Translations under genes and position numbers: made by a program
The notes under the pieces: model-generated
What the model saw: only the letters and a program-made list of their open reading frames with translations
The model's database searches: none
What the model was told of the DNA's origin: nothing
Shown here: one piece after another, positions 1-64,000 of the stretch
Layout of the letters: each line of letters begins with the position of its first letter
Numbering within the stretch: position 1 is the stretch's first letter
Assembly (NCBI GenBank): GCA_964036045.1
Contig: OZ038378.1
Location: forward strand, 177,342,341-177,406,340
Length of the DNA: 64,000 nt
Direction: 5' to 3'
Source: Eutreptiella sp. 'Long Island Sound 2002'
Taxonomy: Eukaryota > Euglenozoa > Euglenophyceae > Eutreptiales > Eutreptiaceae

Positions 1-1000
1 CATTACAGATGCAGCCAGAGGCCTGCAGCAAGGAAAGACCAGGTGGCAGCTTCACAGCTGCCTGTGGGTTGTGGGGTACGATTTGGAGTCCTCACCTCCG
101 TGCACCCTGCACTACTTCAGCCCCCCTAGGAGTGTGGTACACCGAGTTTCGACCTGCAGAATTGGTTTCAAATGACAGAAAACATACAGGTGGCTGAAAT
201 ACACCATAACCGGTGCACTACATACACACATTGTGCTGCTGTTGGCAAGGACAGTCTGTGTCTTTATAGCTCGCTTGCTGAAGAGGGCCAATTCATGTAA
301 TGTCATTATTCCATGCCCCGTTTATGCCATCAATGGTGAGCCCCGGGGGTAACACCCATGATGTGTAGCAGTTGCCATCCCAGAAGGCGTGTTTGTGCGA
401 CCAGGTTCGCACTTTGGACAGGATGATGCATCGTTTGGCACACATGATCACACACACACACACGGACGCGAAGCCCCGGATCCCAGAAAAGCGATGATGG
501 CACTAGCACGTGTGATCTGCACAGTGTCATCCATTAAGGCACATGTTCTGCAGAGGCCACCAGCCTTGCTGTATGTCCATGCGGGGGAGGGGGGGCGTTT
601 CTACGAAATGTGAAGTCATGGGGTTTTGCCTAAAATTGGCCATTTCGAAAAACGGGGGTGGGGTTTACCCTTTTGCGCGCAACTGAATTTTTCCAAAACG
701 CGCCGCGGGGGGTTACCTTGGATGTGCAGAGGTGTGTAGTTGTCCAATTTTTGGGCATGCAGAAGGAAATTCGGGGGTGTTTTGCCTCAAAAGTGACGGA
801 TCTTTGCATGCTTACTTGATGCTGCTGTTTCACATATCAGGTGTGGCAGGGACGCGGTGGCCTAAGGGGTTAGCATACAACAACGGAGGCCTCCACTCTA
901 CCTCCTCACCAAAGCAATGGTGGTTGTAGCCGCCCACACCCGCTGCCGGGGGGGGGGGGGGGGATGGACGATTTCTCTTCTCCGCGGCCCAACACCGAAA
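1..1000. other. No recognisable gene
   Basis: Only short ORFs without family resemblance occur on either strand. A short CA microsatellite lies near 450-462 and a G homopolymer near 950-963. I see no RNA gene or transposon domain. Confidence 0.4.
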
Positions 1001-1009
1001 AGGGTGCCT

Positions 1010-1205
1010 CACAGGGTGCCCAATCCTGCAAGGCGTACCTTTCGTCACGTTTCGTGTTTCGCATCACCGCTTCATGGGGTGCCAAGTCCCATAATACGGT
1101 CGCTTCGAATCGTTTCGCATTTCGGAGCACCGCTTCATGGGGGGCCTAATCCCACAATGCGGTCGTTTTGAGTCGGACGTGTTTCACGGGGTGCCCAATC
1201 CCGGA
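1010..1205. repeat. Degenerate ~63-bp tandem repeat
   Basis: The phrase GGTGCCCAATCC or a close variant recurs near 1015, 1077, 1142 and 1190. The first three are linked by related CGTTTCGCATY..CACCGCTTCATGGGG sequence. About three diverged copies are visible. Confidence 0.5.
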
Positions 1206-1422
1206 ACTTCGGTTGTGCCAACACGTAGTGTGTTATTGTGTGTCGCGCGGCAATGCGCGGAACCGGTTGACGCATGCACTTCGCACCCAAAAAAAAGCTC
1301 CCTAGGTGATAGACCCATCTACGACTTTCACTACAATATCTATTTCTCAAGGCACCGCTTGCACTGCGTTCGTCCCAAGCCTCCCGCCATAGTGTAACGT
1401 CTTATGCACCTGCCTGTGCACC

Positions 1423-1775
1423 TCAAGTAATCGTGTACTTCCGCTGCCTCTTGAAGTCCCTACTCAACTTCCGTTCTGGTGCTTGTCGCTTTTGCGCCGA
1501 TGAAATTGCCGCCGCCGTCTTCCCACTTTGCGCTTGCTTGGCTTGCCCACGCGGTTGCTTGGCGGTCTTTTTGTACACTTTCTTCTGTCCTGTCGCGACG
1601 ACCACTTTGGTACTGCTGTCTGAACTGCTGCTTTCGGAACTAGACCCTGATAATGTAGAGGACGTCCCACCACCATTGGTCGTTGACGAACTATCCGTGT
1701 CGGACCTGTCTGACCTATCGGACTTGCGACGCTTTGGGCGCCAATCTTTGTCGGTCTCACTTCAAGGTCGTTGTG
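1423..1775 (-). CDS. Ser-rich/basic protein fragment, unrecognised
   Basis: On the minus strand one open frame begins near 1775 with a charged K/R/D stretch. It passes through an acidic serine tract (repeated RSD and SSES-type runs) and then a Lys/Gln/Ala-rich basic tail, with a stop at 1423. This strongly biased, alternating composition looks like a disordered linker or nucleic-acid-binding tail rather than random translation, and other frames over the segment look less protein-like. No ATG is visible at the upstream edge; an AG near 1776 could be a splice acceptor, so this is probably a terminal exon or a transposon remnant. I recognise no family. Confidence 0.3.
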
Positions 1776-1884
1776 TGCCATATTTGCCCCCTCCTTTATC
1801 ACCCGTGGTTGTGGCCTGTCCCGTGCCTTCCTGCACTTCCTTGCAGGGATTCTACTATTTCCGTGATTGGCCTGAAAAAACCCT

Positions 1885-2415
1885 TCCGTGATTTTCCGTG
1901 ATTTTCCGTGATTTTCCGTGATTTTCCGTGATTTTCCGTGGTATTTCCGTGATATTTCCGTGATTTTCTGTGGTGTTTCCGTGGTACAAAAATGTTCCTT
2001 ATGCATCCGCTTTGCCTCACCTGGACACCCACAAGAGATGAAACAAAGCACAAGACATTTGGGGGCGGTCTACTGCCATTTTGCGAACCGTTCTTCAACA
2101 TCACCATTGCAAAACATGGTGACGCAGGCCTCACGCAGGTCCTTGCCCATGCGCTACCTATTTTTAACATCAACCAGTCCAGCCAGACTAAATGACCGCA
2201 CGCTAACACTTAGCAACCAGGAACAACAATAGCAAACAACAGGAACTTTCATTTCCGTTTCCGTGATTTTCCGTGATTTTCCGTGGCGACCAGGAACAAC
2301 AATAGCAAACAATAGGAACTTCAATTTCCGTTTCCGTGATTTTCCGTGATTTTCCGTGATTTCCGTGATTTTCAACGTTGGCTGATTTCCGTGATTTTCC
2401 GTGATTTTCCAACCA
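1885..2415. repeat. CCGTGATTTT 10-bp minisatellite with ~70-bp duplication
   Basis: Runs of the decamer CCGTGATTTT occur at about 1887-1960, 2262-2285 and 2333-2410. A ~70-bp segment beginning ACCAGGAACAACAATAGCAA, which includes a decamer run, is present twice (about 2216-2285 and 2289-2350). The spacer between the first and second runs is unique sequence. Confidence 0.8.
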
Positions 2416-2419
2416 CGGA

Positions 2420-2940
2420 AATACCAGAATCCCTGGAACTTCCTTGTCCACCGCACCTTTTCTCTTTTCTCTGCCTTTTTCTTCCGAGCAGGGCAATTTG
2501 CTTCTCCACAATCCAATCACTTACTTCAATTATTTCGGGGTCCAATCCGGGATGCACGAGCTGCAGGTGGCATCGGATATTCAGTGTGAACGGGGATGCC
2601 GGCACATCGGAACCACACACTTCCTTGGGACATTGCGCTTCTTCTCTAGTGCCTTTTGGTACTTGAAGCGATACCGGTAAGGGTAGTTGGTGCACACCTT
2701 CGTCCCATTCAACGTGGTTTCGCAGGTCCCGGTGGAACGACCGCAAAACCCACATGGCTCTGGCCATTAGACCCAACGCCGGGGGGTTTCTCGGAAATCG
2801 GATATCCTGCTTAAAAACCCGCCCAGAGCCAAATTTAAAAAAGTGGGGGAGGTTGGGGGGGGGGGGGTTCAGGGGGTTTTACGCTACGTTGGTATTGTCC
2901 GCGGGAAGGGCACCCCGGCCCCCCAACTCCCCCCCCAAAC
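2420..2940. other. No recognisable gene
   Basis: Only short overlapping ORFs are present. The right edge (2820-2935) is a G-rich/C-rich tract. Similar G-tract/C-tract fragments recur near 3915-3990 and 5590-5710. Confidence 0.4.
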
Positions 2941-3412
2941 CCCTAACCCCAAGTCAAGGGGCCATGCAACAAAGCATGGATTGTGAGTTCCCTAACCCCA
3001 ACTCGAGGGGCCACGCAATAAAGCATGGATTGCGAGTCCCAGACCCCAACTCAAGGGGCCATGCAATAAAGCATGGATTGCGAGTCCCTAACCCCAATTC
3101 AAGGGGCCACGCAATAAAGCATGGATTGCGAGTCCCAGACCCCAACTCAAGGGGCCACGCAACAAAGCGTGGATTGCGAGTCCCTAACCCCAACTCAAGG
3201 GGCCACGCAATAAAGCGTGGATTGTGAGTCCCTAACCCCAACTCAAGGGGCCACGCAACAAAGCGTGGATTGTGAGTCCCTAACCCCAACTCAAGGGGCC
3301 ACACAACAAAGCGTGGAATGTGAGTCCCTAACCCCAACTCAAGGGGCCATGCAACAAAGCATGGATTGCGAGTCCCTAACCCCAACTCAAGGCACACAAC
3401 AAAGCGTGGGAG
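2941..3412. repeat. 48-bp minisatellite, about 10 copies
   Basis: Units of 48 bp (the first 49) start near 2941, 2990, 3038, 3086, 3134, 3182, 3230, 3278, 3326 and 3374. The core is CCCTAACCCCAACTCAAGGG followed by a GCAACAAAGC-type segment. Because 48 is 16 codons, both strands stay open across the array (16-residue repeats), but this is a consequence of the period and not evidence for a gene. Confidence 0.9.
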
Positions 3413-3444
3413 TAAAAAAAAAGGAAAGAAAGTGGGAGGCAAAA

Positions 3445-5370
3445 TGTGTTCCCCAAAAAAGGGGAACAAAATCAGAAGTGGCTGCCTCACCCTTGCCTTC
3501 TTGGGGGCCCAAAAGAGGGCGGAAATGCTACGTCACCCTTGCATACTCGGGGATCCCCAAACAAAGGGGGACAATATCGGAAGTGGCTCCCTCACCCCTG
3601 CCTTCTCGGGGGCCCACAAGTGGGTGGAAATGCTACGTCACCCCTGCATTCTCGGGGATCCCCAAAACAAAGGGGGCCAAAATCAGAAGTGGGTACCTCA
3701 CCCCTGCCTTCTCGGGAGCCCAAAAAAGGGCGGAAATGCTCCGTCACCCTTGCATTCTGGGGGGTCCCTAGCTCAGGGGACAAAATCAAAAGTGGCTGAA
3801 TTGGGGGCAAGGACAAAACTTTGGATGTGCAATCCAAAAGAATACAACCAAAAAAATTTCGCAGCCATGGTGTGTCTGCGTCCAAAAACACCATTAAACC
3901 CCCCCCACGGACCATTTTTAAAAAAAAAAAAAAAAAGGAGGGGGAGGTTCCAAAACCCCCCACGCTATCGGATTTCTCAGACCCCCCCCCCTGCCCTAGT
4001 GTACAAGATTGCTATATGTTACACTACTAGGAATGGTGCCCAATGCTCTGTTGTGAGAAGTAGGGGGTGGAAGAACACATCAGGGAAAGTTGTTCGTCCT
4101 ACATGATAAACCCTGCCCAACTCTCCATCTCACAGAATTTCAACTTCCACTCGCTGACCGCTACCATCCGGGGGGTCCATGAAAGGTGACAAAATGAAAA
4201 GCGGCTGCCTCACCCCTGCCTTCTCGGGGCCCACATAAGGGCGGTAACCCCTGTGTTCTCGGGGGTCCCCATCAAAGGGACAAAATCAAAAGTGGCTACC
4301 TCACCCCTGCCTTCTCGGGGGCCCACATGGGGGGGGGGGCGTCACTTGGTCAACCCAAAATTTTTCGTTACGGCTCATTGTGTTGTTGTGTGGGTGACTG
4401 TGTTGTGGGGTACCGCCGCTTGTATCCTTTGTACTCATGGCAGGACATTTTGCTCACTTTCGCTGAATTGGGTGCCGATGTTAGGGGAAAGTGCACGACC
4501 ACGCTACGTAACCCCTGCGTTCTCGGGGGTCCCCATCAAAGGGGACAAAATCAAAAGTGGCTACCTCACCCGTGCCTTCTCGAGGGCCCACATAAGAGCG
4601 GACGTGCTACGCAACCCGTGCGTTCTCGGGGGTCCCCCTCAAAGGGGACTGAATCAAAAGTGGCTACCTCACCCCTGCCTTCTCGGGGGCCCACATAAGG
4701 GCGGACGTGCTGTGTAACCCCTTCGTTCTCGGGGGTCCCCATCAAAGGGGACAAAATCAAAAGTGGCTACCTCACCCCTACCTTCTCGGGGGCCCACATA
4801 AGGGGGGTCCTGCTACGTAACCCCCTGCATTCTCGGGGACCCCCATCAAAGGGGACAAAATTAAAAGTGGCTACCACACCCCTGCCTTCTCGGGGGCCCA
4901 CATAAGGGCGGGCGTGCTACGTAACCCGTGCGTTCTCGGGGGTCCTCATCAAAGGGAACAAAATCAAAAGTGGCTACCTCACCTGTGCCTTCTCGGAGGC
5001 CCAAATGAGGGCGGAGGTGCTACGTAACCCCTGCCTTCTCGGGGGTCCCCATCAAAGGCAAAAGTGACTGCCTCACCCGTGCCTTCTTGGGAGCCCATAT
5101 AAGGGCGGAATTGCTACGTAACCTCTGTGTTCTAGGGTATCCCCATCAAAGGGGACAAAATTAAAAGTGGCTGCCTCACCTGTGCCTTCTCGGGGGCCCA
5201 AATGAGGGCGGAAGTGCTACATAACCCCTGTGTTCTCGGGGGTCCCCATCAAAGGGGACTGAATCAAAAGTGGCTACCTCACCCGTGCCTTCTCGGGGCC
5301 CACATGAGCGCGGACGTGCTGCGCAACCCGGGGCATTCTCGGGGGTCCCCATCAAAGGGGACAAGAATGG
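3445..5370. repeat. ~103-bp dimeric minisatellite
   Basis: The anchor CTACCTCACCC recurs at 4561, 4664 and 4767, giving a period of 103 bp. Each unit contains two ~51-bp half-units, each with an ACCCCTGCCTTCTCGGGGG-like core; one half continues TCCCCATCAAAGGGGAC, the other CCCACATAAGGGCGG. A diverged block spans 3445-3795 and a regular block 4160-5370. Non-repeat sequence separates the blocks (3796-4160), and another ~165 bp interrupts a unit at about 4331-4497. Related units in reverse orientation occur at 27.79-28.03 kb. Confidence 0.85.
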
Positions 5371-5374
5371 CCTG

Positions 5375-6895
5375 CGTCGGGTCGTTAGTGGTAAAATGCT
5401 CTGAGGGGTGGTCCTTAAGGGCGGCCCGGAAAAGAAAAATATTTTGGTTCCTTAAGGACTGCCCTGATCAGAAGTGGCCCAAAAGTGGCACATTGGCGAA
5501 AAAAGTCCATATCCTCAACATAAGGGGCAACTTTTCTCCAACTGGGGTGGTAGTGTGAGGTGGACTAAGCAAACCCTTCACCCAAAAAAGGGGGGGTTTC
5601 GGTCATATGAAAACCTTACTTTTGCCTAAAATTTTGGCCAACGAAAAAGAGGGGGGGGGGGGTATGTAAAACCCCCCATGCTGTCGTTCTCCGCAGATGC
5701 GGCCCCCCCCTCTCATGTGTCCATGTGGATCGAAAAGCGATTGAGAGTATATTGGAGGCCAGCAAGCGAACGAACAGAAGGAATAACGTTGGCAACGAAC
5801 AATTGTGAGGCAACTCGCCGTATACCTTGGTGAGATCCAGCCCCAGTGGGCTGCACCACCATTGACTACGCCCTGGTAAAATTGGTGGCCATGTTGGACG
5901 CACACACGTACAGCTCCGCCGTGGTGCGACAGCAGGGCAGAACCACCAACAGCCATGCAGACCGTTACTGCTAAAAAGTGACTTGGTAACACTGATCGAA
6001 TGGGCTACGTGGAGGCGGCCATGCTAAGCAGGATGGGGATAGATACCCATACCCAAGGGGTTTGTATGCTTGCGGGAGAACATCCAATCCATAACGGTGG
6101 TCATCCCCGCCCAGAATGCATTCTTACGCATCCCTTGCAGCATGTGCGGTGCTGCGTTAGCACGCATCCCATGCAGCCGATAGGAACCGCTGTAGACAGC
6201 CTTTATCGTAGCCTTTATCGTGCCCTGGACATCATGTGGAGAAGCTGCGTATGCACAATGCAGGCCCTTGTGCATAGCCCACCAGGGGGGGGCAGTTGGA
6301 ACCAGTCCTGCTGCGCACCACCCCCCAGCTATCTGTCAAAAATTCGGGGGCAGGGGGGGGTGTTGGGGAAGGATGATGGGGCCACGCAGGAGGGGGGGGG
6401 GGTCAGGCACCTCTGAACAGTTGGGTATGCGGCTCAGGCAGCCTGACTCGACTCACACACCGGCCCGAACCAAAAGGATAGAGTAGCAGCAGCTTGGGCA
6501 TTCCCAAGCAATGGGTACTGGAAACCTCAGGTGGGGCGGTCATGGGGTGAGATGCACAACAACTTTAAATACTTGTTGGTTCTATGTCCTCACTGTTGAG
6601 GGTCAAATAAATTTGCTGGAACGCTTTGCTGCCCGAGTAGGACTAACTATGGTCCTGCCCGTCATACCGCCGAGGCAGCTATCTTTCAAAACCGAGGGGG
6701 GGGGGATTCGCATACAAGGACCAGGCCTGGCTGCCCCGCATGCCAGCAACGGGGTAATCAGGGACAATAGGACAACAGGGAACGTCACAACTGTTCACAG
6801 GTGCACCGCAACCCCAAAGAGTTTTCCAGTGTCAGGCTTTGCATGCTGTGCAAACTTGTGCCCTGTCCACCTTATCTGTTCTGACACACCAACTG
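5375..6895. other. No confidently recognisable gene
   Basis: The region holds short ORFs on both strands, G-homopolymer tracts near 5650 and 6350-6400, and no motif I can place. Minus-strand ORFs at 5603-5992 and 6024-6275 could contain exons of the gene suggested by 6899-7064, but I cannot support them individually. Confidence 0.35.
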
Positions 6896-6898
6896 CTG

Positions 6899-7064
6899 GA
6901 CAACACCGGCGTCGAAGAACAAATCGAATGGGTACAGTCGATCCAAATTGGGCTTGTACCACGTGATGCTCTCGCCGATCATCGGCAGTACAAGTCCACG
7001 GCCGATGAGCAGTGCCAACTGCAAGGCATACCTGAACAGAGCAAATGTGATGGGCATGTGGGAC
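6899..7064 (-). CDS. Putative internal exon, O-fucosyltransferase-like
   Basis: A minus-strand frame through this segment reads like a folded protein: hydrophobic helix, then GRGLVLP, an aromatic stretch, and YPFDLFFD. Small residue, A..LGR.LVLP, then a Pro/Phe segment and FD is reminiscent of the N-terminal part of O-fucosyltransferase/GT65-68-like proteins, which transfer fucose to proteins or glycans. That assignment is by motif memory only. An acceptor-like ACCACAG precedes the segment and a donor-like G|GTGTGT follows the VVQQL codons, so I interpret it as an internal exon. No partner exons were recovered with confidence. It may be the only trace of a host gene in the left part of the window. 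Confidence 0.3.
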
Positions 7065-7721
7065 CTGTGGTATGCCCCTGCGCTGTGCAACAAGCCTTTG
7101 CAAATTGTTTCCGGTGGCGGAGTGGAGCTCTTTTTAGGGGACGATGGACACCACCAGCCCCCTGTCTGTGCACTTCCAAAGACCCCCCACAGTCCACACA
7201 TTGCTTTAGGGCTCATGGCGCAAATGGCCCAAGTATGAGGGAGCCCAGAAGGACCATTTCGAGGGGGCCACGGCACACACGCCCACCACCAGCTGTACCA
7301 ATGTTTAGAACTACTTCTTATGTTTGGGGGGCAGGGGGATGGTGGAGGGAGTGGAGGGAGTGGACTGTTGAGAACTTTGTGCAAAACAATCCGTGATGGA
7401 ACCCCTCTTTGGCGTAGGTCGTGCACTATGGAACTGCGGAACTATGGAACCACCCCCTAGGCCATGCCCGTGCCCCTTACTTCGGGAGTGAGCTCCGGGG
7501 AGTGGAGACTCTTCAGTGGAACACCAAGTTGGCATAGAGTACTTTGAGTGGCATCGGGCGAGTCAATGAAAATTTCAGTAAACCGGCAAAATCTGACCCC
7601 ATGGTCACATTGACAAGGGTTCTGTCATCTGAGCCCCTTCCCCCCCCCGCCTTCCTTCAGACGCATATACGGCACGAAGTCGCCCCCCCCTACCTCGGAG
7701 GTACGGGGGGGGGGGGGGGGA

Positions 7722-7920
7722 GATTTGATTTGATTTGATTTGATTTGATTTGATTTGAGGGCCGATCTTGAGGCTCACAGGCCGCCTGGGGGGCGCTCGA
7801 TGGCTGTCCCGACGACTCTGCATATCGGCCGGCCATGCATGCAGTGCACACCCGGCCGCGTCCGCGGGCCGGGGGGGGGATGGCCTGTCGCCGTGCCGCG
7901 GGTTGGGTGAGGCGGAGGGT
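7722..7920 (-). mobile_element. 5'-truncated LINE 3' end with (TTTGA)n tail
   Basis: A (TTTGA)n array at 7722-7757 is followed by ~160 bp that is nearly identical to 12191-12350, which also follows a (TTTGA)n array. Read on the minus strand, both copies end in (TCAAA)n, the kind of 3' microsatellite tail left by many non-LTR elements. The copies diverge to the right of about 7920, as expected for a 5'-truncated insertion. Both tails abut a GGTACGGGGG-type G-rich tract. Confidence 0.6.
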
Positions 7921-8009
7921 GGGGGGTGGGAGACACGCGCATCCCGCTGGGGGGGGGGGGGGGGGAGGCAGGGGGGAGGGAGGGGAGGGGGGGGGGGGGG
8001 CCTCGGTGG

Positions 8010-10390
8010 GGCACAGGGCAGAGGGCAGGTTCCCCGCCCCTGTGCGCTCTGGGCACAGGGCGCAGGGCAGGTTCCCAGCCCCTGTGCGCTCTGGGCACAG
8101 GGCGGAGGGCAGATTCCTCGTCCAGTGCGCTCTAGGCACAGGGCAGAGGGCAGGTTCCCTGCCCATGTGCGCTCTGGGCACAGGGCGGAGGGCAGGTGCC
8201 CCGCCCCTGTGCGCTCGGCGCACAGGGTGGAGGGCTAGTCCCCCTCCCCTGTGCGCTCTGGGCACCCGACGGAGGGCGGAGGGCAGGTTCCCTGCCCATG
8301 TGCGCTCTGGGCACAGGGCGGAGGGCAGGTGCCCCGCCCCTGTGCGCTCTGGACACACGGCGGAGGGCGGAGGGCAGGTTCCCTGCCCATGTGCGCTCTG
8401 GACACAGGGCAGAGGGCAGGTGCCCCGCCCCTGTGCACTCTGGGCACAGGGCGGAGGGCAGGTTCCCCTCCCCTGTGCGCTCGGGGCACAGGGCAGAGGG
8501 CAGGTTCCCCGTCCAGTGCGCTCTGGGCACAGGGCAGAGGGCAGGTGCCCCGCCCCTGTGCGCTCGGGGCACAAGTCGGAGGGCACGTTCCCCGTCCGAT
8601 GCACTCTGGGCGCAGGGCGGAGGGCTAGTCCCCCGCCCCTGCGCGCCCTGGGCACAGGGCGGAGGGCTGGTTCCCCGCCCTTGTGCGCTCTGGGCATAGG
8701 GCGGAGGGCAAGTGCCCTGCCCCTGTGCGCTCTGGGCACAGGGCACAGGGCAGGTTCCCCGCCCGGTGCGCTCGGGGCACAGGGCGGAGAGCAGGTGCCC
8801 CGCCCGGTGCGCTCAGGGCACAGGGCGGAGGGCAGGTTCCCCGCCCGGTGCGCTCCGGGCACGAGGCGGAGGGCAGGTGCCCCGCCCCTGTGCGCTTGGC
8901 GCACCGCGCGGAGGGTAGGTTCCCCGCCCTCGTGCGCTCTGGGCTAAGGGCGGAGGGCAGGTTCCCCGTCCGGTGCGCTGTGGGCATAGGGCGGAGGGCA
9001 GGTGCCCTGCCCCTGTGCGCTCTGGGCACAGGGCAGAGGGCAGGTTCCCCTCCCGGTGCGCTCGGCGCACAGGGCGGAGGGCAGGGTCCCCGCCCTTGTG
9101 CGCTCTGGGCATAGGGCGGAGGGCAGGTTCCCCGTCCGGTGCGCTCTGGGCACAGGGCACAAGGCAGGTTCCCCTCCCCTGTGCGCTCGGCACGCAGAGC
9201 GGAGGGCAGGTTCCCCGCCCCTGTGCGCTCTGGGCACAAGGCGGAGGGCAGGTTCCCCGCCCGGTGCGCTCGGGACACAGGGCAGAGGGCAAGTTCCCTG
9301 CCCGGTGCGCTCTGGGCACAGGGCGGAGGGCAGGTTCCCCGTCCAGTGCGCTCGGGACACAGGGCAGAGGGCAAGTTCCCTGCCCGGTGCGCTCTGGGCA
9401 CAGGGCGGAGGGCAGGTTCCCCTCCCCTGTGCGCTCGGGGCACAGGGCAGAGGGCAGGTTCCCCGTCCAGTGCGCTCTGGGCACAGGGCAGAGGGCAGGT
9501 GCCCCGCCCCTGTGCGCTCGGGGCACAAGTCGGAGGGCACGTTCCCCGTCCGATGCACTCTGGGCGCAGGGCGGAGGGCTAGTCCCCCGCCCCTGCGCGC
9601 CCTGGGCACAGGGCGGAGGGCTGGTTCCCCGCCCTTGTGCGCTCTGGGCATAGGGCGGAGGGCAAGTGCCCTGCCCCTGTGCGCTCTGGGCACAGGGCAC
9701 AGGGCAGGTTCCCCGCCCGGTGCGCTCGGGGCACATGGCGGAGAGCAGGTGCCCCGCCCGGTGCGCTCAGGGCACAGGGCGGAGGGCAGGTTCCCCGCCC
9801 GGTGCGCTCCGGGCACGAGGCGGAGGGCAGGTGCCCCGCCCCTGTGCGCTTGGCGCACCGCGCGGAGGGTAGGTTCCCCGCCCTCGTGCGCTCTGGGCTA
9901 AGGGCGGAGGGCAGGTTCCCCGTCCGGTGCGCTGTGGGCATAGGGCGGAGGGCAGGTGCCCTGCCCCTGTGCGCTCTGGGCACAGGGCAGAGGGCAGGTT
10001 CCCCTCCCGGTGCGCTCGGCGCACAGGGCGGAGGGCAGGGTCCCCGCCCTTGTGCGCTGTGGGCATAGGGCGGAGGGCAGGTTCCCCGTCCGGTGCGCTC
10101 TGGGCACAGGGCACAAGGCAGGTTCCCCTCCCCTGTGCGCTCGGCACGCAGAGCGGAGGGCAGGTTCCCCGCCCCTGTGCGCTCTGGGCACAAGGCGGAG
10201 GGCAGGTTCCCCGCCCGGTGCGCTCGGGACACAGGGCAGAGGGCAAGTTCCCGGCCCGGTGCGCTCTGGGCACAGGGCGGAGGGCAGGTTCCCCGTCCAG
10301 TGCGCTCAGGGCATAGGGCAGAGGGTAGGTCCCCCGCCCGGTGCGCTCTGGGCACAGGTCGGAGGGACTGGTTCCCCTCCCCTCTGCACC
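8010..10390. repeat. 42-bp GC-rich minisatellite with 954-bp higher-order duplication
   Basis: The unit GTGCGCTCTGGGCACAGGGC plus GGAGGGCAGGTTCCCCGCCC-like sequence repeats every 42 bp (for example at 8041 and 8083). A ~954-bp block starting near 8430 is repeated almost verbatim from near 9385 to about 10345, with only scattered substitutions. Because 42 bp is 14 codons, frames stay open on both strands (RSGHRAEGRFPAPV-type repeats). I treat these long ORFs as artefacts of the period. Confidence 0.9.
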
Positions 10391-11445
10391 ACGGCACGGG
10401 ACGGAGGGACTGGCCCCCCTCCCCTCTGCACCACAGCACGGGACGGAGGGTGTGGTTCCCCTCCCCCGTGCACCATAGCACAGGGCGGAGGGACGGGTTC
10501 CCCTCCTCGTGGACCACTGCGCAGGGCGGAGGGACAAGCTCCCCTCCCGTGTGCACCACAGCACAGGACAGAGGGACGGGTTCCCCTCCCCTGCGCACCA
10601 GAGCACACGACGGAGGGACAGGTTCGCCTCCCCTGCGCACCGTAGCACAGAACGGAGGGACAGGGTCTCTTCCCCTGTGCATCATAGCACAGGACGGAGG
10701 GACAGGTGCCCCCCCCCCTGCGCACCATAGCACAGGGCGGAGGGATAGGGTCTCGTCCCCTGTACATCATAGCACAAGACGGAGGGACAGGTTACCTCCC
10801 CCTGTGCACCATAGCACAGGGCGGAGGGACAGGGTCTCGTCCCCTGTACATCATAGCACAAGACGGAGGGACAGGTTACCTCCCCCTGTGCACCATAGCA
10901 CAGGGCGGAGGGACAGGGTCTCGTCCCCTGTGCATCATAGCACAGGACGGGGGGACAGGTTCCCCCCCCCTGCGCACCATAGCACAGGGCGGAGGGACAG
11001 GGTCTCGTCCCCTGTGCATCATAGCACAGGACGGAGGGACAGGTTCCCCCCCCCCTGCGCACCATAGCACAGGGCGGAGGGACAGGGTCTCGTCCCCTGT
11101 GCATCATGGCACAGGACGGAGGGACAGGTGCCCCTCCCCTGCGCACCATAGCACAGGGCGGAGGGACAGGGTCTCGTCCCCTGTGCATCATAGCACAGGA
11201 CGGAGGGACAGGTTCCCCTCCCCTGCACACCGTAGCAGACAGGGTCACGTCCCCTGTGCATCATAGCACAGGACGGAGGGACAGGTGCCCTCCCCCCTGC
11301 GCACCATAGCACAGGGTGGAGGGACAGGGTCTCGTCTCCTGTGCATCATAGCACAGGACGGAGGGACAGGTGCCCCTCCCCTGCGCACCATAGCACAGGG
11401 CGGAGGCACAGGGTCTTGTCCCCTGTGCATCATAGCACAGGAGGG
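10390..11445. repeat. 84-bp (2 x 42) dimeric minisatellite
   Basis: This continues the 42-bp array, but adjacent units have become distinct: CACCATAGCACAGGGCGGAG alternates with CATCATAGCACAGGACGGAG. The phrase ACCATAGCAC recurs at 10808 and 10892 (84 bp), showing a dimeric higher-order unit that evolved from the neighbouring 42-bp monomer. Confidence 0.85.
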
Positions 11446-11575
11446 GGGGGGGAGGTACGGGGGGGGGTACGGGGGGGGGGGAGGTACGGGGGGGATTTAC
11501 GGCGGGGGGGAGTACGGGGGGGGTATGGGGGGTGTGTACTGGGGGGGAGGGGGGGGTACGGGGGGGTTTGGCGGT
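11445..11575. repeat. G-rich (GGTACGGGGG)n tract
   Basis: Irregular repeats of GGTACGGGGGGG on the plus strand. Similar tracts occur at 7690-7720, 12050-12167 and 22290-22345. Runs of four or more G at short spacing could form G-quadruplexes (inference). Confidence 0.8.
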
Positions 11576-12005
11576 TCACACACAAGGCGGTGCACACAGA
11601 GGGCGGTGCATACACAAGGCGGTGCACACAAAAGGCGGTCTGTAGCCACCGCAGGAGTCTTGTTATTCCAGGGGCCACGGGCAAGGCGGTACACACAGAA
11701 GGCGGTACACACACAAGGCGGTGCACACAGGGGGCGGTGCATACACAAGGCGGTGCACACAAAAGGCGGTCTTTATCCACCGTAGGAGTCTTGTTATCTA
11801 AGGGGCCACGGGCAAGGCGGTACACACAGAAGGCGGTACATACACAACGCGGTGCACACAAAAGGTGGTCTTTAGCCACCGCATGAGTCTTGTTATTTAA
11901 GGAGCCACACGTAAGGCGGTACACACAAAAGGCGGTACACACACAACGTGGTGCACACAAAATGCGGTCTGTAGCCACCGCAGGAGTCTTGTTATCCAAG
12001 CGGGG
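11575..12005. repeat. GGCGGTRCACAC array with ~100-127-bp higher-order unit
   Basis: Sub-repeats of AAGGCGGTRCACACAC (~16-18 bp) are grouped into about four larger units. Each ends with a conserved block, GCCACCGCAGGAGTCTTG followed by TTAT, at about 11643, 11777, 11876 and 11975. Unit length differs by the number of sub-repeats. Confidence 0.8.
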
Positions 12006-12049
12006 GTGCGGGGGCTGGCCCCCGCGTCGAACGAAGCGAGCCGACGTAC

Positions 12050-12167
12050 GGTTACGGGGGGGGATACGGGGGGCAGGTACGGGGGGGGGGGGGGTAGGGG
12101 GGGGTACGGGGGAGGTACGGGGGGGAGGTACGGGGGGGTTACGGCGGAGGGGGGGGTACAGGGGGGA
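12050..12167. repeat. G-rich (GGTACGGGGG)n tract
   Basis: The same motif as at 11445-11575 lies directly beside the second (TTTGA)n tail. Its position mirrors the 7690-7720 copy, so tract and LINE tail recur as a pair. Confidence 0.75.
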
Positions 12168-13209
12168 GATTTGATTTGATTTGATTTGAGGGCCGATCTT
12201 GAGGCTCACAGGCCGCCTGGGGGGCGCACGATGGCTTTCCCGACGACTCTGCATATCGGCCGGCCATACATGTTATGTGCTCCCGGCCGCTCCCGCCGGC
12301 CGGGGGGGGGGGGGGCAGGCCTGTCGCCGTGCCGCGGGTTGGGTGGGGGGGCGGGGGAGGGGGGCAGGGGGGGAGAGGGGGGAGGGGGGAGGGCCACGGT
12401 GGCCTCAACTAGTGCCTGCACACCTGGGCCAGGGCGCGTGGAACACGACCTGCACCCTGCGGCGCTGCCGCCACGCCGCCACGGGTGCGCAGGCCGCGAG
12501 CCACGCCCGAGCAATGGCGTCGTCCCCCGCGTGGGGGTACCGGTGCTGCGGGGTTGGCCGGGGCGACCCCGGGGCGGGCGTCATCGCATACGACACCGAG
12601 TACACCCGCAGGATGGAGGCCAACACCGCGCCGGCAGCCGCAAGCGGGTCCGGGGGCGCAGCGAGGGACCTGTCGCCCCGGAGGAGGCGCCTCACGGTGC
12701 CGTTGTGGGTGACAGCCACCCAATGGCCTCCGGAGCCCTCCGCCTCGTCGTCCCACCCCTCGACCAGGGGCACCCGGCGCTGGGAAGGGGACCCAGGTCC
12801 CAGAGGGGCACCAGTAGGGGGACGACCAGGAAGGGCTGCGCACCCTTCCTCCAATGGAGGCGGGGGGGCCGCCAGAGCGGAGCCGCCACGCCATACCGCC
12901 AGCTGAGGGCCTCGTGGAGCGCGGGGTCTGACGGGGAACGCGCTGTAGGGCTGACAGCCCCCATCTGGGGTGCGCGCCCGTGGCCGTCCAGTGGAGGAAG
13001 CACCCCATGAGGATGTCCTCCAGGCTGAGGAGGCGGGGGAACGGCCCCTCGAGGGCGTGCAGCGCGCACGCGATGCTCGCGAGGGACCTCGCTGTGCGCG
13101 GGTGGTGGGGGGGCAGTGCGCGGCTCACATGGGCGCGGCCGGCGCCGGGTCGCTCTGCGCCATCCGGCGGCGCGTCCGCTGCTCCTAGGTCCGCAGGCAG
13201 CTACGGGAA

Positions 13210-13430
13210 ATGCCGGAAACTGGTTGTGGCCCGCGACGGCCCATCCGGTACGGCGACGGTGGCGGGAGGGCTGCTGCAAATTGCGTGCCCGCCTCTTGCA
13301 TGCGGGCGATGTCGGGCTCCGCACAAGCAAGGTACGCGATGAGGCGCGGGACTTTCCGGGGGTCCGGACCGAGGCCGCCGTAATTGGCTGTGACGACACG
13401 GAGTCGCGGGGGAGCACGCTGCAGGTGCTC
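13210..13430 (-). pseudogene. LINE endonuclease (EEP) N-terminal fragment
   Basis: The minus-strand frame shows the opening beta-strand and metal-ligand segments of an exonuclease-endonuclease-phosphatase domain: V-x-x-A-N-Y-x-G-L, a Lys/Arg-rich helix, and D-I-x-x-x-Q-E with the expected catalytic-type glutamate. The family normally needs over 200 residues; only about 70 are visible before the frame is lost, so this is a relic. It would nick target DNA to prime reverse transcription in an active element. Confidence 0.5.
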
Positions 13431-16400
13431 TAAGGGGTTGTGCGGTAGGCGAAGCGCGTACGAGGCATACTCCAGGGGTGGGCTTGGTTCCGGGGATGGC
13501 GGCTCGCACCGGGTGCCTTGCAGTCGGCCCACCGGTACCGCCTGGGCTGGGCCATACCCCCGAGCTCTACGACGGCCCGAGACGCCATCTCCACGGTGAC
13601 TGGTGTGGCGTACTCGAGGCGTATACAACCGCGGGGCCCGTGGGTGCGGGGAAGAGGCTTCACTCACCCTGGCTCCGCGGAGTATTCGCAGCTGGAGCAC
13701 TGTAGCCCCACGGCATACGAGGGCTGCGGGGGGGCCGGGGGCTCGTCCCCGGTGCACGCGGCCATGGTCCCCGGCGTCGTACTGCCGCCCGGCTACGCTG
13801 TCGAGCAGGGCGCCCGAGTCGGCCGGACGCCAGGCGCAGAGGACCACGCGGGCGACGACCACCGGAAAGGACGGGGCGCTGGCACCCAGCCTGCGCAGAG
13901 AGCGGCCCAGCGCTTGCACCCAGGGCTGGATGACGCCAAGCAGGGCATGGAGGACGAGGGGGGGCGACGCCGAGGACTGCAAGGGCCGGCAGGCGGGTCA
14001 GGGCGATGTCGCCGCACACCCGGTACCACACGTGCCGCTGGTCCCCCGCAACGCCGCAGGGATGCGCAGCGCCTCCCGGGAGCCACATGCAGGGCAGCCC
14101 GCGGGCCCACGCGCCGCCAGGCGCCGGTACCACGCGGCACAACGGAGGCAGACGGGGTCCAGCCCCTCCGGGCCCAATCCGTGTTGTCAGGGACTAGCGG
14201 GTGCAGGGGGGGCATCCCGGAAGAGGTTGCTGATGACGCTGGCCATAGCGCGCACCTGGGGTGGGGCGGGGTGGGACAGCAGGGCCACCACCAGAGCCCA
14301 GAGCGGGCCCGGGCTGCGGACCTCTTGGGGGAGGTGGAGGGGGAGTCAGTACCCCCCCGCTCGGCCACCCGGCGCCCTTGGCGCGTGGGTCGCCGCTCCT
14401 TGGGGAGGCCACACCGCCGGCGCCGTCGGGAGCATGGTCGGGTGCGGGGTGGGGTGCTGAGCCGGGGGCCACGGCGAGGCTTGGGGGGAGCCTTGGGGCG
14501 GGAGGGTGGGTGGCGGCGGGAATGCCGCGAGTGGTGGCGACATCGCCACTGGGACCGCCGGCTGCCGCCCCATCTGGGGCTGCGGCGGAGGTGGCCGCAC
14601 CTTCGCTTTCATCTTGGGGGGTTGTTCCTACTCGGGCAGGGGGGAGAAGAGGGTGCCGTCGGCACGGTGCGACCGTAGCGTCGGGGATACGTACCCTGCC
14701 GCTGTCATCACCAGCATCAGGGCGCGGGTTTGGTCCCCCGCGAACACCCGACACACTGCTTCGAAGCAGGTGACGTACTCGTACCTGCGCTGGAGGCTGA
14801 GTTGCGAACTTGGTGGACCCCAAGTGGGCCCGCGGGGCGTTCCTAACCACCGAGGTTGTCATGGTCTCCAGATTGGGACAGGCGACCTAGATGGTTACTT
14901 GGCGGGAGGCGAGGGAGGCCACCCGTGTCTCGGGGGGCGGGGGTATGCTGCCTGCCAGGGGGCCGTCGCAACTGGGGTCTGGGGCTGGTGCGCCCATGGG
15001 GCCAGCTGAGGGGCCTGGGCAGGGGAAGCTGGCGGGGTCCACAGGGCGGGAGCCGGGCCCGTCGGCCAGGGCATAGGGAACGACACCAGGTGGGGGGTCT
15101 GGCGGGGTGGATACTCGGGGGTTGGCGGGGCTGCCTGTTGGGGTGTTGCCGGCACGCCTGCCGCCCCTGGCACTCGCGCTTAGGCCTCCAACTCCCAGGC
15201 TGGGCGCGGAGCAGCGGGAGGAGGTGCCATTGCACCCAGCACGTGCTAGGTGGCTGCCCGGGCCCACGCAGGCAGTGACGATATACCCACTTGGTCCTTG
15301 ACCGCCTCCTCAATCGCCTGGAGGTCCTCAAGGCGGGCGGCGGTCGCAACTGCCCCTACCAGGGCCGTCCAGAGGGTGCCCTGGTCTGTGGCTGTGCGAA
15401 TGTCAAGCGGGACATCGACCGTGCACGCGATGGCGGTGGCAACCGCTACGAGCGTGGTGTCCGGGAGGGCCGCTACAGACTGCCATAGCCGCTCGGCGCA
15501 CCGCTGGTGAGTCTCATCCGCCGAAGGTGAGAAATTTGCCAGCCTCTAGGTACGCCACACAGTCGGCCAGCGCCGCCGCCACCGCCTGGCCCTCTTCCCC
15601 CCTGCGCGCAATGTTGGCTATGAGGACGTTCGCGGCCTGGTCGCCCGTTTGAGCGGCGCGGAGGGCCGACGGGATGCCGAGGGCAAAGGAAAAGGCGGCC
15701 ATGCGGAGGTACAGGTCGTCCGTGGCGGTGGATAGGCGGGCGGGAGCTATCAACTTGAATGCTTCGGCTGCCCGCTATGTGCCACGGTGGACCACGGCGT
15801 GGCCCTCATAAGGGGACCGGGCGAACGTGTGGAAGGCCGGCTGGGGATGGGGGGAATATTGGGGGGCCGGCAGGTGCGCTGCCGGGGAGTAGTGAAACAA
15901 GGTCGGCTGGCGGTAGAGAGTCGCCAACGCCGGCGTTGCCCCGATGGGCCGCGCCTGGGGGCAGTGGAGCGGTAGCTCGGGGAGGGGCGGCACCGGGCTC
16001 TGGCCGTGAGCCCCCCTCGCGGATGGTGGGTTGGGCAGGCGGCGGATGCCTTCCGCGATAGCCGTTGCATCACGGGCGGGGGCGAACAGCGGTCCCCCAG
16101 GTGAGGGGCCCAGCGGCCGGCCTTGGTCATAGGGCGGGTCGACCGCCGCCTAGAGGCCCGGGGCCGGTGCGGCCGCCTGGGCTCCCTGGGCCGCTGGAGG
16201 GGGGCCCGCAGCCATTCCGGGCTGCTAGGGCGGCGCTGCGCCAGCTTGCGTTGCGGGGGGCGCGCTCGGCTGGGTCGGCTCGGGGATTGCCGGGATGGCC
16301 TTCACCAGGCGCAGGGAGCCAGAGATCAGGCTCGTTAGGTGCGGCGGGCTACAGGGCAGTCGGTGGGGTACCCGTTGGCATCAGCGACCCCGGCCCACAC

Positions 16401-16526
16401 CGCCTCTTGGGAGATCCGGGCGGCCCATGCGGCCGTCAGAGCGATCCAGAGCCATAGCCAGTGCAAGGCCACCGGTGGGGGCGCGGGGCTGACAGATTGG
16501 CCGCCGGAGGTGGTAGGGATCGCGCT

Positions 16527-16787
16527 TCAGCTTGTCCCTGCACCGCTGCTGCGAGGTGCCCCACCGAATGCGGCCAGGACCGATCCCGCGAACTGGAGCT
16601 CATGGTCGCCGCCCTTGGGGGGGATCTCTTGGCGGTACCAGTCCAGCACGTCGGGCACAGACATCCACAAGACCTCGGGCCACCGTGCCGCCAACAGGGC
16701 TCGCTCGGCCCTGATCACCTTGCCCGTGAGGATGGAGAGCTGCATGCCCGGCGTGCGGGCGAGCGCGTCCTTGAGGGGCACTCCCAC
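16527..16787 (-). pseudogene. LINE-associated ORF fragment, unrecognised
   Basis: This 86-codon minus-strand frame reads like a helical protein (alternating Leu/Ala/Arg with Trp residues) ending in a Gly/Ser tail. It lies at the presumed 5' side of the decayed LINE-like element, where ORF1 would be expected. I recognise no domain, and neighbouring frames are broken. Confidence 0.3.
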
Positions 16788-17019
16788 GACCTCGGTTGCC
16801 GTGGGCTAGTGCTGCACCGTGACAGGAGGCCCCCCCACGAGGGCCACACGGTCCACGCGGCCCACCTGCTGCGGGTGGGCCTCAAGGTGGAGCCTCTGCT
16901 CCGCTAGGGATAGGGCGCGGATTTCTGCCATGGTGCCTATGACGCACATACCCGTGCCGTGCGCCGCGTCCTGCACCCTGACAACCCCAAGAAACCGTTC
17001 TCACCTCCGCTAGTCAGGG

Positions 17020-18180
17020 GGAGGACGCCCCAGCTATGGCCGTTCTGCTCTAGCCGGGGCGAGAGGGAGGACACCTGGCAGGCAGCATGCCCCGGCCGTG
17101 GCCGGTCTGCGCACGCCGGGGCGGGGGAGAAGCTACGTGGCAGTGGGGACGCCCCGGCTGCAGCCGTTCAATGCTTGCCTAGGCGGGGGGGGAGGACACC
17201 GGACCGGCAGCACACCCCGGCCGTGGCCGTTCTGCGCACGCCGGGGCAGGGGAGAAGCTACCTGGCGGTTGGGACGCCCCGGCCGCAGCCGGCCCGTGCT
17301 TGCCGGGGCGGAAGGGAAGACATTGGGCAGGAAGCACGCCCGGGCTGTGACTGTTCTGCGTACGCTTGGGCAGGGGAGAAGCTACCTGGCAGCCGGGACA
17401 CACCGGCCGCAGCCGATCTGCGTGAGCCGGGGTAGGCGGAAGGGCGGAGAGGGAACATGCACGCCCCGGCCGTGGCCGTTCTGCGCTAGCCGGGGCGGGT
17501 GGGAGGACACCGGGTAGGCAGCACGCCCAGGCTGTGGCGGTTCTACACAAGCCGGGGGAGGGGAGAAGCTACTTGGCCGTTGGGACGCCCCGGCCGCAGT
17601 TGGTCTGCGTGAGCCGGGGTGGGTAGGGTGGGTGGGCGGGGACACAAAGGCCTGGGCTGTGGCCTCTCTGCGCTTGCCGGGGTGGGAGGGAGGACATGTG
17701 GCAAGCGGCATGCCCCAGCTGTGGCTATTCTGCGCTAGCCGGGGCGGGGGAGAGCTACCTGGCTGTTGGGTCGTCCCGGCCGCAGCCGGTTCGCTGGAGC
17801 TGGTGCGAGTGAGGGCGTGGATAGGGACATGCACGCCCTTCGGTAGCGGCCGTGCCGCGCTAGCCGGGAAAGGGGGGGAGGTCACGAGGCAGGCCGCACG
17901 CCCCGGCCGTGGCCGACCTGCGCAGGCCGGGGCGGGGGAGAAGCTGTGTGGCAGTTGGGCCGCCCCGGCAGTGGCCAATATGCGGCAGCCGGTGCTGGAG
18001 GGAAGGGCACCCGGAATCCAGCTCGCCCGACCGTGGCCGCGCTGCGCTAGCTGGGGCGGAGGAGAAGCTTCCTGGCTGGAGGGTCGCCCTGGGCGGTGCC
18101 GGTCTGCGCCAGCCGCGGCAGGAGGGAGAGCGGACAGGTGTCCGCAGCGGCTCGGGTGGAGTGGGGTGGGGTCCGGGGCT
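17020..18180. repeat. ~122-bp GC-rich tandem repeat
   Basis: GGGGAGAAGCTACSTGGC recurs near 17127, 17250 and 17370, then less regularly to 18065. Units have two related halves, each with a CCCCGGCCGYRGCCG-like core followed by CTGCGY..GCCGGGGYRGG. About nine diverged units are visible. Confidence 0.75.
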
Positions 18181-18890
18181 GCACCCTGATGGCAGCCGTT
18201 GCCGTGGGACATTCTGCGGGGCCGCCGGGGGTCAGGCTCCCCCTTCCTGCGGCCCTGGGCAGGGTCCTCCGGTCAGTTGACCGTACTATCGCCTCGCTCC
18301 TTTGGGCCGCAGTTGAGGTGGCCTTCCGCACTGCCCAAGCTTTCCAGCAGCCGCTGTGCGGCACGCATCTGCAGGGGGCGGTAGTCTGCAGCTGCGCGGG
18401 CCCGCCGGTGGTGGGGGGGGGGGGGGCTAGGGCCCCTCTTAGCTGGCGGCCGTTGCTGAGACACGCCTTGCAGAGCTGCCCTGCGCCTGGCCCCCCATCC
18501 GTTGAGCCCTGGGCTGGGTCCTCCGGTCCTAGGACCGTACTAATGCCTCGCCCCCGCGAGCTGTAGGGTGGAAAGGCCCTCCGCACTGGGCGCCCTAAGT
18601 GGTAGGCGTCCGCACAGGGCGGTGGTCTGCAGCAGCGGGGCCCTGCCGGACGGGGGGGGGGGGCATGGGCCCCGCCCTGCCGGCGGCCGTTGCTGAGACA
18701 CGTCGTGCATCGCTACCCTGCATCAAGCGCCCCCTGCCGTAGAGCATCGGGCCGGGTCCTCCGGTCTGAAGACTGTACTGACGCCTCGCCTCCGCGAGCT
18801 GTACTACGGGGGCGCCCTCTGCACCCTGTGGGTATTCTAAGCAGTAGCGGGCGAGGTAGGCAGGCAGTACCGGAGATCATAACCCCCGGG
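18180..18890. repeat. ~240-256-bp tandem repeat, 3 copies
   Basis: Copies start near 18188, 18445 and 18684 with GCRGCCGTTGCYGWGRCAC. They share GGGYTGGGTCCTCCGGTC and a GTACTRAYGCCTCGC block. Two copies carry a G-homopolymer (18413-18425, 18653-18663). Confidence 0.75.
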
Positions 18891-19770
18891 TAACAGTACC
18901 GCAGACTCAACGTGAGTCCTCTTAACCAGAACCCTAAAGCCTGCCGGGGCTTAACCCCCGAACTGTACGGTCCTTAGGGCAGTTTAAGCCCGCGGGGTTG
19001 CGAAGAGGCGTGACTGCTAGCAGTTGCGTCTGGCCTGTCATACCCAGACTCTGGGCCCGCCTCGATGCAGCCGGTTGAGTCCGGCTCCGGGGTGCGCACT
19101 TAACTGGACCTGGGGGAGGCCCTTAACCCTTTAAACATTAATTACGGCAGTAAGCACTCAGACTACAATTAACCACTATCCAAAGGCCATTTGACTAGTG
19201 ACTAGCAACTTGTATATTTTGGTGAATTTTTTTTAGATTTTTCACTTTTTTTTACAAATTGTTTACAAAAATGGTCATTCTGCGGATCCTTGCCTCTTTT
19301 TACCCATTCCTTCCATTGCAGGTTCATAGGACACAACTTTGTTCCATGTGGCTGGTTCCATTGAGCTCTGTATAATTCTCTAGTACATGTTCAGATATGG
19401 TTGTATGTTTATTAAACGTGTTTTCCTGGGTGTTCATGGTTCCTTGCAGGATGGTATTTTGCAATTTTGGTACAAAGCAAATCCCATGCTGGTTATTCTT
19501 GGATGTTCCCAATCCTTGTTGATTTTTGGGACCTTCATTCAAATGTTCATTTTTGGGACCTTCATTCAAATGAAAATGATTTTTCCTCTGTGCCTTGTTT
19601 TTTCCCCCCGCTATTTGCGCTTGTTTGCTAATATTAATCTTGGTTCATCCCTTCATGTAATCCATACCCTGCACATGAAACAAGAGCACAATATCAGCAT
19701 GGTGAACATGTTTGTATTTGAATGCCTGTACGTTTTTATGTGCGCGGGCTCCACAGCCCCACTGCGATTG
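18890..19770. other. No recognisable gene; GC-to-AT transition
   Basis: Base composition switches from very GC-rich to AT-rich near 19140. A 24-25-bp tandem duplication of TTTTTGGGACCTTCATTCAA lies near 19526-19571. ORFs are short and unconvincing. Confidence 0.4.
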
Positions 19771-19772
19771 CT

Positions 19773-20800
19773 TTAGTAGTCCGGTGGCCACTCACTCCCC
19801 TCCCGCTCCCTGACTGCACTGTTGTCGTGCTCCCCACAGTAGAAAAAGAGCTTACGGATCCAAACATCAAGATCCACATCCGCATGGGCCATGGCCCGTT
19901 TCAATGAGGTGACAATTCCTGGAGCGGTGCCGGAGGGGAGGGGTTGGTAAGAGAAAAAATTTGTAGCCATCACTCCATCAACCACGGCACGAACATAAAA
20001 GAAACTCTTATTTCTTTGATGCGCGGTCCGTGCACGAGTCTGATGCGATGGAGAAAAAAGAAGACTCCTTGATGACCAGACCGTGGGAAATGCGGAATGG
20101 ATGGGAAATAAAGTGACGCACCTCTCTACCGGAGGGGGGTGAACGATAACTTGGAAGAATTGTGCCTCCATTGAGTGGCACGAGCTCGGCATCCCCGGCG
20201 GTGCACAATCTTGTACACTGTCCTCAACAGGGCCAGGATGCCCTATAGCACATGAGAGGGGTGTGTGCCCAACCGTTGATGATACTTAACGGAGCACAGC
20301 ATGAAGTTCGAAGTACCTTGCGCAAAGGGAACAACAGAGTGGCCAAGTTGAGGGTACTGCTGACATGCAATGCACCACATCTTGTCCCTGGTAGCATCAT
20401 ACCTTAGCCAAGAGGGGCTAAGAAGCCACTCCCTTTTGAACTGCCGTTTCTTGGGGGGAGGGGAGGTTAGACGGCCGGCACCTCTCAACACAGGAGGATT
20501 CTTCATGGTGAAGGCCCAGCCATCACGCGTGCCATCTGTCTTGGCGGCGCACATGACCTGGGTGTGGGCCAACTTCGTCAACGACCCACCGTCAGGGGAC
20601 TGCAAGTACCGGAGGGCGGCCGAGGCATTGTTGAAAGGCATCCAATCGGCACCCTTGGGAGCAACCGGACCGAGGCGGCGCATCCATACATCACCACCCA
20701 TCCCAAGATGCAAGATAGGAAAAGAGGGTTTGAAGGGTGAACAAACAAGAAGACGAGAGATGATAATTCTTCTGGGAGAATGGAGAAACCTAGGAACCAC
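19773..20800 (-). pseudogene. hAT-like (TTF zinc finger) transposase fragment
   Basis: Two minus-strand frames lie in transposase order. The upstream one (20800-20243) ends with a TTF-type zinc-finger pattern: WLRYD, WCIAC, then FAQGTSNF and two spaced histidines, as in ZNF862/DUF4371-type hAT proteins. The downstream one (20192-19773) resembles the start of the catalytic core (LPSGTAPGIVTSLKRAM), but where DGAS is expected it reads EHDNSAV, so the catalytic region is degraded. A frame change and in-frame stops separate them, and the rest of the transposase is missing. This is a dead fragment, clearly different in sequence from the hAT at 46-51 kb. Confidence 0.5.
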
Positions 20801-20809
20801 CGAAGTTCA

Positions 20810-21580
20810 GGCTTTGTCTATTCATTTATGCTACTGCGCACGAACATGCACCGAGTTACAAGCGAGAACTTTGTTTGTTTTGAATTGAGGCTTTTTGTTC
20901 TAATGTGGACGTACAAATGCAAGCCGTCACGACGTGCCAAGAGGCACATTTCCCTAACCTCTTTGTTCTAAGCGGTCATGTGCCCGTGGGCACCAGATGT
21001 CGAGTATGATTGTTGCTTTACGGAACCCTATTTAAGTGACACCTACCCGAAATGACAACTAGCAAGCAAATGGCACAACAAGGCAACCCGAAACCTTCCC
21101 CAATGCATGCAACAATATGTGAAAACACCAATAAACATCAATAAACATCAATAAACAGCGATTCTCTCCCAAAAACGGGTGTTTTTTTTCGAAAATAAAC
21201 GCATAAACGTGTTTATTTTGAGTTTGACTAGCGACTAGAATGGTAGCAAATTAGAGCCTGTAAGCACTATTTATTGCGCTATTAGCTATGCACAATGTTA
21301 CCTCGCAGACATGCCCCCTCCGGTGGTGCGCTCACCATTGGGGCTGCCGTTGGGGGATCGGGGGTTGTTACCCCACCCGGGCGCCCTCCTTGTTGTGGGC
21401 GCCGGGGTGGTGGCCGGGGGGTGTTATACCTTACCCATACTCCAAGGATGCTGTAATACGTGACCTTGGGGGTGTCCAGCCGGACGGAGGGGAACCGGGC
21501 AGTACATCATAGACATGTCGTGTCCATGGCGGGTATTCGAACCCGCACACTTTCCTCGCCGGTGCCTGTGTCCTGGCGCG
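20810..21580. other. No recognisable gene
   Basis: AT-rich to 21,280, including a short repeat of ATAAACATCA x3 near 21131-21155. A T-arm-like GCGGGTTCGAATACCCGC lies on the minus strand at ~21528-21546. I found no acceptable full tRNA fold around it. Confidence 0.35.
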
Positions 21581-21584
21581 CAAA

Positions 21585-21759
21585 GGCTGCGTGGCCTCAA
21601 ACTGCTGACCAGTGGGGCCTCGCCGCCCATTCCGGGGGGGTCATCCAGTATTCTACCATGGGTCATACCACAGTTGCAACTACACGTCCGTTGACCGTGG
21701 ACCGGGCTGCGCTCGGGCGGCGTGGCCTCAAACCGCTGACCAGCGGGGCCACGCCGCCC
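21585..21759. repeat. Pair of palindromic repeats, 130 bp apart
   Basis: Copy 2 (21715-21759) has perfect 13-bp inverted arms GGGCGGCGTGGCC / GGCCACGCCGCCC. Inside the loop is a second 5-bp stem CCGCT-GACC-AGCGG. Copy 1 (21585-21628) has the same layout with substitutions in both arms. Such a structure could extrude as a cruciform or fold in RNA. Confidence 0.75.
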
Positions 21760-22289
21760 ATTCCAGGGGGTTGCGGACCTCCGGTGGCGGCTTTGTACAA
21801 CCAGGGCCCACCCTGTCCCCCCCCCCCCTTCACCCGTGTGCTACCTCCACAGGCCGACCGCTCGCAGACAACCAGCAGTCGATGGAGGTAGCGGCGTTCG
21901 CCCCGTACCGAAGGGCGCACATCCGGAGCGGCGACGGCGTGGCCGGCGCACCTCCCAGCCAGCCCACCACCGCACAGGCTGCCAATGCCTGGGGCGCCGC
22001 CCAGGACGACAATTGAGTGGCGGGTACAGCGGCCCGCCCCAAGCACAACCTGCCCCTCCCCCAACCAGCAGCACCCCCAGGCAGCCACAGCCGGGGAAAG
22101 GGCCAGAGCCCACCGCTACGGCGCCACTGCGCCGAGGCAATGGACAGTGGAGGGGGGAGGGAGGCGGGAGCTGGGCGGGGTGTGGGGGGGGGGAGGGGGG
22201 CGGCAAAAGGCCCGCCCCCGATTTACTGGTCCCCAACGGGGGTCCAGCCCACGGCCTGCACCCTTGCTTTGTGTGTGCTTAAATTTGGG

Positions 22290-22348
22290 CCGACTGGGGG
22301 TACGGGGTGGAGGTACAGGGGGGGTACGGGGGGGGGGGGCGACTTCGT
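22290..22348. repeat. G-rich (GGTACGGGGG)n tract
   Basis: The same GGTACGGGGGG motif as near 7.7, 11.5 and 12.1 kb. It lies just downstream (minus strand) of the possible BAH-like coding fragment. Confidence 0.7.
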
Positions 22349-22399
22349 GCCGACTATCTTCAGATGATCCCCCCCCCCCCGGCTGTGGGATACAAAAGT

Positions 22400-22956
22400 T
22401 GTTGTGTAGATGAATAAAAGATCATCAGCGACGTTGTCATAGGCATCTTTCACTGTGACAGACAACATGTACCCGGAAATCCTGGTGAAAGGGCTGGATA
22501 TTGGTCGTCCTAACACGGGACAAGCACCGCAGTACTCAGCCATCGTGCAGAAGACACTTTGACCGCTAAGCAGACAAACATCCTGCGCGACAAAAGGGCT
22601 ACTTCCTGGCAGACGACTCAATCAGTGCCGGATCTCTGGTGCAGCCCCGCTAACCTCGTTTCGAGCTCCCCGGGGGGTTCGATCCCGGGGGGTTGGCCTG
22701 AGCAGGTACTACCCTGCTGGAGTCCCCCAGCCCGACTACTAGGGCCCTCCCAAATGCCCTCCACCGGGCACACACACCAGAATTCCTCCAACTGATTGTT
22801 GATCCCAGCACCATAGCGAGGACGGAAGTATAAATACTTGCGCACCACGACTTCCTCACCCTCTGCAGAGACAAGAACACGGACGATGTTCCCCGGGAAC
22901 TTTCCCAACCAAGAGTTTGTGCTGGAATAGGAGGGGTGGGACGGGAGTTGTGAGAC
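22400..22956 (-). CDS. Possible two-exon fragment, BAH-like
   Basis: An acceptor-like polypyrimidine tract ending CTCTCACAG sits at 22957. The exon (~22956-22774) reads FPGNIVRVLVSAEGEE, then RKYLYFRPRYG and QLEEFWC. A second acceptor, TTGTCGCGCAG, opens at 22582 and continues DVCLLSGQ..CTMAEYCGACPVLG. With a donor GTGTGC after the FWC codons the phases agree. The order (VRV...YLYFRP...E...LLSG..C...YCGACPVL) resembles a BAH domain (RPEET-like strand, then E-V-x-L-S, then I-x-G-K-C-x-V), which binds chromatin; this is a weak by-eye match. The 3' end runs into a C-rich tract without a clear stop context. It may instead belong to a transposon. Confidence 0.3.
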
Positions 22957-23460
22957 CTGTGAGAGAAAAAGGGTTGTGTACCAAAAAGGACCTGATAATG
23001 TTTTTGTTTCATAAAAATTGATCTCTCCCCTGAACAAGTTTTCGTGGGGCGTGGGGTTTCCGTTAATTCTGGCAGGGTATTGTGTAGTACAGCCTGTGTG
23101 CAGTGCAGTGGGGAAAGGGGGGGAGGGGGTTGTTCCATAAGGGACGGTGGCATACTGTGCGGTACACTCGATGCCGAGTCTAGTTGGGGAGCTGGGGGTT
23201 GGGAAGGGTGGCAGATGGGGTGCGACATGACAGGGCAACTAGGACTCAAACTTTCATGCGGAAAACGTACCCTTTGTGCATGAAAAAATGCAACAGTTGC
23301 TGTACAATCCCCGCTTCCCGGATCTGGACATGGCACCAATCTAAGATCAGGAGAAGAGGTTAAAGCATTGCTGAATATCTATTGGTATATTTTCCGATTG
23401 CCTTGAATCCACAACCCGCACTGCATCGTAAAATGGCAGCTCGTTTGCTTTAGTAATGAC

Positions 23461-24652
23461 CCTTTTCGCCACCCTCGTGCAACAATGCGTGAAAAATGTA
23501 AGTCGTGTACAAAAAAATTGTCTAGTCGTGTAATTTTTTTTGCGGTAAATGCGTGTAATTTTTTTTGCGGTAAGTCGTGTGAATTATAAAAAAAAATTGA
23601 TTTTTTTTTTGCGGTAAGGGAGTGTAATTTTTTTGCGGTCGTGTAAATTATAAAACAACATCCAGTGTGCCTGCATTGGGAACAAAATCAGGCTCAAGAA
23701 AAAGAGTCCTGACAAGGCCATGGCCAACGCTAGTGCCACCATTATAGGCCACCAAGGCACTAGTATGGGGCCAATATAATAGCAATCTTATACGCTCCGC
23801 CGTTGGTGCACCAAACGGGTGGAGAAAACTACAAGCCACAAAACATGGACGCTTGTAGATCAAGTCCGTTTTTGTGTCGTTGGACTTGGGCTTTGCACTA
23901 GGATTGGGGTTAAACTGACAAGCGGCGCGCAACTCTGCTATTAGCTGCTTGGACAGGTCATTGATGAAAAGCTGGCCAGGCTCCAGCTGGCCAGATGCAT
24001 CTGCTGGGTACCTTGCGCCACTCTCCACGGATGAGGACCTTGGGACGGGTGTCCTCCTCTATGGGAGTGGCCATGGAAGGTTGCGGCCTGGCCTCCGGGC
24101 TTTCCACGCTCTGCTCGGTGGAGGCCTGCTTGCCTTCGAGTGGGGTGGGGGTGGCCTGAACACTCTCCTCGATAGCCGAAAGTGCACCTTGAACTTGGGT
24201 GCTCGGAGGGGACTCAGGAGGGTCAGGAAGCTCGGTCACGCCCTCCACATCATCACCGGGCGCTTGAACGACCCGTACACCACGATTAGCATTAACAATG
24301 CTCAGCAAATAGTCCACAAAACTGGCACCCATTGGGACGAGGGGCACATCGGAAAAAGTACCCCGGTGCTCCACCACCGGCTTTGCGATGTTCGGGCTTT
24401 GAAAACGACAAGACCAACCATCCGTTTGGAATCCCAAGGCGCGGTGCTTGGTGGTTTGCGGTGAATGCGTGTAACAAACAAATCGTCACGTCCTGTAAAT
24501 TTTTTTGCGGTAATGCGTGTGACGGGCTTACATGACTTACCACAAAAAAAACTACACGGCTAGACGTTTTTTTTGTTACACGCATTTACCACAGAAAAAA
24601 ATTACACGAATTACAACATACACCCCTTTTCGCCACCCTCTCGCAACAATGC
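23461..24652 (-). mobile_element. Candidate Ulp1-bearing DNA element, copy A
   Basis: The degraded peptidase gene (23648-24437) lies between AT-rich borders built from short iterated motifs. The left border (23488-23650) repeats GTGTAATTTTTTTTGCGGTA and GTAAGTCGTGTG; the right border (24455-24615) contains the same motifs, largely inverted (TTACACGCATTTACC). A 28-bp near-identical direct repeat (CCTTTTCGCCACCCTC..CAACAATGC) flanks it at 23461-23488 and 24625-24652. No transposase is visible, so the element may be non-autonomous or of an unrecognised class. Confidence 0.45.
23648..24437 (-). pseudogene. Ulp1-like cysteine peptidase, degraded copy
   Basis: Two overlapping minus-strand frames together match the protein at 28008-29129. 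The upstream frame (from 24437) has GFQTDGWSCRFQS, aligning with GFQEDGWSCGYQS. It also has NANRGVRVV against NADRSVRVP, then an acidic/Pro-rich linker and RPKVLIRGEWRKVP against RPSVFICRKFFKVP. The downstream frame (to 23648) has NPNPSAKPKSNDTKTDLIYK against NTNPRAKPKASDTKSHLIYK. The start of the peptidase domain, with the catalytic His, is missing; the Gly after the presumed catalytic Cys is Arg, and the frames are broken. Ulp1/C48 peptidases cleave SUMO-like conjugates. This copy is very unlikely to be active. Confidence 0.65.
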
Positions 24653-25052
24653 ATTGTAGTGCTTTTTCATATCAAAATGTCGCAACACGTTCAAGACAGT
24701 TTGTGAACGTGGCACAGTGCGGACATCTTGCACATACACCTCAAACTTGCCTATTTCCAGCCCCCTGTGTGCCCAAGCGATGTACAGGCGAGGGGAAGGT
24801 GAGATGCATCAACACAACCTTCAGAAACAACATAAACTTACAAAAGTCCCGTCCCGATGTTTGCAAACAGGAATGAACACAACAGAGCCCTTGTTGCAAT
24901 GTCAGGCTGCTGTTCCTCAAACTGCGCCTGCCGACATGCGTCAAGGTCCATGGCTGAAGTCAACAGTGACCCCTCTGCCACAAACAGCACAGTTTTCCAT
25001 AAGAATCCTTTGTTCACAAAAAGTGCACATAATTGCACAAAAGAATCTCTCA

Positions 25053-25594
25053 TCACAAAATGGTCATTCCTGTTGGAGTTGGCCCGCGCGTACAGGACTG
25101 GAGTCGCTGCTGCCCCTGCGGATACAGCACAGGCTGTCCCCGAGCCCTTTTAGCCACACCTGCACCGCCCACAGCGACCTCCGCCTCCGACACTGCACTG
25201 GCAATGGTGGATGTGCCATTCGTGGCGTCAGTCTCTGGAACCGCAATGTCTTCCGCGAAGCTGAAGTTGGCCTTGGAGAGGGCGGCCCGGGCCTGTGCGT
25301 CGCGCAGTGCCCACTGCAACAACATTTCCAGCCGCGCGCTCTTCTCTGCGATCGTCTTGGCGTTTCGGGCCTCCGTGACCTCAAGACGGACGCGCTGTGG
25401 GGCACACGAGGCGCAGCTGCAGCGGAGCACTGGGATTGATGCGGGTCTGCGGAGCGAGGGCCCGGACAACGCCTGCCCTTGTGCCACCGGGCTCCGACGA
25501 CTGAGGGCGGGGGAACATGGGCACGGGTGTTGGGGGCGTTTCTGCACGGCGCGCGCACAGCGCCCATTCGTAAGTTCGGTTTCCCGTGACCACC
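25053..25594 (-). CDS. Putative terminal exon, coiled-coil protein
   Basis: An acceptor-like GTAGTTTGCAG precedes position 25594. The frame then stays open to a stop at 25053. After a Pro/Arg-rich stretch it has a charged amphipathic helix (EARNAKTIAEKSARLEMLLQ) followed by an Ala-rich segment and a Glu/Asp region. This composition suggests a coiled coil. The small exon at 26629-26728 reads in a similar style and may belong to the same gene. I recognise no family; a DNA-binding-domain protein with a C-terminal coiled coil is one possibility, but I cannot see the N-terminus. Confidence 0.35.
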
Positions 25595-26201
25595 CTGCAA
25601 ACTACCCACCACTGGGGAAACAAACGTGCACAGGGCAAAAACAACAGGCTTCCACAGCAATCCGGCATTTTCAGTGTGAAACATAGCTTTAACTGAGTTT
25701 TTGGACTGAGTAAGAATCTGGGCAGTCCTTTGTATGGGAACACAGTAGTTACTGCGGCCAACTTGGCCGTCGGGGGAAACGGGTCGAAAATAGCCCACAT
25801 TTCGCACAGCGCACGGCGCGCCCCCGTTGTGCGCACGGGGAGTCTAGCTGGACATGCGGGTGCATTGGCAGCGATCCTGAGGGTCACTCTGGTGCATTGG
25901 CTTGAGCGTTGCACACAGTTATGTAAACGGGTCACGGACATGTCAGTGCCTCGGCATGCACATGCGGTGCACAGAGGGAGATGCTCATGCGCTGTCACTG
26001 ATGGTGGGACGTGGAAAATCATGGATATTCCGGTGCATCGGCGTGGGCACTCTGTGTGAAGGGCGTTTTAGCACCCCACGGAACGCTATATGCACAGCAT
26101 GTAATGGAATGAAGGCGAGATGCCTCAGAACGTTTGACGATATGTTGCCGTGCAGGTGGTGCAGCCAGGGTCTTGCTGCTAGGTATTGCTTCAACTGCAT
26201 A

Positions 26202-26290
26202 GCCAACAACAACAACAACAACAACATCACCAACATCAGCAACAACAACAACAAGAACAATAACAGCAGCAACAACAACGACAACAATCG
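26202..26290. repeat. (CAA)n-type imperfect microsatellite
   Basis: Interrupted AAC/CAA trinucleotides with occasional ATC, AGC and GAC triplets. Confidence 0.9.
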
Positions 26291-26342
26291 CAGCCAGTTG
26301 GTGCACAACACAGGGTTTGGGTACAACCCCAGGGATGATCCC

Positions 26343-26414
26343 TTCCAGGAAACACTTTCCATACAGCTATCTGGTGACTTCCAGGAAACACTTTCCATAC
26401 AGCTATCTGGTGAA
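26343..26414. repeat. 36-bp tandem duplication
   Basis: CTTCCAGGAAACACTTTCCA plus TACAGCTATCTGGTGA occurs twice in tandem without a mismatch. Confidence 0.9.
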
Positions 26415-26628
26415 GGTGCAAAAAGTGGAAAGTAACAATCTGATGGCCGAAACAGTGGGGCTCACAAGCCGCACTGGAGACAATTATGCACAGCGGCTGC
26501 CCCGCAGGTGCAGGCAGGCAGGTAAGCAGGCAAGGGCAGGATTGTGGACGGATTGCATAGAATCAGGCGAGCAGGCTCAGCCTGCCATGCAGCAGGGCAT
26601 CTCAAAACTGCCCTCGTGTTCTGCACAC

Positions 26629-26728
26629 CTCTGCCTCCCATTCCTTCTGCATGTAGGTGAACTCCGCATCCTGCCGCCGCCATTCTTCAAGCTGCAGTCG
26701 CTGCACCTCGGCGCCATCACTGCTAGCG
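26629..26728 (-). CDS. Putative small internal exon, coiled-coil
   Basis: This minus-strand segment of 100 nt is bordered by an acceptor TTCTCCCCACAG and a donor GTGTGC. One frame reads SDGAEVQRLQLEEWRRQDAE then FTYMQKEWEAEV: strongly helical, Glu/Gln/Arg-rich and Trp-containing. The borders and composition together support an exon. It lies ~1 kb upstream of the putative terminal exon on the same strand. Frame compatibility across the gap cannot be proven from sequence alone. Confidence 0.35.
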
Positions 26729-26829
26729 CTGTGGGGAGAACACGGCTTTGTTCACATGCAACTACAAGCACTCACACCGATGCGTGCATCAAGTGTTGGG
26801 GAAGCCAGACACAACTGAAGATGAGTCGC

Positions 26830-27280
26830 ACCCCCTTTCCCATGCGATTTTGGTGTTTTGGTTCTACCTAAACCTGCAAGCATGCAAAGCGCACAATCGT
26901 ATTCCCCGTCGGTCTGTCCTGCCCATCATGGCAGGCAGCACAGTATTGCCGCAATGGCTGACAGTATAAAGCCTAGCATCCTGCCGCGGGTGGGTGGGTG
27001 GGAATCAAAAACAATGCTAAGTGACAGGAGTCCAAAACTTGTGTGTATGCACAGCATAACAAAGGTTTGGGTTCAACCCGAAACTGCAAGCATGCAAAAC
27101 TCTCGCTCACATTCTCCGTCTATTTGTCCTGCCCATCATGCATACATCATGCAGTCCCTTGGTTGTTTTGGCATTTGCGGTCATTGTGTGACATGGTAAG
27201 GGTAGTCCACCTCAGTTTGGCTTAGGAAGGGTCATGTGACTTCTGTGCCTTCGTGAGGCTGTGCATGCAAGGGCTGTGCA
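26830..27280. repeat. Dispersed-repeat fragments, no gene
   Basis: CTGCAAGCATGCAAA followed by CCGTCKRTYTGTCCTGCCCATCATG occurs near 26873-26936 and again near 27083-27140. The block TAAGTGACAGGAGTCCAAAA plus CTTGTGTGTATGCACAGCAT (27015-27060) recurs near 41917-41960. No coding evidence. Confidence 0.55.
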
Positions 27281-27454
27281 CTGGTGTAAAGCGTAAGTCG
27301 CTTATTTTTTTTTTTTGGCGTAAGTCGCGTTTTTTTTTTGGCGTAAGTCGCGTGTGGAAAAAAAAAACTGAAAAATGTAGGATACGCGACTTACGCTTTT
27401 TTTGCGACGCGACCTACACCAAAAAAAAAAGTTACGCGACTTACGCTTTTTTTT

Positions 27455-27705
27455 TATATATAAAAGCGAGTTACGCCCTTTTTTTTTTAAAAAAGCGAGT
27501 TACGCTCTTTTTTTATATAAAAAAGCGAGTTACGCTTTTTTTTTATAAAAAAGCGAGTTACGCCTTTTTTTTTATAAAAAAGCGAGGTACGCTTTTTTTT
27601 TATATAAAAAAGCGAGTTACGCTTTTTTTTTATAAAAAAGCGAGTTACGCTTTTTTTTTATATAAAAAAGCGAGTTACGCTTTTTTTTATAAAAAAGCGG
27701 GATTT
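27455..27705. repeat. Hairpin-forming AT-rich tandem array
   Basis: Units of about 27-30 bp, GAGTTACGCTTTTTTTT followed by ATAAAAAAGC, are repeated eight to nine times. Each unit contains a near-perfect self-complementary core CGCTTTTTTTTATAAAAAAGCG, so each can form its own hairpin. The 156-codon Lys/Phe/Tyr-rich ORF across it is a by-product. Confidence 0.85.
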
Positions 27706-27784
27706 TTTTTTTATTGTTAAGGACAGCCCTTAAGGAAAGCCCCTAGAGGCTATTTGCCCCGGCCGAACGTGGGCCATGTCTACC

Positions 27785-28030
27785 CCCCCCCCCTTTTGGG
27801 GATCGCCGAGACGGCAGGGGTTACGCAGCAATTCCGGCCCTCTTTTGGGCACCACTTCTGATTTTGCCCCCCGCTCTGAAGCGGTGGGGATCCCCGATAC
27901 GGCAGGGGTGAGGTAGCCACTTTGCCCACTTGTGGGCCACTTCTGATTTTGCCCCCCCGCTCTGAAGCGGTGGGGATCCCCGATACGGCAGGGGTGAGGT
28001 AGCCATTTTGCCCACTTGTGGGCCACTTCT
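27785..28030 (-). repeat. Reverse-oriented units of the 103-bp minisatellite family
   Basis: On the minus strand the segment reads GGCTACCTCACCCCTGCC, then TCGGGGATCCCCAC, CAAAATCAGAAGTGG and TTGCTGCGTAACCCCTG. This matches the half-units at 3.4-5.4 kb, especially the 3445-3795 variant. About two and a half copies are present. The array stops exactly where the peptidase reading frame begins, near 28030. Confidence 0.75.
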
Positions 28031-29129
28031 TGGAGATTGGTTAAGCGACAAGGACATTGTTGCGTGGCAGAACGACAAGTTGTACCACAATGAGGTCGAG
28101 GAGCCACGGGCATGGACTATGGCGGTGACATACATTGCGTCCTGCTTGAATAGGATGAGGAAGTACGAAGACAGTAAGGGCAACAACCATAAAACAGTTC
28201 GTTTGGCTTGGAGGCGGCGCCACATATTTATTGTTAATAGTGACGCTCGCGAAGGGCTCCATTGGTTTCTTTGTGCCATCGACTGCAAAGTCCCAGTATG
28301 GGCCTTCAAAGTCCACATTTGGGAGCCACTTTGTGGTACTTCTTTGGTCCGGCCAATGTTGAAGCGCCTCCAGTCAAAGGGTGTTGCCGCACATACTCGG
28401 GCTTTGGGTTTTCAAGAGGATGGTTGGTCATGTGGCTATCAATCGCTGCATCTTTGTGATGAGGTGGCCAACCAAAGGGGAAGCCTGGACGATGTTGTTG
28501 TTACACGTTTGCCGAAAGGATTCTTCAAGGAAGCACTGCGCATCATCAATGCAGATCGCTCCGTCCGAGTCCCCGGCACCATCCCGGAGAATGGGTGGGA
28601 AAAGGAGTTGACTTGCTGGAAGCCCGGAGAATCTCCTTCTCCTCCAGCCTCCAACCCTAAGTCCCTGCCCCCATCTACTTCCCCCCTCCTTTTCGATGAA
28701 GAGGATCCTCTTTCGGAACCCGAGGGCAACATTGCCGCCTCCTCCTCGGAACCAACGGTGGAAGAATTCCCTGCCTTCCCGGCCTCCAACCCCGAGGACG
28801 TGCCCCAAGATGGGAAGTCAGTGAAGGGCAATGTTAAGGCCCCTCCACAAACCCCGCAGTCCACTTCCTCTTCTAACCCCCCCACAAGTGATGATGCCCG
28901 TCCATCCGTGTTCATCTGTCGGAAGTTTTTCAAGGTGCCCGAGGCGTACCCAAAGGGCGCAGAGGGTCGGTTGGTGAACGACAAACGGTTTATTCGAGAG
29001 CTGGAAGAGATGCTTGTGAAGGACATCCGTAACGCTTGTGCGCGGAACACAAATCCGCGTGCAAAGCCGAAGGCATCGGACACAAAGTCTCATTTGATCT
29101 ACAAGCATGTGTTTGGCGACTTCTTGTAG
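28008..29129 (+). CDS. Ulp1-like (C48) cysteine peptidase, 5'-incomplete
   Basis: Numbered from the first codon (TTG) of the open frame, which has no upstream ATG. The frame has the C48 opening signature WLSDKDI (residues ~11-17), catalytic-type HW (His85), an aromatic strand ending WEPL where an Asp is expected (Glu106), and GFQEDGWSCG with Gln136 and Cys142 six apart, as in Ulp1/SENP proteases. A Pro/Ser/Glu-rich linker follows (~190-300), then a conserved basic C-terminal segment also found at 23.6-24.0 kb. Such peptidases remove SUMO or process fusion proteins, and are known passengers of plant MULEs and other DNA transposons. The conserved frame begins at the edge of a minisatellite, so the true N-terminus or an upstream exon is missing. 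The Asp-to-Glu change leaves activity doubtful. Confidence 0.6.
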   Translation: MPTCGPLLGDWLSDKDIVAWQNDKLYHNEVEEPRAWTMAVTYIASCLNRMRKYEDSKGNNHKTVRLAWRRRHIFIVNSDAREGLHWFLCAIDCKVPVWAFKVHIWEPLCGTSLVRPMLKRLQSKGVAAHTRALGFQEDGWSCGYQSLHLCDEVANQRGSLDDVVVTRLPKGFFKEALRIINADRSVRVPGTIPENGWEKELTCWKPGESPSPPASNPKSLPPSTSPLLFDEEDPLSEPEGNIAASSSEPTVEEFPAFPASNPEDVPQDGKSVKGNVKAPPQTPQSTSSSNPPTSDDARPSVFICRKFFKVPEAYPKGAEGRLVNDKRFIRELEEMLVKDIRNACARNTNPRAKPKASDTKSHLIYKHVFGDFL

Positions 29130-29699
29130 TTGGCCCCACGCCATTATGGTTGCATGCGAAGAATGTAGTTTGCCCCAGGTGACCGGACTCAGGTGGTATC
29201 ACTGGCTTGAGCTTCGTAGCCGGTGGCGCCGGAAGCAATATAGTCATTTTGATACCGCTTGCCAAAGGCCGAAGGGCAAATTGCATTTTTTGTTCGCGGT
29301 CATGATTCCGCCATCTGCCGCACGTTATTTCCGCCGCCATTTGCCGGCGATGAGTATAAAAACCACCCTTCACGCCACGGCTCCATTGCTTTACCCGTGC
29401 CGGAGGTACCCAAAATGTCCGTGGGGGCTATATGCTTCACCTCCTCCGGTAGCAATGGCGGTTGTTGGGTGGTTCTTGTGTTTCCCCGCCTTTTTTTTGG
29501 AAAAATGGGTTTTTTTTTCCCATACGCGACTTACGCCAAAAAAAAAAAGTTTACGCGACTTACACCAAAAAAAAAAAAAATTCCGTCGAAAAAAAAACGC
29601 GACTTACGCCAAAAAAAAAAAGTTACGCGACTTACGCCAAAAAAAAAAAGCGACCTACGCTTATTTCCACAATCGAGTTACACTTTCCTCTGTGCACTG

Positions 29700-31950
29700 T
29701 CGCCCACCCCTGAAGGCGATCTTTCACATATAGAAAGCACACTGGTCTGGCCTTGATTGCCACCAAAGTGGCTCCCGTTGTCACCACGGCCTGAAAATGT
29801 GAGGGGCACTCGAAAATTTTGGAGATCGGGTCTGCGGGTTTCCATTTACATGAAACCTAGAATAGGGCTACCGTTGTCCTGCTCCAGCGTAGGGTATGCT
29901 GGATCCGCTTGATGCATTCCACCCGATCGCGGTGCCGAATCCGCGCCTTGTTACACAAGATCACCCACAATCCCGCGAAGTTGTCAACACCAAAGTGTAT
30001 CGCTTGCCTGCCCGCCTGGGGCAATGCCTTGATTGACATCTCGGGTGCCTGTAACTCCGCTGGCTGCTTGCTCCACCGGGAACTCAGATTACACTAACAA
30101 TGTGGCACCGCTTGCCTTTCTCGGTGGCATCCCAGATCGTGGAACTACCCCATTGTCTTCTTGTCGCAGAGGGCCCACTCTACCGCGTGGCAAGTGGACG
30201 GAGAGGTTGGCCCCACACGTCAATGGAGGCCGGGGAGCCATTGTCGCAGATGGAACAGACATCAGCACATGATCCCCGCCGAGGTTAGCACGGGAGTTTT
30301 AAGACATGTTGAGCAAAAGACAGCTGGGTAGAAACCCCGTCAGCCCACAACATAAATAAGCTATTAAGAAAAAAACAAGACACCTCCCCAATAACACAAC
30401 ATGCCCCAGGCATAAACCCAAACTTCCGTTTCTTGAGAGATCCAGACCTGCTGTCGATCACGGGCCCACCCTCAAAAGTCCTGCACTAGTTGTTCCAATG
30501 TAGGTAGCCTCAGGCGGTGCCGTGGAGGCTCGCAGCACACATTCATGTCCATCATTTCCACGATGAGGGACCCTTTGGACTCCGATTTGCTTTGTGAAGG
30601 CTTTCGCGTTGGTTGTGGCTCCCTCCACGGCGATGTGTATCAAGACGTCTTCCACCGGCTTGTCTAGCCTCACCCTAGTATCACCATGAGGTTAAGGTCT
30701 TTATTGGGGGAGATATTGGGGCCATCACACACGCGCGTTGCCAATTTAGGGGAAGATGCCTGCTCTACACGTGCACGGGAATGGGAACCGTCCCGCCTGG
30801 CCCAAGCCTTTAGCGGCCATTTCCGCATTCAATCTCTTCGGCGATGGCCCGCACCCTTCCTTGATTTGGGACTCATCCCTCCCGTGGGTGAGATGTCTCA
30901 TAGTGCAACGCCCCCCGGCGCGATGAGCCATAGTGCCGTGTAGTAACACTCCCCAACTTGGGCTTGCTTTCCCCGGGGTGCACCTGTGGCACATACCAAT
31001 CACAGTAAGGCTCGTAGGGCTTGCACAGTGCCCTGCTTGGGCGCCAAGAGGGTCGCCATCTCGTTGATCAAGTCCCGCACTAGGTTTTGGTTGGGGGCTT
31101 TCTCGATCCAAAGGTGGCAGTGTCAAAGGTCTCCATGCAGGGAACCCCCCCCCCCCTTGCAACCTCCGAGACCACATACCCGCAGTGTGGGGCAGAGTCG
31201 TCCTTAGGCCTTTGGGGCACTGAAGGGGGCGGGGGGGTGGTGGATGGTCTCTGTGGTTCTGGGTTGTGGCGTATGAGGGGTTGGTGAGGGGAGTCGTCAC
31301 ATGTCTCCCATGGCGCTCTCTTGAATGGGTCTTTGGCAGCACTTATGAGTTCAGGCTGTCCCACAAATCTGCAGGCTTGTTTTTAACGGCGGACGTCCCA
31401 ATGTCTCGTGTGAGTGGCCCGGTGCTCATGGATACGCCCACAACCTCTGGTGCATATGGGTTTCGCTCGGATGGGGTCTCCGGTCGTATTTGAGTACCAA
31501 GCTCCTACACCTCTTCCATGGCGCACTCCCTCCTGATCTGTGTCGCTGTCATCGGCCTCGACAGTAGCGGGTTGAGTGTAGGTGCGGATCGTTGGGAGTT
31601 CCATGTTGCGCTTGCGCCCGAGATCCCACTGTAGGGCATCGGGGTGCCAGAGGTCTTTGACCTTGAGGCACTGCCATTGACAGCCTCAGGTGAAATGTCC
31701 CGGGTCTCTTGTGGGTACTGGGGGGAGTACCCTGCTGGGCATGGTCCACAAGGGCGTGTGTGCGGTGTACCGGGTGGCTTGCACCGACTTTCTCCAGCGA
31801 GCCCACAGGTTGAGCTCTACTAGGGACCCTCTGCATGCACTGTAGCACGCAGCACCCATTCTCTTGAATGGATGCCAGCAGTGCACTAGAGATTTGGTCC
31901 TGCGGAATAAGGAGTCCTTCCCGGTAAGAGCAAGGAGTTATCCCTGTGGT
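29700..31950. other. No confidently recognisable gene; possible retroelement remnants
   Basis: Protein-like minus-strand pieces occur at 29857-30039, 30458-30673 and 31549-31848. They carry no domain I can name and the frames are broken. They lie downstream (minus strand) of the Gag and recombinase relics and may be their degraded continuation. Confidence 0.3.
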
Positions 31951-31957
31951 GAGCCGT

Positions 31958-32389
31958 CTACAGGTATTGCCGCCAGGTGTCGAAGTACTCGGATATGGGC
32001 ACGGCCACTAGCTGCTTGTTGACCTTGGTGTCAAAGAATACTACCCAGCCGGGGTGCGACAGCCACCCCCACCGGATGGATACCACATCCCTGACTCGCA
32101 TGCACAGGGTGATGGCCGGCACCACGGAGAAAACCATGTGTCCCCGGGCCCAGTGAATGTTCAACCAGCAAGTGAACGTCGTCGATAGTTGCCCCAATTG
32201 CGAGTCCCTCGCCTCTAGACATCCGTCCCAGCAGCGGCCTCCAGGTTTGAACTCGGGGAGCAGTTGATGCTTTTCCCAGCAACCGGATTGCAAAGACCAA
32301 AGTTTTTGCAGCCGAATGTCCTCCGTGTCGGAGGGCAAGGGCCTACATTCGTTCCCAAAAGGTTTGCTCCAGGCTCTTGCCTTGCTCAT
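31958..32389 (-). pseudogene. Tyrosine recombinase-like fragment
   Basis: The minus-strand frame contains ITLCMRVRDVVSIRW followed by a strand, FFDTKVNKQLVAVPIS and a helix. This fits the catalytic-Arg box of tyrosine recombinases (tG-x-R-x-x-D/E-h-h-x-L-x-W), followed by the beta-hairpin Lys region and the VPI/VPL strand. Tyrosine recombinases cut and rejoin DNA in Cryptons and DIRS/Ngaro-type retroelements. The C-terminal HxxR and Tyr boxes were not found; the upstream part (32300-32031) reads better in another frame, so the copy is broken. It lies ~270 bp downstream of a Gag zinc knuckle on the same strand. Confidence 0.4.
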
Positions 32390-32660
32390 GCCTTCGGAGT
32401 AGCATTGTGAGTTGTTGTAGGTACTAGTTGATCACATTGTGCTCAACGGACCGGACTACCACGCACAAGGGCATAGACCCGTACTCCCCTCCTTGGGCTC
32501 CGGGGCGACATCATGGGCCGGCCGGGTGTCACTGTGCCTGGTGGTCCTGGCCCCATGCCCGCTGAGGTGAGATCTCTGGCATGGGGTTCCCCTTTGAGCC
32601 CATCAACATCTGCATGACTTGCTGCAAGACTTGAGGGTTCATGTTGCCTGGCGCAGCTTC

Positions 32661-33760
32661 TCACGGTGAGATCCTGGCACCAGGGGGGCTGGCTGTGGTG
32701 CGGGGAAGGAAGGATACTTGTCCTTGTAAAATTTTCCCAATGGTTTCCTCCGCGTTGCCCACATGTTGATGGTGGTTGAGGACGGTGGTGTCGCCAACTT
32801 GGCTGATCTTTGTCTGGACAAGGGGCTGGTGGAGGGTGCTGGCGATCGTCGCCTTAGGGCAGTTGTGGGCCCACTGACCAGGTTGTCCACATCTGTAACA
32901 ATGGGCATGTGGGTGCTGTCGGTTTGCGATGGGCAGGCCTAGTAGTGGTTGCCAGGCTAGTCTTGCCACCGGGTGACCGAAATCTGTCATTGGGGGTTGC
33001 CTCCGAATCCAGGTAGGCATGGGGAGTGCCGATGTCCGGCCTTGTCTCTTGTTTTGGAGCTCCTCATGAACGACTCGCCATATTGCCTTTGCTAGGGTGT
33101 GGTTGCACCACCCCCTATATGTGACGGAGAACTCGCGCAAGGACACGATGAGGGACTACTGCCATGCATACGGGGGTTGTTCAACCAGCAAACTTCATCA
33201 TCCTCGGCCTCCGTCATGTCAAAGCTGGGCTGTGCGGAGCCTTTCGTTTCCAGTTTCGTTGCCGCAAGCATGTGTACCAACTTTGCCACTTAAGCGCTGC
33301 CGATGTTTCCCGCAGGACCACCGCTTGAATGGCCGCCTGCTAGTTGCATAGCTCCTACTGCAGCTCTACCCGATTCCACCTTTTCGAAGGCCTTGTCCTA
33401 GAAACGAGGTGCCATGCCAAGTCGTTCACGTATGCTCTGTTTGCCACCAGGGGCTCCTCCGTCTGTAGGTCCAGCCAAGCTGCCCTTGCGAAGTCCTTAA
33501 CCTTGAGGTCTCACACGTTCGCCTCTACGAGGTCTTCCTGTTGTTGGGTCAGCCACTCCGCCGCCCGGTCCAAATCTGGAACTTGGTCTCCAGTTCAGGA
33601 ACTGGGGACCTGCACTGCAATTCAGGTCCCCAATTCCTGAATTGCAACATCGATAGACCAGGATCTACCACCGCTGTTGCCGCCCCAACACCATTGCTAT
33701 TGTCAACTTCCATGATTTTGTTGGATCACAATGTGTTCCTAGGGCGGGCTGAGTAGTTTC
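32661..33760 (-). pseudogene. Gag-like relic with CCHC zinc knuckle
   Basis: The minus-strand frame 33146-32661 contains CYRCGQPGQWAHNCPKA, a textbook CCHC zinc knuckle (C-x2-C-x4-H-x4-C), preceded by a helical segment (SLREFSVTYRGW). Further upstream in other frames come capsid-like helical pieces: at about 33510-33370, EVKDFARAAWLDLQ and ANRAYVNDLAWHL, and at ~33290, an acidic helix. Gag binds RNA and assembles the particle in LTR and DIRS retrotransposons. Frames change several times, so the gene is dead. No RT of this element is visible in the window. Confidence 0.5.
33594..33641. repeat. Long hairpin: 19-bp arms, 10-nt loop
   Basis: TTCAGGAACTGGGGACCTG and CAGGTCCCCAATTCCTGAA are reverse complements apart from one position, separated by CACTGCAATT. 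It lies within the degraded Gag region. Confidence 0.8.
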
Positions 33761-34317
33761 TCGTGCTAGTCGGAGGAGCACGGGCCTCAATTGGTCAGGT
33801 GTGGACCCGCCACTTAGCTCCAGCTGCGCCTGCCTCACGACCTTCATCGCCATCTCAGTTCCATGATTGTCCGTGTCACGCATACAGTGCTTTGCAGTTT
33901 GTCCCGTCCCTTGTCCCTGGATGGGGTAAGAGTCGGGCTGCTTCTACAGGGTTCAGGGCATTGTCGCCTTCGGACTGAGTTTGGGGCGTAGCGTTTGTGG
34001 TGTCCCACTTTGGCTCTCACCGTCGCACTGGCATGCTCGCTTGCGCTGGCCCCTCTCGGCCACACACCTGTGTTTCCGGGTCACCTGGTCGTGGGGGGTG
34101 GGGCGGTCAGAGGTCACCCTTGTGGGCCACTGCCACCGGCCCTGGGCTATTTAGGTCCTTAGGGTTTAAAAACCCCAGTGGGTACTGGCTTTTCGGAGGT
34201 CAACATACAGCCATACAGAGGGTGGGAAGGCTGGGCGGCGCCGAGGCGCCTGCATGTGTGGTGAGTGTGTTTGCGTGTGTGGTTGTTCCCTGTGCCAAGT
34301 TCCAGTACTTCTCAGAA

Positions 34318-34403
34318 GGCGGCCGCTCAAGTGGCAGCGCACCCGGCGTTTGCCGTGAGGGAGGTGGTTCGAGTCCCGGGATCGGTGGTCTCCCACCGAT
34401 CCC
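34318..34403 (+). ncRNA. tRNA-like (SINE-like) segment plus hairpin
   Basis: A-box-like GGCCGCTCAAGTGG and B-box GGTTCGAGTCC (34366-34376) are about 40 nt apart, the spacing of an internal Pol III promoter. The anticodon arm does not fold as in a true tRNA. Immediately after the B box comes a perfect 11-bp hairpin, GGGATCGGTGG-TCTC-CCACCGATCCC (34378-34403). I interpret it as a tRNA-derived SINE fragment or decayed tRNA gene. Confidence 0.4.
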
Positions 34404-34631
34404 TTCGAATACCGGACGGGACCTCCCATCGACCTGTTCGAGTACAGGTGGCGGCGCGCACTGCTGCAGGTGTGTGTGGTTCCTGCGTGTCACTTTTTGG
34501 GGGTTGGGGCAAAACGGACGAGACCTCCACCCGATCCACCGGTACCGGTGGTGGCGCGGGTTGCTGTAGGGGGGTTGGTTCCCACGACGCCGACTAGAGA
34601 GCTCTACGTGCAGGGAACCCAAGAGCACCAG

Positions 34632-34700
34632 CTCCCGGGATCGAACCCCCGCACTGGGCGACCGAAGACTACCGCTCTCACTACTGGGCCGTGCCGGTCT
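34632..34700 (-). ncRNA. tRNA-like (SINE-like) segment
   Basis: On the minus strand an A-box-like GGCCCAGTAGTGAGAGC is followed ~35 nt later by B-box GGTTCGATCCC. ACCGGC at the 5' side can pair with GCTGGT after the T-arm to form a six-pair acceptor-like stem, and three of four D-stem pairs form. Anticodon and T stems are poor, so it is not a functional tRNA. It lies ~300 bp beyond the LINE ORF2 stop, on the same strand. Confidence 0.4.
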
Positions 34701-35001
34701 CTTGCCCTGTTTGGGGTTTGTGACGCTCTTGGAGTCTGAACCTATGGGGGTGTGGACTCGCGTGCATTATGGCGTGCCAAACAAAGGGCGGCTGGGGTCC
34801 GGTGTTCCACACCGTGAGCCCTCCGTGCTGCACGTGATCGTGGAGGCCGTTGCTGGTGATCTGGGTGCCAGCCAGGCCTCATCACAGCTGCCTGGGGGGG
34901 ATGGGGGGGCTGACGAGGGGAAGAGTTCCTGCCTGACGTCACGCATTGGTGTTTGCCGTGGTGAGCGGGAGACCGCCCGCGACCTCCATCCAGAGGCCGG
35001 G

Positions 35002-38000
35002 TCAGTACAGCCTGGTGCGTGGCGTGGTCTCTTGGAGGCTGGGGTGCAGTCCTCGACTTCCAGCAGTGGAGTAACTCCCTGTCTGCGGGGGGTTGGGGGG
35101 GGGGGGGGGTGTGCCACGAGGAGGCGGGCTGGCCGCCCGCTCCTCCGGAGAAAACATGGGTTGCTCATCCAGGTCGGACTCGTCGTCCTGATCCTGTGCC
35201 TGCCCTTCCTGCTGTGGGCGCCGGGCCGAGGTGACATACCCTTGGAGGAGGGGGGATTTGCGGCGGCCCATGTCAGCCAGTGTGTCCGCGTGTGTGTTCC
35301 CTACAATGCCAACGTGTGAGGGGACATGCAGCAAGCGTACCGCTGCCCCTGCCTGCTCAATTTCCCCAAGGAGTTGCTCCCACAGGTCCACGTGGCCCAC
35401 CGGCCCCCGCGAACCTTGCCAGTCATGGCGCCGCCATTTGCTGGCTTTGCCTGTGGCCCCCATGACCACAAGTTTTGAATCAGAGCAGATCAGTGTGCGC
35501 TTGTGCTGTGTCCTATGGCGAATGGCATGTATGGCCGCGAGGAGCTCTCCCCTGTTATTTGTTTGTTTCTGAGTGATGGGGATGCACTGTGCCGTGTCCC
35601 GGTGATCCCCGAAATATACCCCAAACCCTCCCACCATTCCCGCCTCCGGATGGACCTCCGACGAGCCGTCGGGGTAGATGGCTTCCCATCCCTCCGCTAC
35701 ATACTCATCAATGACTTTCTGATGCGCCTCCGCCATCGCTGGACCATACATGTCTTTTTTGCGTTTCCTGGGCCGCGGGTTGCGGAGCCTGGGGGGGGAT
35801 GGGTGGGGTTGGCTGAGCCTGGGGTGCTGCAAGTTTCCTGTTTCCTTGAGGGATGCGATTGCTCGGTGCATGTCCCGCACTTCGGGCATGGGGAGGGTTG
35901 GAGCTGGGTGCTCGTACCATCGCGCAAGAATGCACAGCCACTGTGTGAGGAATATGTCCCATGTTGGGGGGGTGTCTCGGAATTGGACCGCATTGCGCAG
36001 GTTCGAGGATGCCATAACCGCGGTCCACATGATCAGCCCTAGCGGGCTCTGGAGGGATAGAACTGGCATGTCCCACAGGAGGACCTCTGGGTCTGTTTCC
36101 GTGGTATCCCTGAATATCGCTAGCCCCATGCATTGTTCCGCAATGTGATACGCGGGGGGGAGGAATCGGCACTCCAGAAGCGCATGTCGCATGTCTTCTG
36201 GTTTGCCATCCACCAGGCAGTGTGTGTGCTGAGGGAGCCAGTTGGCGAGTCTGGTCCCCACTGGGAGTTTTTTCCACAGTGCGGTCTGTATGAAAGAGTG
36301 GTGTTTGGGCGGTATCGATAGCTTGGTCCAGGCCTGCCAGGTTTCCGGTGTTTGACGGGGGTCCGGGGGTTCCTGACGCATCAGGTACCTGAGCATGGCC
36401 TTTGTATTCCAACCCCCCCAGAAAATGGCCGATGTTTCGTGTGGTGGTGTCATCTGTGGTCGGGGCCAGGCCTGTCCCAGCTGGGCCTTGTACCTCGGGG
36501 CCCATGTGGGCGGCAGTCTGTCCTGCAGGTCCGGTGTGCACTGTCCGATGCATGTGATCCCTGCCCTGATGAGTTTTGGTGAAAAAAATGTGTTGTTATT
36601 TGTGTCCCTAAAAAGTACCGAGTGCCAGCAGCTCAGCCGTGGTGCCTGGTCTGTGTTGGGGGGGAGGATGGGGGCCAGTTTCCTTAACAGGGAGAAGGCT
36701 TTTGCTGAGGTGCCCAAAAAGGGGTAGGTGTTCCAGGGGATGGGACCCAGCTGTAGCCATGGGAGGTCACCCAGCTCCGCCTGTACCCCGAAGCGTTTGG
36801 CCCAACCATTGAAATGCTGTGCAGAAATGGGGGAGAGCTTACTAGTGTCGTGCCGGGACATCACGAAGTGTGTGGCGTGTTGCCACAGCAAGAAGAGGCT
36901 GGGTTTCGGGAGGAGTGCTCCCCCTAGCTTCGGGGGAAGCTGCAGTATGGGTAGGGTGAGGCCCCAGCTGCTGAGCCTTAGGGCCACCCGGTACACATTC
37001 GCCAGCTTGGTGCATACATCCTCCGTGGGGAAGTAGGCCCTCGCCGGGTAGATCATCAATGGGAGTATCCACTCCTGGAGCAGGTGTACTCGTTCTGGCA
37101 TCGTCAGGGGTAGGGTCGCTGCGAACTGCGCACGCGCCAATGCAGGGGATAAATGTGGCGCAAACGCTTCATCAGGGGTGACGTCCCCAAAAGGATTCCC
37201 CAGGTACTTCACCTTGCTTTGCACCGGAATGCCTGTGTTTTCGAGTTTGGTTTTCAGCCTGTCCGTCCAAAAGCCACGCAACAAGAAGGCCGATTTATCC
37301 AAGTTGATCCGCAATCCTACAAACTTAGCGTACCGCCGTAGCGTGTACATGATGTCTGGTATGAGGGGGCAGATCAGAGCAGGGGAGACGGGGATGTACA
37401 GCAGGAGATCATCAGCGTAGAACAGGACTCTTATGCTAGGGGACACTGCCTGGAGCATGGGGACCAGCACCGAGCAGACCATGGCGAACAATGCTGGGGA
37501 GAGTGGGTCTCCCTGTCGGACCCCTGATTCTGGTGTGACTTGCACTTCGCGCACTACGCCTTTGCCCACTCCAAAGACAAAGGGGGAAGTCAGCATGTTC
37601 ATGATGAGCGCGATCATCTGTGGGGGGAGGCCCAGGTGGGTGAAGAAGGCAATAAAATAATTGTGATGGACAGAGTCAAACCCTTTGGAGAAATCGATGG
37701 AGAGAAAAAGACCATAATCCATTGCGGTCCATGCCGCCCGCGCCTCCCAGATGTGCTCAAAAATGAATCGCCCTTTCATGAAGCCTTTTTGCCCAAGGGG
37801 GGTGGCATACAAAGGCAGGTCCTGCAGCATGAGGTATAGGGTCATCGATACCCACTTAAACAGCACACTATGCAAGCACAATGGGCGGAGTTGTGTGACC
37901 GAAATGGAGCCCTTTTGCTTAGGGATTGGGTTCAGGATAGCGAGTGCCCACTCCTCTGTGATTTTCCCTGTGGTAAGGAAAAGTGCAATTTGTTCCGTCA

Positions 38001-39654
38001 TTTTGGGCACCAGTGCTCCGGGGAGGGCCATCAGGATTTCTGCCGTGACTCCGTCCAGGCCAGGGGCCGACCCTGGTTTCATTTTTTCCAGTGCTGTGAG
38101 CACCAGTTCCTGTGTGAGTGGCTTAAGGAGCAGAGTTGCCGCCCCTTTTAGCTGTGGGTGAAGGGGTAGCGAGCGCAAAAACTGGGCGCACTCCTCGACG
38201 GTGTGTTCCCCTTTGGCCATTACCCCAGACCAGAACTGTTTCAATTCCTCCGCAATCTGTGTGGGTTCAGTGAACGTGCGCCCTGCCTTGTTGCGGAGTG
38301 CGGTTAGCTTCCGCTTGCTTTGCAGTTCCCTGGTGAGCCGTGCAATTTCCATCCGCCGTTGCTGTTTGCTCTGTGGTTCCTCCGGCTGTGTGTTGAGCGC
38401 TAACCGTAGTTTGGAGAGCACAATCCCTTCCGTCTTGTGCTGGGTGGCCTGTTCTGCCTGTGCTGCTAGCATCGCATATGCCTGCCGTGGCGTGGCTGGC
38501 GTCAGTCCTTGGTGCTGCAAAAAGTGTGCCGCCTCGGGGGGGGTGTAATCGACAGTGCTTGCCTGCAGCATTGCAATGACCTCACTCAATCCCTTGGGGT
38601 TCACCTGTTTTTCGAAAGTATACGCTGTGGTTCTGATAGTGCGGAGTGCCTGTGCCCACCACTCATCCCCTTGAGCCGTGAGACCCCTGAGCCGCTGGGC
38701 GAGGCCCGCTGTGGTATCCTCGCACTGTAGGAAGGACGTGGGGATTCTTTGCCTGGGCTGGACCGTTGTGGGGGTGGGGGGGGCCAGGGTCGAAACCACC
38801 GCTCGGTGATCTCCACTGCCAATTTTTCTCCCGTAGCACCGTACGATCGAGGCTGACATGTGCCTTGACACATGGATTTTGTCAATCCTTCTGCGATGGG
38901 GGGTGTCGTCCTGCTCAGTGTGGAATCCCCACGTCCACCCTTTAGGTCTTCGCGGGTCGTTGTGGTCCATAGCCGGGCCATATACTTCCTGCCACGTGTC
39001 ACACAGACTCAGTGCTGAGATGGTGCTGAGTTCCTCTGCTCATGCTCTGGCTGCGGGGGGGAGGTTGTCGTGCCCAGAAATATATTCAGAGTCATCACCC
39101 GGGGTGATGACCGAGTTGTGGTCTGCGAGGAGGAGTATGTGTTGTGAGAAGGGGAAGACTGTCATTGCTTCTTTCAACCGTAACCATTGTGATTTTCTTT
39201 TGTCTGGCTTATCACTGAAATGGGCCGAGACCACCGTATACACGAGGCCTTCTGGGCTCAGCAAGTTAGTTAGGAGCAGGCGTGGGGAGATGGAGGCCGA
39301 TGCGACCTCCGTCCAATCTTTTTGCCAAAGGAGTGCCACCCCCCCCCTGGTGTGGGGGGGGGATAGCTGGGCCCTACAGCCATAGCCATGCTATCTAGCA
39401 AGGTCTGTGAGGCTGGTGGAGCGGGCCTCCAATTGCGCTGATCCCATTTGTAGGTGCGGTTCTTGCATCGCAAAGACCTGCACCTGCAAATCCTTCATGT
39501 GGCGCAGCACCACTTTAACCCTGGGTACGATGCGTGAGCCGTCCTGCTGATCGGCATGCGCTCCGTTGACGTTGATGGTGGCAACTGTGAGGTCGCTGCC
39601 CAACGGGAACGTCTGTGGTTGTGTTGTGACATTAGAAGTTGTCATCGTAACCAT
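35002..39654 (-). pseudogene. LINE ORF2: endonuclease-RT-RNase H, two in-frame stops
   Basis: One continuous frame runs from an ATG at 39654 to the stop at 35002, interrupted only by TAG at 39391-39393 and TGA at 39040-39042. Both lie inside the endonuclease part, recognisable from LTVATINVNGA, FAMQEPH, GVALLW and SGDHRAVV. The reverse transcriptase shows APGLDGVTAEI, DFSKGFDSVHH, GVRQGDPLSPALF and the catalytic YADD (37408-37419). RNase H follows with YPDGSS (Asp codon 35668-35670), NNRGELLAA, CSDSKLVV and SHVGIVGNTHAD, i.e. the full D-E-D-H/D set. The protein would nick DNA, copy its RNA and degrade it. With only two nonsense codons and no frameshift in ~1,550 codons, it is a recently inactivated copy. 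Confidence 0.85.
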
Positions 39655-41491
39655 TGCGTGGCCGTTTACCTCTGACACTGTCAATGTCCAAAGCCATCAT
39701 GCGTGATCCTGAGGACTGGGAGGGGGGGGTCTGCGACACCAGGGCCTGTAGGTAGCTGAGGTTCTGTTGTGTGAGCGGAACCTGTCCTTGGTAGAGGGGG
39801 TGGGGGGGTTGTACCTGTGGGGGGAGGATATTCGGCAGCACCTGTACTGCCTGCATGGGGTTCGGTGGTACTTGCACTTGAGGGGAGGGGAGGAGGGAGT
39901 TTGGATTCCGACGGAGAATCTGTGCCGGAGTCATTGGCCCTGCCTGCTGGGCCTGCTGTGGTTTGTTCTTATCCCTTTCACGCCATGACTGCCAGCTGGT
40001 TTCCCAGTCAGAATAAGAACGGATCGTGGCCACACGTTGGGAACCCTCGTGGTCGGTCAGGGTCAGCACTGCCCCCGCCAACCCTTTGACTCCCGGTGCC
40101 CGCACACTCCAATTCGGCTGCCGGATGTTGCCCATCGACCACCTCAATCTTTCAATGGACACCTGGGTGTCTTCAACTGGGATGGAGCGGCTGGCCAGCG
40201 CGTGTTTTACTACCGCCAGAATTTCGTTGGGGGCCAGATACTCTGGTATATCCACTAGAACCACGTGATCTTCTTTCTCCGTGGGTGCTTTGGAGCCTTT
40301 GGTGGACCAGGATGTAGACGTGCGGATGCTGGCAGCCGACGATGACGATCCTCTCTGGTCCCAATACCCGTCTTTGGTTCCTTCGGTTTTGAACGCGTAT
40401 CCGAGCTCCTTGAGCTGCGGTAGGCTCTTTTCCACAAATACCTGCGCATCCGCCTTGGTCTTGAACCCGAGGCGTATTTTGTTGGTGTTTGTGTACTGTG
40501 CCTGCGGCCTGTGCTGAAGCTGGTCCGTGATCTTGCACAAATGGAAATTGAGCACTGCCCAAAATTTTGTGAGGGCTTCGTGTGTCTGTGCCTTCTTGAC
40601 AATCCAGACTTCCGCAATACATTCGCAATCATTCAGGTCACCAGAGTATGTCTTGAAGGGGACGCGGGCGTAGTTTTCCTTGCTGTAGTACTTTGATTCT
40701 GTTTGGTCGATTTTGTCCTGTGGCACCAGGGCTTGTTGGAAGATGACCCAGCTGGTCTGGGTTGGATGTGGTCCCGGTGAGATTGCGGTCAGGCCTGTGT
40801 CCAGACCCAATTCAGACACCATCTCATTCAGGAATTTGTTGTTGATACAGTTAGCCAATTTATCCACCTGCTTCGCAATGGGGGCAAACAGTTTCAGTGG
40901 GTCTTGACCCGGAGGGAGAAGCTGGACGATGTGTCGTGCGGGGGCGGTGGCGAAGGGGTTGTTACGTACTCCCTGCGGTGCTTCCACTATCCATGTGTGG
41001 AGATGTGAGCCACCTTTTTCACTGATTGGTCTGTTTAGCAACGAGATTGATTCCGGGTTGAACGGGAGCTTTTCCCGAAGCAGATCCGTACCTTCAGCCA
41101 GGCGTAACTCCATGCCTGTGAAGACTATCATCTTGAGAGAGACATCCGTGTATTGAGCCACCACTTGTTTGAACAGAGCAATGCCCTCTAACAGGGCTGA
41201 GCTGCGCACTGCAATCACCAGGTTGAAGGTGGCGTCTTTGCACCATATGATTTTGGGGAGGATGGGATCTTTGAGATTGAGGACCGTGTCGAGCTTGTAT
41301 TGGGCTGCTGAGACGTCCTTGTTTTCGAAATATTTGTGGTCTGAGAAAATTGCTGTCGTGTGTTCCGACGCTACAAGACTGGCGATGGCCACTTGCGTGG
41401 ACTCGTATGCCATCAGGGCTCCCTCTTCCGCCCATTCGTGGGCTTTTTTGAACTCTGCAATGAGATCCGCGGCACTTGCTGCCTCTGGCAT
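39632..41491 (-). CDS. LINE ORF1 protein (619 aa)
   Basis: This intact ATG-started frame lies directly upstream of ORF2 and overlaps it. It begins with a helical Ala/Glu-rich region and continues with alpha/beta sequence. A segment at ~residues 300-350 (KTYSGDLNDCECIAEVWIVK, then later RLGFKTKADAQVFVEKSLPQ) resembles RNA-recognition-type folds. A Ser/Thr-rich linker and a second possible RRM-like unit (VVLVDIPEYLAPNEILAVVK) follow, then a Gln/Pro-rich tail. LINE ORF1 proteins bind the element's RNA. I see no CCHC knuckle. Assignment rests mainly on position; the RRM suggestion is weak. Confidence 0.7.
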   Translation of the reverse strand: MPEAASAADLIAEFKKAHEWAEEGALMAYESTQVAIASLVASEHTTAIFSDHKYFENKDVSAAQYKLDTVLNLKDPILPKIIWCKDATFNLVIAVRSSALLEGIALFKQVVAQYTDVSLKMIVFTGMELRLAEGTDLLREKLPFNPESISLLNRPISEKGGSHLHTWIVEAPQGVRNNPFATAPARHIVQLLPPGQDPLKLFAPIAKQVDKLANCINNKFLNEMVSELGLDTGLTAISPGPHPTQTSWVIFQQALVPQDKIDQTESKYYSKENYARVPFKTYSGDLNDCECIAEVWIVKKAQTHEALTKFWAVLNFHLCKITDQLQHRPQAQYTNTNKIRLGFKTKADAQVFVEKSLPQLKELGYAFKTEGTKDGYWDQRGSSSSAASIRTSTSWSTKGSKAPTEKEDHVVLVDIPEYLAPNEILAVVKHALASRSIPVEDTQVSIERLRWSMGNIRQPNWSVRAPGVKGLAGAVLTLTDHEGSQRVATIRSYSDWETSWQSWRERDKNKPQQAQQAGPMTPAQILRRNPNSLLPSPQVQVPPNPMQAVQVLPNILPPQVQPPHPLYQGQVPLTQQNLSYLQALVSQTPPSQSSGSRMMALDIDSVRGKRPRNGYDDNF

Positions 41492-41607
41492 CTCAGCTGT
41501 TCACCTATGGCTATCAGCAATGCAAGCAATCTGGAGTGGGGAGGACCCGTGAAACCCCGGTGGTGTGGCCCAAGACCGGGTTTTAGTGCACCAACGCGGG
41601 TTGTGAC

Positions 41608-41835
41608 TCAGTCGAAGTCGACGCCGATGTGCAGGTACTCTACACTCTCGGTGAAGATGTCCTGAAGCAAAGCGAAGAGGAGGTCCTGCTGCTCTGCAGG
41701 ACCCACAAACTCGTATATCAGGGTCGGGACCCTTAGGCGATACCAGACGAGGGGAAGTGGCACCCGGCGCACTCTCAGTCCCTGTCGGCAGGTCGAGGCT
41801 TCAATTTGCAAGGGGCAGGTCCCCGAGGCGTCCAT
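41608..41835 (-). CDS. Small ORF upstream of LINE ORF1
   Basis: This 75-codon frame from an ATG at 41835 reads protein-like (VRRVPLPLVWYRLRVPTLIY, then EQQDLLFALLQDIF) and ends ~115 nt upstream of the ORF1 start, on the same strand. It may be a remnant of a longer 5' ORF or an upstream ORF of the LINE. No family recognised. Confidence 0.35.
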   Translation of the reverse strand: MDASGTCPLQIEASTCRQGLRVRRVPLPLVWYRLRVPTLIYEFVGPAEQQDLLFALLQDIFTESVEYLHIGVDFD

Positions 41836-41879
41836 GCGTGAAGAGCATCGAAAAAAAATAGACACTCAGAAACGGGGGG

Positions 41880-44160
41880 GGGGGTGCACGTCCCAAAGAA
41901 TCAAATGAAAAGTGATTCTAAGTGACAGGATTCCAAAACTTGTGTGCATGCACAACATAACAAAGGTGTTCCTGCCCACCTGCGCAAGCACGCTGAAAAG
42001 CAAGAACACAATGGTCAGGCATGGTCCCCGTGCTTAGCCATAATCCGACGATGGCCGTCACCCCCGGTACCCCACCGGCAGGAAATCACTGTTCCCGTGT
42101 CCAGCACACGCGGCGGAACAATGGCCACAAATCATCCATAAGCGGCGAAGCCGCGCTCATGGGTCCACTAAGGCGGCGAAGCCGCCCTCTCGTGTGCGCG
42201 CACATCCCGTGCTTAGACAAGGCCGTGCTTGCACACAACGTGGTACCAAAAGAATGTATGCAACAAAAACCTGCCCATACCTCACTACCTCACCCTAACC
42301 ACACAAGCCAGCGATAGCAACATCAGCCATGGCCGAGAATCACATCAAAACAAACAGCATTGGGTTGCGGTTGCAAGCAATATAGGTATGAGTAGGAGGA
42401 ACTACCACAAGCATATCCAGCCACCTTTTCCCTCTACAATCTGAATGCAACCACGCCACATCACATTTCTGACCACAAAAACCATGGTCAGAAAAACCAG
42501 GAAAACGACGGTCACACGGGGTCGCTGTACTTGCACAGGGGGTTGAAGGCTTTTAATGTCCTGGCCGCTCTTGCGACAGGAGGGTTGGGGGTTAGCGTAC
42601 TTGTGTACTTGCACAGGGGGGGGGGGGGTTACTTTGAAGACCCCAAAGCCCAATGCAACGCTATGCCATCACATACAATCCCACAAACTGCCAGGCTGCA
42701 TTCCGTGGGCGACGCCCACAGACACTTCTGAAATCTGCATGTGCTGGCAACGGAGGGGGGCTCCACAGTGCATGCACACCATGAGCGCTAAACAAAGGCA
42801 TGCAGCCAACAAACACTTGCTGCTCAACAGCCACTCAAAAAGCCTGCAGTGTGGCAGCAAAACATCTTGCCGCCAAGTGGCAGCACAATAGGCCTGATGT
42901 GTGTGGCCTGGGTGTGCCCCAGTCGCACCCCTACTCCATAGAGGGCATACTAGTTGCACCCCGACTTCGGTAACTTGTCTCCCCATTGGATCCATGACAT
43001 ACTTACCTCATGCCAAAGTCCCCCCATGACCCATTTCCTGCTGCTCGTCGTGCGTCCCTCTTATTAGAATATGGACGTCGAAGCTGACGTAAGTGAGACT
43101 GTTCAGGGTGCTTGTAACAAAGCAGCCACAGAAGCACAATTAAGTGCCTTATGTGCCATCTTTTTGTGGATTAGATCGAGTGTGTCCTCATGGTGCACGA
43201 ACTAAAAAGGGTATGCTTAGCATTTTTCGACAGGACGTGTTTACAGCGATTGGGCTGCCAATGCCAAGACCACTGTCCATACATACATTCGACAAAATGG
43301 ATGTTCACCGCCTAAGATCTGCAGCAACATGTAGCGGGCAGCCGGGTACGCATGCATTTGGAGGAGGGAATGGGCAGGCACACACTTGCTGTAGATCAGG
43401 GAAACCAGTGCAAAGCCCCCCGAGGCCAGCAGCAGAACCACAAGCGGCGCGACGTATTGTGTGAATCGCAGGCATTTCATTCATGAAGCTTCTGCATGCA
43501 CTGCCAGTGTCAGTGCTGCATCACTATGCACAAGAAAAGCGGTGTAGGGCGGCATGACTGGGAGGCTGAGAGACGAACAGGCAGCTCTGAAGAGACTTTC
43601 TCTACATGCACATCTGTGCTATGTGGGTGTCCACTTTGGTATGAGGCATAGGTGGTTTCATGCTGAGCATTTGGGACGTTTGGTTCACAATTTGCAGCCC
43701 CTCCCGCCACCTATTGCCCCGACATATGCCCCCCCCCCCCTTCCCGGGGAAAAATGTGCACTTGCTGCTGTTCACGGCGATATAGTCAGCTGCACCCACC
43801 GTATGACAATATTACCCCTCCCCTCCATGTTAATGGCCCGGCCCATGAGTGTCTATTCCAGCTAGAAGAATCATTTTTTTGGGAAATGAAGCTCCGGATA
43901 CTTCGCTTCATTCCCCCCAAAATGACCCTTTTTGGGGGGGGCAGCGGGCGGGCCATGAGGCAACGGATACTGGGCTCGCATACGCCCCCGTGTCACAGGC
44001 GCATGGTCATCACCACACAGTTCAGCGTTTTGCCTTGCTGCACTGTAGCGCAGACCAGTTCTGTACCACTCCAGGTGGCTGCTGATTGTGGTTTGGCCTT
44101 GGCCATCTATACATTTGGGTCAGCTCGAACCCACCACCCTCCCACAGTGCCGGTTAGTCT
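41880..44160. other. No recognisable gene
   Basis: Short ORFs only. Contains the dispersed repeat shared with 27.0 kb (about 41893-41970), a GGCGAAGCCGC duplication near 42145-42190, and G/C homopolymer runs at 42608, 43728 and 43936. Confidence 0.4.
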
Positions 44161-44176
44161 CTAACCCTTGCTCTGC

Positions 44177-44345
44177 GGGTCTCTCTCTCTCTCTCTGGCC
44201 TGTCGCTCTATGGGCTTCGCTCTCTTTCTCTGTGCCTCGCCCACTCCCTCTACCTCTGTGTCTCGCCCTCCCTCCCTCTCTCTGTGTCTCCCTCTCTCTC
44301 TCTCTCTGTGTCTCGCTCTCTCTCTCCCTCCTCGCCCTTTCTTTT
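44177..44345. repeat. CT-rich (polypyrimidine) microsatellite
   Basis: Interrupted (CT)n with CTGTGTCTCGCTCTC-type interspersions on the plus strand. Confidence 0.9.
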
Positions 44346-44423
44346 TCTCCCTCTCCCCACCCTCCCCAGGGGTTTTTCTTGTGTTTCTGCCTCATCTTAC
44401 ACCCCCCTACTTGCTGTCCCCTA

Positions 44424-45074
44424 TCAGGCATATCGCCGTTCGCATGGGGGTGTGCTCAGCAGCGTGTAGAGGAACCACACAACGTCTCCGGATACCGGGT
44501 CTGTTTGCCTGAAGAGCGTTCTTTGGAACAGCCTTAATAGATTAGCTCGGCCCGTCAGCCACACATGCATGCAGTCTCCATTTCTGCTCACAGAGGAGGG
44601 CACCGCTCTGTGTCCCTCTGCCGTCGGACAGTGGAGGATCGCCTCCCACTGGAACGGGTGCCACTTGCCTGCACTCTTGGGTCGCCACTGAACCTGCATG
44701 TTCGTCACAGCCTGGGTCTTCAGGGTCCAGTTGATTTGGACCATCACCGAGTAGAGTTCTTGGTTGTTCATCAGCAATGGGTCTCCATGATTGTACACAA
44801 TTTCACAGTGCATCCTGGTGCTGTGTGGTTGGTCCAGTCGGAGCGAGCGGAGCCAGATCTGCTGATTGCGGGCCCAGGCCATAGTGGTCAGCTCGGCATT
44901 GACAGCTCTCAACCCTTCGTCCGCTATGGCGTCTAGCTGGCTCAGTGCTTGCACCTTGAAATGCTGGCGTTCTTGCTGGGGCTTGGCCTTCTTTGGGGCT
45001 GGATTAATTTGTGTGTAGGGGCCATGTCGATGTTGATGCGGCCCTCGCTTCTTCCATGGCTTTCCCGGCGGCAT
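44424..45074 (-). CDS. Unrecognised ORF (~216 aa)
   Basis: The frame starts at ATG 45074 with a basic, Lys/Pro/His-rich N-terminus, then a helical region (ALSQLDAIADEGLRAVNAEL). Next comes alpha/beta sequence rich in Trp (MHCEIVYNHGDPLLMNNQEL, WTLKTQAV, VQWRPKSAGKWHPFQWEAIL) and a C-terminus with HVWLTGRANLLRLFQRTLF. Composition and length without stops argue for real coding. It sits between the LINE and the 46-54 kb transposon, on the same strand as both. It could be the N-terminal ORF of another mobile element. I do not recognise the family. Confidence 0.4.
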   Translation of the reverse strand: MPPGKPWKKRGPHQHRHGPYTQINPAPKKAKPQQERQHFKVQALSQLDAIADEGLRAVNAELTTMAWARNQQIWLRSLRLDQPHSTRMHCEIVYNHGDPLLMNNQELYSVMVQINWTLKTQAVTNMQVQWRPKSAGKWHPFQWEAILHCPTAEGHRAVPSSVSRNGDCMHVWLTGRANLLRLFQRTLFRQTDPVSGDVVWFLYTLLSTPPCERRYA

Positions 45075-45223
45075 CACGCCAGGGAGCCCTTCCGCGACAG
45101 GACGCGGGGTTTGTGTTTGTGTTCAGTCGTTGCCGTTGCCAAGCCTTTTTGCTGCCGTACTTTGTGACAGAACGCGGAGCTCACGTCAAAATTCCCCTGC
45201 GTCAGAACGCAGATTTCGGGCGT

Positions 45224-45544
45224 TCAGGCATTAGCAGGTATGAAACTTGTGGAAATACCGCAGTCATGATGCGGGGATGACGGGCACGGGTGTTGGCGAC
45301 CTTGTCCAGGGTTTCTGCTTTTCTTGAACTTTCGCCTCTTATGCTGTCGCCTTGTGTCACTCACATCCGTGCTGAAGGACAGTGATTCAGCTACAGACAT
45401 TTCTTCCCCCCATCCTCCCACTTGCATGTACCCTGCCCCTATTTCCTCACTGCCCGAAGTGCACGAGTTGCATGATTCTGTTGCGCATGGCGCTGGTTCC
45501 CCGGAGGCTTCCCCTGTCAGTTCATCACTGTCCATGGGTACCAT
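45224..45544 (-). CDS. Unrecognised acidic-then-basic ORF (106 aa)
   Basis: ATG-started frame with an acidic Ser/Glu-rich N-terminal half and a basic patch RRQHKRRKFKK resembling a nuclear localisation signal. It lies ~150 nt upstream of the ~216-aa ORF on the same strand but in another frame, so the two could be exons or frameshifted parts of one gene. Confidence 0.3.
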   Translation of the reverse strand: MVPMDSDELTGEASGEPAPCATESCNSCTSGSEEIGAGYMQVGGWGEEMSVAESLSFSTDVSDTRRQHKRRKFKKSRNPGQGRQHPCPSSPHHDCGISTSFIPANA

Positions 45545-45649
45545 GCCCAGGGACGACCAGAGCAGCTATGGGTATAAAGTCTGAAGTCTGAAGTCTGATT
45601 TGGCATGTCGTGTTGCGGACCCACATTAGAGCACATCCAAGCAAAAGTC

Positions 45650-46075
45650 TGATAAAAGTGCAAAAGTGCAGCCCCCCCCCCCCCCCACACACACACACAG
45701 GAACTTGGGTTCAGGAAAATGGTTATAACAGTGCAGACCCCCCCCCCCAAGACACATAGCAACTTCACAGGAAAATGGGGATAAAAGTGCAATACCCCAC
45801 CCCCCCATAGACACAGAGGAACTTCACCTCGGGAAAATTGTGCGTCAGGGAAAATAGGTTGGAATGGAAAATGTGGAGAAGGGAACACTAGGAAAAGTCT
45901 GATACAAGGCCCCGCCCCCAAAACACACAACCATTCAGTTCAAGAAAATGATGGGTTGGGTTGGGGGGAAAACGGGGTTTGAAAATGCGGAAAAGGCAAT
46001 TCTGGGAACAATGTAGCACAAGTACCCCCCCCCCCCCCCAAAAAAAAACCCATACCTCTTGGAAAATGGGGCGTT
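45650..46075. repeat. C-run-containing ~80-bp minisatellite, 4-5 copies
   Basis: Each copy has ATAAAAGTGCA-like sequence, a run of 7-15 C, a MCACA stretch, then GGAACTT and GGAAAATGG. Copies are centred near 45670, 45735, 45800, 45910 and 46030. It lies just downstream (minus strand) of the transposase-bearing gene. Confidence 0.7.
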
Positions 46076-46228
46076 GGGGAAAATGTGGGAAAAGGGAAAA
46101 CCAAGGGAACTGGGAAAACGTTGCATACTGATGCTTGCTAATGTATCAATGGACCTGCAGAGAAGGAGAACATGGGGATTGGCACAGCAGGCATGCAAAA
46201 GCACAATACCACTGCAACCCCAACACTG

Positions 46229-49200
46229 TCATTCATCAATGAGTCCGTCCATGTCATCCACCGGCACTTGGGAACATGGTTGTGAGCTGCTGGGTGGTGC
46301 AGCAGAACGGGTAACACGATCCGTTGGGGGGACCCAGTCACAGTCCATCTGGGCTAGCAAAGGCAACAACTCTTGCATAGCAAGTTCTCGGGCTTCTCCC
46401 CGGGTCTTGCTATTTGGCACCTTCACACCCATGCTTGCCAAGCAATCACAGATGCGAGCGCGTGTCCGGTCACGCAATGTGCCTGATTTTGCAGCACATA
46501 CCAACTTGGCCTGTGCACGGGCCAAGGCACGCTTTGGGTCGGACTTCCGTGGTGCCACTGCCTCCTCTTCACTATTGTTTTCAGCAGCCTCAGCTGCATC
46601 ATCCACAACCTGCACCACTGCCTCACCACACGGTCTTGGATCCTTGACGAAGCATGTATGGCAAACCAGACATGTGTTGCACCAGATGCGCACAGATTGC
46701 CTGCACATTGCACAGTCCATGCCCCTTCGGAAAGTGAAGAAGTCATGGTTGCCACCATGCTGAGCAGGACTACCATCTGGTTCGACCAAAGTGCCCTCAG
46801 TGTGCTCAGACGGGGCTTGTCGGTCAGCGCGTCTGCGCGTTGCGCCTTGACAAGCCAGTGGCACTTCCGACCCCCCAAAAGATGGCAAAATGTCACCATC
46901 GTCTGCCACTGCAGCCTCCCCTTCTAGGCACTGCAACATGGCCGCTTCCACTGATGTACGCGGATCAATGCGATTCGAAACCCTATGCCGGGGACGCACA
47001 TCGAAGCGTGCATTGGCTGCCAGCTTGCTGGCTACCTCGACACCCTGCCCCTTCGCCCACTGCCGCAAAGGTGGCAGATTACAATGCAAAGCCATGCACA
47101 TGCTAAGGACATGTGTGTCCTCCATATCATGCATACTGTTGGTGAACCTCCCACGCAACGAAATGGCACGCTCAACAGCAGCCTCAGCAGGGCAATATGT
47201 GCGCAGCAATGCCAAAACACGCCAAACATTCACCCATTGGACATGCTCCCGCTCCGGCGTCAAGGCCTCCCACATCCGGGACATGGGGGTCTTGGCGAAG
47301 GTCCGCACGACATGCTCCTTGAAGGATTCCCACTCTTCCAATGCACGAGCAGCATTAACATGCGCAGCTGCCAGTTCAGCATGGTGTGTGCCCATGAACT
47401 GCTTCAGCAGATCCACTCCAAATGTGGGTCGATCAGCCGCTGGTAGAGCGAGCCAACGGCCGTGGTCAAGCAACACAGCACACTCAAGAACACCCCGGGG
47501 GTCAATGGTACCCTGTCCCTCCCTGATGCCAGCAAGCAGTGTGTCTGTGACTGCCCGTGCCTCTGTGGCTGGAAAAGGGGGGCTGGTTGTGCACCTCTGG
47601 CCATCGGCATCAAACCGGACCAATTCAACGCCATGCCGAGCACCTGTCACAGTTTGCTCTTTGAATTGAGTCCACCCTGGCCCCTCCTCCCTCGCCACCT
47701 TTTCCACCCGTGCCTGTAACATTTCGGTTGCCTTGGTCAAGTGGGCACCTGTTGGTGCATGCAACTGTGCAACGTTGTTGAAGCTGCGCGTACCATGTAG
47801 TATGTCCCCGTATACCACTGCCCATGACAGCAAACCTGCATCATGGCAATCCTCCCACACATCCTCCTCCTTGGTGGTGAGGTGCGTTTTGGAATCCAAA
47901 TGCCTCGCCACCCATGGCACATTGGCCAAGAACACCTTGTTGCGACGGGCATTTGCCTCGGACCACCGGATACGGTGACTAGCAGGGATCAAACGCAACC
48001 CGCTGCGTGTATCTGGTCTGGTGTTCTCTTGGACACACCTCTCGAGGTCCTTCCACTGGCGCGCACCGTTGTACAATGCACGTTGGCGACCCACAGCTGC
48101 CAGGTAGTCAGCATGCACTTGGCCGGCTGCCTCCAAGGCAAGGCCTAGCTTGCGCTGGACCACGTGGCATGGCTCACCCAAGGGGGTTAGCAAGGACAGC
48201 CACTTCACAAGCATGGCAAACACATTGTGCTCCATTGCCGACACATCAACAGCTTGCCTTGCAGTGGCACCACGCACACCAAGGTTAGAGGCACCATCCA
48301 CCGCAAAAGCCACAACCTTCTGAGCCCACCAGGCACGATCAAGCATCCAGGACAGCAGCACTGCCTCCACCTGTGCCGTCACCTCTTGTGCCTCCCCTGA
48401 AGCTACATCCACCACACCAAGGAACACCTCACACATTCCCCCCGGCCCAGTGCCTGGAAAGAGGAGCAGGATGGCATACTCATTGATGCGATGCCGTTGC
48501 CGGTCAGATCCATCCAACAACAAGGCAATGAACAATGCTCTTTGCAAGGTCTCTGACACACCATCTTGCATGGCGCCATGCATTGCGACCATGGCCCTCT
48601 CAACTATCCATCGCCGAGAGGCATGATGGCCCGGTTCGGAGGTAAACGCACAATGCAGAAGAATGCGTTCACTGATTGCACGGATGGATGTGCACATGCG
48701 GAGGCCAATGTACACCTCCACCAAGCGCGACAAAATGGCTGCCACCGCATCGCTCATAGGTACACCGAGGTCCACGCCCTCACCCCTAATGAACACAGTG
48801 CTCCTCTCTGCCACATTGACTGCACATGCAGATGCAGATGCATTGGGGCACAGTGCCCAAAAACGTTCTGCACAATGCACCCGGAAACTCTCCTCAGCGG
48901 CCAAGTGGTGGCGGCCAGGATTATCAATATTCTTGCGGCTGCTGGTCGTGCCACGTGACACACCAAGGTGACCCTCCAGGACATCTTTACGCCATCCCTT
49001 TGGTGTAGCAATCATCATACGCATGCCCATGCCATATGTCCCATTCACCAAGGCTGCCGCAGCCTTCGGTGGCCGCTTCACCCCAGGACAATCCGTTTCA
49101 GCAGCCCATGAACAACATATGCACATTACACCCCCTTGGGCAGTGAACTGCAACTGCCAATGCTCATCCACAAACGCTTGCAGTGTCTTTGGCCCTGCTG

Positions 49201-50800
49201 TCTGTTGCCTGGGGGCTGCCCCCATCATCACAGAAAAAGCATTGCTCCCCGTTGCTGCCAATGCAGCAGATCGGGCTCTATCCTGTTCTATGGACTCGGA
49301 AACAGACCGGTGTGACATGCCCTGACCTGCATGCCTCTCATCCCACTGCTTCTCATGACGTGCCCGGAGATGAGCCTGGTGGGCTTGCACACGGACCTGC
49401 AGATGCTGTTTCACCCGTACCCTTTGCTTTTGTACAAGCTTTGCCACAGGTTCAATGAACTCGGGGGTGGGCTGCACATCCCCCACATGTGTGGCATATC
49501 CGGGATCACCCGCTGGCAGCGCCATGGCTGGCAACTGGGTGTCACTTGGCACGCTCGGGGCATGCCTGTTGACAGTTGGTGTTGCAAACTGTGAGGGGGA
49601 GGGTTGTGCGTCCCCAATGTGGTTGGTAGACTCTGGTTCACCTGTTGCCAGCGCCATGGCTCGCAACGGGGTGATACTTGGCATGCTCCGGGCATGCCTG
49701 TCGACAGTTGTTGCTGCAGACTGCAGACGATTGCTTTGTGAACCGCCCTGTGACAGACCCACCATCTCCGTGGGAGTACGCTCATACAATAGGAATGTCA
49801 CCTTTCGTGAAGTGGCTGGGGGCCGTCCCCTGCTCACGGACGAATCATCACACAACCACCACACATCGCGAACTAAAATGTGAGCAATAAAGTGCCCTTG
49901 CTCCCTAGTTGGTCCAACATGTAGCACCATGGCCCGCAGGGACCAATGGTACCCATTGATATCCACAAACTCATGATCCACCGTCAAGCTGTGAAGCTGT
50001 TGATTGTGGACATGGAGTGGAGCCCACTTGTTGGACACTAGTGACGATAGTACAATGGCCTCCTGGAGATCCCCCCCACAGCCACATGGGGGGGCGTTTG
50101 AAGGGGGGCCCAACGAACGGCCCCTCATTCCCTCCCTCATTCGCACCCGCACGCTCTGGCCCTGGTTAGTAACATGGAGGACCTGGGCGGGCATTCCCAA
50201 CTCACCTCCAGCCTGGTGGACTTTCACGTCACACACTGGGCACCGCTGCCACCATTGCTCATGAGACAAGCAGTCTGACAGAGAACGAACACCAGCACGA
50301 ACCAGTTTCGGTACCATGTGCTTCCAACACTCAGCCATCTCGGACTGCTGCATCCACTCAAACTTGGGAGGCCTCCTGACACATTGACACCGACCACTAC
50401 ACTGGCACAGAGTAACAGTTGGCTGTCCCTCATCCGCCAGCAGGCACGCAACGGCATGTGGACGGTACACAGCACCTGTCATACCTGCCACAACGTCACC
50501 CCAACATGTAGCCCACACTGCCACATCATCTGGGCACTCATCATGGAAGGCCTCCTGTCCCCCAGAGGCTAACAGGAGGCATTGCAACGTTGTACCAAGC
50601 CAACACCAATTGTGACTTGGGGGGTTCGCCATGCCACATGGCCGTTGCCGTGCTCCACCTTGCGGACCGCCACTAACCTGCAGGCAGGCGGAAGGCATGT
50701 TGCTGCAAGAACTTGCGGTGTGAAGCAGGCAAACTCTGCCACTCTCCACGGCCGTAAAGCACCACCAATCGCCTATCCCCCTTCCATGGGCAAGTAGCAT
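46229..50800 (-). CDS. USP-like deubiquitinase fused to hAT transposase (1,523 codons)
   Basis: Numbered from the ORF's first ATG; the first ~45 residues overlap the preceding ORF and are probably not translated. A ubiquitin-specific protease Cys box HNWCWLGTTLQCLL has Cys66. Cys-rich pairs CQCSGRCQC (132-140) and CPVC (187-190) look like the USP zinc fingers, and the His box has GHF (His303), WWLCDDS (Asp318/319) and FLLYERT. A Pro-rich linker with a ~45-residue internal duplication follows. Next comes a TTF-like zinc finger (VMCICCSW..LVNGTYG) and a hAT RNase H-like core with Asp763 (LLLDGSDRQ) and Asp835 (AVDGASNLG); the 72-residue spacing is normal for hAT. The C-terminal dimerisation helix has CPAEAAVERAISLRGRF, then Cys pairs (CAMC, CNTC, CHTC). 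It would bind and cut transposon ends in the nucleus; the USP part could remove ubiquitin. Confidence 0.65.
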   Translation of the reverse strand: MLLAHGRGIGDWWCFTAVESGRVCLLHTASSCSNMPSACLQVSGGPQGGARQRPCGMANPPSHNWCWLGTTLQCLLLASGGQEAFHDECPDDVAVWATCWGDVVAGMTGAVYRPHAVACLLADEGQPTVTLCQCSGRCQCVRRPPKFEWMQQSEMAECWKHMVPKLVRAGVRSLSDCLSHEQWWQRCPVCDVKVHQAGGELGMPAQVLHVTNQGQSVRVRMREGMRGRSLGPPSNAPPCGCGGDLQEAIVLSSLVSNKWAPLHVHNQQLHSLTVDHEFVDINGYHWSLRAMVLHVGPTREQGHFIAHILVRDVWWLCDDSSVSRGRPPATSRKVTFLLYERTPTEMVGLSQGGSQSNRLQSAATTVDRHARSMPSITPLRAMALATGEPESTNHIGDAQPSPSQFATPTVNRHAPSVPSDTQLPAMALPAGDPGYATHVGDVQPTPEFIEPVAKLVQKQRVRVKQHLQVRVQAHQAHLRARHEKQWDERHAGQGMSHRSVSESIEQDRARSAALAATGSNAFSVMMGAAPRQQTAGPKTLQAFVDEHWQLQFTAQGGVMCICCSWAAETDCPGVKRPPKAAAALVNGTYGMGMRMMIATPKGWRKDVLEGHLGVSRGTTSSRKNIDNPGRHHLAAEESFRVHCAERFWALCPNASASACAVNVAERSTVFIRGEGVDLGVPMSDAVAAILSRLVEVYIGLRMCTSIRAISERILLHCAFTSEPGHHASRRWIVERAMVAMHGAMQDGVSETLQRALFIALLLDGSDRQRHRINEYAILLLFPGTGPGGMCEVFLGVVDVASGEAQEVTAQVEAVLLSWMLDRAWWAQKVVAFAVDGASNLGVRGATARQAVDVSAMEHNVFAMLVKWLSLLTPLGEPCHVVQRKLGLALEAAGQVHADYLAAVGRQRALYNGARQWKDLERCVQENTRPDTRSGLRLIPASHRIRWSEANARRNKVFLANVPWVARHLDSKTHLTTKEEDVWEDCHDAGLLSWAVVYGDILHGTRSFNNVAQLHAPTGAHLTKATEMLQARVEKVAREEGPGWTQFKEQTVTGARHGVELVRFDADGQRCTTSPPFPATEARAVTDTLLAGIREGQGTIDPRGVLECAVLLDHGRWLALPAADRPTFGVDLLKQFMGTHHAELAAAHVNAARALEEWESFKEHVVRTFAKTPMSRMWEALTPEREHVQWVNVWRVLALLRTYCPAEAAVERAISLRGRFTNSMHDMEDTHVLSMCMALHCNLPPLRQWAKGQGVEVASKLAANARFDVRPRHRVSNRIDPRTSVEAAMLQCLEGEAAVADDGDILPSFGGSEVPLACQGATRRRADRQAPSEHTEGTLVEPDGSPAQHGGNHDFFTFRRGMDCAMCRQSVRIWCNTCLVCHTCFVKDPRPCGEAVVQVVDDAAEAAENNSEEEAVAPRKSDPKRALARAQAKLVCAAKSGTLRDRTRARICDCLASMGVKVPNSKTRGEARELAMQELLPLLAQMDCDWVPPTDRVTRSAAPPSSSQPCSQVPVDDMDGLIDE

Positions 50801-51950
50801 GCCATGCCCCAGTGCGGACCACTACAGGTTGCCTATCGACACGGTACCTATGCCCCGGACGGCTAATGCCATCTGGGCACTGCCTTCTCCCTGGTCTGCC
50901 ATGTGGACCACTGCCAACGCCTCCCTCTTCCACCCAGATCTCACCACCCACGTGCCGCCCCGGGGAGAACACTACTGACCACGGGGTACTATCAAACCGA
51001 TGTTGATGGGGAGCTGTCGTCTCATTGCATGATAGCTGTATTGTAGTCCATGTGAACCACTTTGGTACCAACTTCCTTGCAATGCGGTTCACCATCATCA
51101 CAAGGGGGCCATGCTCCTGTGTCCCTTGCACAAGCCGCGACCGGCGACAATCCCCTTTCGCTGTATGTCCTTTGCTCCCACCGACACCCAACTGCGGCCT
51201 TCGCAAGGAGAACTGTCCTAACGTCTCTCTAGTGTACAACAGTGTCCCCATTATGCCATGCAAGACACACAAAGGTGCTACCTGCAACGAGCGGTCGTAG
51301 CTGGCGCCCCGGTAATGTCCTCCCGGCCGATGCCCATCACGTTCGGCCTCACCAACGACGATCACGCATGCTTGTTCACAAGCTTCCTCCATCTCCTGGA
51401 TTGTACGGTACACTTTGGCTTCTCCCATGCCCGGACTCCAAACTGCAGCAGACGTCACAGCAGTGTCCGGGCCAAACCTTGAATCCATTATTTTGGGTGT
51501 GTTTGTACGCAACAATACAACCTTCCCATCGATGTGGTGGGCGAGATGTCGAAAATGGTCGGGCCTTCCCCCCCAGGGCTTCCCTTCCCAATTATTCGCT
51601 TCCAAGGCCCTACAAACACTTAGAGCACTCTCCTTAACCTCTATCCCACACCGTTCCCTGTACATTGTGGTTGCCTGGACTCGGAGGTCCACTCCAGTTA
51701 AGGGGGTCTCACTGCGGAGCGCATGGAGGCTGAGGGCAGTTGCATAAAAAAAACATGCACCGGCGACATACTCATCACGTGCCAACCGTAACTTCAGTTG
51801 CCGGATGGTAGGCAGCTCCCTACTGGCAGGAGCCTTGATTTTATCCTCCTCAACCTTCTGGTTAGGATTGTCACAGTCAATTGCTGCGGCCCCATCCGCC
51901 CCTAGCCGCACACACTTTGCAGCAGGCATGGGGTTGGGATCCCTGGGCAT
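50673..51950 (-). CDS. OTU-like protease + TET/JBP-like dioxygenase domains (425 codons)
   Basis: Residues ~55-220 fit an OTU cysteine protease: GACFFYATAL (Cys66), a helix, PWGGRPDHFRHLAHHI (the conserved WG-x-x-x-h-x-x-h-A segment) and GGHY (His212). Residues ~285-400 fit a double-stranded beta-helix 2-oxoglutarate/Fe(II) dioxygenase of TET/JBP type: FTWTTIQLSCN, PHQH (His315), SVVFSPGRHVGGEIWVEE, then GAWHATCPWKGDRRLVVLYG with distal His384 and the 2OG-binding Arg393 or 394. TET/JBP enzymes oxidise 5-methylcytosine or thymine in DNA. The metal motif H-x-D reads H-x-H here (317), so activity is uncertain. No TET Cys-rich domain precedes it. The stop lies inside a CAGGTTAGT sequence (50680-50672) that looks like a splice donor, and the USP domain follows at once in another frame. 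Confidence 0.55.
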   Translation of the reverse strand: MPRDPNPMPAAKCVRLGADGAAAIDCDNPNQKVEEDKIKAPASRELPTIRQLKLRLARDEYVAGACFFYATALSLHALRSETPLTGVDLRVQATTMYRERCGIEVKESALSVCRALEANNWEGKPWGGRPDHFRHLAHHIDGKVVLLRTNTPKIMDSRFGPDTAVTSAAVWSPGMGEAKVYRTIQEMEEACEQACVIVVGEAERDGHRPGGHYRGASYDRSLQVAPLCVLHGIMGTLLYTRETLGQFSLRRPQLGVGGSKGHTAKGDCRRSRLVQGTQEHGPLVMMVNRIARKLVPKWFTWTTIQLSCNETTAPHQHRFDSTPWSVVFSPGRHVGGEIWVEEGGVGSGPHGRPGRRQCPDGISRPGHRYRVDRQPVVVRTGAWHATCPWKGDRRLVVLYGRGEWQSLPASHRKFLQQHAFRLPAG

Positions 51951-53797
51951 TGCTTTCTTGCCTGGGGGGGGCTGTTACATGGCTCTGAGCCATCCGTGCT
52001 GGACTGACTAGGTGCCACGACAGTGCATGCCGTCCCCATACTGCTATCCATATCTGGGGATGCCATTTCACTATCTTGCCCACTCAATGAAACCTGTGGT
52101 GGGCGCTGTGCTAGGGGCACAGGGGATCCCTGATCAGAGAGTGACTCAGCACCGCAACCGGGGTGTGGGGTGAGGCATTCTTCTGCAGCACCTGGCCCTA
52201 TGTTCTCCATTACCTCTGGGCCCTGGTTCTCATTGTCAGCATGCACACCGCCTGCAACTTCGGGTGCACCTGGGGGTCCACATCGCAGCGCACAGGCTGG
52301 GACGTTGGACGCACTTGGATCACCTCTGCGGGGATCCTGGTCAGTAGTCATAGGAGTGGAGGCAGGGGGGGGTGGGGGGGGGGGTTGTTGTGCTTCACCA
52401 AGGGTGCCAGCTGTGCCTATGGCCTCCTTTGTGCCCCCTTCCAGGTGCATAGCACATGCATCGTTGGGCGTACCGTTGTCATCAGGGACACCGACAAATG
52501 CATCTTGGGATCCGAGTCGCAGCGCACAGGCTGGGACGTCGGACTGGCTTGGATCGCCTCTGGGGGGATCTTGGTCAGGTGTCGGGGGTCCTGGGGGGGG
52601 GGGGGGGGGTTGCACCCCAGCGTCTGCCATGGCTTCCAATAGAAGCTCCATGGCCTCCTCCCCTGCATCATCTGTCCATGCATTATTCACCACACGGACA
52701 CCAGCATGCAGGTATCCCAAGTGGTTGCGGGGTACCTCGGGGCTGAAAGGGGTGCACCTCAGTATCACCTCGCTACTCTCTTGCATGGGAATCCGCATGG
52801 ACTCTGCAAAGTGGCGTCCCACCGTATAGGCAGCCACCAGGCTCTCCTCTGACAGGGGCTCCCGCCGTTGCTCCCCCAAGCCTTGCATCGCAATGCGGAC
52901 ACACCGGGCAATGCCATGGCACGTTATCATCAGTGCTTGGTCGAACTGTTGCTGTCTCGTCAGCCGCACCGTCATAGGTGCTGGATTGGGTGGGATGCAG
53001 GGTTGAGGTCCAGGACTGCAAGTGGACGTTGAGCTTTCGGGCAACAGGGAGCTCCGTCGACTACCCCCGGATCCAGGGGTCCCCTGGCCAGGGGGACCTG
53101 TGCCACCGACTGGCGCTGACACTCTTTGTCGACCACCCCCGGATCCTGGGGTCCCCTGTGCTTTCGATCCCTCCCCGGCTGGCAACAGTGAGTTCCGGCG
53201 GCTCGCAGATGCCACCAAATCACTTGTGAATGGCCGTGCTACACTTGCTGCCTGTGGCCAAAAGTACTGCATCCTGCCCAAGGGTACTCTCCGTACTTTC
53301 TCCACATACATCCTCTCCACAGTGGGTGTGGGGTACTTGGTCTCCCCCCTCCAGAAAGGCCATGAGTCCACAAGTGGCAAGGCATACACAATGTCATTCC
53401 ATGCCTCTAGCCAAGCAACTTTGCTAACGCTCATGGGGTGTCCACCAATGGCCCCTCGTCGACTCCCCACTTTGCCAAGGCCTTCCTCATACTTTTTTAT
53501 CCGGTCCCAGAGGCCTGAGGCTACCTTCTGGTACTCCACAACAACACCTCCATCCTCCCGCGTGCACTTTGGACTGCCCTCTTGGCTGTACATCAGGCGG
53601 CACAGTGCTGCTAGTCCATGGGTATGGACGACATCAAGGGAACATGTCCCCATGTACATTGCCAACTTCCTGTAATAGATGGCCTCCTGTTTTGGTGGGG
53701 CATGCCACTCTGCCTCGCCGAGGGCTAGACGGAATCCCATTTTCATCTGGGCAGCTTCCATGGTGTCCCATGGGGGCCATTCAGGATGCTGGGCCAT
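51902..53797 (-). CDS. Unrecognised N-terminal protein of composite transposon (631 aa)
   Basis: Starts at ATG 53797, with an in-frame TAA five codons upstream, so this start is plausible. Residues 1-190 are alpha-helical and well ordered (EAIYYRKLAMYMGTCSLDVV, VAWLEAWNDIVYALPLVDSW) without a domain I know. A Gly/Ser/Pro-rich region with duplicated GTPGSGG units follows. A second helical block (~290-390) contains FDQALMITCHGIARCVRIAM. The C-terminal third is disordered with a ~65-residue duplication (DQDPPRGDPSQSDVPACALR, later DQDPRRGDPSASNVPACALR). The frame ends at 51902, 49 nt inside the OTU ORF, just past an eight-base homopolymer. I infer it is the N-terminal part of the same product. 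Confidence 0.5.
   Translation of the reverse strand: MAQHPEWPPWDTMEAAQMKMGFRLALGEAEWHAPPKQEAIYYRKLAMYMGTCSLDVVHTHGLAALCRLMYSQEGSPKCTREDGGVVVEYQKVASGLWDRIKKYEEGLGKVGSRRGAIGGHPMSVSKVAWLEAWNDIVYALPLVDSWPFWRGETKYPTPTVERMYVEKVRRVPLGRMQYFWPQAASVARPFTSDLVASASRRNSLLPAGEGSKAQGTPGSGGGRQRVSAPVGGTGPPGQGTPGSGGSRRSSLLPESSTSTCSPGPQPCIPPNPAPMTVRLTRQQQFDQALMITCHGIARCVRIAMQGLGEQRREPLSEESLVAAYTVGRHFAESMRIPMQESSEVILRCTPFSPEVPRNHLGYLHAGVRVVNNAWTDDAGEEAMELLLEAMADAGVQPPPPPPGPPTPDQDPPRGDPSQSDVPACALRLGSQDAFVGVPDDNGTPNDACAMHLEGGTKEAIGTAGTLGEAQQPPPPPPPASTPMTTDQDPRRGDPSASNVPACALRCGPPGAPEVAGGVHADNENQGPEVMENIGPGAAEECLTPHPGCGAESLSDQGSPVPLAQRPPQVSLSGQDSEMASPDMDSSMGTACTVVAPSQSSTDGSEPCNSPPQARKQCPGIPTPCLLQSVCG
51964..51971 (-). 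other. Homopolymer (C8 on coding strand) at frame change
   Basis: The open frame of the 631-aa ORF and that of the OTU ORF differ by one base, and only this C8 run lies between the last plausible upstream residues and the first downstream ones. One extra base here would join the frames. It is a typical site for a sequencing indel, a slippage mutation or programmed slippage. Confidence 0.6.
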
Positions 53798-53989
53798 TTG
53801 TAGGAGGCTGCCTTAGCACGGTTAAAGGTTGTGGCCTCTTGCGTGGTCCACAAGGTGCAGTTCGATGGGCACTTGTTGGTGACCACAACTCAGGAGGACA
53901 ATCTGGTCCCGGACCCCGATACTCGAAGTGGTAGGCCGATTCCTCCTTGGGTTCCTGCGCGGGCCCACTTGATGCCACCGCGTGGTATG

Positions 53990-54515
53990 AACGTAGACCC
54001 TAGTCGAGGCGCAACGGCCGGGGACCAAGGGCAGACTTCTGCGCCTCAAGGGCTAGCAGTAGCTGGGGAGGGGTGAGGGATGGACGACGACCGAGGTCGA
54101 GGCGCGGCGGCCAAGGACCAAGGGCGAACTCCTGCGGCTCGGCGGCCAGCAGTGGTTGTGGTGGGGTATGGACGACGACCGAGGTCGAGGCGCGGCGGCC
54201 AAGGACCAAGGGCGAACTCCTGCGGCTCGGCGGCCTGCAGTGGTTGTGGTGGGGTATGGACGACGACCGAGGTCGAGGCGCGGCGGCCAAGGACCAATGG
54301 CCAACTCCTGCGGCTCGGTGGCCTGCAGTGTGTTGGTGGGGGGACGGCTAATGACCGTGGTCGCGGCGCTGTGGCCGAGGGCCAAGGGCCAACTTCTGTG
54401 CCTCAAGGGCAAGCAGTAGGTGGGTTGGGGGATGCGGGATGCCCCTGGTTGAGGCGCTGCGGCCAGAGACCGAGGGGCAACTCCTCCAGCTCAGAGGCTA
54501 GCACAGGGTCGTAGA
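53990..54515. repeat. 88-bp minisatellite, about 6 copies
   Basis: TGGACGACGACCGAGGTCGA recurs at 54081, 54169 and 54257 (period 88), with more diverged copies on both sides. The array begins ~190 bp upstream of the 631-aa ORF start. Confidence 0.9.
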
Positions 54516-57500
54516 CGCTATGGTCAAGACCACAGACAACTTCTTCACCTGAGTGGTGAAGTTGGTGGCAGAAAGGTCGTAACAAAGTCTGCACGAAGAG
54601 GGGTGAAATATTTCACGGAGGCCTCAAATAATTCACGGAAGGGCATAAATAATTCACGGAGGGGTCAAATAATTCACGGAGGGGCATGAATAATTCACGG
54701 AGGGGTGAAATAATTCACGGAGGGGGGTAAATAATTCACGGAGGGGTCAAATAATTCACGGAGAGGCATAAATAATTCACGGAGGGGTGAACTAATTCAC
54801 GGAGGGGGGTAAATAATTCACGGAGGGGTCAAATAATTCACGGAGAGGGGTAAATAATTCACGGAGGGGTGAAATAATTCACGGACAGGCATAAATAATT
54901 CACGGAGGGGTCAAATAATTCACGGAGAGGCATAAATAATTCACGGAGGGGTGAAATAATTCACGGAGAGGCATAAATAATTCACGGAGGGGTGAAATAA
55001 TTCACGGAGAGGCATAAATAATTCACGGAGGGGTGAAATGATTCACGGAGAGGCATAAATAATTCACGGAGGGGTCAAATAATTCACGGAGAGGCATAAA
55101 TAATTCACGGAGGGGTCAAATAATTCACGGAGAGGGCATAAATAATTCACGGAGGGGTCAAATAATTCACGGAGAGGCATAAATAATTCACGGAGGGGTG
55201 AAATAATTCACAGAGAGGCGTAAATAATTCACGGAGGGGTGAAATAATTCACGGAGAGGGGTAAATAATTCACGGAGGGGTGAAAAAATTCACGGAGAGG
55301 GGTAAATAATTCACGGAGGGGTGAAATAATTCACGGAGAGGCATAAATAATTCACGGAGGGGTGAAATAATTCACGGAGAGGGGTAAATAATTCACGGAG
55401 GGGTGAAATAATTCACGGAGAGGGGTAAATAATTCACGGAGGGGTCAAATAATTCACGGAGAGGCATAAATAATTCACGGAGGGGTGAAATAATTCACGG
55501 AGAGGCATAAATAATTCACGGAGGGGTCAAATAATTCACGGAGAGGCATAAATAATTCACGGAGGGGTGAAATAATTCACGGAGAGGGGTAAATAATTCA
55601 CGGAGGGGTGAAATAATTCACGGAGAGGGGTAAATAATTCACGGAGGGGTCAAATAATTCACGGAGAGGGGTAAATAATTCACGGAGGGGTCAAATAATT
55701 CACGGAGAGGGGTAAATAATTCACGGAGGGGTGAAATAATTCACGGAGAGGGATAAAAAATTCACGGAGGGGTGAAAGAATTCACGGAGAGGCATAAATA
55801 ATTCACGGAGGGGTGAAAGAATTCACAGAGAGGGGTAAATAATTCATGGAGGGGTGAAATAATTCACGGAGAGGGGTAAATAATTCACGGAGGGGTCAAA
55901 TAATTCACGGAGAGGCATAAATAATTCACGGAGGGGTGAAATAATTCACGGAGAGGCATAAATAATTCACGGAGGGGTCAAATAATTCACGGAGAGGCAT
56001 AAATAATTCACGGAGGGGTGAAATAATTCACGGAGAGGGGTAAATAATTCACGGAGGGGTGAAATAATTCACGGAGAGGGGTAAATAATTCACGGAGGGG
56101 TGAAATAATTCACGGAGAGGCATAAATAATTCACGGAGGGGTCAAATAATTCACGGAGGGGGGTAAATAATTCACGGAGGGGTGAAATAATTTACGGAGA
56201 GGGGTAAATAATTCACGGAGGGGTGAAATAATTCACGGAGGGGGGTAAATAATTCACGGAGGGGTGAAATAATTCACGGAGAGGCATAAAAAATTCACGG
56301 AGGGGTCAAATATTTCACGGAGGGGGGTAAATAATTCACGGAGGGGTCAAATAATTCACGGAGAGGGCATAAATAATTCACGGAGGGGTGAAACAATTCA
56401 CGGAGAGGGGTAAATAATTCACGGAGGGGTGAAATAATTCACGGAGAGGCATAAATAATTCACGGAGGGGTCAAATAATTCACGGAGAGGGGTAAATAAT
56501 TCACGGAGGGGTCAAATAATTCACGGAGAGGGGTAAATAATTCACGGAGGGGTCAAATAATTCACGGAGAGGGGTAAATAATTCACGGAGGGGTCAAATA
56601 ATTCACGGAGAGGGGTAAATCATTCACGGAGGGGTCAAATAATTCACGGAGAGGCATAAATAATTCACGGAGGGGTGAAATAATTCACGGAGGGGGGTAT
56701 ATAATTCACGGAGGGGTGAAATAATTCACGGAGAGGGGTAAATAATTCACGGAGGGGTGAAATAATTCACGGAGAGGCATAAATAATTCACGGAGGGGTC
56801 AAATAATTCACGGAGGGGGGTAAATAATTCACGGAGAGGCATAAATAATTCACGGAGGGGTGAAATAATTCACGGAGAGGGGTAAATAATTCACGGAGGG
56901 GTCAAATAATTCACGGAGAGGGGTAAATAATTCACGGAGGGGTGAAATAATTCACGGAGGGGGGTAAATAATTCACGGAGGGGTGAAATAATTCACGGAG
57001 AGGGGTAAATAATTCACGGAGGGGTGAAATAATTCACGGAGAGGCATAAATAATTCACGGAGGGGTCAAATAATTCACGGAGGGGGGTAAATAATTCACG
57101 GAGAGGCATAAATAATTCACGGAGGGGTGAAATAATTCACGGAGAGGGGTAAATAATTCACGGAGGGGTCAAATAATTCACGGAGAGGGGTAAATAATTC
57201 ACGGAGGGGTGAAATAATTCACGGAGGGGGGTAAATAATTCACGGAGGGGTGAAATAATTCACGGAGAGGGGTAAATAATTCACGGAGGGGTGAAATAAT
57301 TCACGGAGAGGGGTAAATAATTCACGGAGGGGTCAAATAATTCACGGAAGGGCATAAATAATTCACGGAGGGGTGAAATAATTCACGGAGAGGGGTAAAT
57401 AATTCACGGAGGGGTGAAATAATTCACGGAGAGGGGTAAATAATTCACGGAGGGGTCAAACAATTCACGGAGAGGCATAAATAATTCACGGAGGGGTGAA

Positions 57501-58245
57501 ATAATTCACGGAGGGGGGTAAATAATTCACGGAGGGGTCAAATAATTCACGGAGAGGCATAAATAATTCACGGAGGGGTGAAATAATTCACGGAGGGGGG
57601 TAAATAATTCACGGAGGGGTGAAATAATTCACGAAGAGGCATAAATAATTCACGGAGGGGTCAAATAATTCACGGAGAGGGGTAAATAATTCACGGAGGG
57701 GTCAAATAATTCACGGAGAGGGGTAAATAATTCACGGAGGGGGTAAATAATTCACGGAGGGGTCAAATAATTCACGGAGAGGGGTAAATAATTCACGGAG
57801 GGGTGAAATAATTCACGGAGAGGGGTAAATAATTCACGGAGGGGTGAAATAATTCACGGAGAGGCATAAATAATTCACGGAGGGGTCAAATAATTCACGG
57901 AGAGGGGTAAATAATTCACGGAAGGGTCAAATAATTCACGGAGAGGGGTAAATAATTCACGGAGGGGTGAAATAATTCACGGAGGGGGGTAAATAATTCA
58001 CGGAGGGGTGAAATAATTCACGGAGAGGGGTAAATAATTCACGGAGGGGTCAAATAATTCACGGAAGGGCATAAATAATTCACGGAGGGGTGAAATAATT
58101 CACGGAGAGGGGTAAATAATTCACGGAGGGGTCAAATAATTCACGGAGAGGCATAAAGAATTCACGAAGGGGTGAAATAATTCACGGAGAGGCATAAATG
58201 ATTCACGGAGGGGTGAAATAACTCACGGAGAGGCATAAATAATTC

Positions 58246-58263
58246 ATGGCGCCATGGCGCCAT
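58246..58263. repeat. 18-bp palindrome in satellite, copy 1
   Basis: ATGGCGCCATGGCGCCAT is a perfect palindrome. It interrupts a satellite monomer between two ATTC tetranucleotides, as if a 16-bp ATGGCGCCATGGCGCC had been inserted with a 4-bp duplication. Confidence 0.9.
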
Positions 58264-61200
58264 TCACGGAGGGGGGTAAATAATTCACGGAGGGGTGAAA
58301 TAATTCACGGAGAGGGGTAAATAATTCACGGAGGGGTGAAATAATTCACGGAGGGGGGTAAATAATTCACGGAGGGGTCAAATAATTCACGGAGGGGGGT
58401 AAATAATTCACGGAGGGGTCAAATAATTCACGGAGAGGGGTAAATAATTCACGGAGGGGTCAAATAATTCACGGAGAGGGGTAAATAATTCACGGAGGGG
58501 TGAAATAATTCACGGAGAGGGGTAAATAATTCACGAAGGGGTCAAATAATTCACGGAGAGGGGTAAATAATTCACGGAGAGGGGTAAATAATTCACGGAG
58601 GGGTGAAATAATTCACGGAGAGGGGTAAATAATTCACGGAGGGGTGAAATAATTCACGGAGAGGGGTAAATAATTCACGGAGGGGTCAAATAATTCACGG
58701 AAGGGCATAAATAATTCACGGAGGGGTGAAATAATTCACGGAGAGGGGTAAATAATTCACGGAGGGGTCAAATAATTCACGGAGAGGCATAAATAATTCA
58801 CGGAGGGGTGAAATAATTCACGGAGGGGGGTAAATAATTCACGGAGGGGTGAAATAACTCACGGAGAGGCATAAATAATTCACGGAGGGGTCAAATAATT
58901 CACGGAGAGGGGTAAATAATTCACGGAGGGGTGAAATAGCTCACGGAGAGGGGTAAATAATTCACGGAGGGGTCAAATAATTCACGGAGAGGGGTAAATA
59001 ATTCACGGAGGGGTGAAATAATTCACGGAGAGGGGTAAATAATTCACGGAGGGGTGAAATAATTCACGGAGAGGGGTAAATAATTCACGGAGGGGTCAAA
59101 TAATTCACGGAAGGGCATAAATAATTCACGGAGGGGTGAAATAATTCACGGAGAGGGGTAAATAATTCACGGAGGGGTGAAATAATTCACGGAGAGGCAT
59201 AAAAAATTCACGGAGGGGTCAAATAATTCACGGAGAGGGGTAAATAATTCACGGAGGGGTCAAATAATTCACGGAGAGGGGTAAATAATTCACGGAGGGG
59301 TGAAATAATTCACGGAGGGGGGTAAATAATTCACGGAGGGGTGAAATAATTCACGGAGAGGGGTAAATAATTCACAGAGGGGTCAAATAATTCACGGAAG
59401 GGCATAGATAATTCACGGAGGGGTGAAATAATTCACGGAGAGGGGTAAATAATTCACGGAGGGGTGAAATAATTCACGGAGAGGCATAAATAATTCACGG
59501 AGGGGTGAAATAATTCACGGAGAGGCATAAATAATTCACGGAGGGGTGAAAAAAATCACGGAGAGGCATAAATAATTCACGGAGGGGTCAAATAATTCAC
59601 GGAGAGGGGTAAATAATTCACGGAGGGGTGAAATAATTCACGGAGAGGGGTAAATAATTCACGGAGGGGTGAAATAATTCACGGAGGGGGGTAAATAATT
59701 CACGGAGGGGTGAAATAATTCACGGAGAGGGGTAAACAATTCACGGAGGGGTCAAACAATTCACGGAAGGGCATAAATAATTCACGGAGGGGTCAAATAA
59801 TTCACGGAGAGGGGTAAATAATTCACGGAGGGGTGAATTAATTCACGGAGAGGGATGAATAATTCACGGAGGGGTGAAATAATTCACGGAGAGGGGTAAA
59901 TAATTCACGGAGGGGTCAAATAATTCACGGAAGGGCATAAATAATTCACGGAGGGGTGAAATAATTCACGGAGAGGGGTAAATAATTCACGGAGGGGTCA
60001 AATAATTCACGGAGAGGCATAAATAATTCACGGAGGGGTGAAATAATTCACGGAGGGGGGTAAATAATTCACGGAGGGGTGAAGTAATTCACGGAGAGGC
60101 ATAAATAATTCACGGAGGGGTCAAATAATTCACGGAGAGGGGTAAATAATTCACGGAGGGGTGAAATAATTCACGGAGGGGGGTAAATAATTCACGGAGG
60201 GGTCAAATAATTCACGGAGAGGGGTAAAAAATTCACGAAGGGGTGAAATAATTCACGGAGAGGGGTAAAAAATTCACGGAGGGGTGAAATAATTCACGGA
60301 GAGGGGTAAATAATTCACGGAGGGGTGAAATAATTCACCGAAGGGCATAAAAAATTCACGGAGGGGTGAAATAATTCACGGAGAGGGGTAAATAATTCAC
60401 GGAGGGGTGAAATAATTCACAGAGAGGCATAAATAATTCACGGAGGGGTCAAATAATTCACGGAGAGGGGTAAATAATTCACGGAGGGGTCAAATAATTC
60501 ACGGAGAGGGGTAAATAATTCACGGAGGGGTGAAAAAATTCACGGAGGGGGGTAAATAATTCACGGGGGGGGTGAAATAATTCACGGAGAGGGGTAAAAA
60601 ATTCACGGAGGGGTCAAATAATTCACCGAAGGGCATAAATAATTCACGGAGGGGTGAAATAATTCACGGAGAGGCATAAAAAATTCACGGAGGGGTGAAA
60701 TAATTCACGGAGAGGCAGAAATAATTCACGGAGGGGTGAAATAATTCACGGAGAGGCATAAATAATTCACGGAGGGGTCAAATAATTCGCGGAGAGGGGT
60801 AAATAATTCACGGAGGGGTCAAATAATTCACGGAGAGGGGTAAATAATTCACGGAGGGGTGAAATAATTCACGGAGGGGGGTAAACAATTCACGGAGGGG
60901 TCAAATAATTCACGGAGAGGGGTAAATAATTCACGGAGGGGTCAAATAATTCACGGAAGGGCATAAATAATTCACGGAGGGGTCAAATAATTCACGGAGA
61001 GGGGTAAATAATTCACGGAGGGGTGAAATAATTCACGGAGAGGGGTAAATAATTCACGGAGGGGTGAAATAATTCACGGAGAGGCATAAATAATTCACGG
61101 AGGGGTGAAAGAATTCACGGAGAGGGGTAAATAATTCACAGAGGGGTTAAAAAATTCACGGAGGGGGGTAAATAATTCACGGAGGGGTGAAATAATTCAC

Positions 61201-61465
61201 GGAGGGGGGTAAATAATTCACGGAGGGGTGAAATAATTCACGGAGAGGCATAAATAATTCACGGAGGGGTCAAATAATTCACGGAGGGGGGTAAATAATT
61301 CACGGAGGGGTGAAATAATTCACGGAGAGGGGTAAATAATTCACGGAGGGGTCAAATAATTCACGGAGAGGCATAAATAATTCACGGAGGGGTGAAATAA
61401 TTCACGGAGAGGCATAAATAATTCACGGAGGGGTGAAATAACTCACGGAGAGGCATAAATAATTC

Positions 61466-61483
61466 ATGGCGCCATGGCGCCAT
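61466..61483. repeat. 18-bp palindrome in satellite, copy 2
   Basis: Same palindrome and same flanking monomers as copy 1, 3,220 bp away. The right flank differs by one base (CACAGA for CACGGA). Confidence 0.9.
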
Positions 61484-63186
61484 TCACAGAGGGGGGTAAA
61501 TAATTCACGGAGGGGTGAAATAATTCACGGAGAGAGTAAATAACTCACGGAGGGGTGAAATAATTCACGGAGGGGGGTAAATAATTCACGGAGGGGTCAA
61601 ATAATTCACGGAGGGGGGTGAATAATTCAGAGAGGGGTCAAATAATTCACGGAGAGGGGTAAATAATTCACGGAGAGGGGTAAATAATTCACAGAGGGGT
61701 GAAATAATTCACGGAGGGGGTAAATAATTCACGGAGGGGTCAAATAATTCACGGAGAGGGGTAAACAATTCACGGAGGGGTGAAATAATTCACGGAGAGC
61801 GGTAAATAATTCACGGAGGGGTCAAATAATTCACGGAGAGGGGTAAATAATTCACGGAGAGGGGTAAATAATTCACAGAGGGGTGAAATAATTCACGGAG
61901 GGGGGTAAATAATTCACGGAGGGGCGAAATAATTCACGGAGAGGGGTAAATAATTCACGGAGGGGTCAAATAATTCACGGAAGGGCATAAATAATTCACG
62001 GAGGGGTGAAATAATTCACGGAGAGGGGTAAATAATTCACGGAGGGGTCAAATAATTCACGGAGAGGCATAAATAATTCACGGAGGGGTGAAATAATTCA
62101 CGGAGGGGGGTAAATAATTCGGGGAGGGGTGAAATAATTCACGGAGAGGCATAAATAATTCACGGAGGGGTCAAATAATTCACGGAGAGGGGTAAATAAT
62201 TCACGGAGGGGTGAAATAATTCACGGAGAGGGGTAAATAATTCACGGAGGGGTCAAATAATTCACGGAGAGGGGTAAATAATTCACGGAGGGGTGAAATA
62301 TTTCACGGAGAGGGGTAAATAATTCACGGAGGGGTGAAATAATTCACGGAGAGGGGTAAATAATTCACGGAGGGGTCAAATAATTCACGGAAGGGCATAA
62401 ATAATTCACGGAGGGGTGAAATAATTCACGGAGAGGGGTAAATAATTCACGGAGGGGTGAAATAATTCACGGAGAGGCATAAATAATTCACGGAGGGGTC
62501 AAATAATTCACGGAGAGGGGTAAATAATTCACGGAGGGGTCAAATAATTCACGGAGAGGGGTAAATAATTCACGGAGGGGTGAAATAATTCACGGAGGGG
62601 GGTAAATAATTCACGGAGGGGTCAAATAATTCACGGAGAGGGGTAAATAATTCACGGAGGGGTCAAATAATTCACGGAAGGGCATAAATAATTCACGGAG
62701 GGGTCAAATAATTCACGGAGAGGGGTAAATAATTCACGGAGGGGTGAAATAATTCACGGAGAGGGGTAAATAATTCACGGAGGGGTGAAATAATTCACGG
62801 AGAGGCATAAATAATTCACGGAGGGGTGAAATAATTCACGGAGAGGGGTAAATAATTCACGGAGGGGTGAAATAATTCACGGAGGGGGGTAAATAATTCA
62901 CGGAGGGGTGAAAGAATTTACGGAGGGGGGTAAATAATTCACGGAGGGGTGAAATAATTCACGGAGAGGCATAAATAATTCACGGAGGGGTCAAATAATT
63001 CACGGAGGGGGGTAAATAATTCAGGGAGGGGTGAAATAATTCACGGAGAGGGGTAAATGATTCACGGAGGGGTCAAATAATTCACGGAGAGGCATAAATA
63101 ATTCACGGAGGGGTGAAATAATTCACGGAGAGGCATAAATAATTCACGGAGGGGTGAAATAACTCACGGAGAGGCATAAATAATTC

Positions 63187-63204
63187 ATGGCGCCATGGCG
63201 CCAT
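63187..63204. repeat. 18-bp palindrome in satellite, copy 3
   Basis: Same palindrome and context, 1,721 bp after copy 2. Confidence 0.9.
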
Positions 63205-63432
63205 TCACGGAGGGGGGTAAATAATTCACGGAGGGGTGAAATAATTCACGGAGGGGGGTAAATAATTCACGGAGGGGTGAAATAATTCACGGAGAGGGGT
63301 AAATGATTCACGGAGGGGTCAAATAATTCACGGAGAGGCATAAATAATTCACGGAGGGGTGAAATAATTCACGGAGAGGCATAAATAATTCACGGAGGGG
63401 TGAAATAACTCACGGAGAGGCATAAATAATTC

Positions 63433-63450
63433 ATGGCGCCATGGCGCCAT
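63433..63450. repeat. 18-bp palindrome in satellite, copy 4
   Basis: Same palindrome and context, 246 bp (six 41-bp dimers) after copy 3, marking a local 246-bp duplication. Confidence 0.9.
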
Positions 63451-64000
63451 TCACGGAGGGGGGTAAATAATTCACGGAGGGGTGAAATAATTCACGGAGG
63501 GGGGTAAATAATTCACGGAGGGGTCAAATAATTCACGGAGGGGGGTAAATAATTCACGGAGGGGTGAAATAATTCACGGAGAGGGGTAAATAATTCACGG
63601 AGGGGTCAAACAATTCACGGAGAGGGGTAAATAATTCACGGAGAGGGGTAAATAATTCACAGAGGGGTGAAATAATTCACGGAGGGGGGTAAATAATTCA
63701 CGCAGGGGTGAAAAAATTCACGGAGAGGGGTAAATAATTCACGGAGGGGTCAAATAATTCACGGAAGGGCATAAATAATTCACGGAGGGGTGAAATAATT
63801 CACGGAGATGGTAAAAAATTTACGGAGGGGTCAAATAATTCACGGAGAGGCATAAATAATTCACGGAGGGGTGAAATAATTCACGGAGGGGGGTAAATAA
63901 TTCACGGAGGGGTGAAATAATTCACGGAGAGGCATAAATAATTCACGGAGGGGTCAAATAATTCGCGGAGAGGGGTAAATAATTCACGGAGGGGTGAAAG

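Follow-up and report, generated by a model that had tools for sequence, protein, structure and literature searches.

The window analysed here, a 64,000 nt stretch of DNA from Eutreptiella sp. 'Long Island Sound 2002', contains three overlapping open reading frames on the minus strand, which carry the originally predicted motifs in the predicted order (Table 1). The product of ORF2 shows the OTU-like motifs GACFFYA, WEGKPWGG and GGHYRGA, followed by the oxygenase-like motifs APHQHRFD, GGEIWVE and GAWHATCPWKGDRR, whereas in that of ORF3 a USP Cys box (NWCWLGTTLQCL) and a His box precede a Cys-rich segment, which is followed by a transposase-like core and, towards the C-terminus, by a Cys/His cluster; save where they rest on searches or cited papers, these names are what we take the motifs of the three products to be. 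ORF3 likely starts not at its called start but at the ATG at position 50632 (aa 57), immediately ahead of the USP Cys box and 40 bases past the ORF2 stop codon, which would give a product of 1467 aa. The product of ORF1 is 50% identical to protein P0025 across aa 229–439 and 72% identical to P0046 across aa 290–621 (blastp). The Cys-rich segment of ORF3, where no profile matched, is presumably zinc-finger-like, and the three Cys of its CICC motif are kept in all 14 rows of the alignment; the C-terminal cluster, whose Cys columns are conserved in between 13 and 15 rows out of 14 or 15, is a probable zinc site. An Rfam search gave no matches.

Table 1. Position of the features at the locus and residues of interest in the deduced products.
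Feature	Coordinates	Strand	Description
ORF1	51902..53797	-	631 aa; N-terminal portion of gene A; no recognisable domain (0 Pfam matches)
ORF1/ORF2 overlap	51902..51950	-	Frame change in the window copy
ORF2	50673..51950	-	425 aa; OTU-like, then dioxygenase-like domain
ORF3, as called	46229..50800	-	1523 aa; USP-like portion, then hAT-like transposase
OTU-like peptidase domain	51246..51818	-	ORF2 aa 45-235; Cys aa 66 (51755-51753), His aa 212 (51317-51315)
2OG-oxygenase-like domain	50676..51167	-	ORF2 aa 262-425; motif columns in 14 rows
Oxygenase-like motif residues		-	ORF2 H315-Q-H317 (51008-51000), GGEIWVE aa 335-341, distal H384 (50801-50799), R393/R394
USP-like peptidase domain	49781..50632	-	ORF3 aa 57-340; C66 (50605-50603), His303 (49894-49892), Asp318 (49849-49847)
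Cys-rich segment ahead of transposase core	48941..49183	-	ORF3 aa 540-620; zinc-finger-like by eye
hAT-like transposase core	47051..48703	-	ORF3 aa 700-1250
Transposase candidate residues		-	ORF3 D763 (48514-48512), D835 (48298-48296), R945-W946 (47968-47963), E1210 (47173-47171)
C-terminal Cys/His cluster	46649..46714	-	ORF3 aa 1363-1384; zinc-site label by eye

Searches of protein clusters revealed that the locus belongs to a repeated family. ORF2 matched 46 clusters, amounting to 263 sequences, and the transposase region matched 37 clusters with 576 sequences, both figures being sums from the search tables, in which cluster members may include fragments; scoring in each search was restricted to the 7976 to 7996 candidates with the most words in common with the query. 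The complete ORF3 retrieved only two clusters as a query, because the search takes its words from the initial 500 residues and restricts length. Identity to the window was about 42–99% for ORF2 and 62–98% for ORF3, and we sorted the homologs by this identity into a near (>90%), a middle (about 75–90%) and a far tier (about 45–75%). The representative proteins of these clusters, standing for hundreds of sequences, repeat long frames bearing the motifs of the window, which is more than expected by chance, and the number of copies suggests that the element has been mobile. We found no relatives in viral contigs (searched with the transposase region and ORF2), in phages (ORF2) or in prokaryote genomes (transposase region), where a single stretch showed a pattern without being a relative.

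Blastp of ORF1, ORF2 and ORF3 against 83 fetched proteins showed that 20 of them match more than one ORF. The boundary between ORF1 and ORF2 is crossed in one frame, with ORF1 up to aa 621–623 and ORF2 from aa 1, in 15 of the 83 (P0003, P0004, P0013, P0016, P0017, P0020, P0023, P0028, P0035, P0039, P0041, P0043, P0044, P0046, and P0072); the split at 51950–51902 is thus a frame change of the window copy, and one-frame copies exist. Additionally, in four proteins ORF2 is fused to ORF3 at differing junctions: the OTU portion to the USP portion in P0043, the oxygenase-like portion to the USP Cys region in P0045 and to the transposase in P0072, and the OTU portion to the transposase in the far-tier P0083, whose ORF2 and ORF3 parts are 47 and 65% identical to the window, respectively. 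The most plausible reading of these fusions is that elements sharing this domain order underwent internal deletions or shifts of frame. Together, the boundary-crossing proteins and the four fusions indicate that the parts travel together, and the proteins of the copies examined gave no case of the ORFs occurring as unrelated neighbours.

Conversely, the originally predicted single gene is not supported. Of the 47 further proteins listed, 10 share the end of ORF2 (e.g., FRLPAG, or FRLHAGA in P0015 and P0025), two of those ten being about 50% identical, and the remaining proteins were cut or out of frame there; therefore, ORF2 and ORF3 usually occupy distinct frames. We also considered a spliced join, given a CAG|GTTAGT at the end of ORF2, and discarded it because the in-frame acceptors seen would produce introns of just 19 or 25 bases. 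What is well supported by further copies, of the predicted unit, is a repeated element with linked OTU-, USP- and hAT-like domains; the single gene and, as described below, the TET/JBP membership are not supported.

We did not find the ends of the element: in the left (41500–46229) and right (53797–55600) flanks there was no pair of terminal inverted repeats and target site duplication (TIR/TSD), allowing an exact duplication of 5–8 bp and up to 2 mismatches in 11 bp. The true ends may lie outside these flanks or may have been lost. On the right side the flank gives way to 88-bp repeats plus a satellite array, and a LINE also neighbours the element. The lack of TIR/TSD pairs and this neighbourhood would fit a host multigene family, or a set of nested elements, instead of one transposon. 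However, such an origin is improbable in view of clusters amounting to hundreds of sequences and of the fusion of ORF2 to ORF3 at four differing junctions, one of them in the far tier.

The assignment of the transposase to the hAT superfamily comes from its candidate catalytic residues. The residues essential in Hermes are D180, D248, R318, W319, and E572 (as given in an excerpt of PMC6027215), and ORF3 contains residues of the same type in the same order, conserved in 20/20 (D763), 20/20 (D835), 20/21 (R945), 20/21 (W946) and 19/20 rows (E1210). These columns were picked by eye, and their conservation is not exceptional alone, since 254 of the 559 columns in aa 700–1259 equally reach 95% identity. 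The distance between both Asp, 68 residues in Hermes vs. 72 in ORF3, also speaks for hAT; from Asp to Arg it is 70 vs. 110, and from Asp to Glu 324 vs. 375. When the 17 far-tier proteins were compared in bins of 40 residues, conservation was 93% in the bin of the first Asp, 81% in that of Glu and 61% in that of the second Asp; the other full bins ranged from 43 to 84%. No hAT profile was matched in Pfam by the window ORFs, their trimmed pieces or the 38 members of protein set A2, and the weak structural model of ORF3 was uninformative with Foldseek and VIA, with no hAT row. The predicted hAT core is thus supported by the five residues in order, and neither profile nor fold searches gave a hAT match. 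The RW and VER-x-x-S contexts are hallmarks of hAT transposases and, with D, D, RW, and E standing in Hermes order, they argue against a transposase from another DDE superfamily, for example KDZ. That assignment would agree with the absence of hAT profile matches, and KDZ transposons of fungi also carry TET/JBP genes (PMC12730594, in the excerpted text), although overall we deem it hardly probable.

The original prediction anticipated profile matches to OTU, Tet_JBP/2OG-FeII_Oxy, UCH and hAT; among the window ORFs, the trimmed pieces and the members of sets A1 (42) and A2 (38), UCH was the sole Pfam match above the cut-off. UCH (PF00443) matched aa 255–339 of ORF3 (positions 50038–49784) with an E-value of 4.7e-6 and 26.8 bits (cut-off 23.9), and was also the match of 4 of the 38 members of set A2, window counted. 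The alignment spans only positions 184–254 of the 254 in the profile, corresponding to the His-box half of the domain, so the predicted His box is backed by a profile but the Cys box, which lies outside the match, was recognised by eye; P0045 and P0078 retain the Cys of this box. None of the far-tier proteins covers the USP portion, and the USP is consequently established only in the nearer copies, about 80–97% identical. Other matches were not considered credible: weak Pfam matches, such as DUF6246 in 4 of the 42 members of A1 (best E-value 0.032) and singles in both sets, resemble noise; the best PHROGs match had an E-value of 0.12 and function unknown; and searches of PDB sequences with ORF2 and profiles A1–A4 gave a best E-value of 0.15.

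The OTU-like domain of ORF2 retains the putative catalytic residues in what we take to be the OTU motif context: among the 28 aligned rows, Cys is present in 24 of the 26 without a gap at its column, and His in 22 of the 27 without a gap at its own. A Foldseek search against PDB with the ORF2 model returned OTU peptidases in all of its first 18 rows (best E-value 0.074, from a poor model). The predicted OTU-like set is therefore upheld in its conserved Cys and His, and the structure search, although run with a weak model, suggests an OTU fold.

The dioxygenase-like part had been likened to the TET/JBP enzymes. The metal site of these enzymes consists of HxD/E plus a distal His (PMC12730594, excerpted text), and HxD/E occurs in none of the 14 rows of our alignment (window counted; a length filter had removed shorter and longer pieces). 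The site reads instead HQH in 12 rows, HQN in one and HQY in another; an Asp five residues past the first His, present in 12 of the 14 rows, is out of register for HxD. This part did not match any entry in the Pfam, PHROG or PDB sequence searches, and we found no HxD...GGELW family patterns in viral contigs. Given the absence of HxD/E and of profile or PDB matches, we do not file it as TET/JBP. There is a little less than an even chance that this part is no DNA oxygenase at all, but either a degenerate jelly-roll that serves as a binding module or some unrelated fold with chance likeness to the motifs. The altered site and the empty searches are consistent with this, as is a structure model with pLDDT mostly under 50 in this region. 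However, the first His and the second Gly of GGEIWVE are kept in 14/14 rows, the distal His in 13/14, and an Arg nine or ten residues past it in 12 rows at each place and in 12 of 14 at either place, and the GGE-W-V-E spacing is maintained among copies about 55% identical. The oxygenase-like part may thus work like TET/JBP with an altered metal site, or may be a binding module.

On the whole, we consider that the locus probably represents a high-copy family of DNA transposons of hAT kind with two genes, whose enzyme activities, mobility and role we infer. Gene A (ORF1 plus ORF2) would encode an uncharacterised N-terminal region, an OTU-like peptidase and the oxygenase-like domain, and gene B (ORF3) a USP-like peptidase fused ahead of the hAT-like transposase. 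The transposase would cut and rejoin the element; the USP would clear ubiquitin from the transposase and from proteins in its vicinity, allowing them to escape degradation; the OTU would target further ubiquitin signals, for example on silencing factors; and the oxygenase-like domain would act on methylated bases in the DNA of the element, or would have turned into a binding module. The predicted ability to alter its own methylation and to strip ubiquitin remains conjectural, although it is plausible that the transposon combines several enzymes to counter host control. The more specific view, that a hAT lineage confronts two layers of host control with OTU and USP deubiquitinases and with a base-acting oxygenase in which the iron site changed from His-x-Asp to His-x-His, either for a new DNA chemistry or for reading modified bases, is possible but doubtful. 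Both peptidase-like domains lie within large multidomain proteins and might instead process the proteins of the element itself, as viral deubiquitinases often process polyproteins too (PMC9741609, excerpted text). Yet two unrelated peptidase classes would exceed the needs of processing, and we find this rather unlikely.

A hAT element that joins a DNA-oxidising enzyme and deubiquitinases, one of the latter fused to the transposase, would point to ubiquitin-dependent removal of the transposase as a major means of host control, and OTU plus USP would be a natural pair for asking which ubiquitin signals restrain transposition. Likewise, the conserved HQH site would be a deviation, open to experimental test, from an enzyme motif that hardly varies.

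The combination had been thought undescribed, and this is true in part. TET+ hAT7 transposons from Puccinia rust fungi (Kojima, 2025; PMC12730594) already unite, according to the excerpted text, a hAT transposase and a TET/JBP dioxygenase within one DNA transposon. They differ from the element described here in their fungal host, in the reported 7-bp TSDs and in the HxD of their TET/JBP (HxE in the PE type) vs. HQH, and the words OTU and peptidase do not occur in the main text of that paper. KDZ transposons of fungi (Kyakuja, Dileera, Zisupton) similarly combine a transposase gene and a TET/JBP gene, although the transposase is from another superfamily and no deubiquitinase is mentioned in the excerpted text (PMC12730594). 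In a literature search at the level of titles and abstracts, limited to the best matches and with Repbase reports outside its scope, we did not find any publication adding OTU and USP to hAT plus TET/JBP; the new part is the presence of two deubiquitinase-like domains beside a hAT-like transposase. The closest parallel for these domains are the published Helentron/Helitron transposons with VTD and OTU domains, which carry one or two domains of deubiquitinase class, proposed to guard transposition proteins against degradation; these are rolling-circle elements without a classical transposase, their second peptidase is VTD vs. USP here, and the excerpted text does not mention a dioxygenase (PMC9741609). 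Transposons with DNA-oxidising enzymes are therefore known, as are others with deubiquitinases, and the hAT element from this locus, if our reading is true, would join both.

The hAT-like element is adjoined by a satellite array that reaches the end of the window, and an 88-bp repeat in about five copies lies directly upstream of ORF1, the N-terminal part of gene A; these 88-bp repeats are possibly subterminal repeats of the element. Within ORF3, the linker from the USP-like part to the transposase part contains a direct repeat of 129 nt (spacing 132, 78% identical). The 232-codon ORF downstream of ORF3 had no match in Pfam. Likewise, a 387-codon ORF that by eye resembles an Ulp1/C48 peptidase gave no Pfam match at E 0.1.

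Features flanking or within the hAT-like element and elsewhere in the window
Feature	Position	Strand	Unit (bp)
Short TTTCCGTGAT arrays	within 1884-2410		
GC-rich tandem arrays	8009-11449		42/84
387-codon ORF	27966-29126	+	
LINE-like element	35005-41500	-	
Its Pfam-matched ORF	35008-39039		
Its upstream ORF	39635-41500		
232-codon ORF	44427-45122	-	
Direct repeat, ORF3 linker	49463-49723	-	
88-bp repeat	54072-54503		88
Satellite array	54592-63995		41/82

The upstream ORF of the neighbouring LINE-like element had no Pfam match, and the other ORF matched reverse transcriptase, zf-RVT and RNase H. Additionally, GC content is 74.5% in 8001-10000, and the word TCCGTGA is common to the short TTTCCGTGAT arrays and the satellite array.
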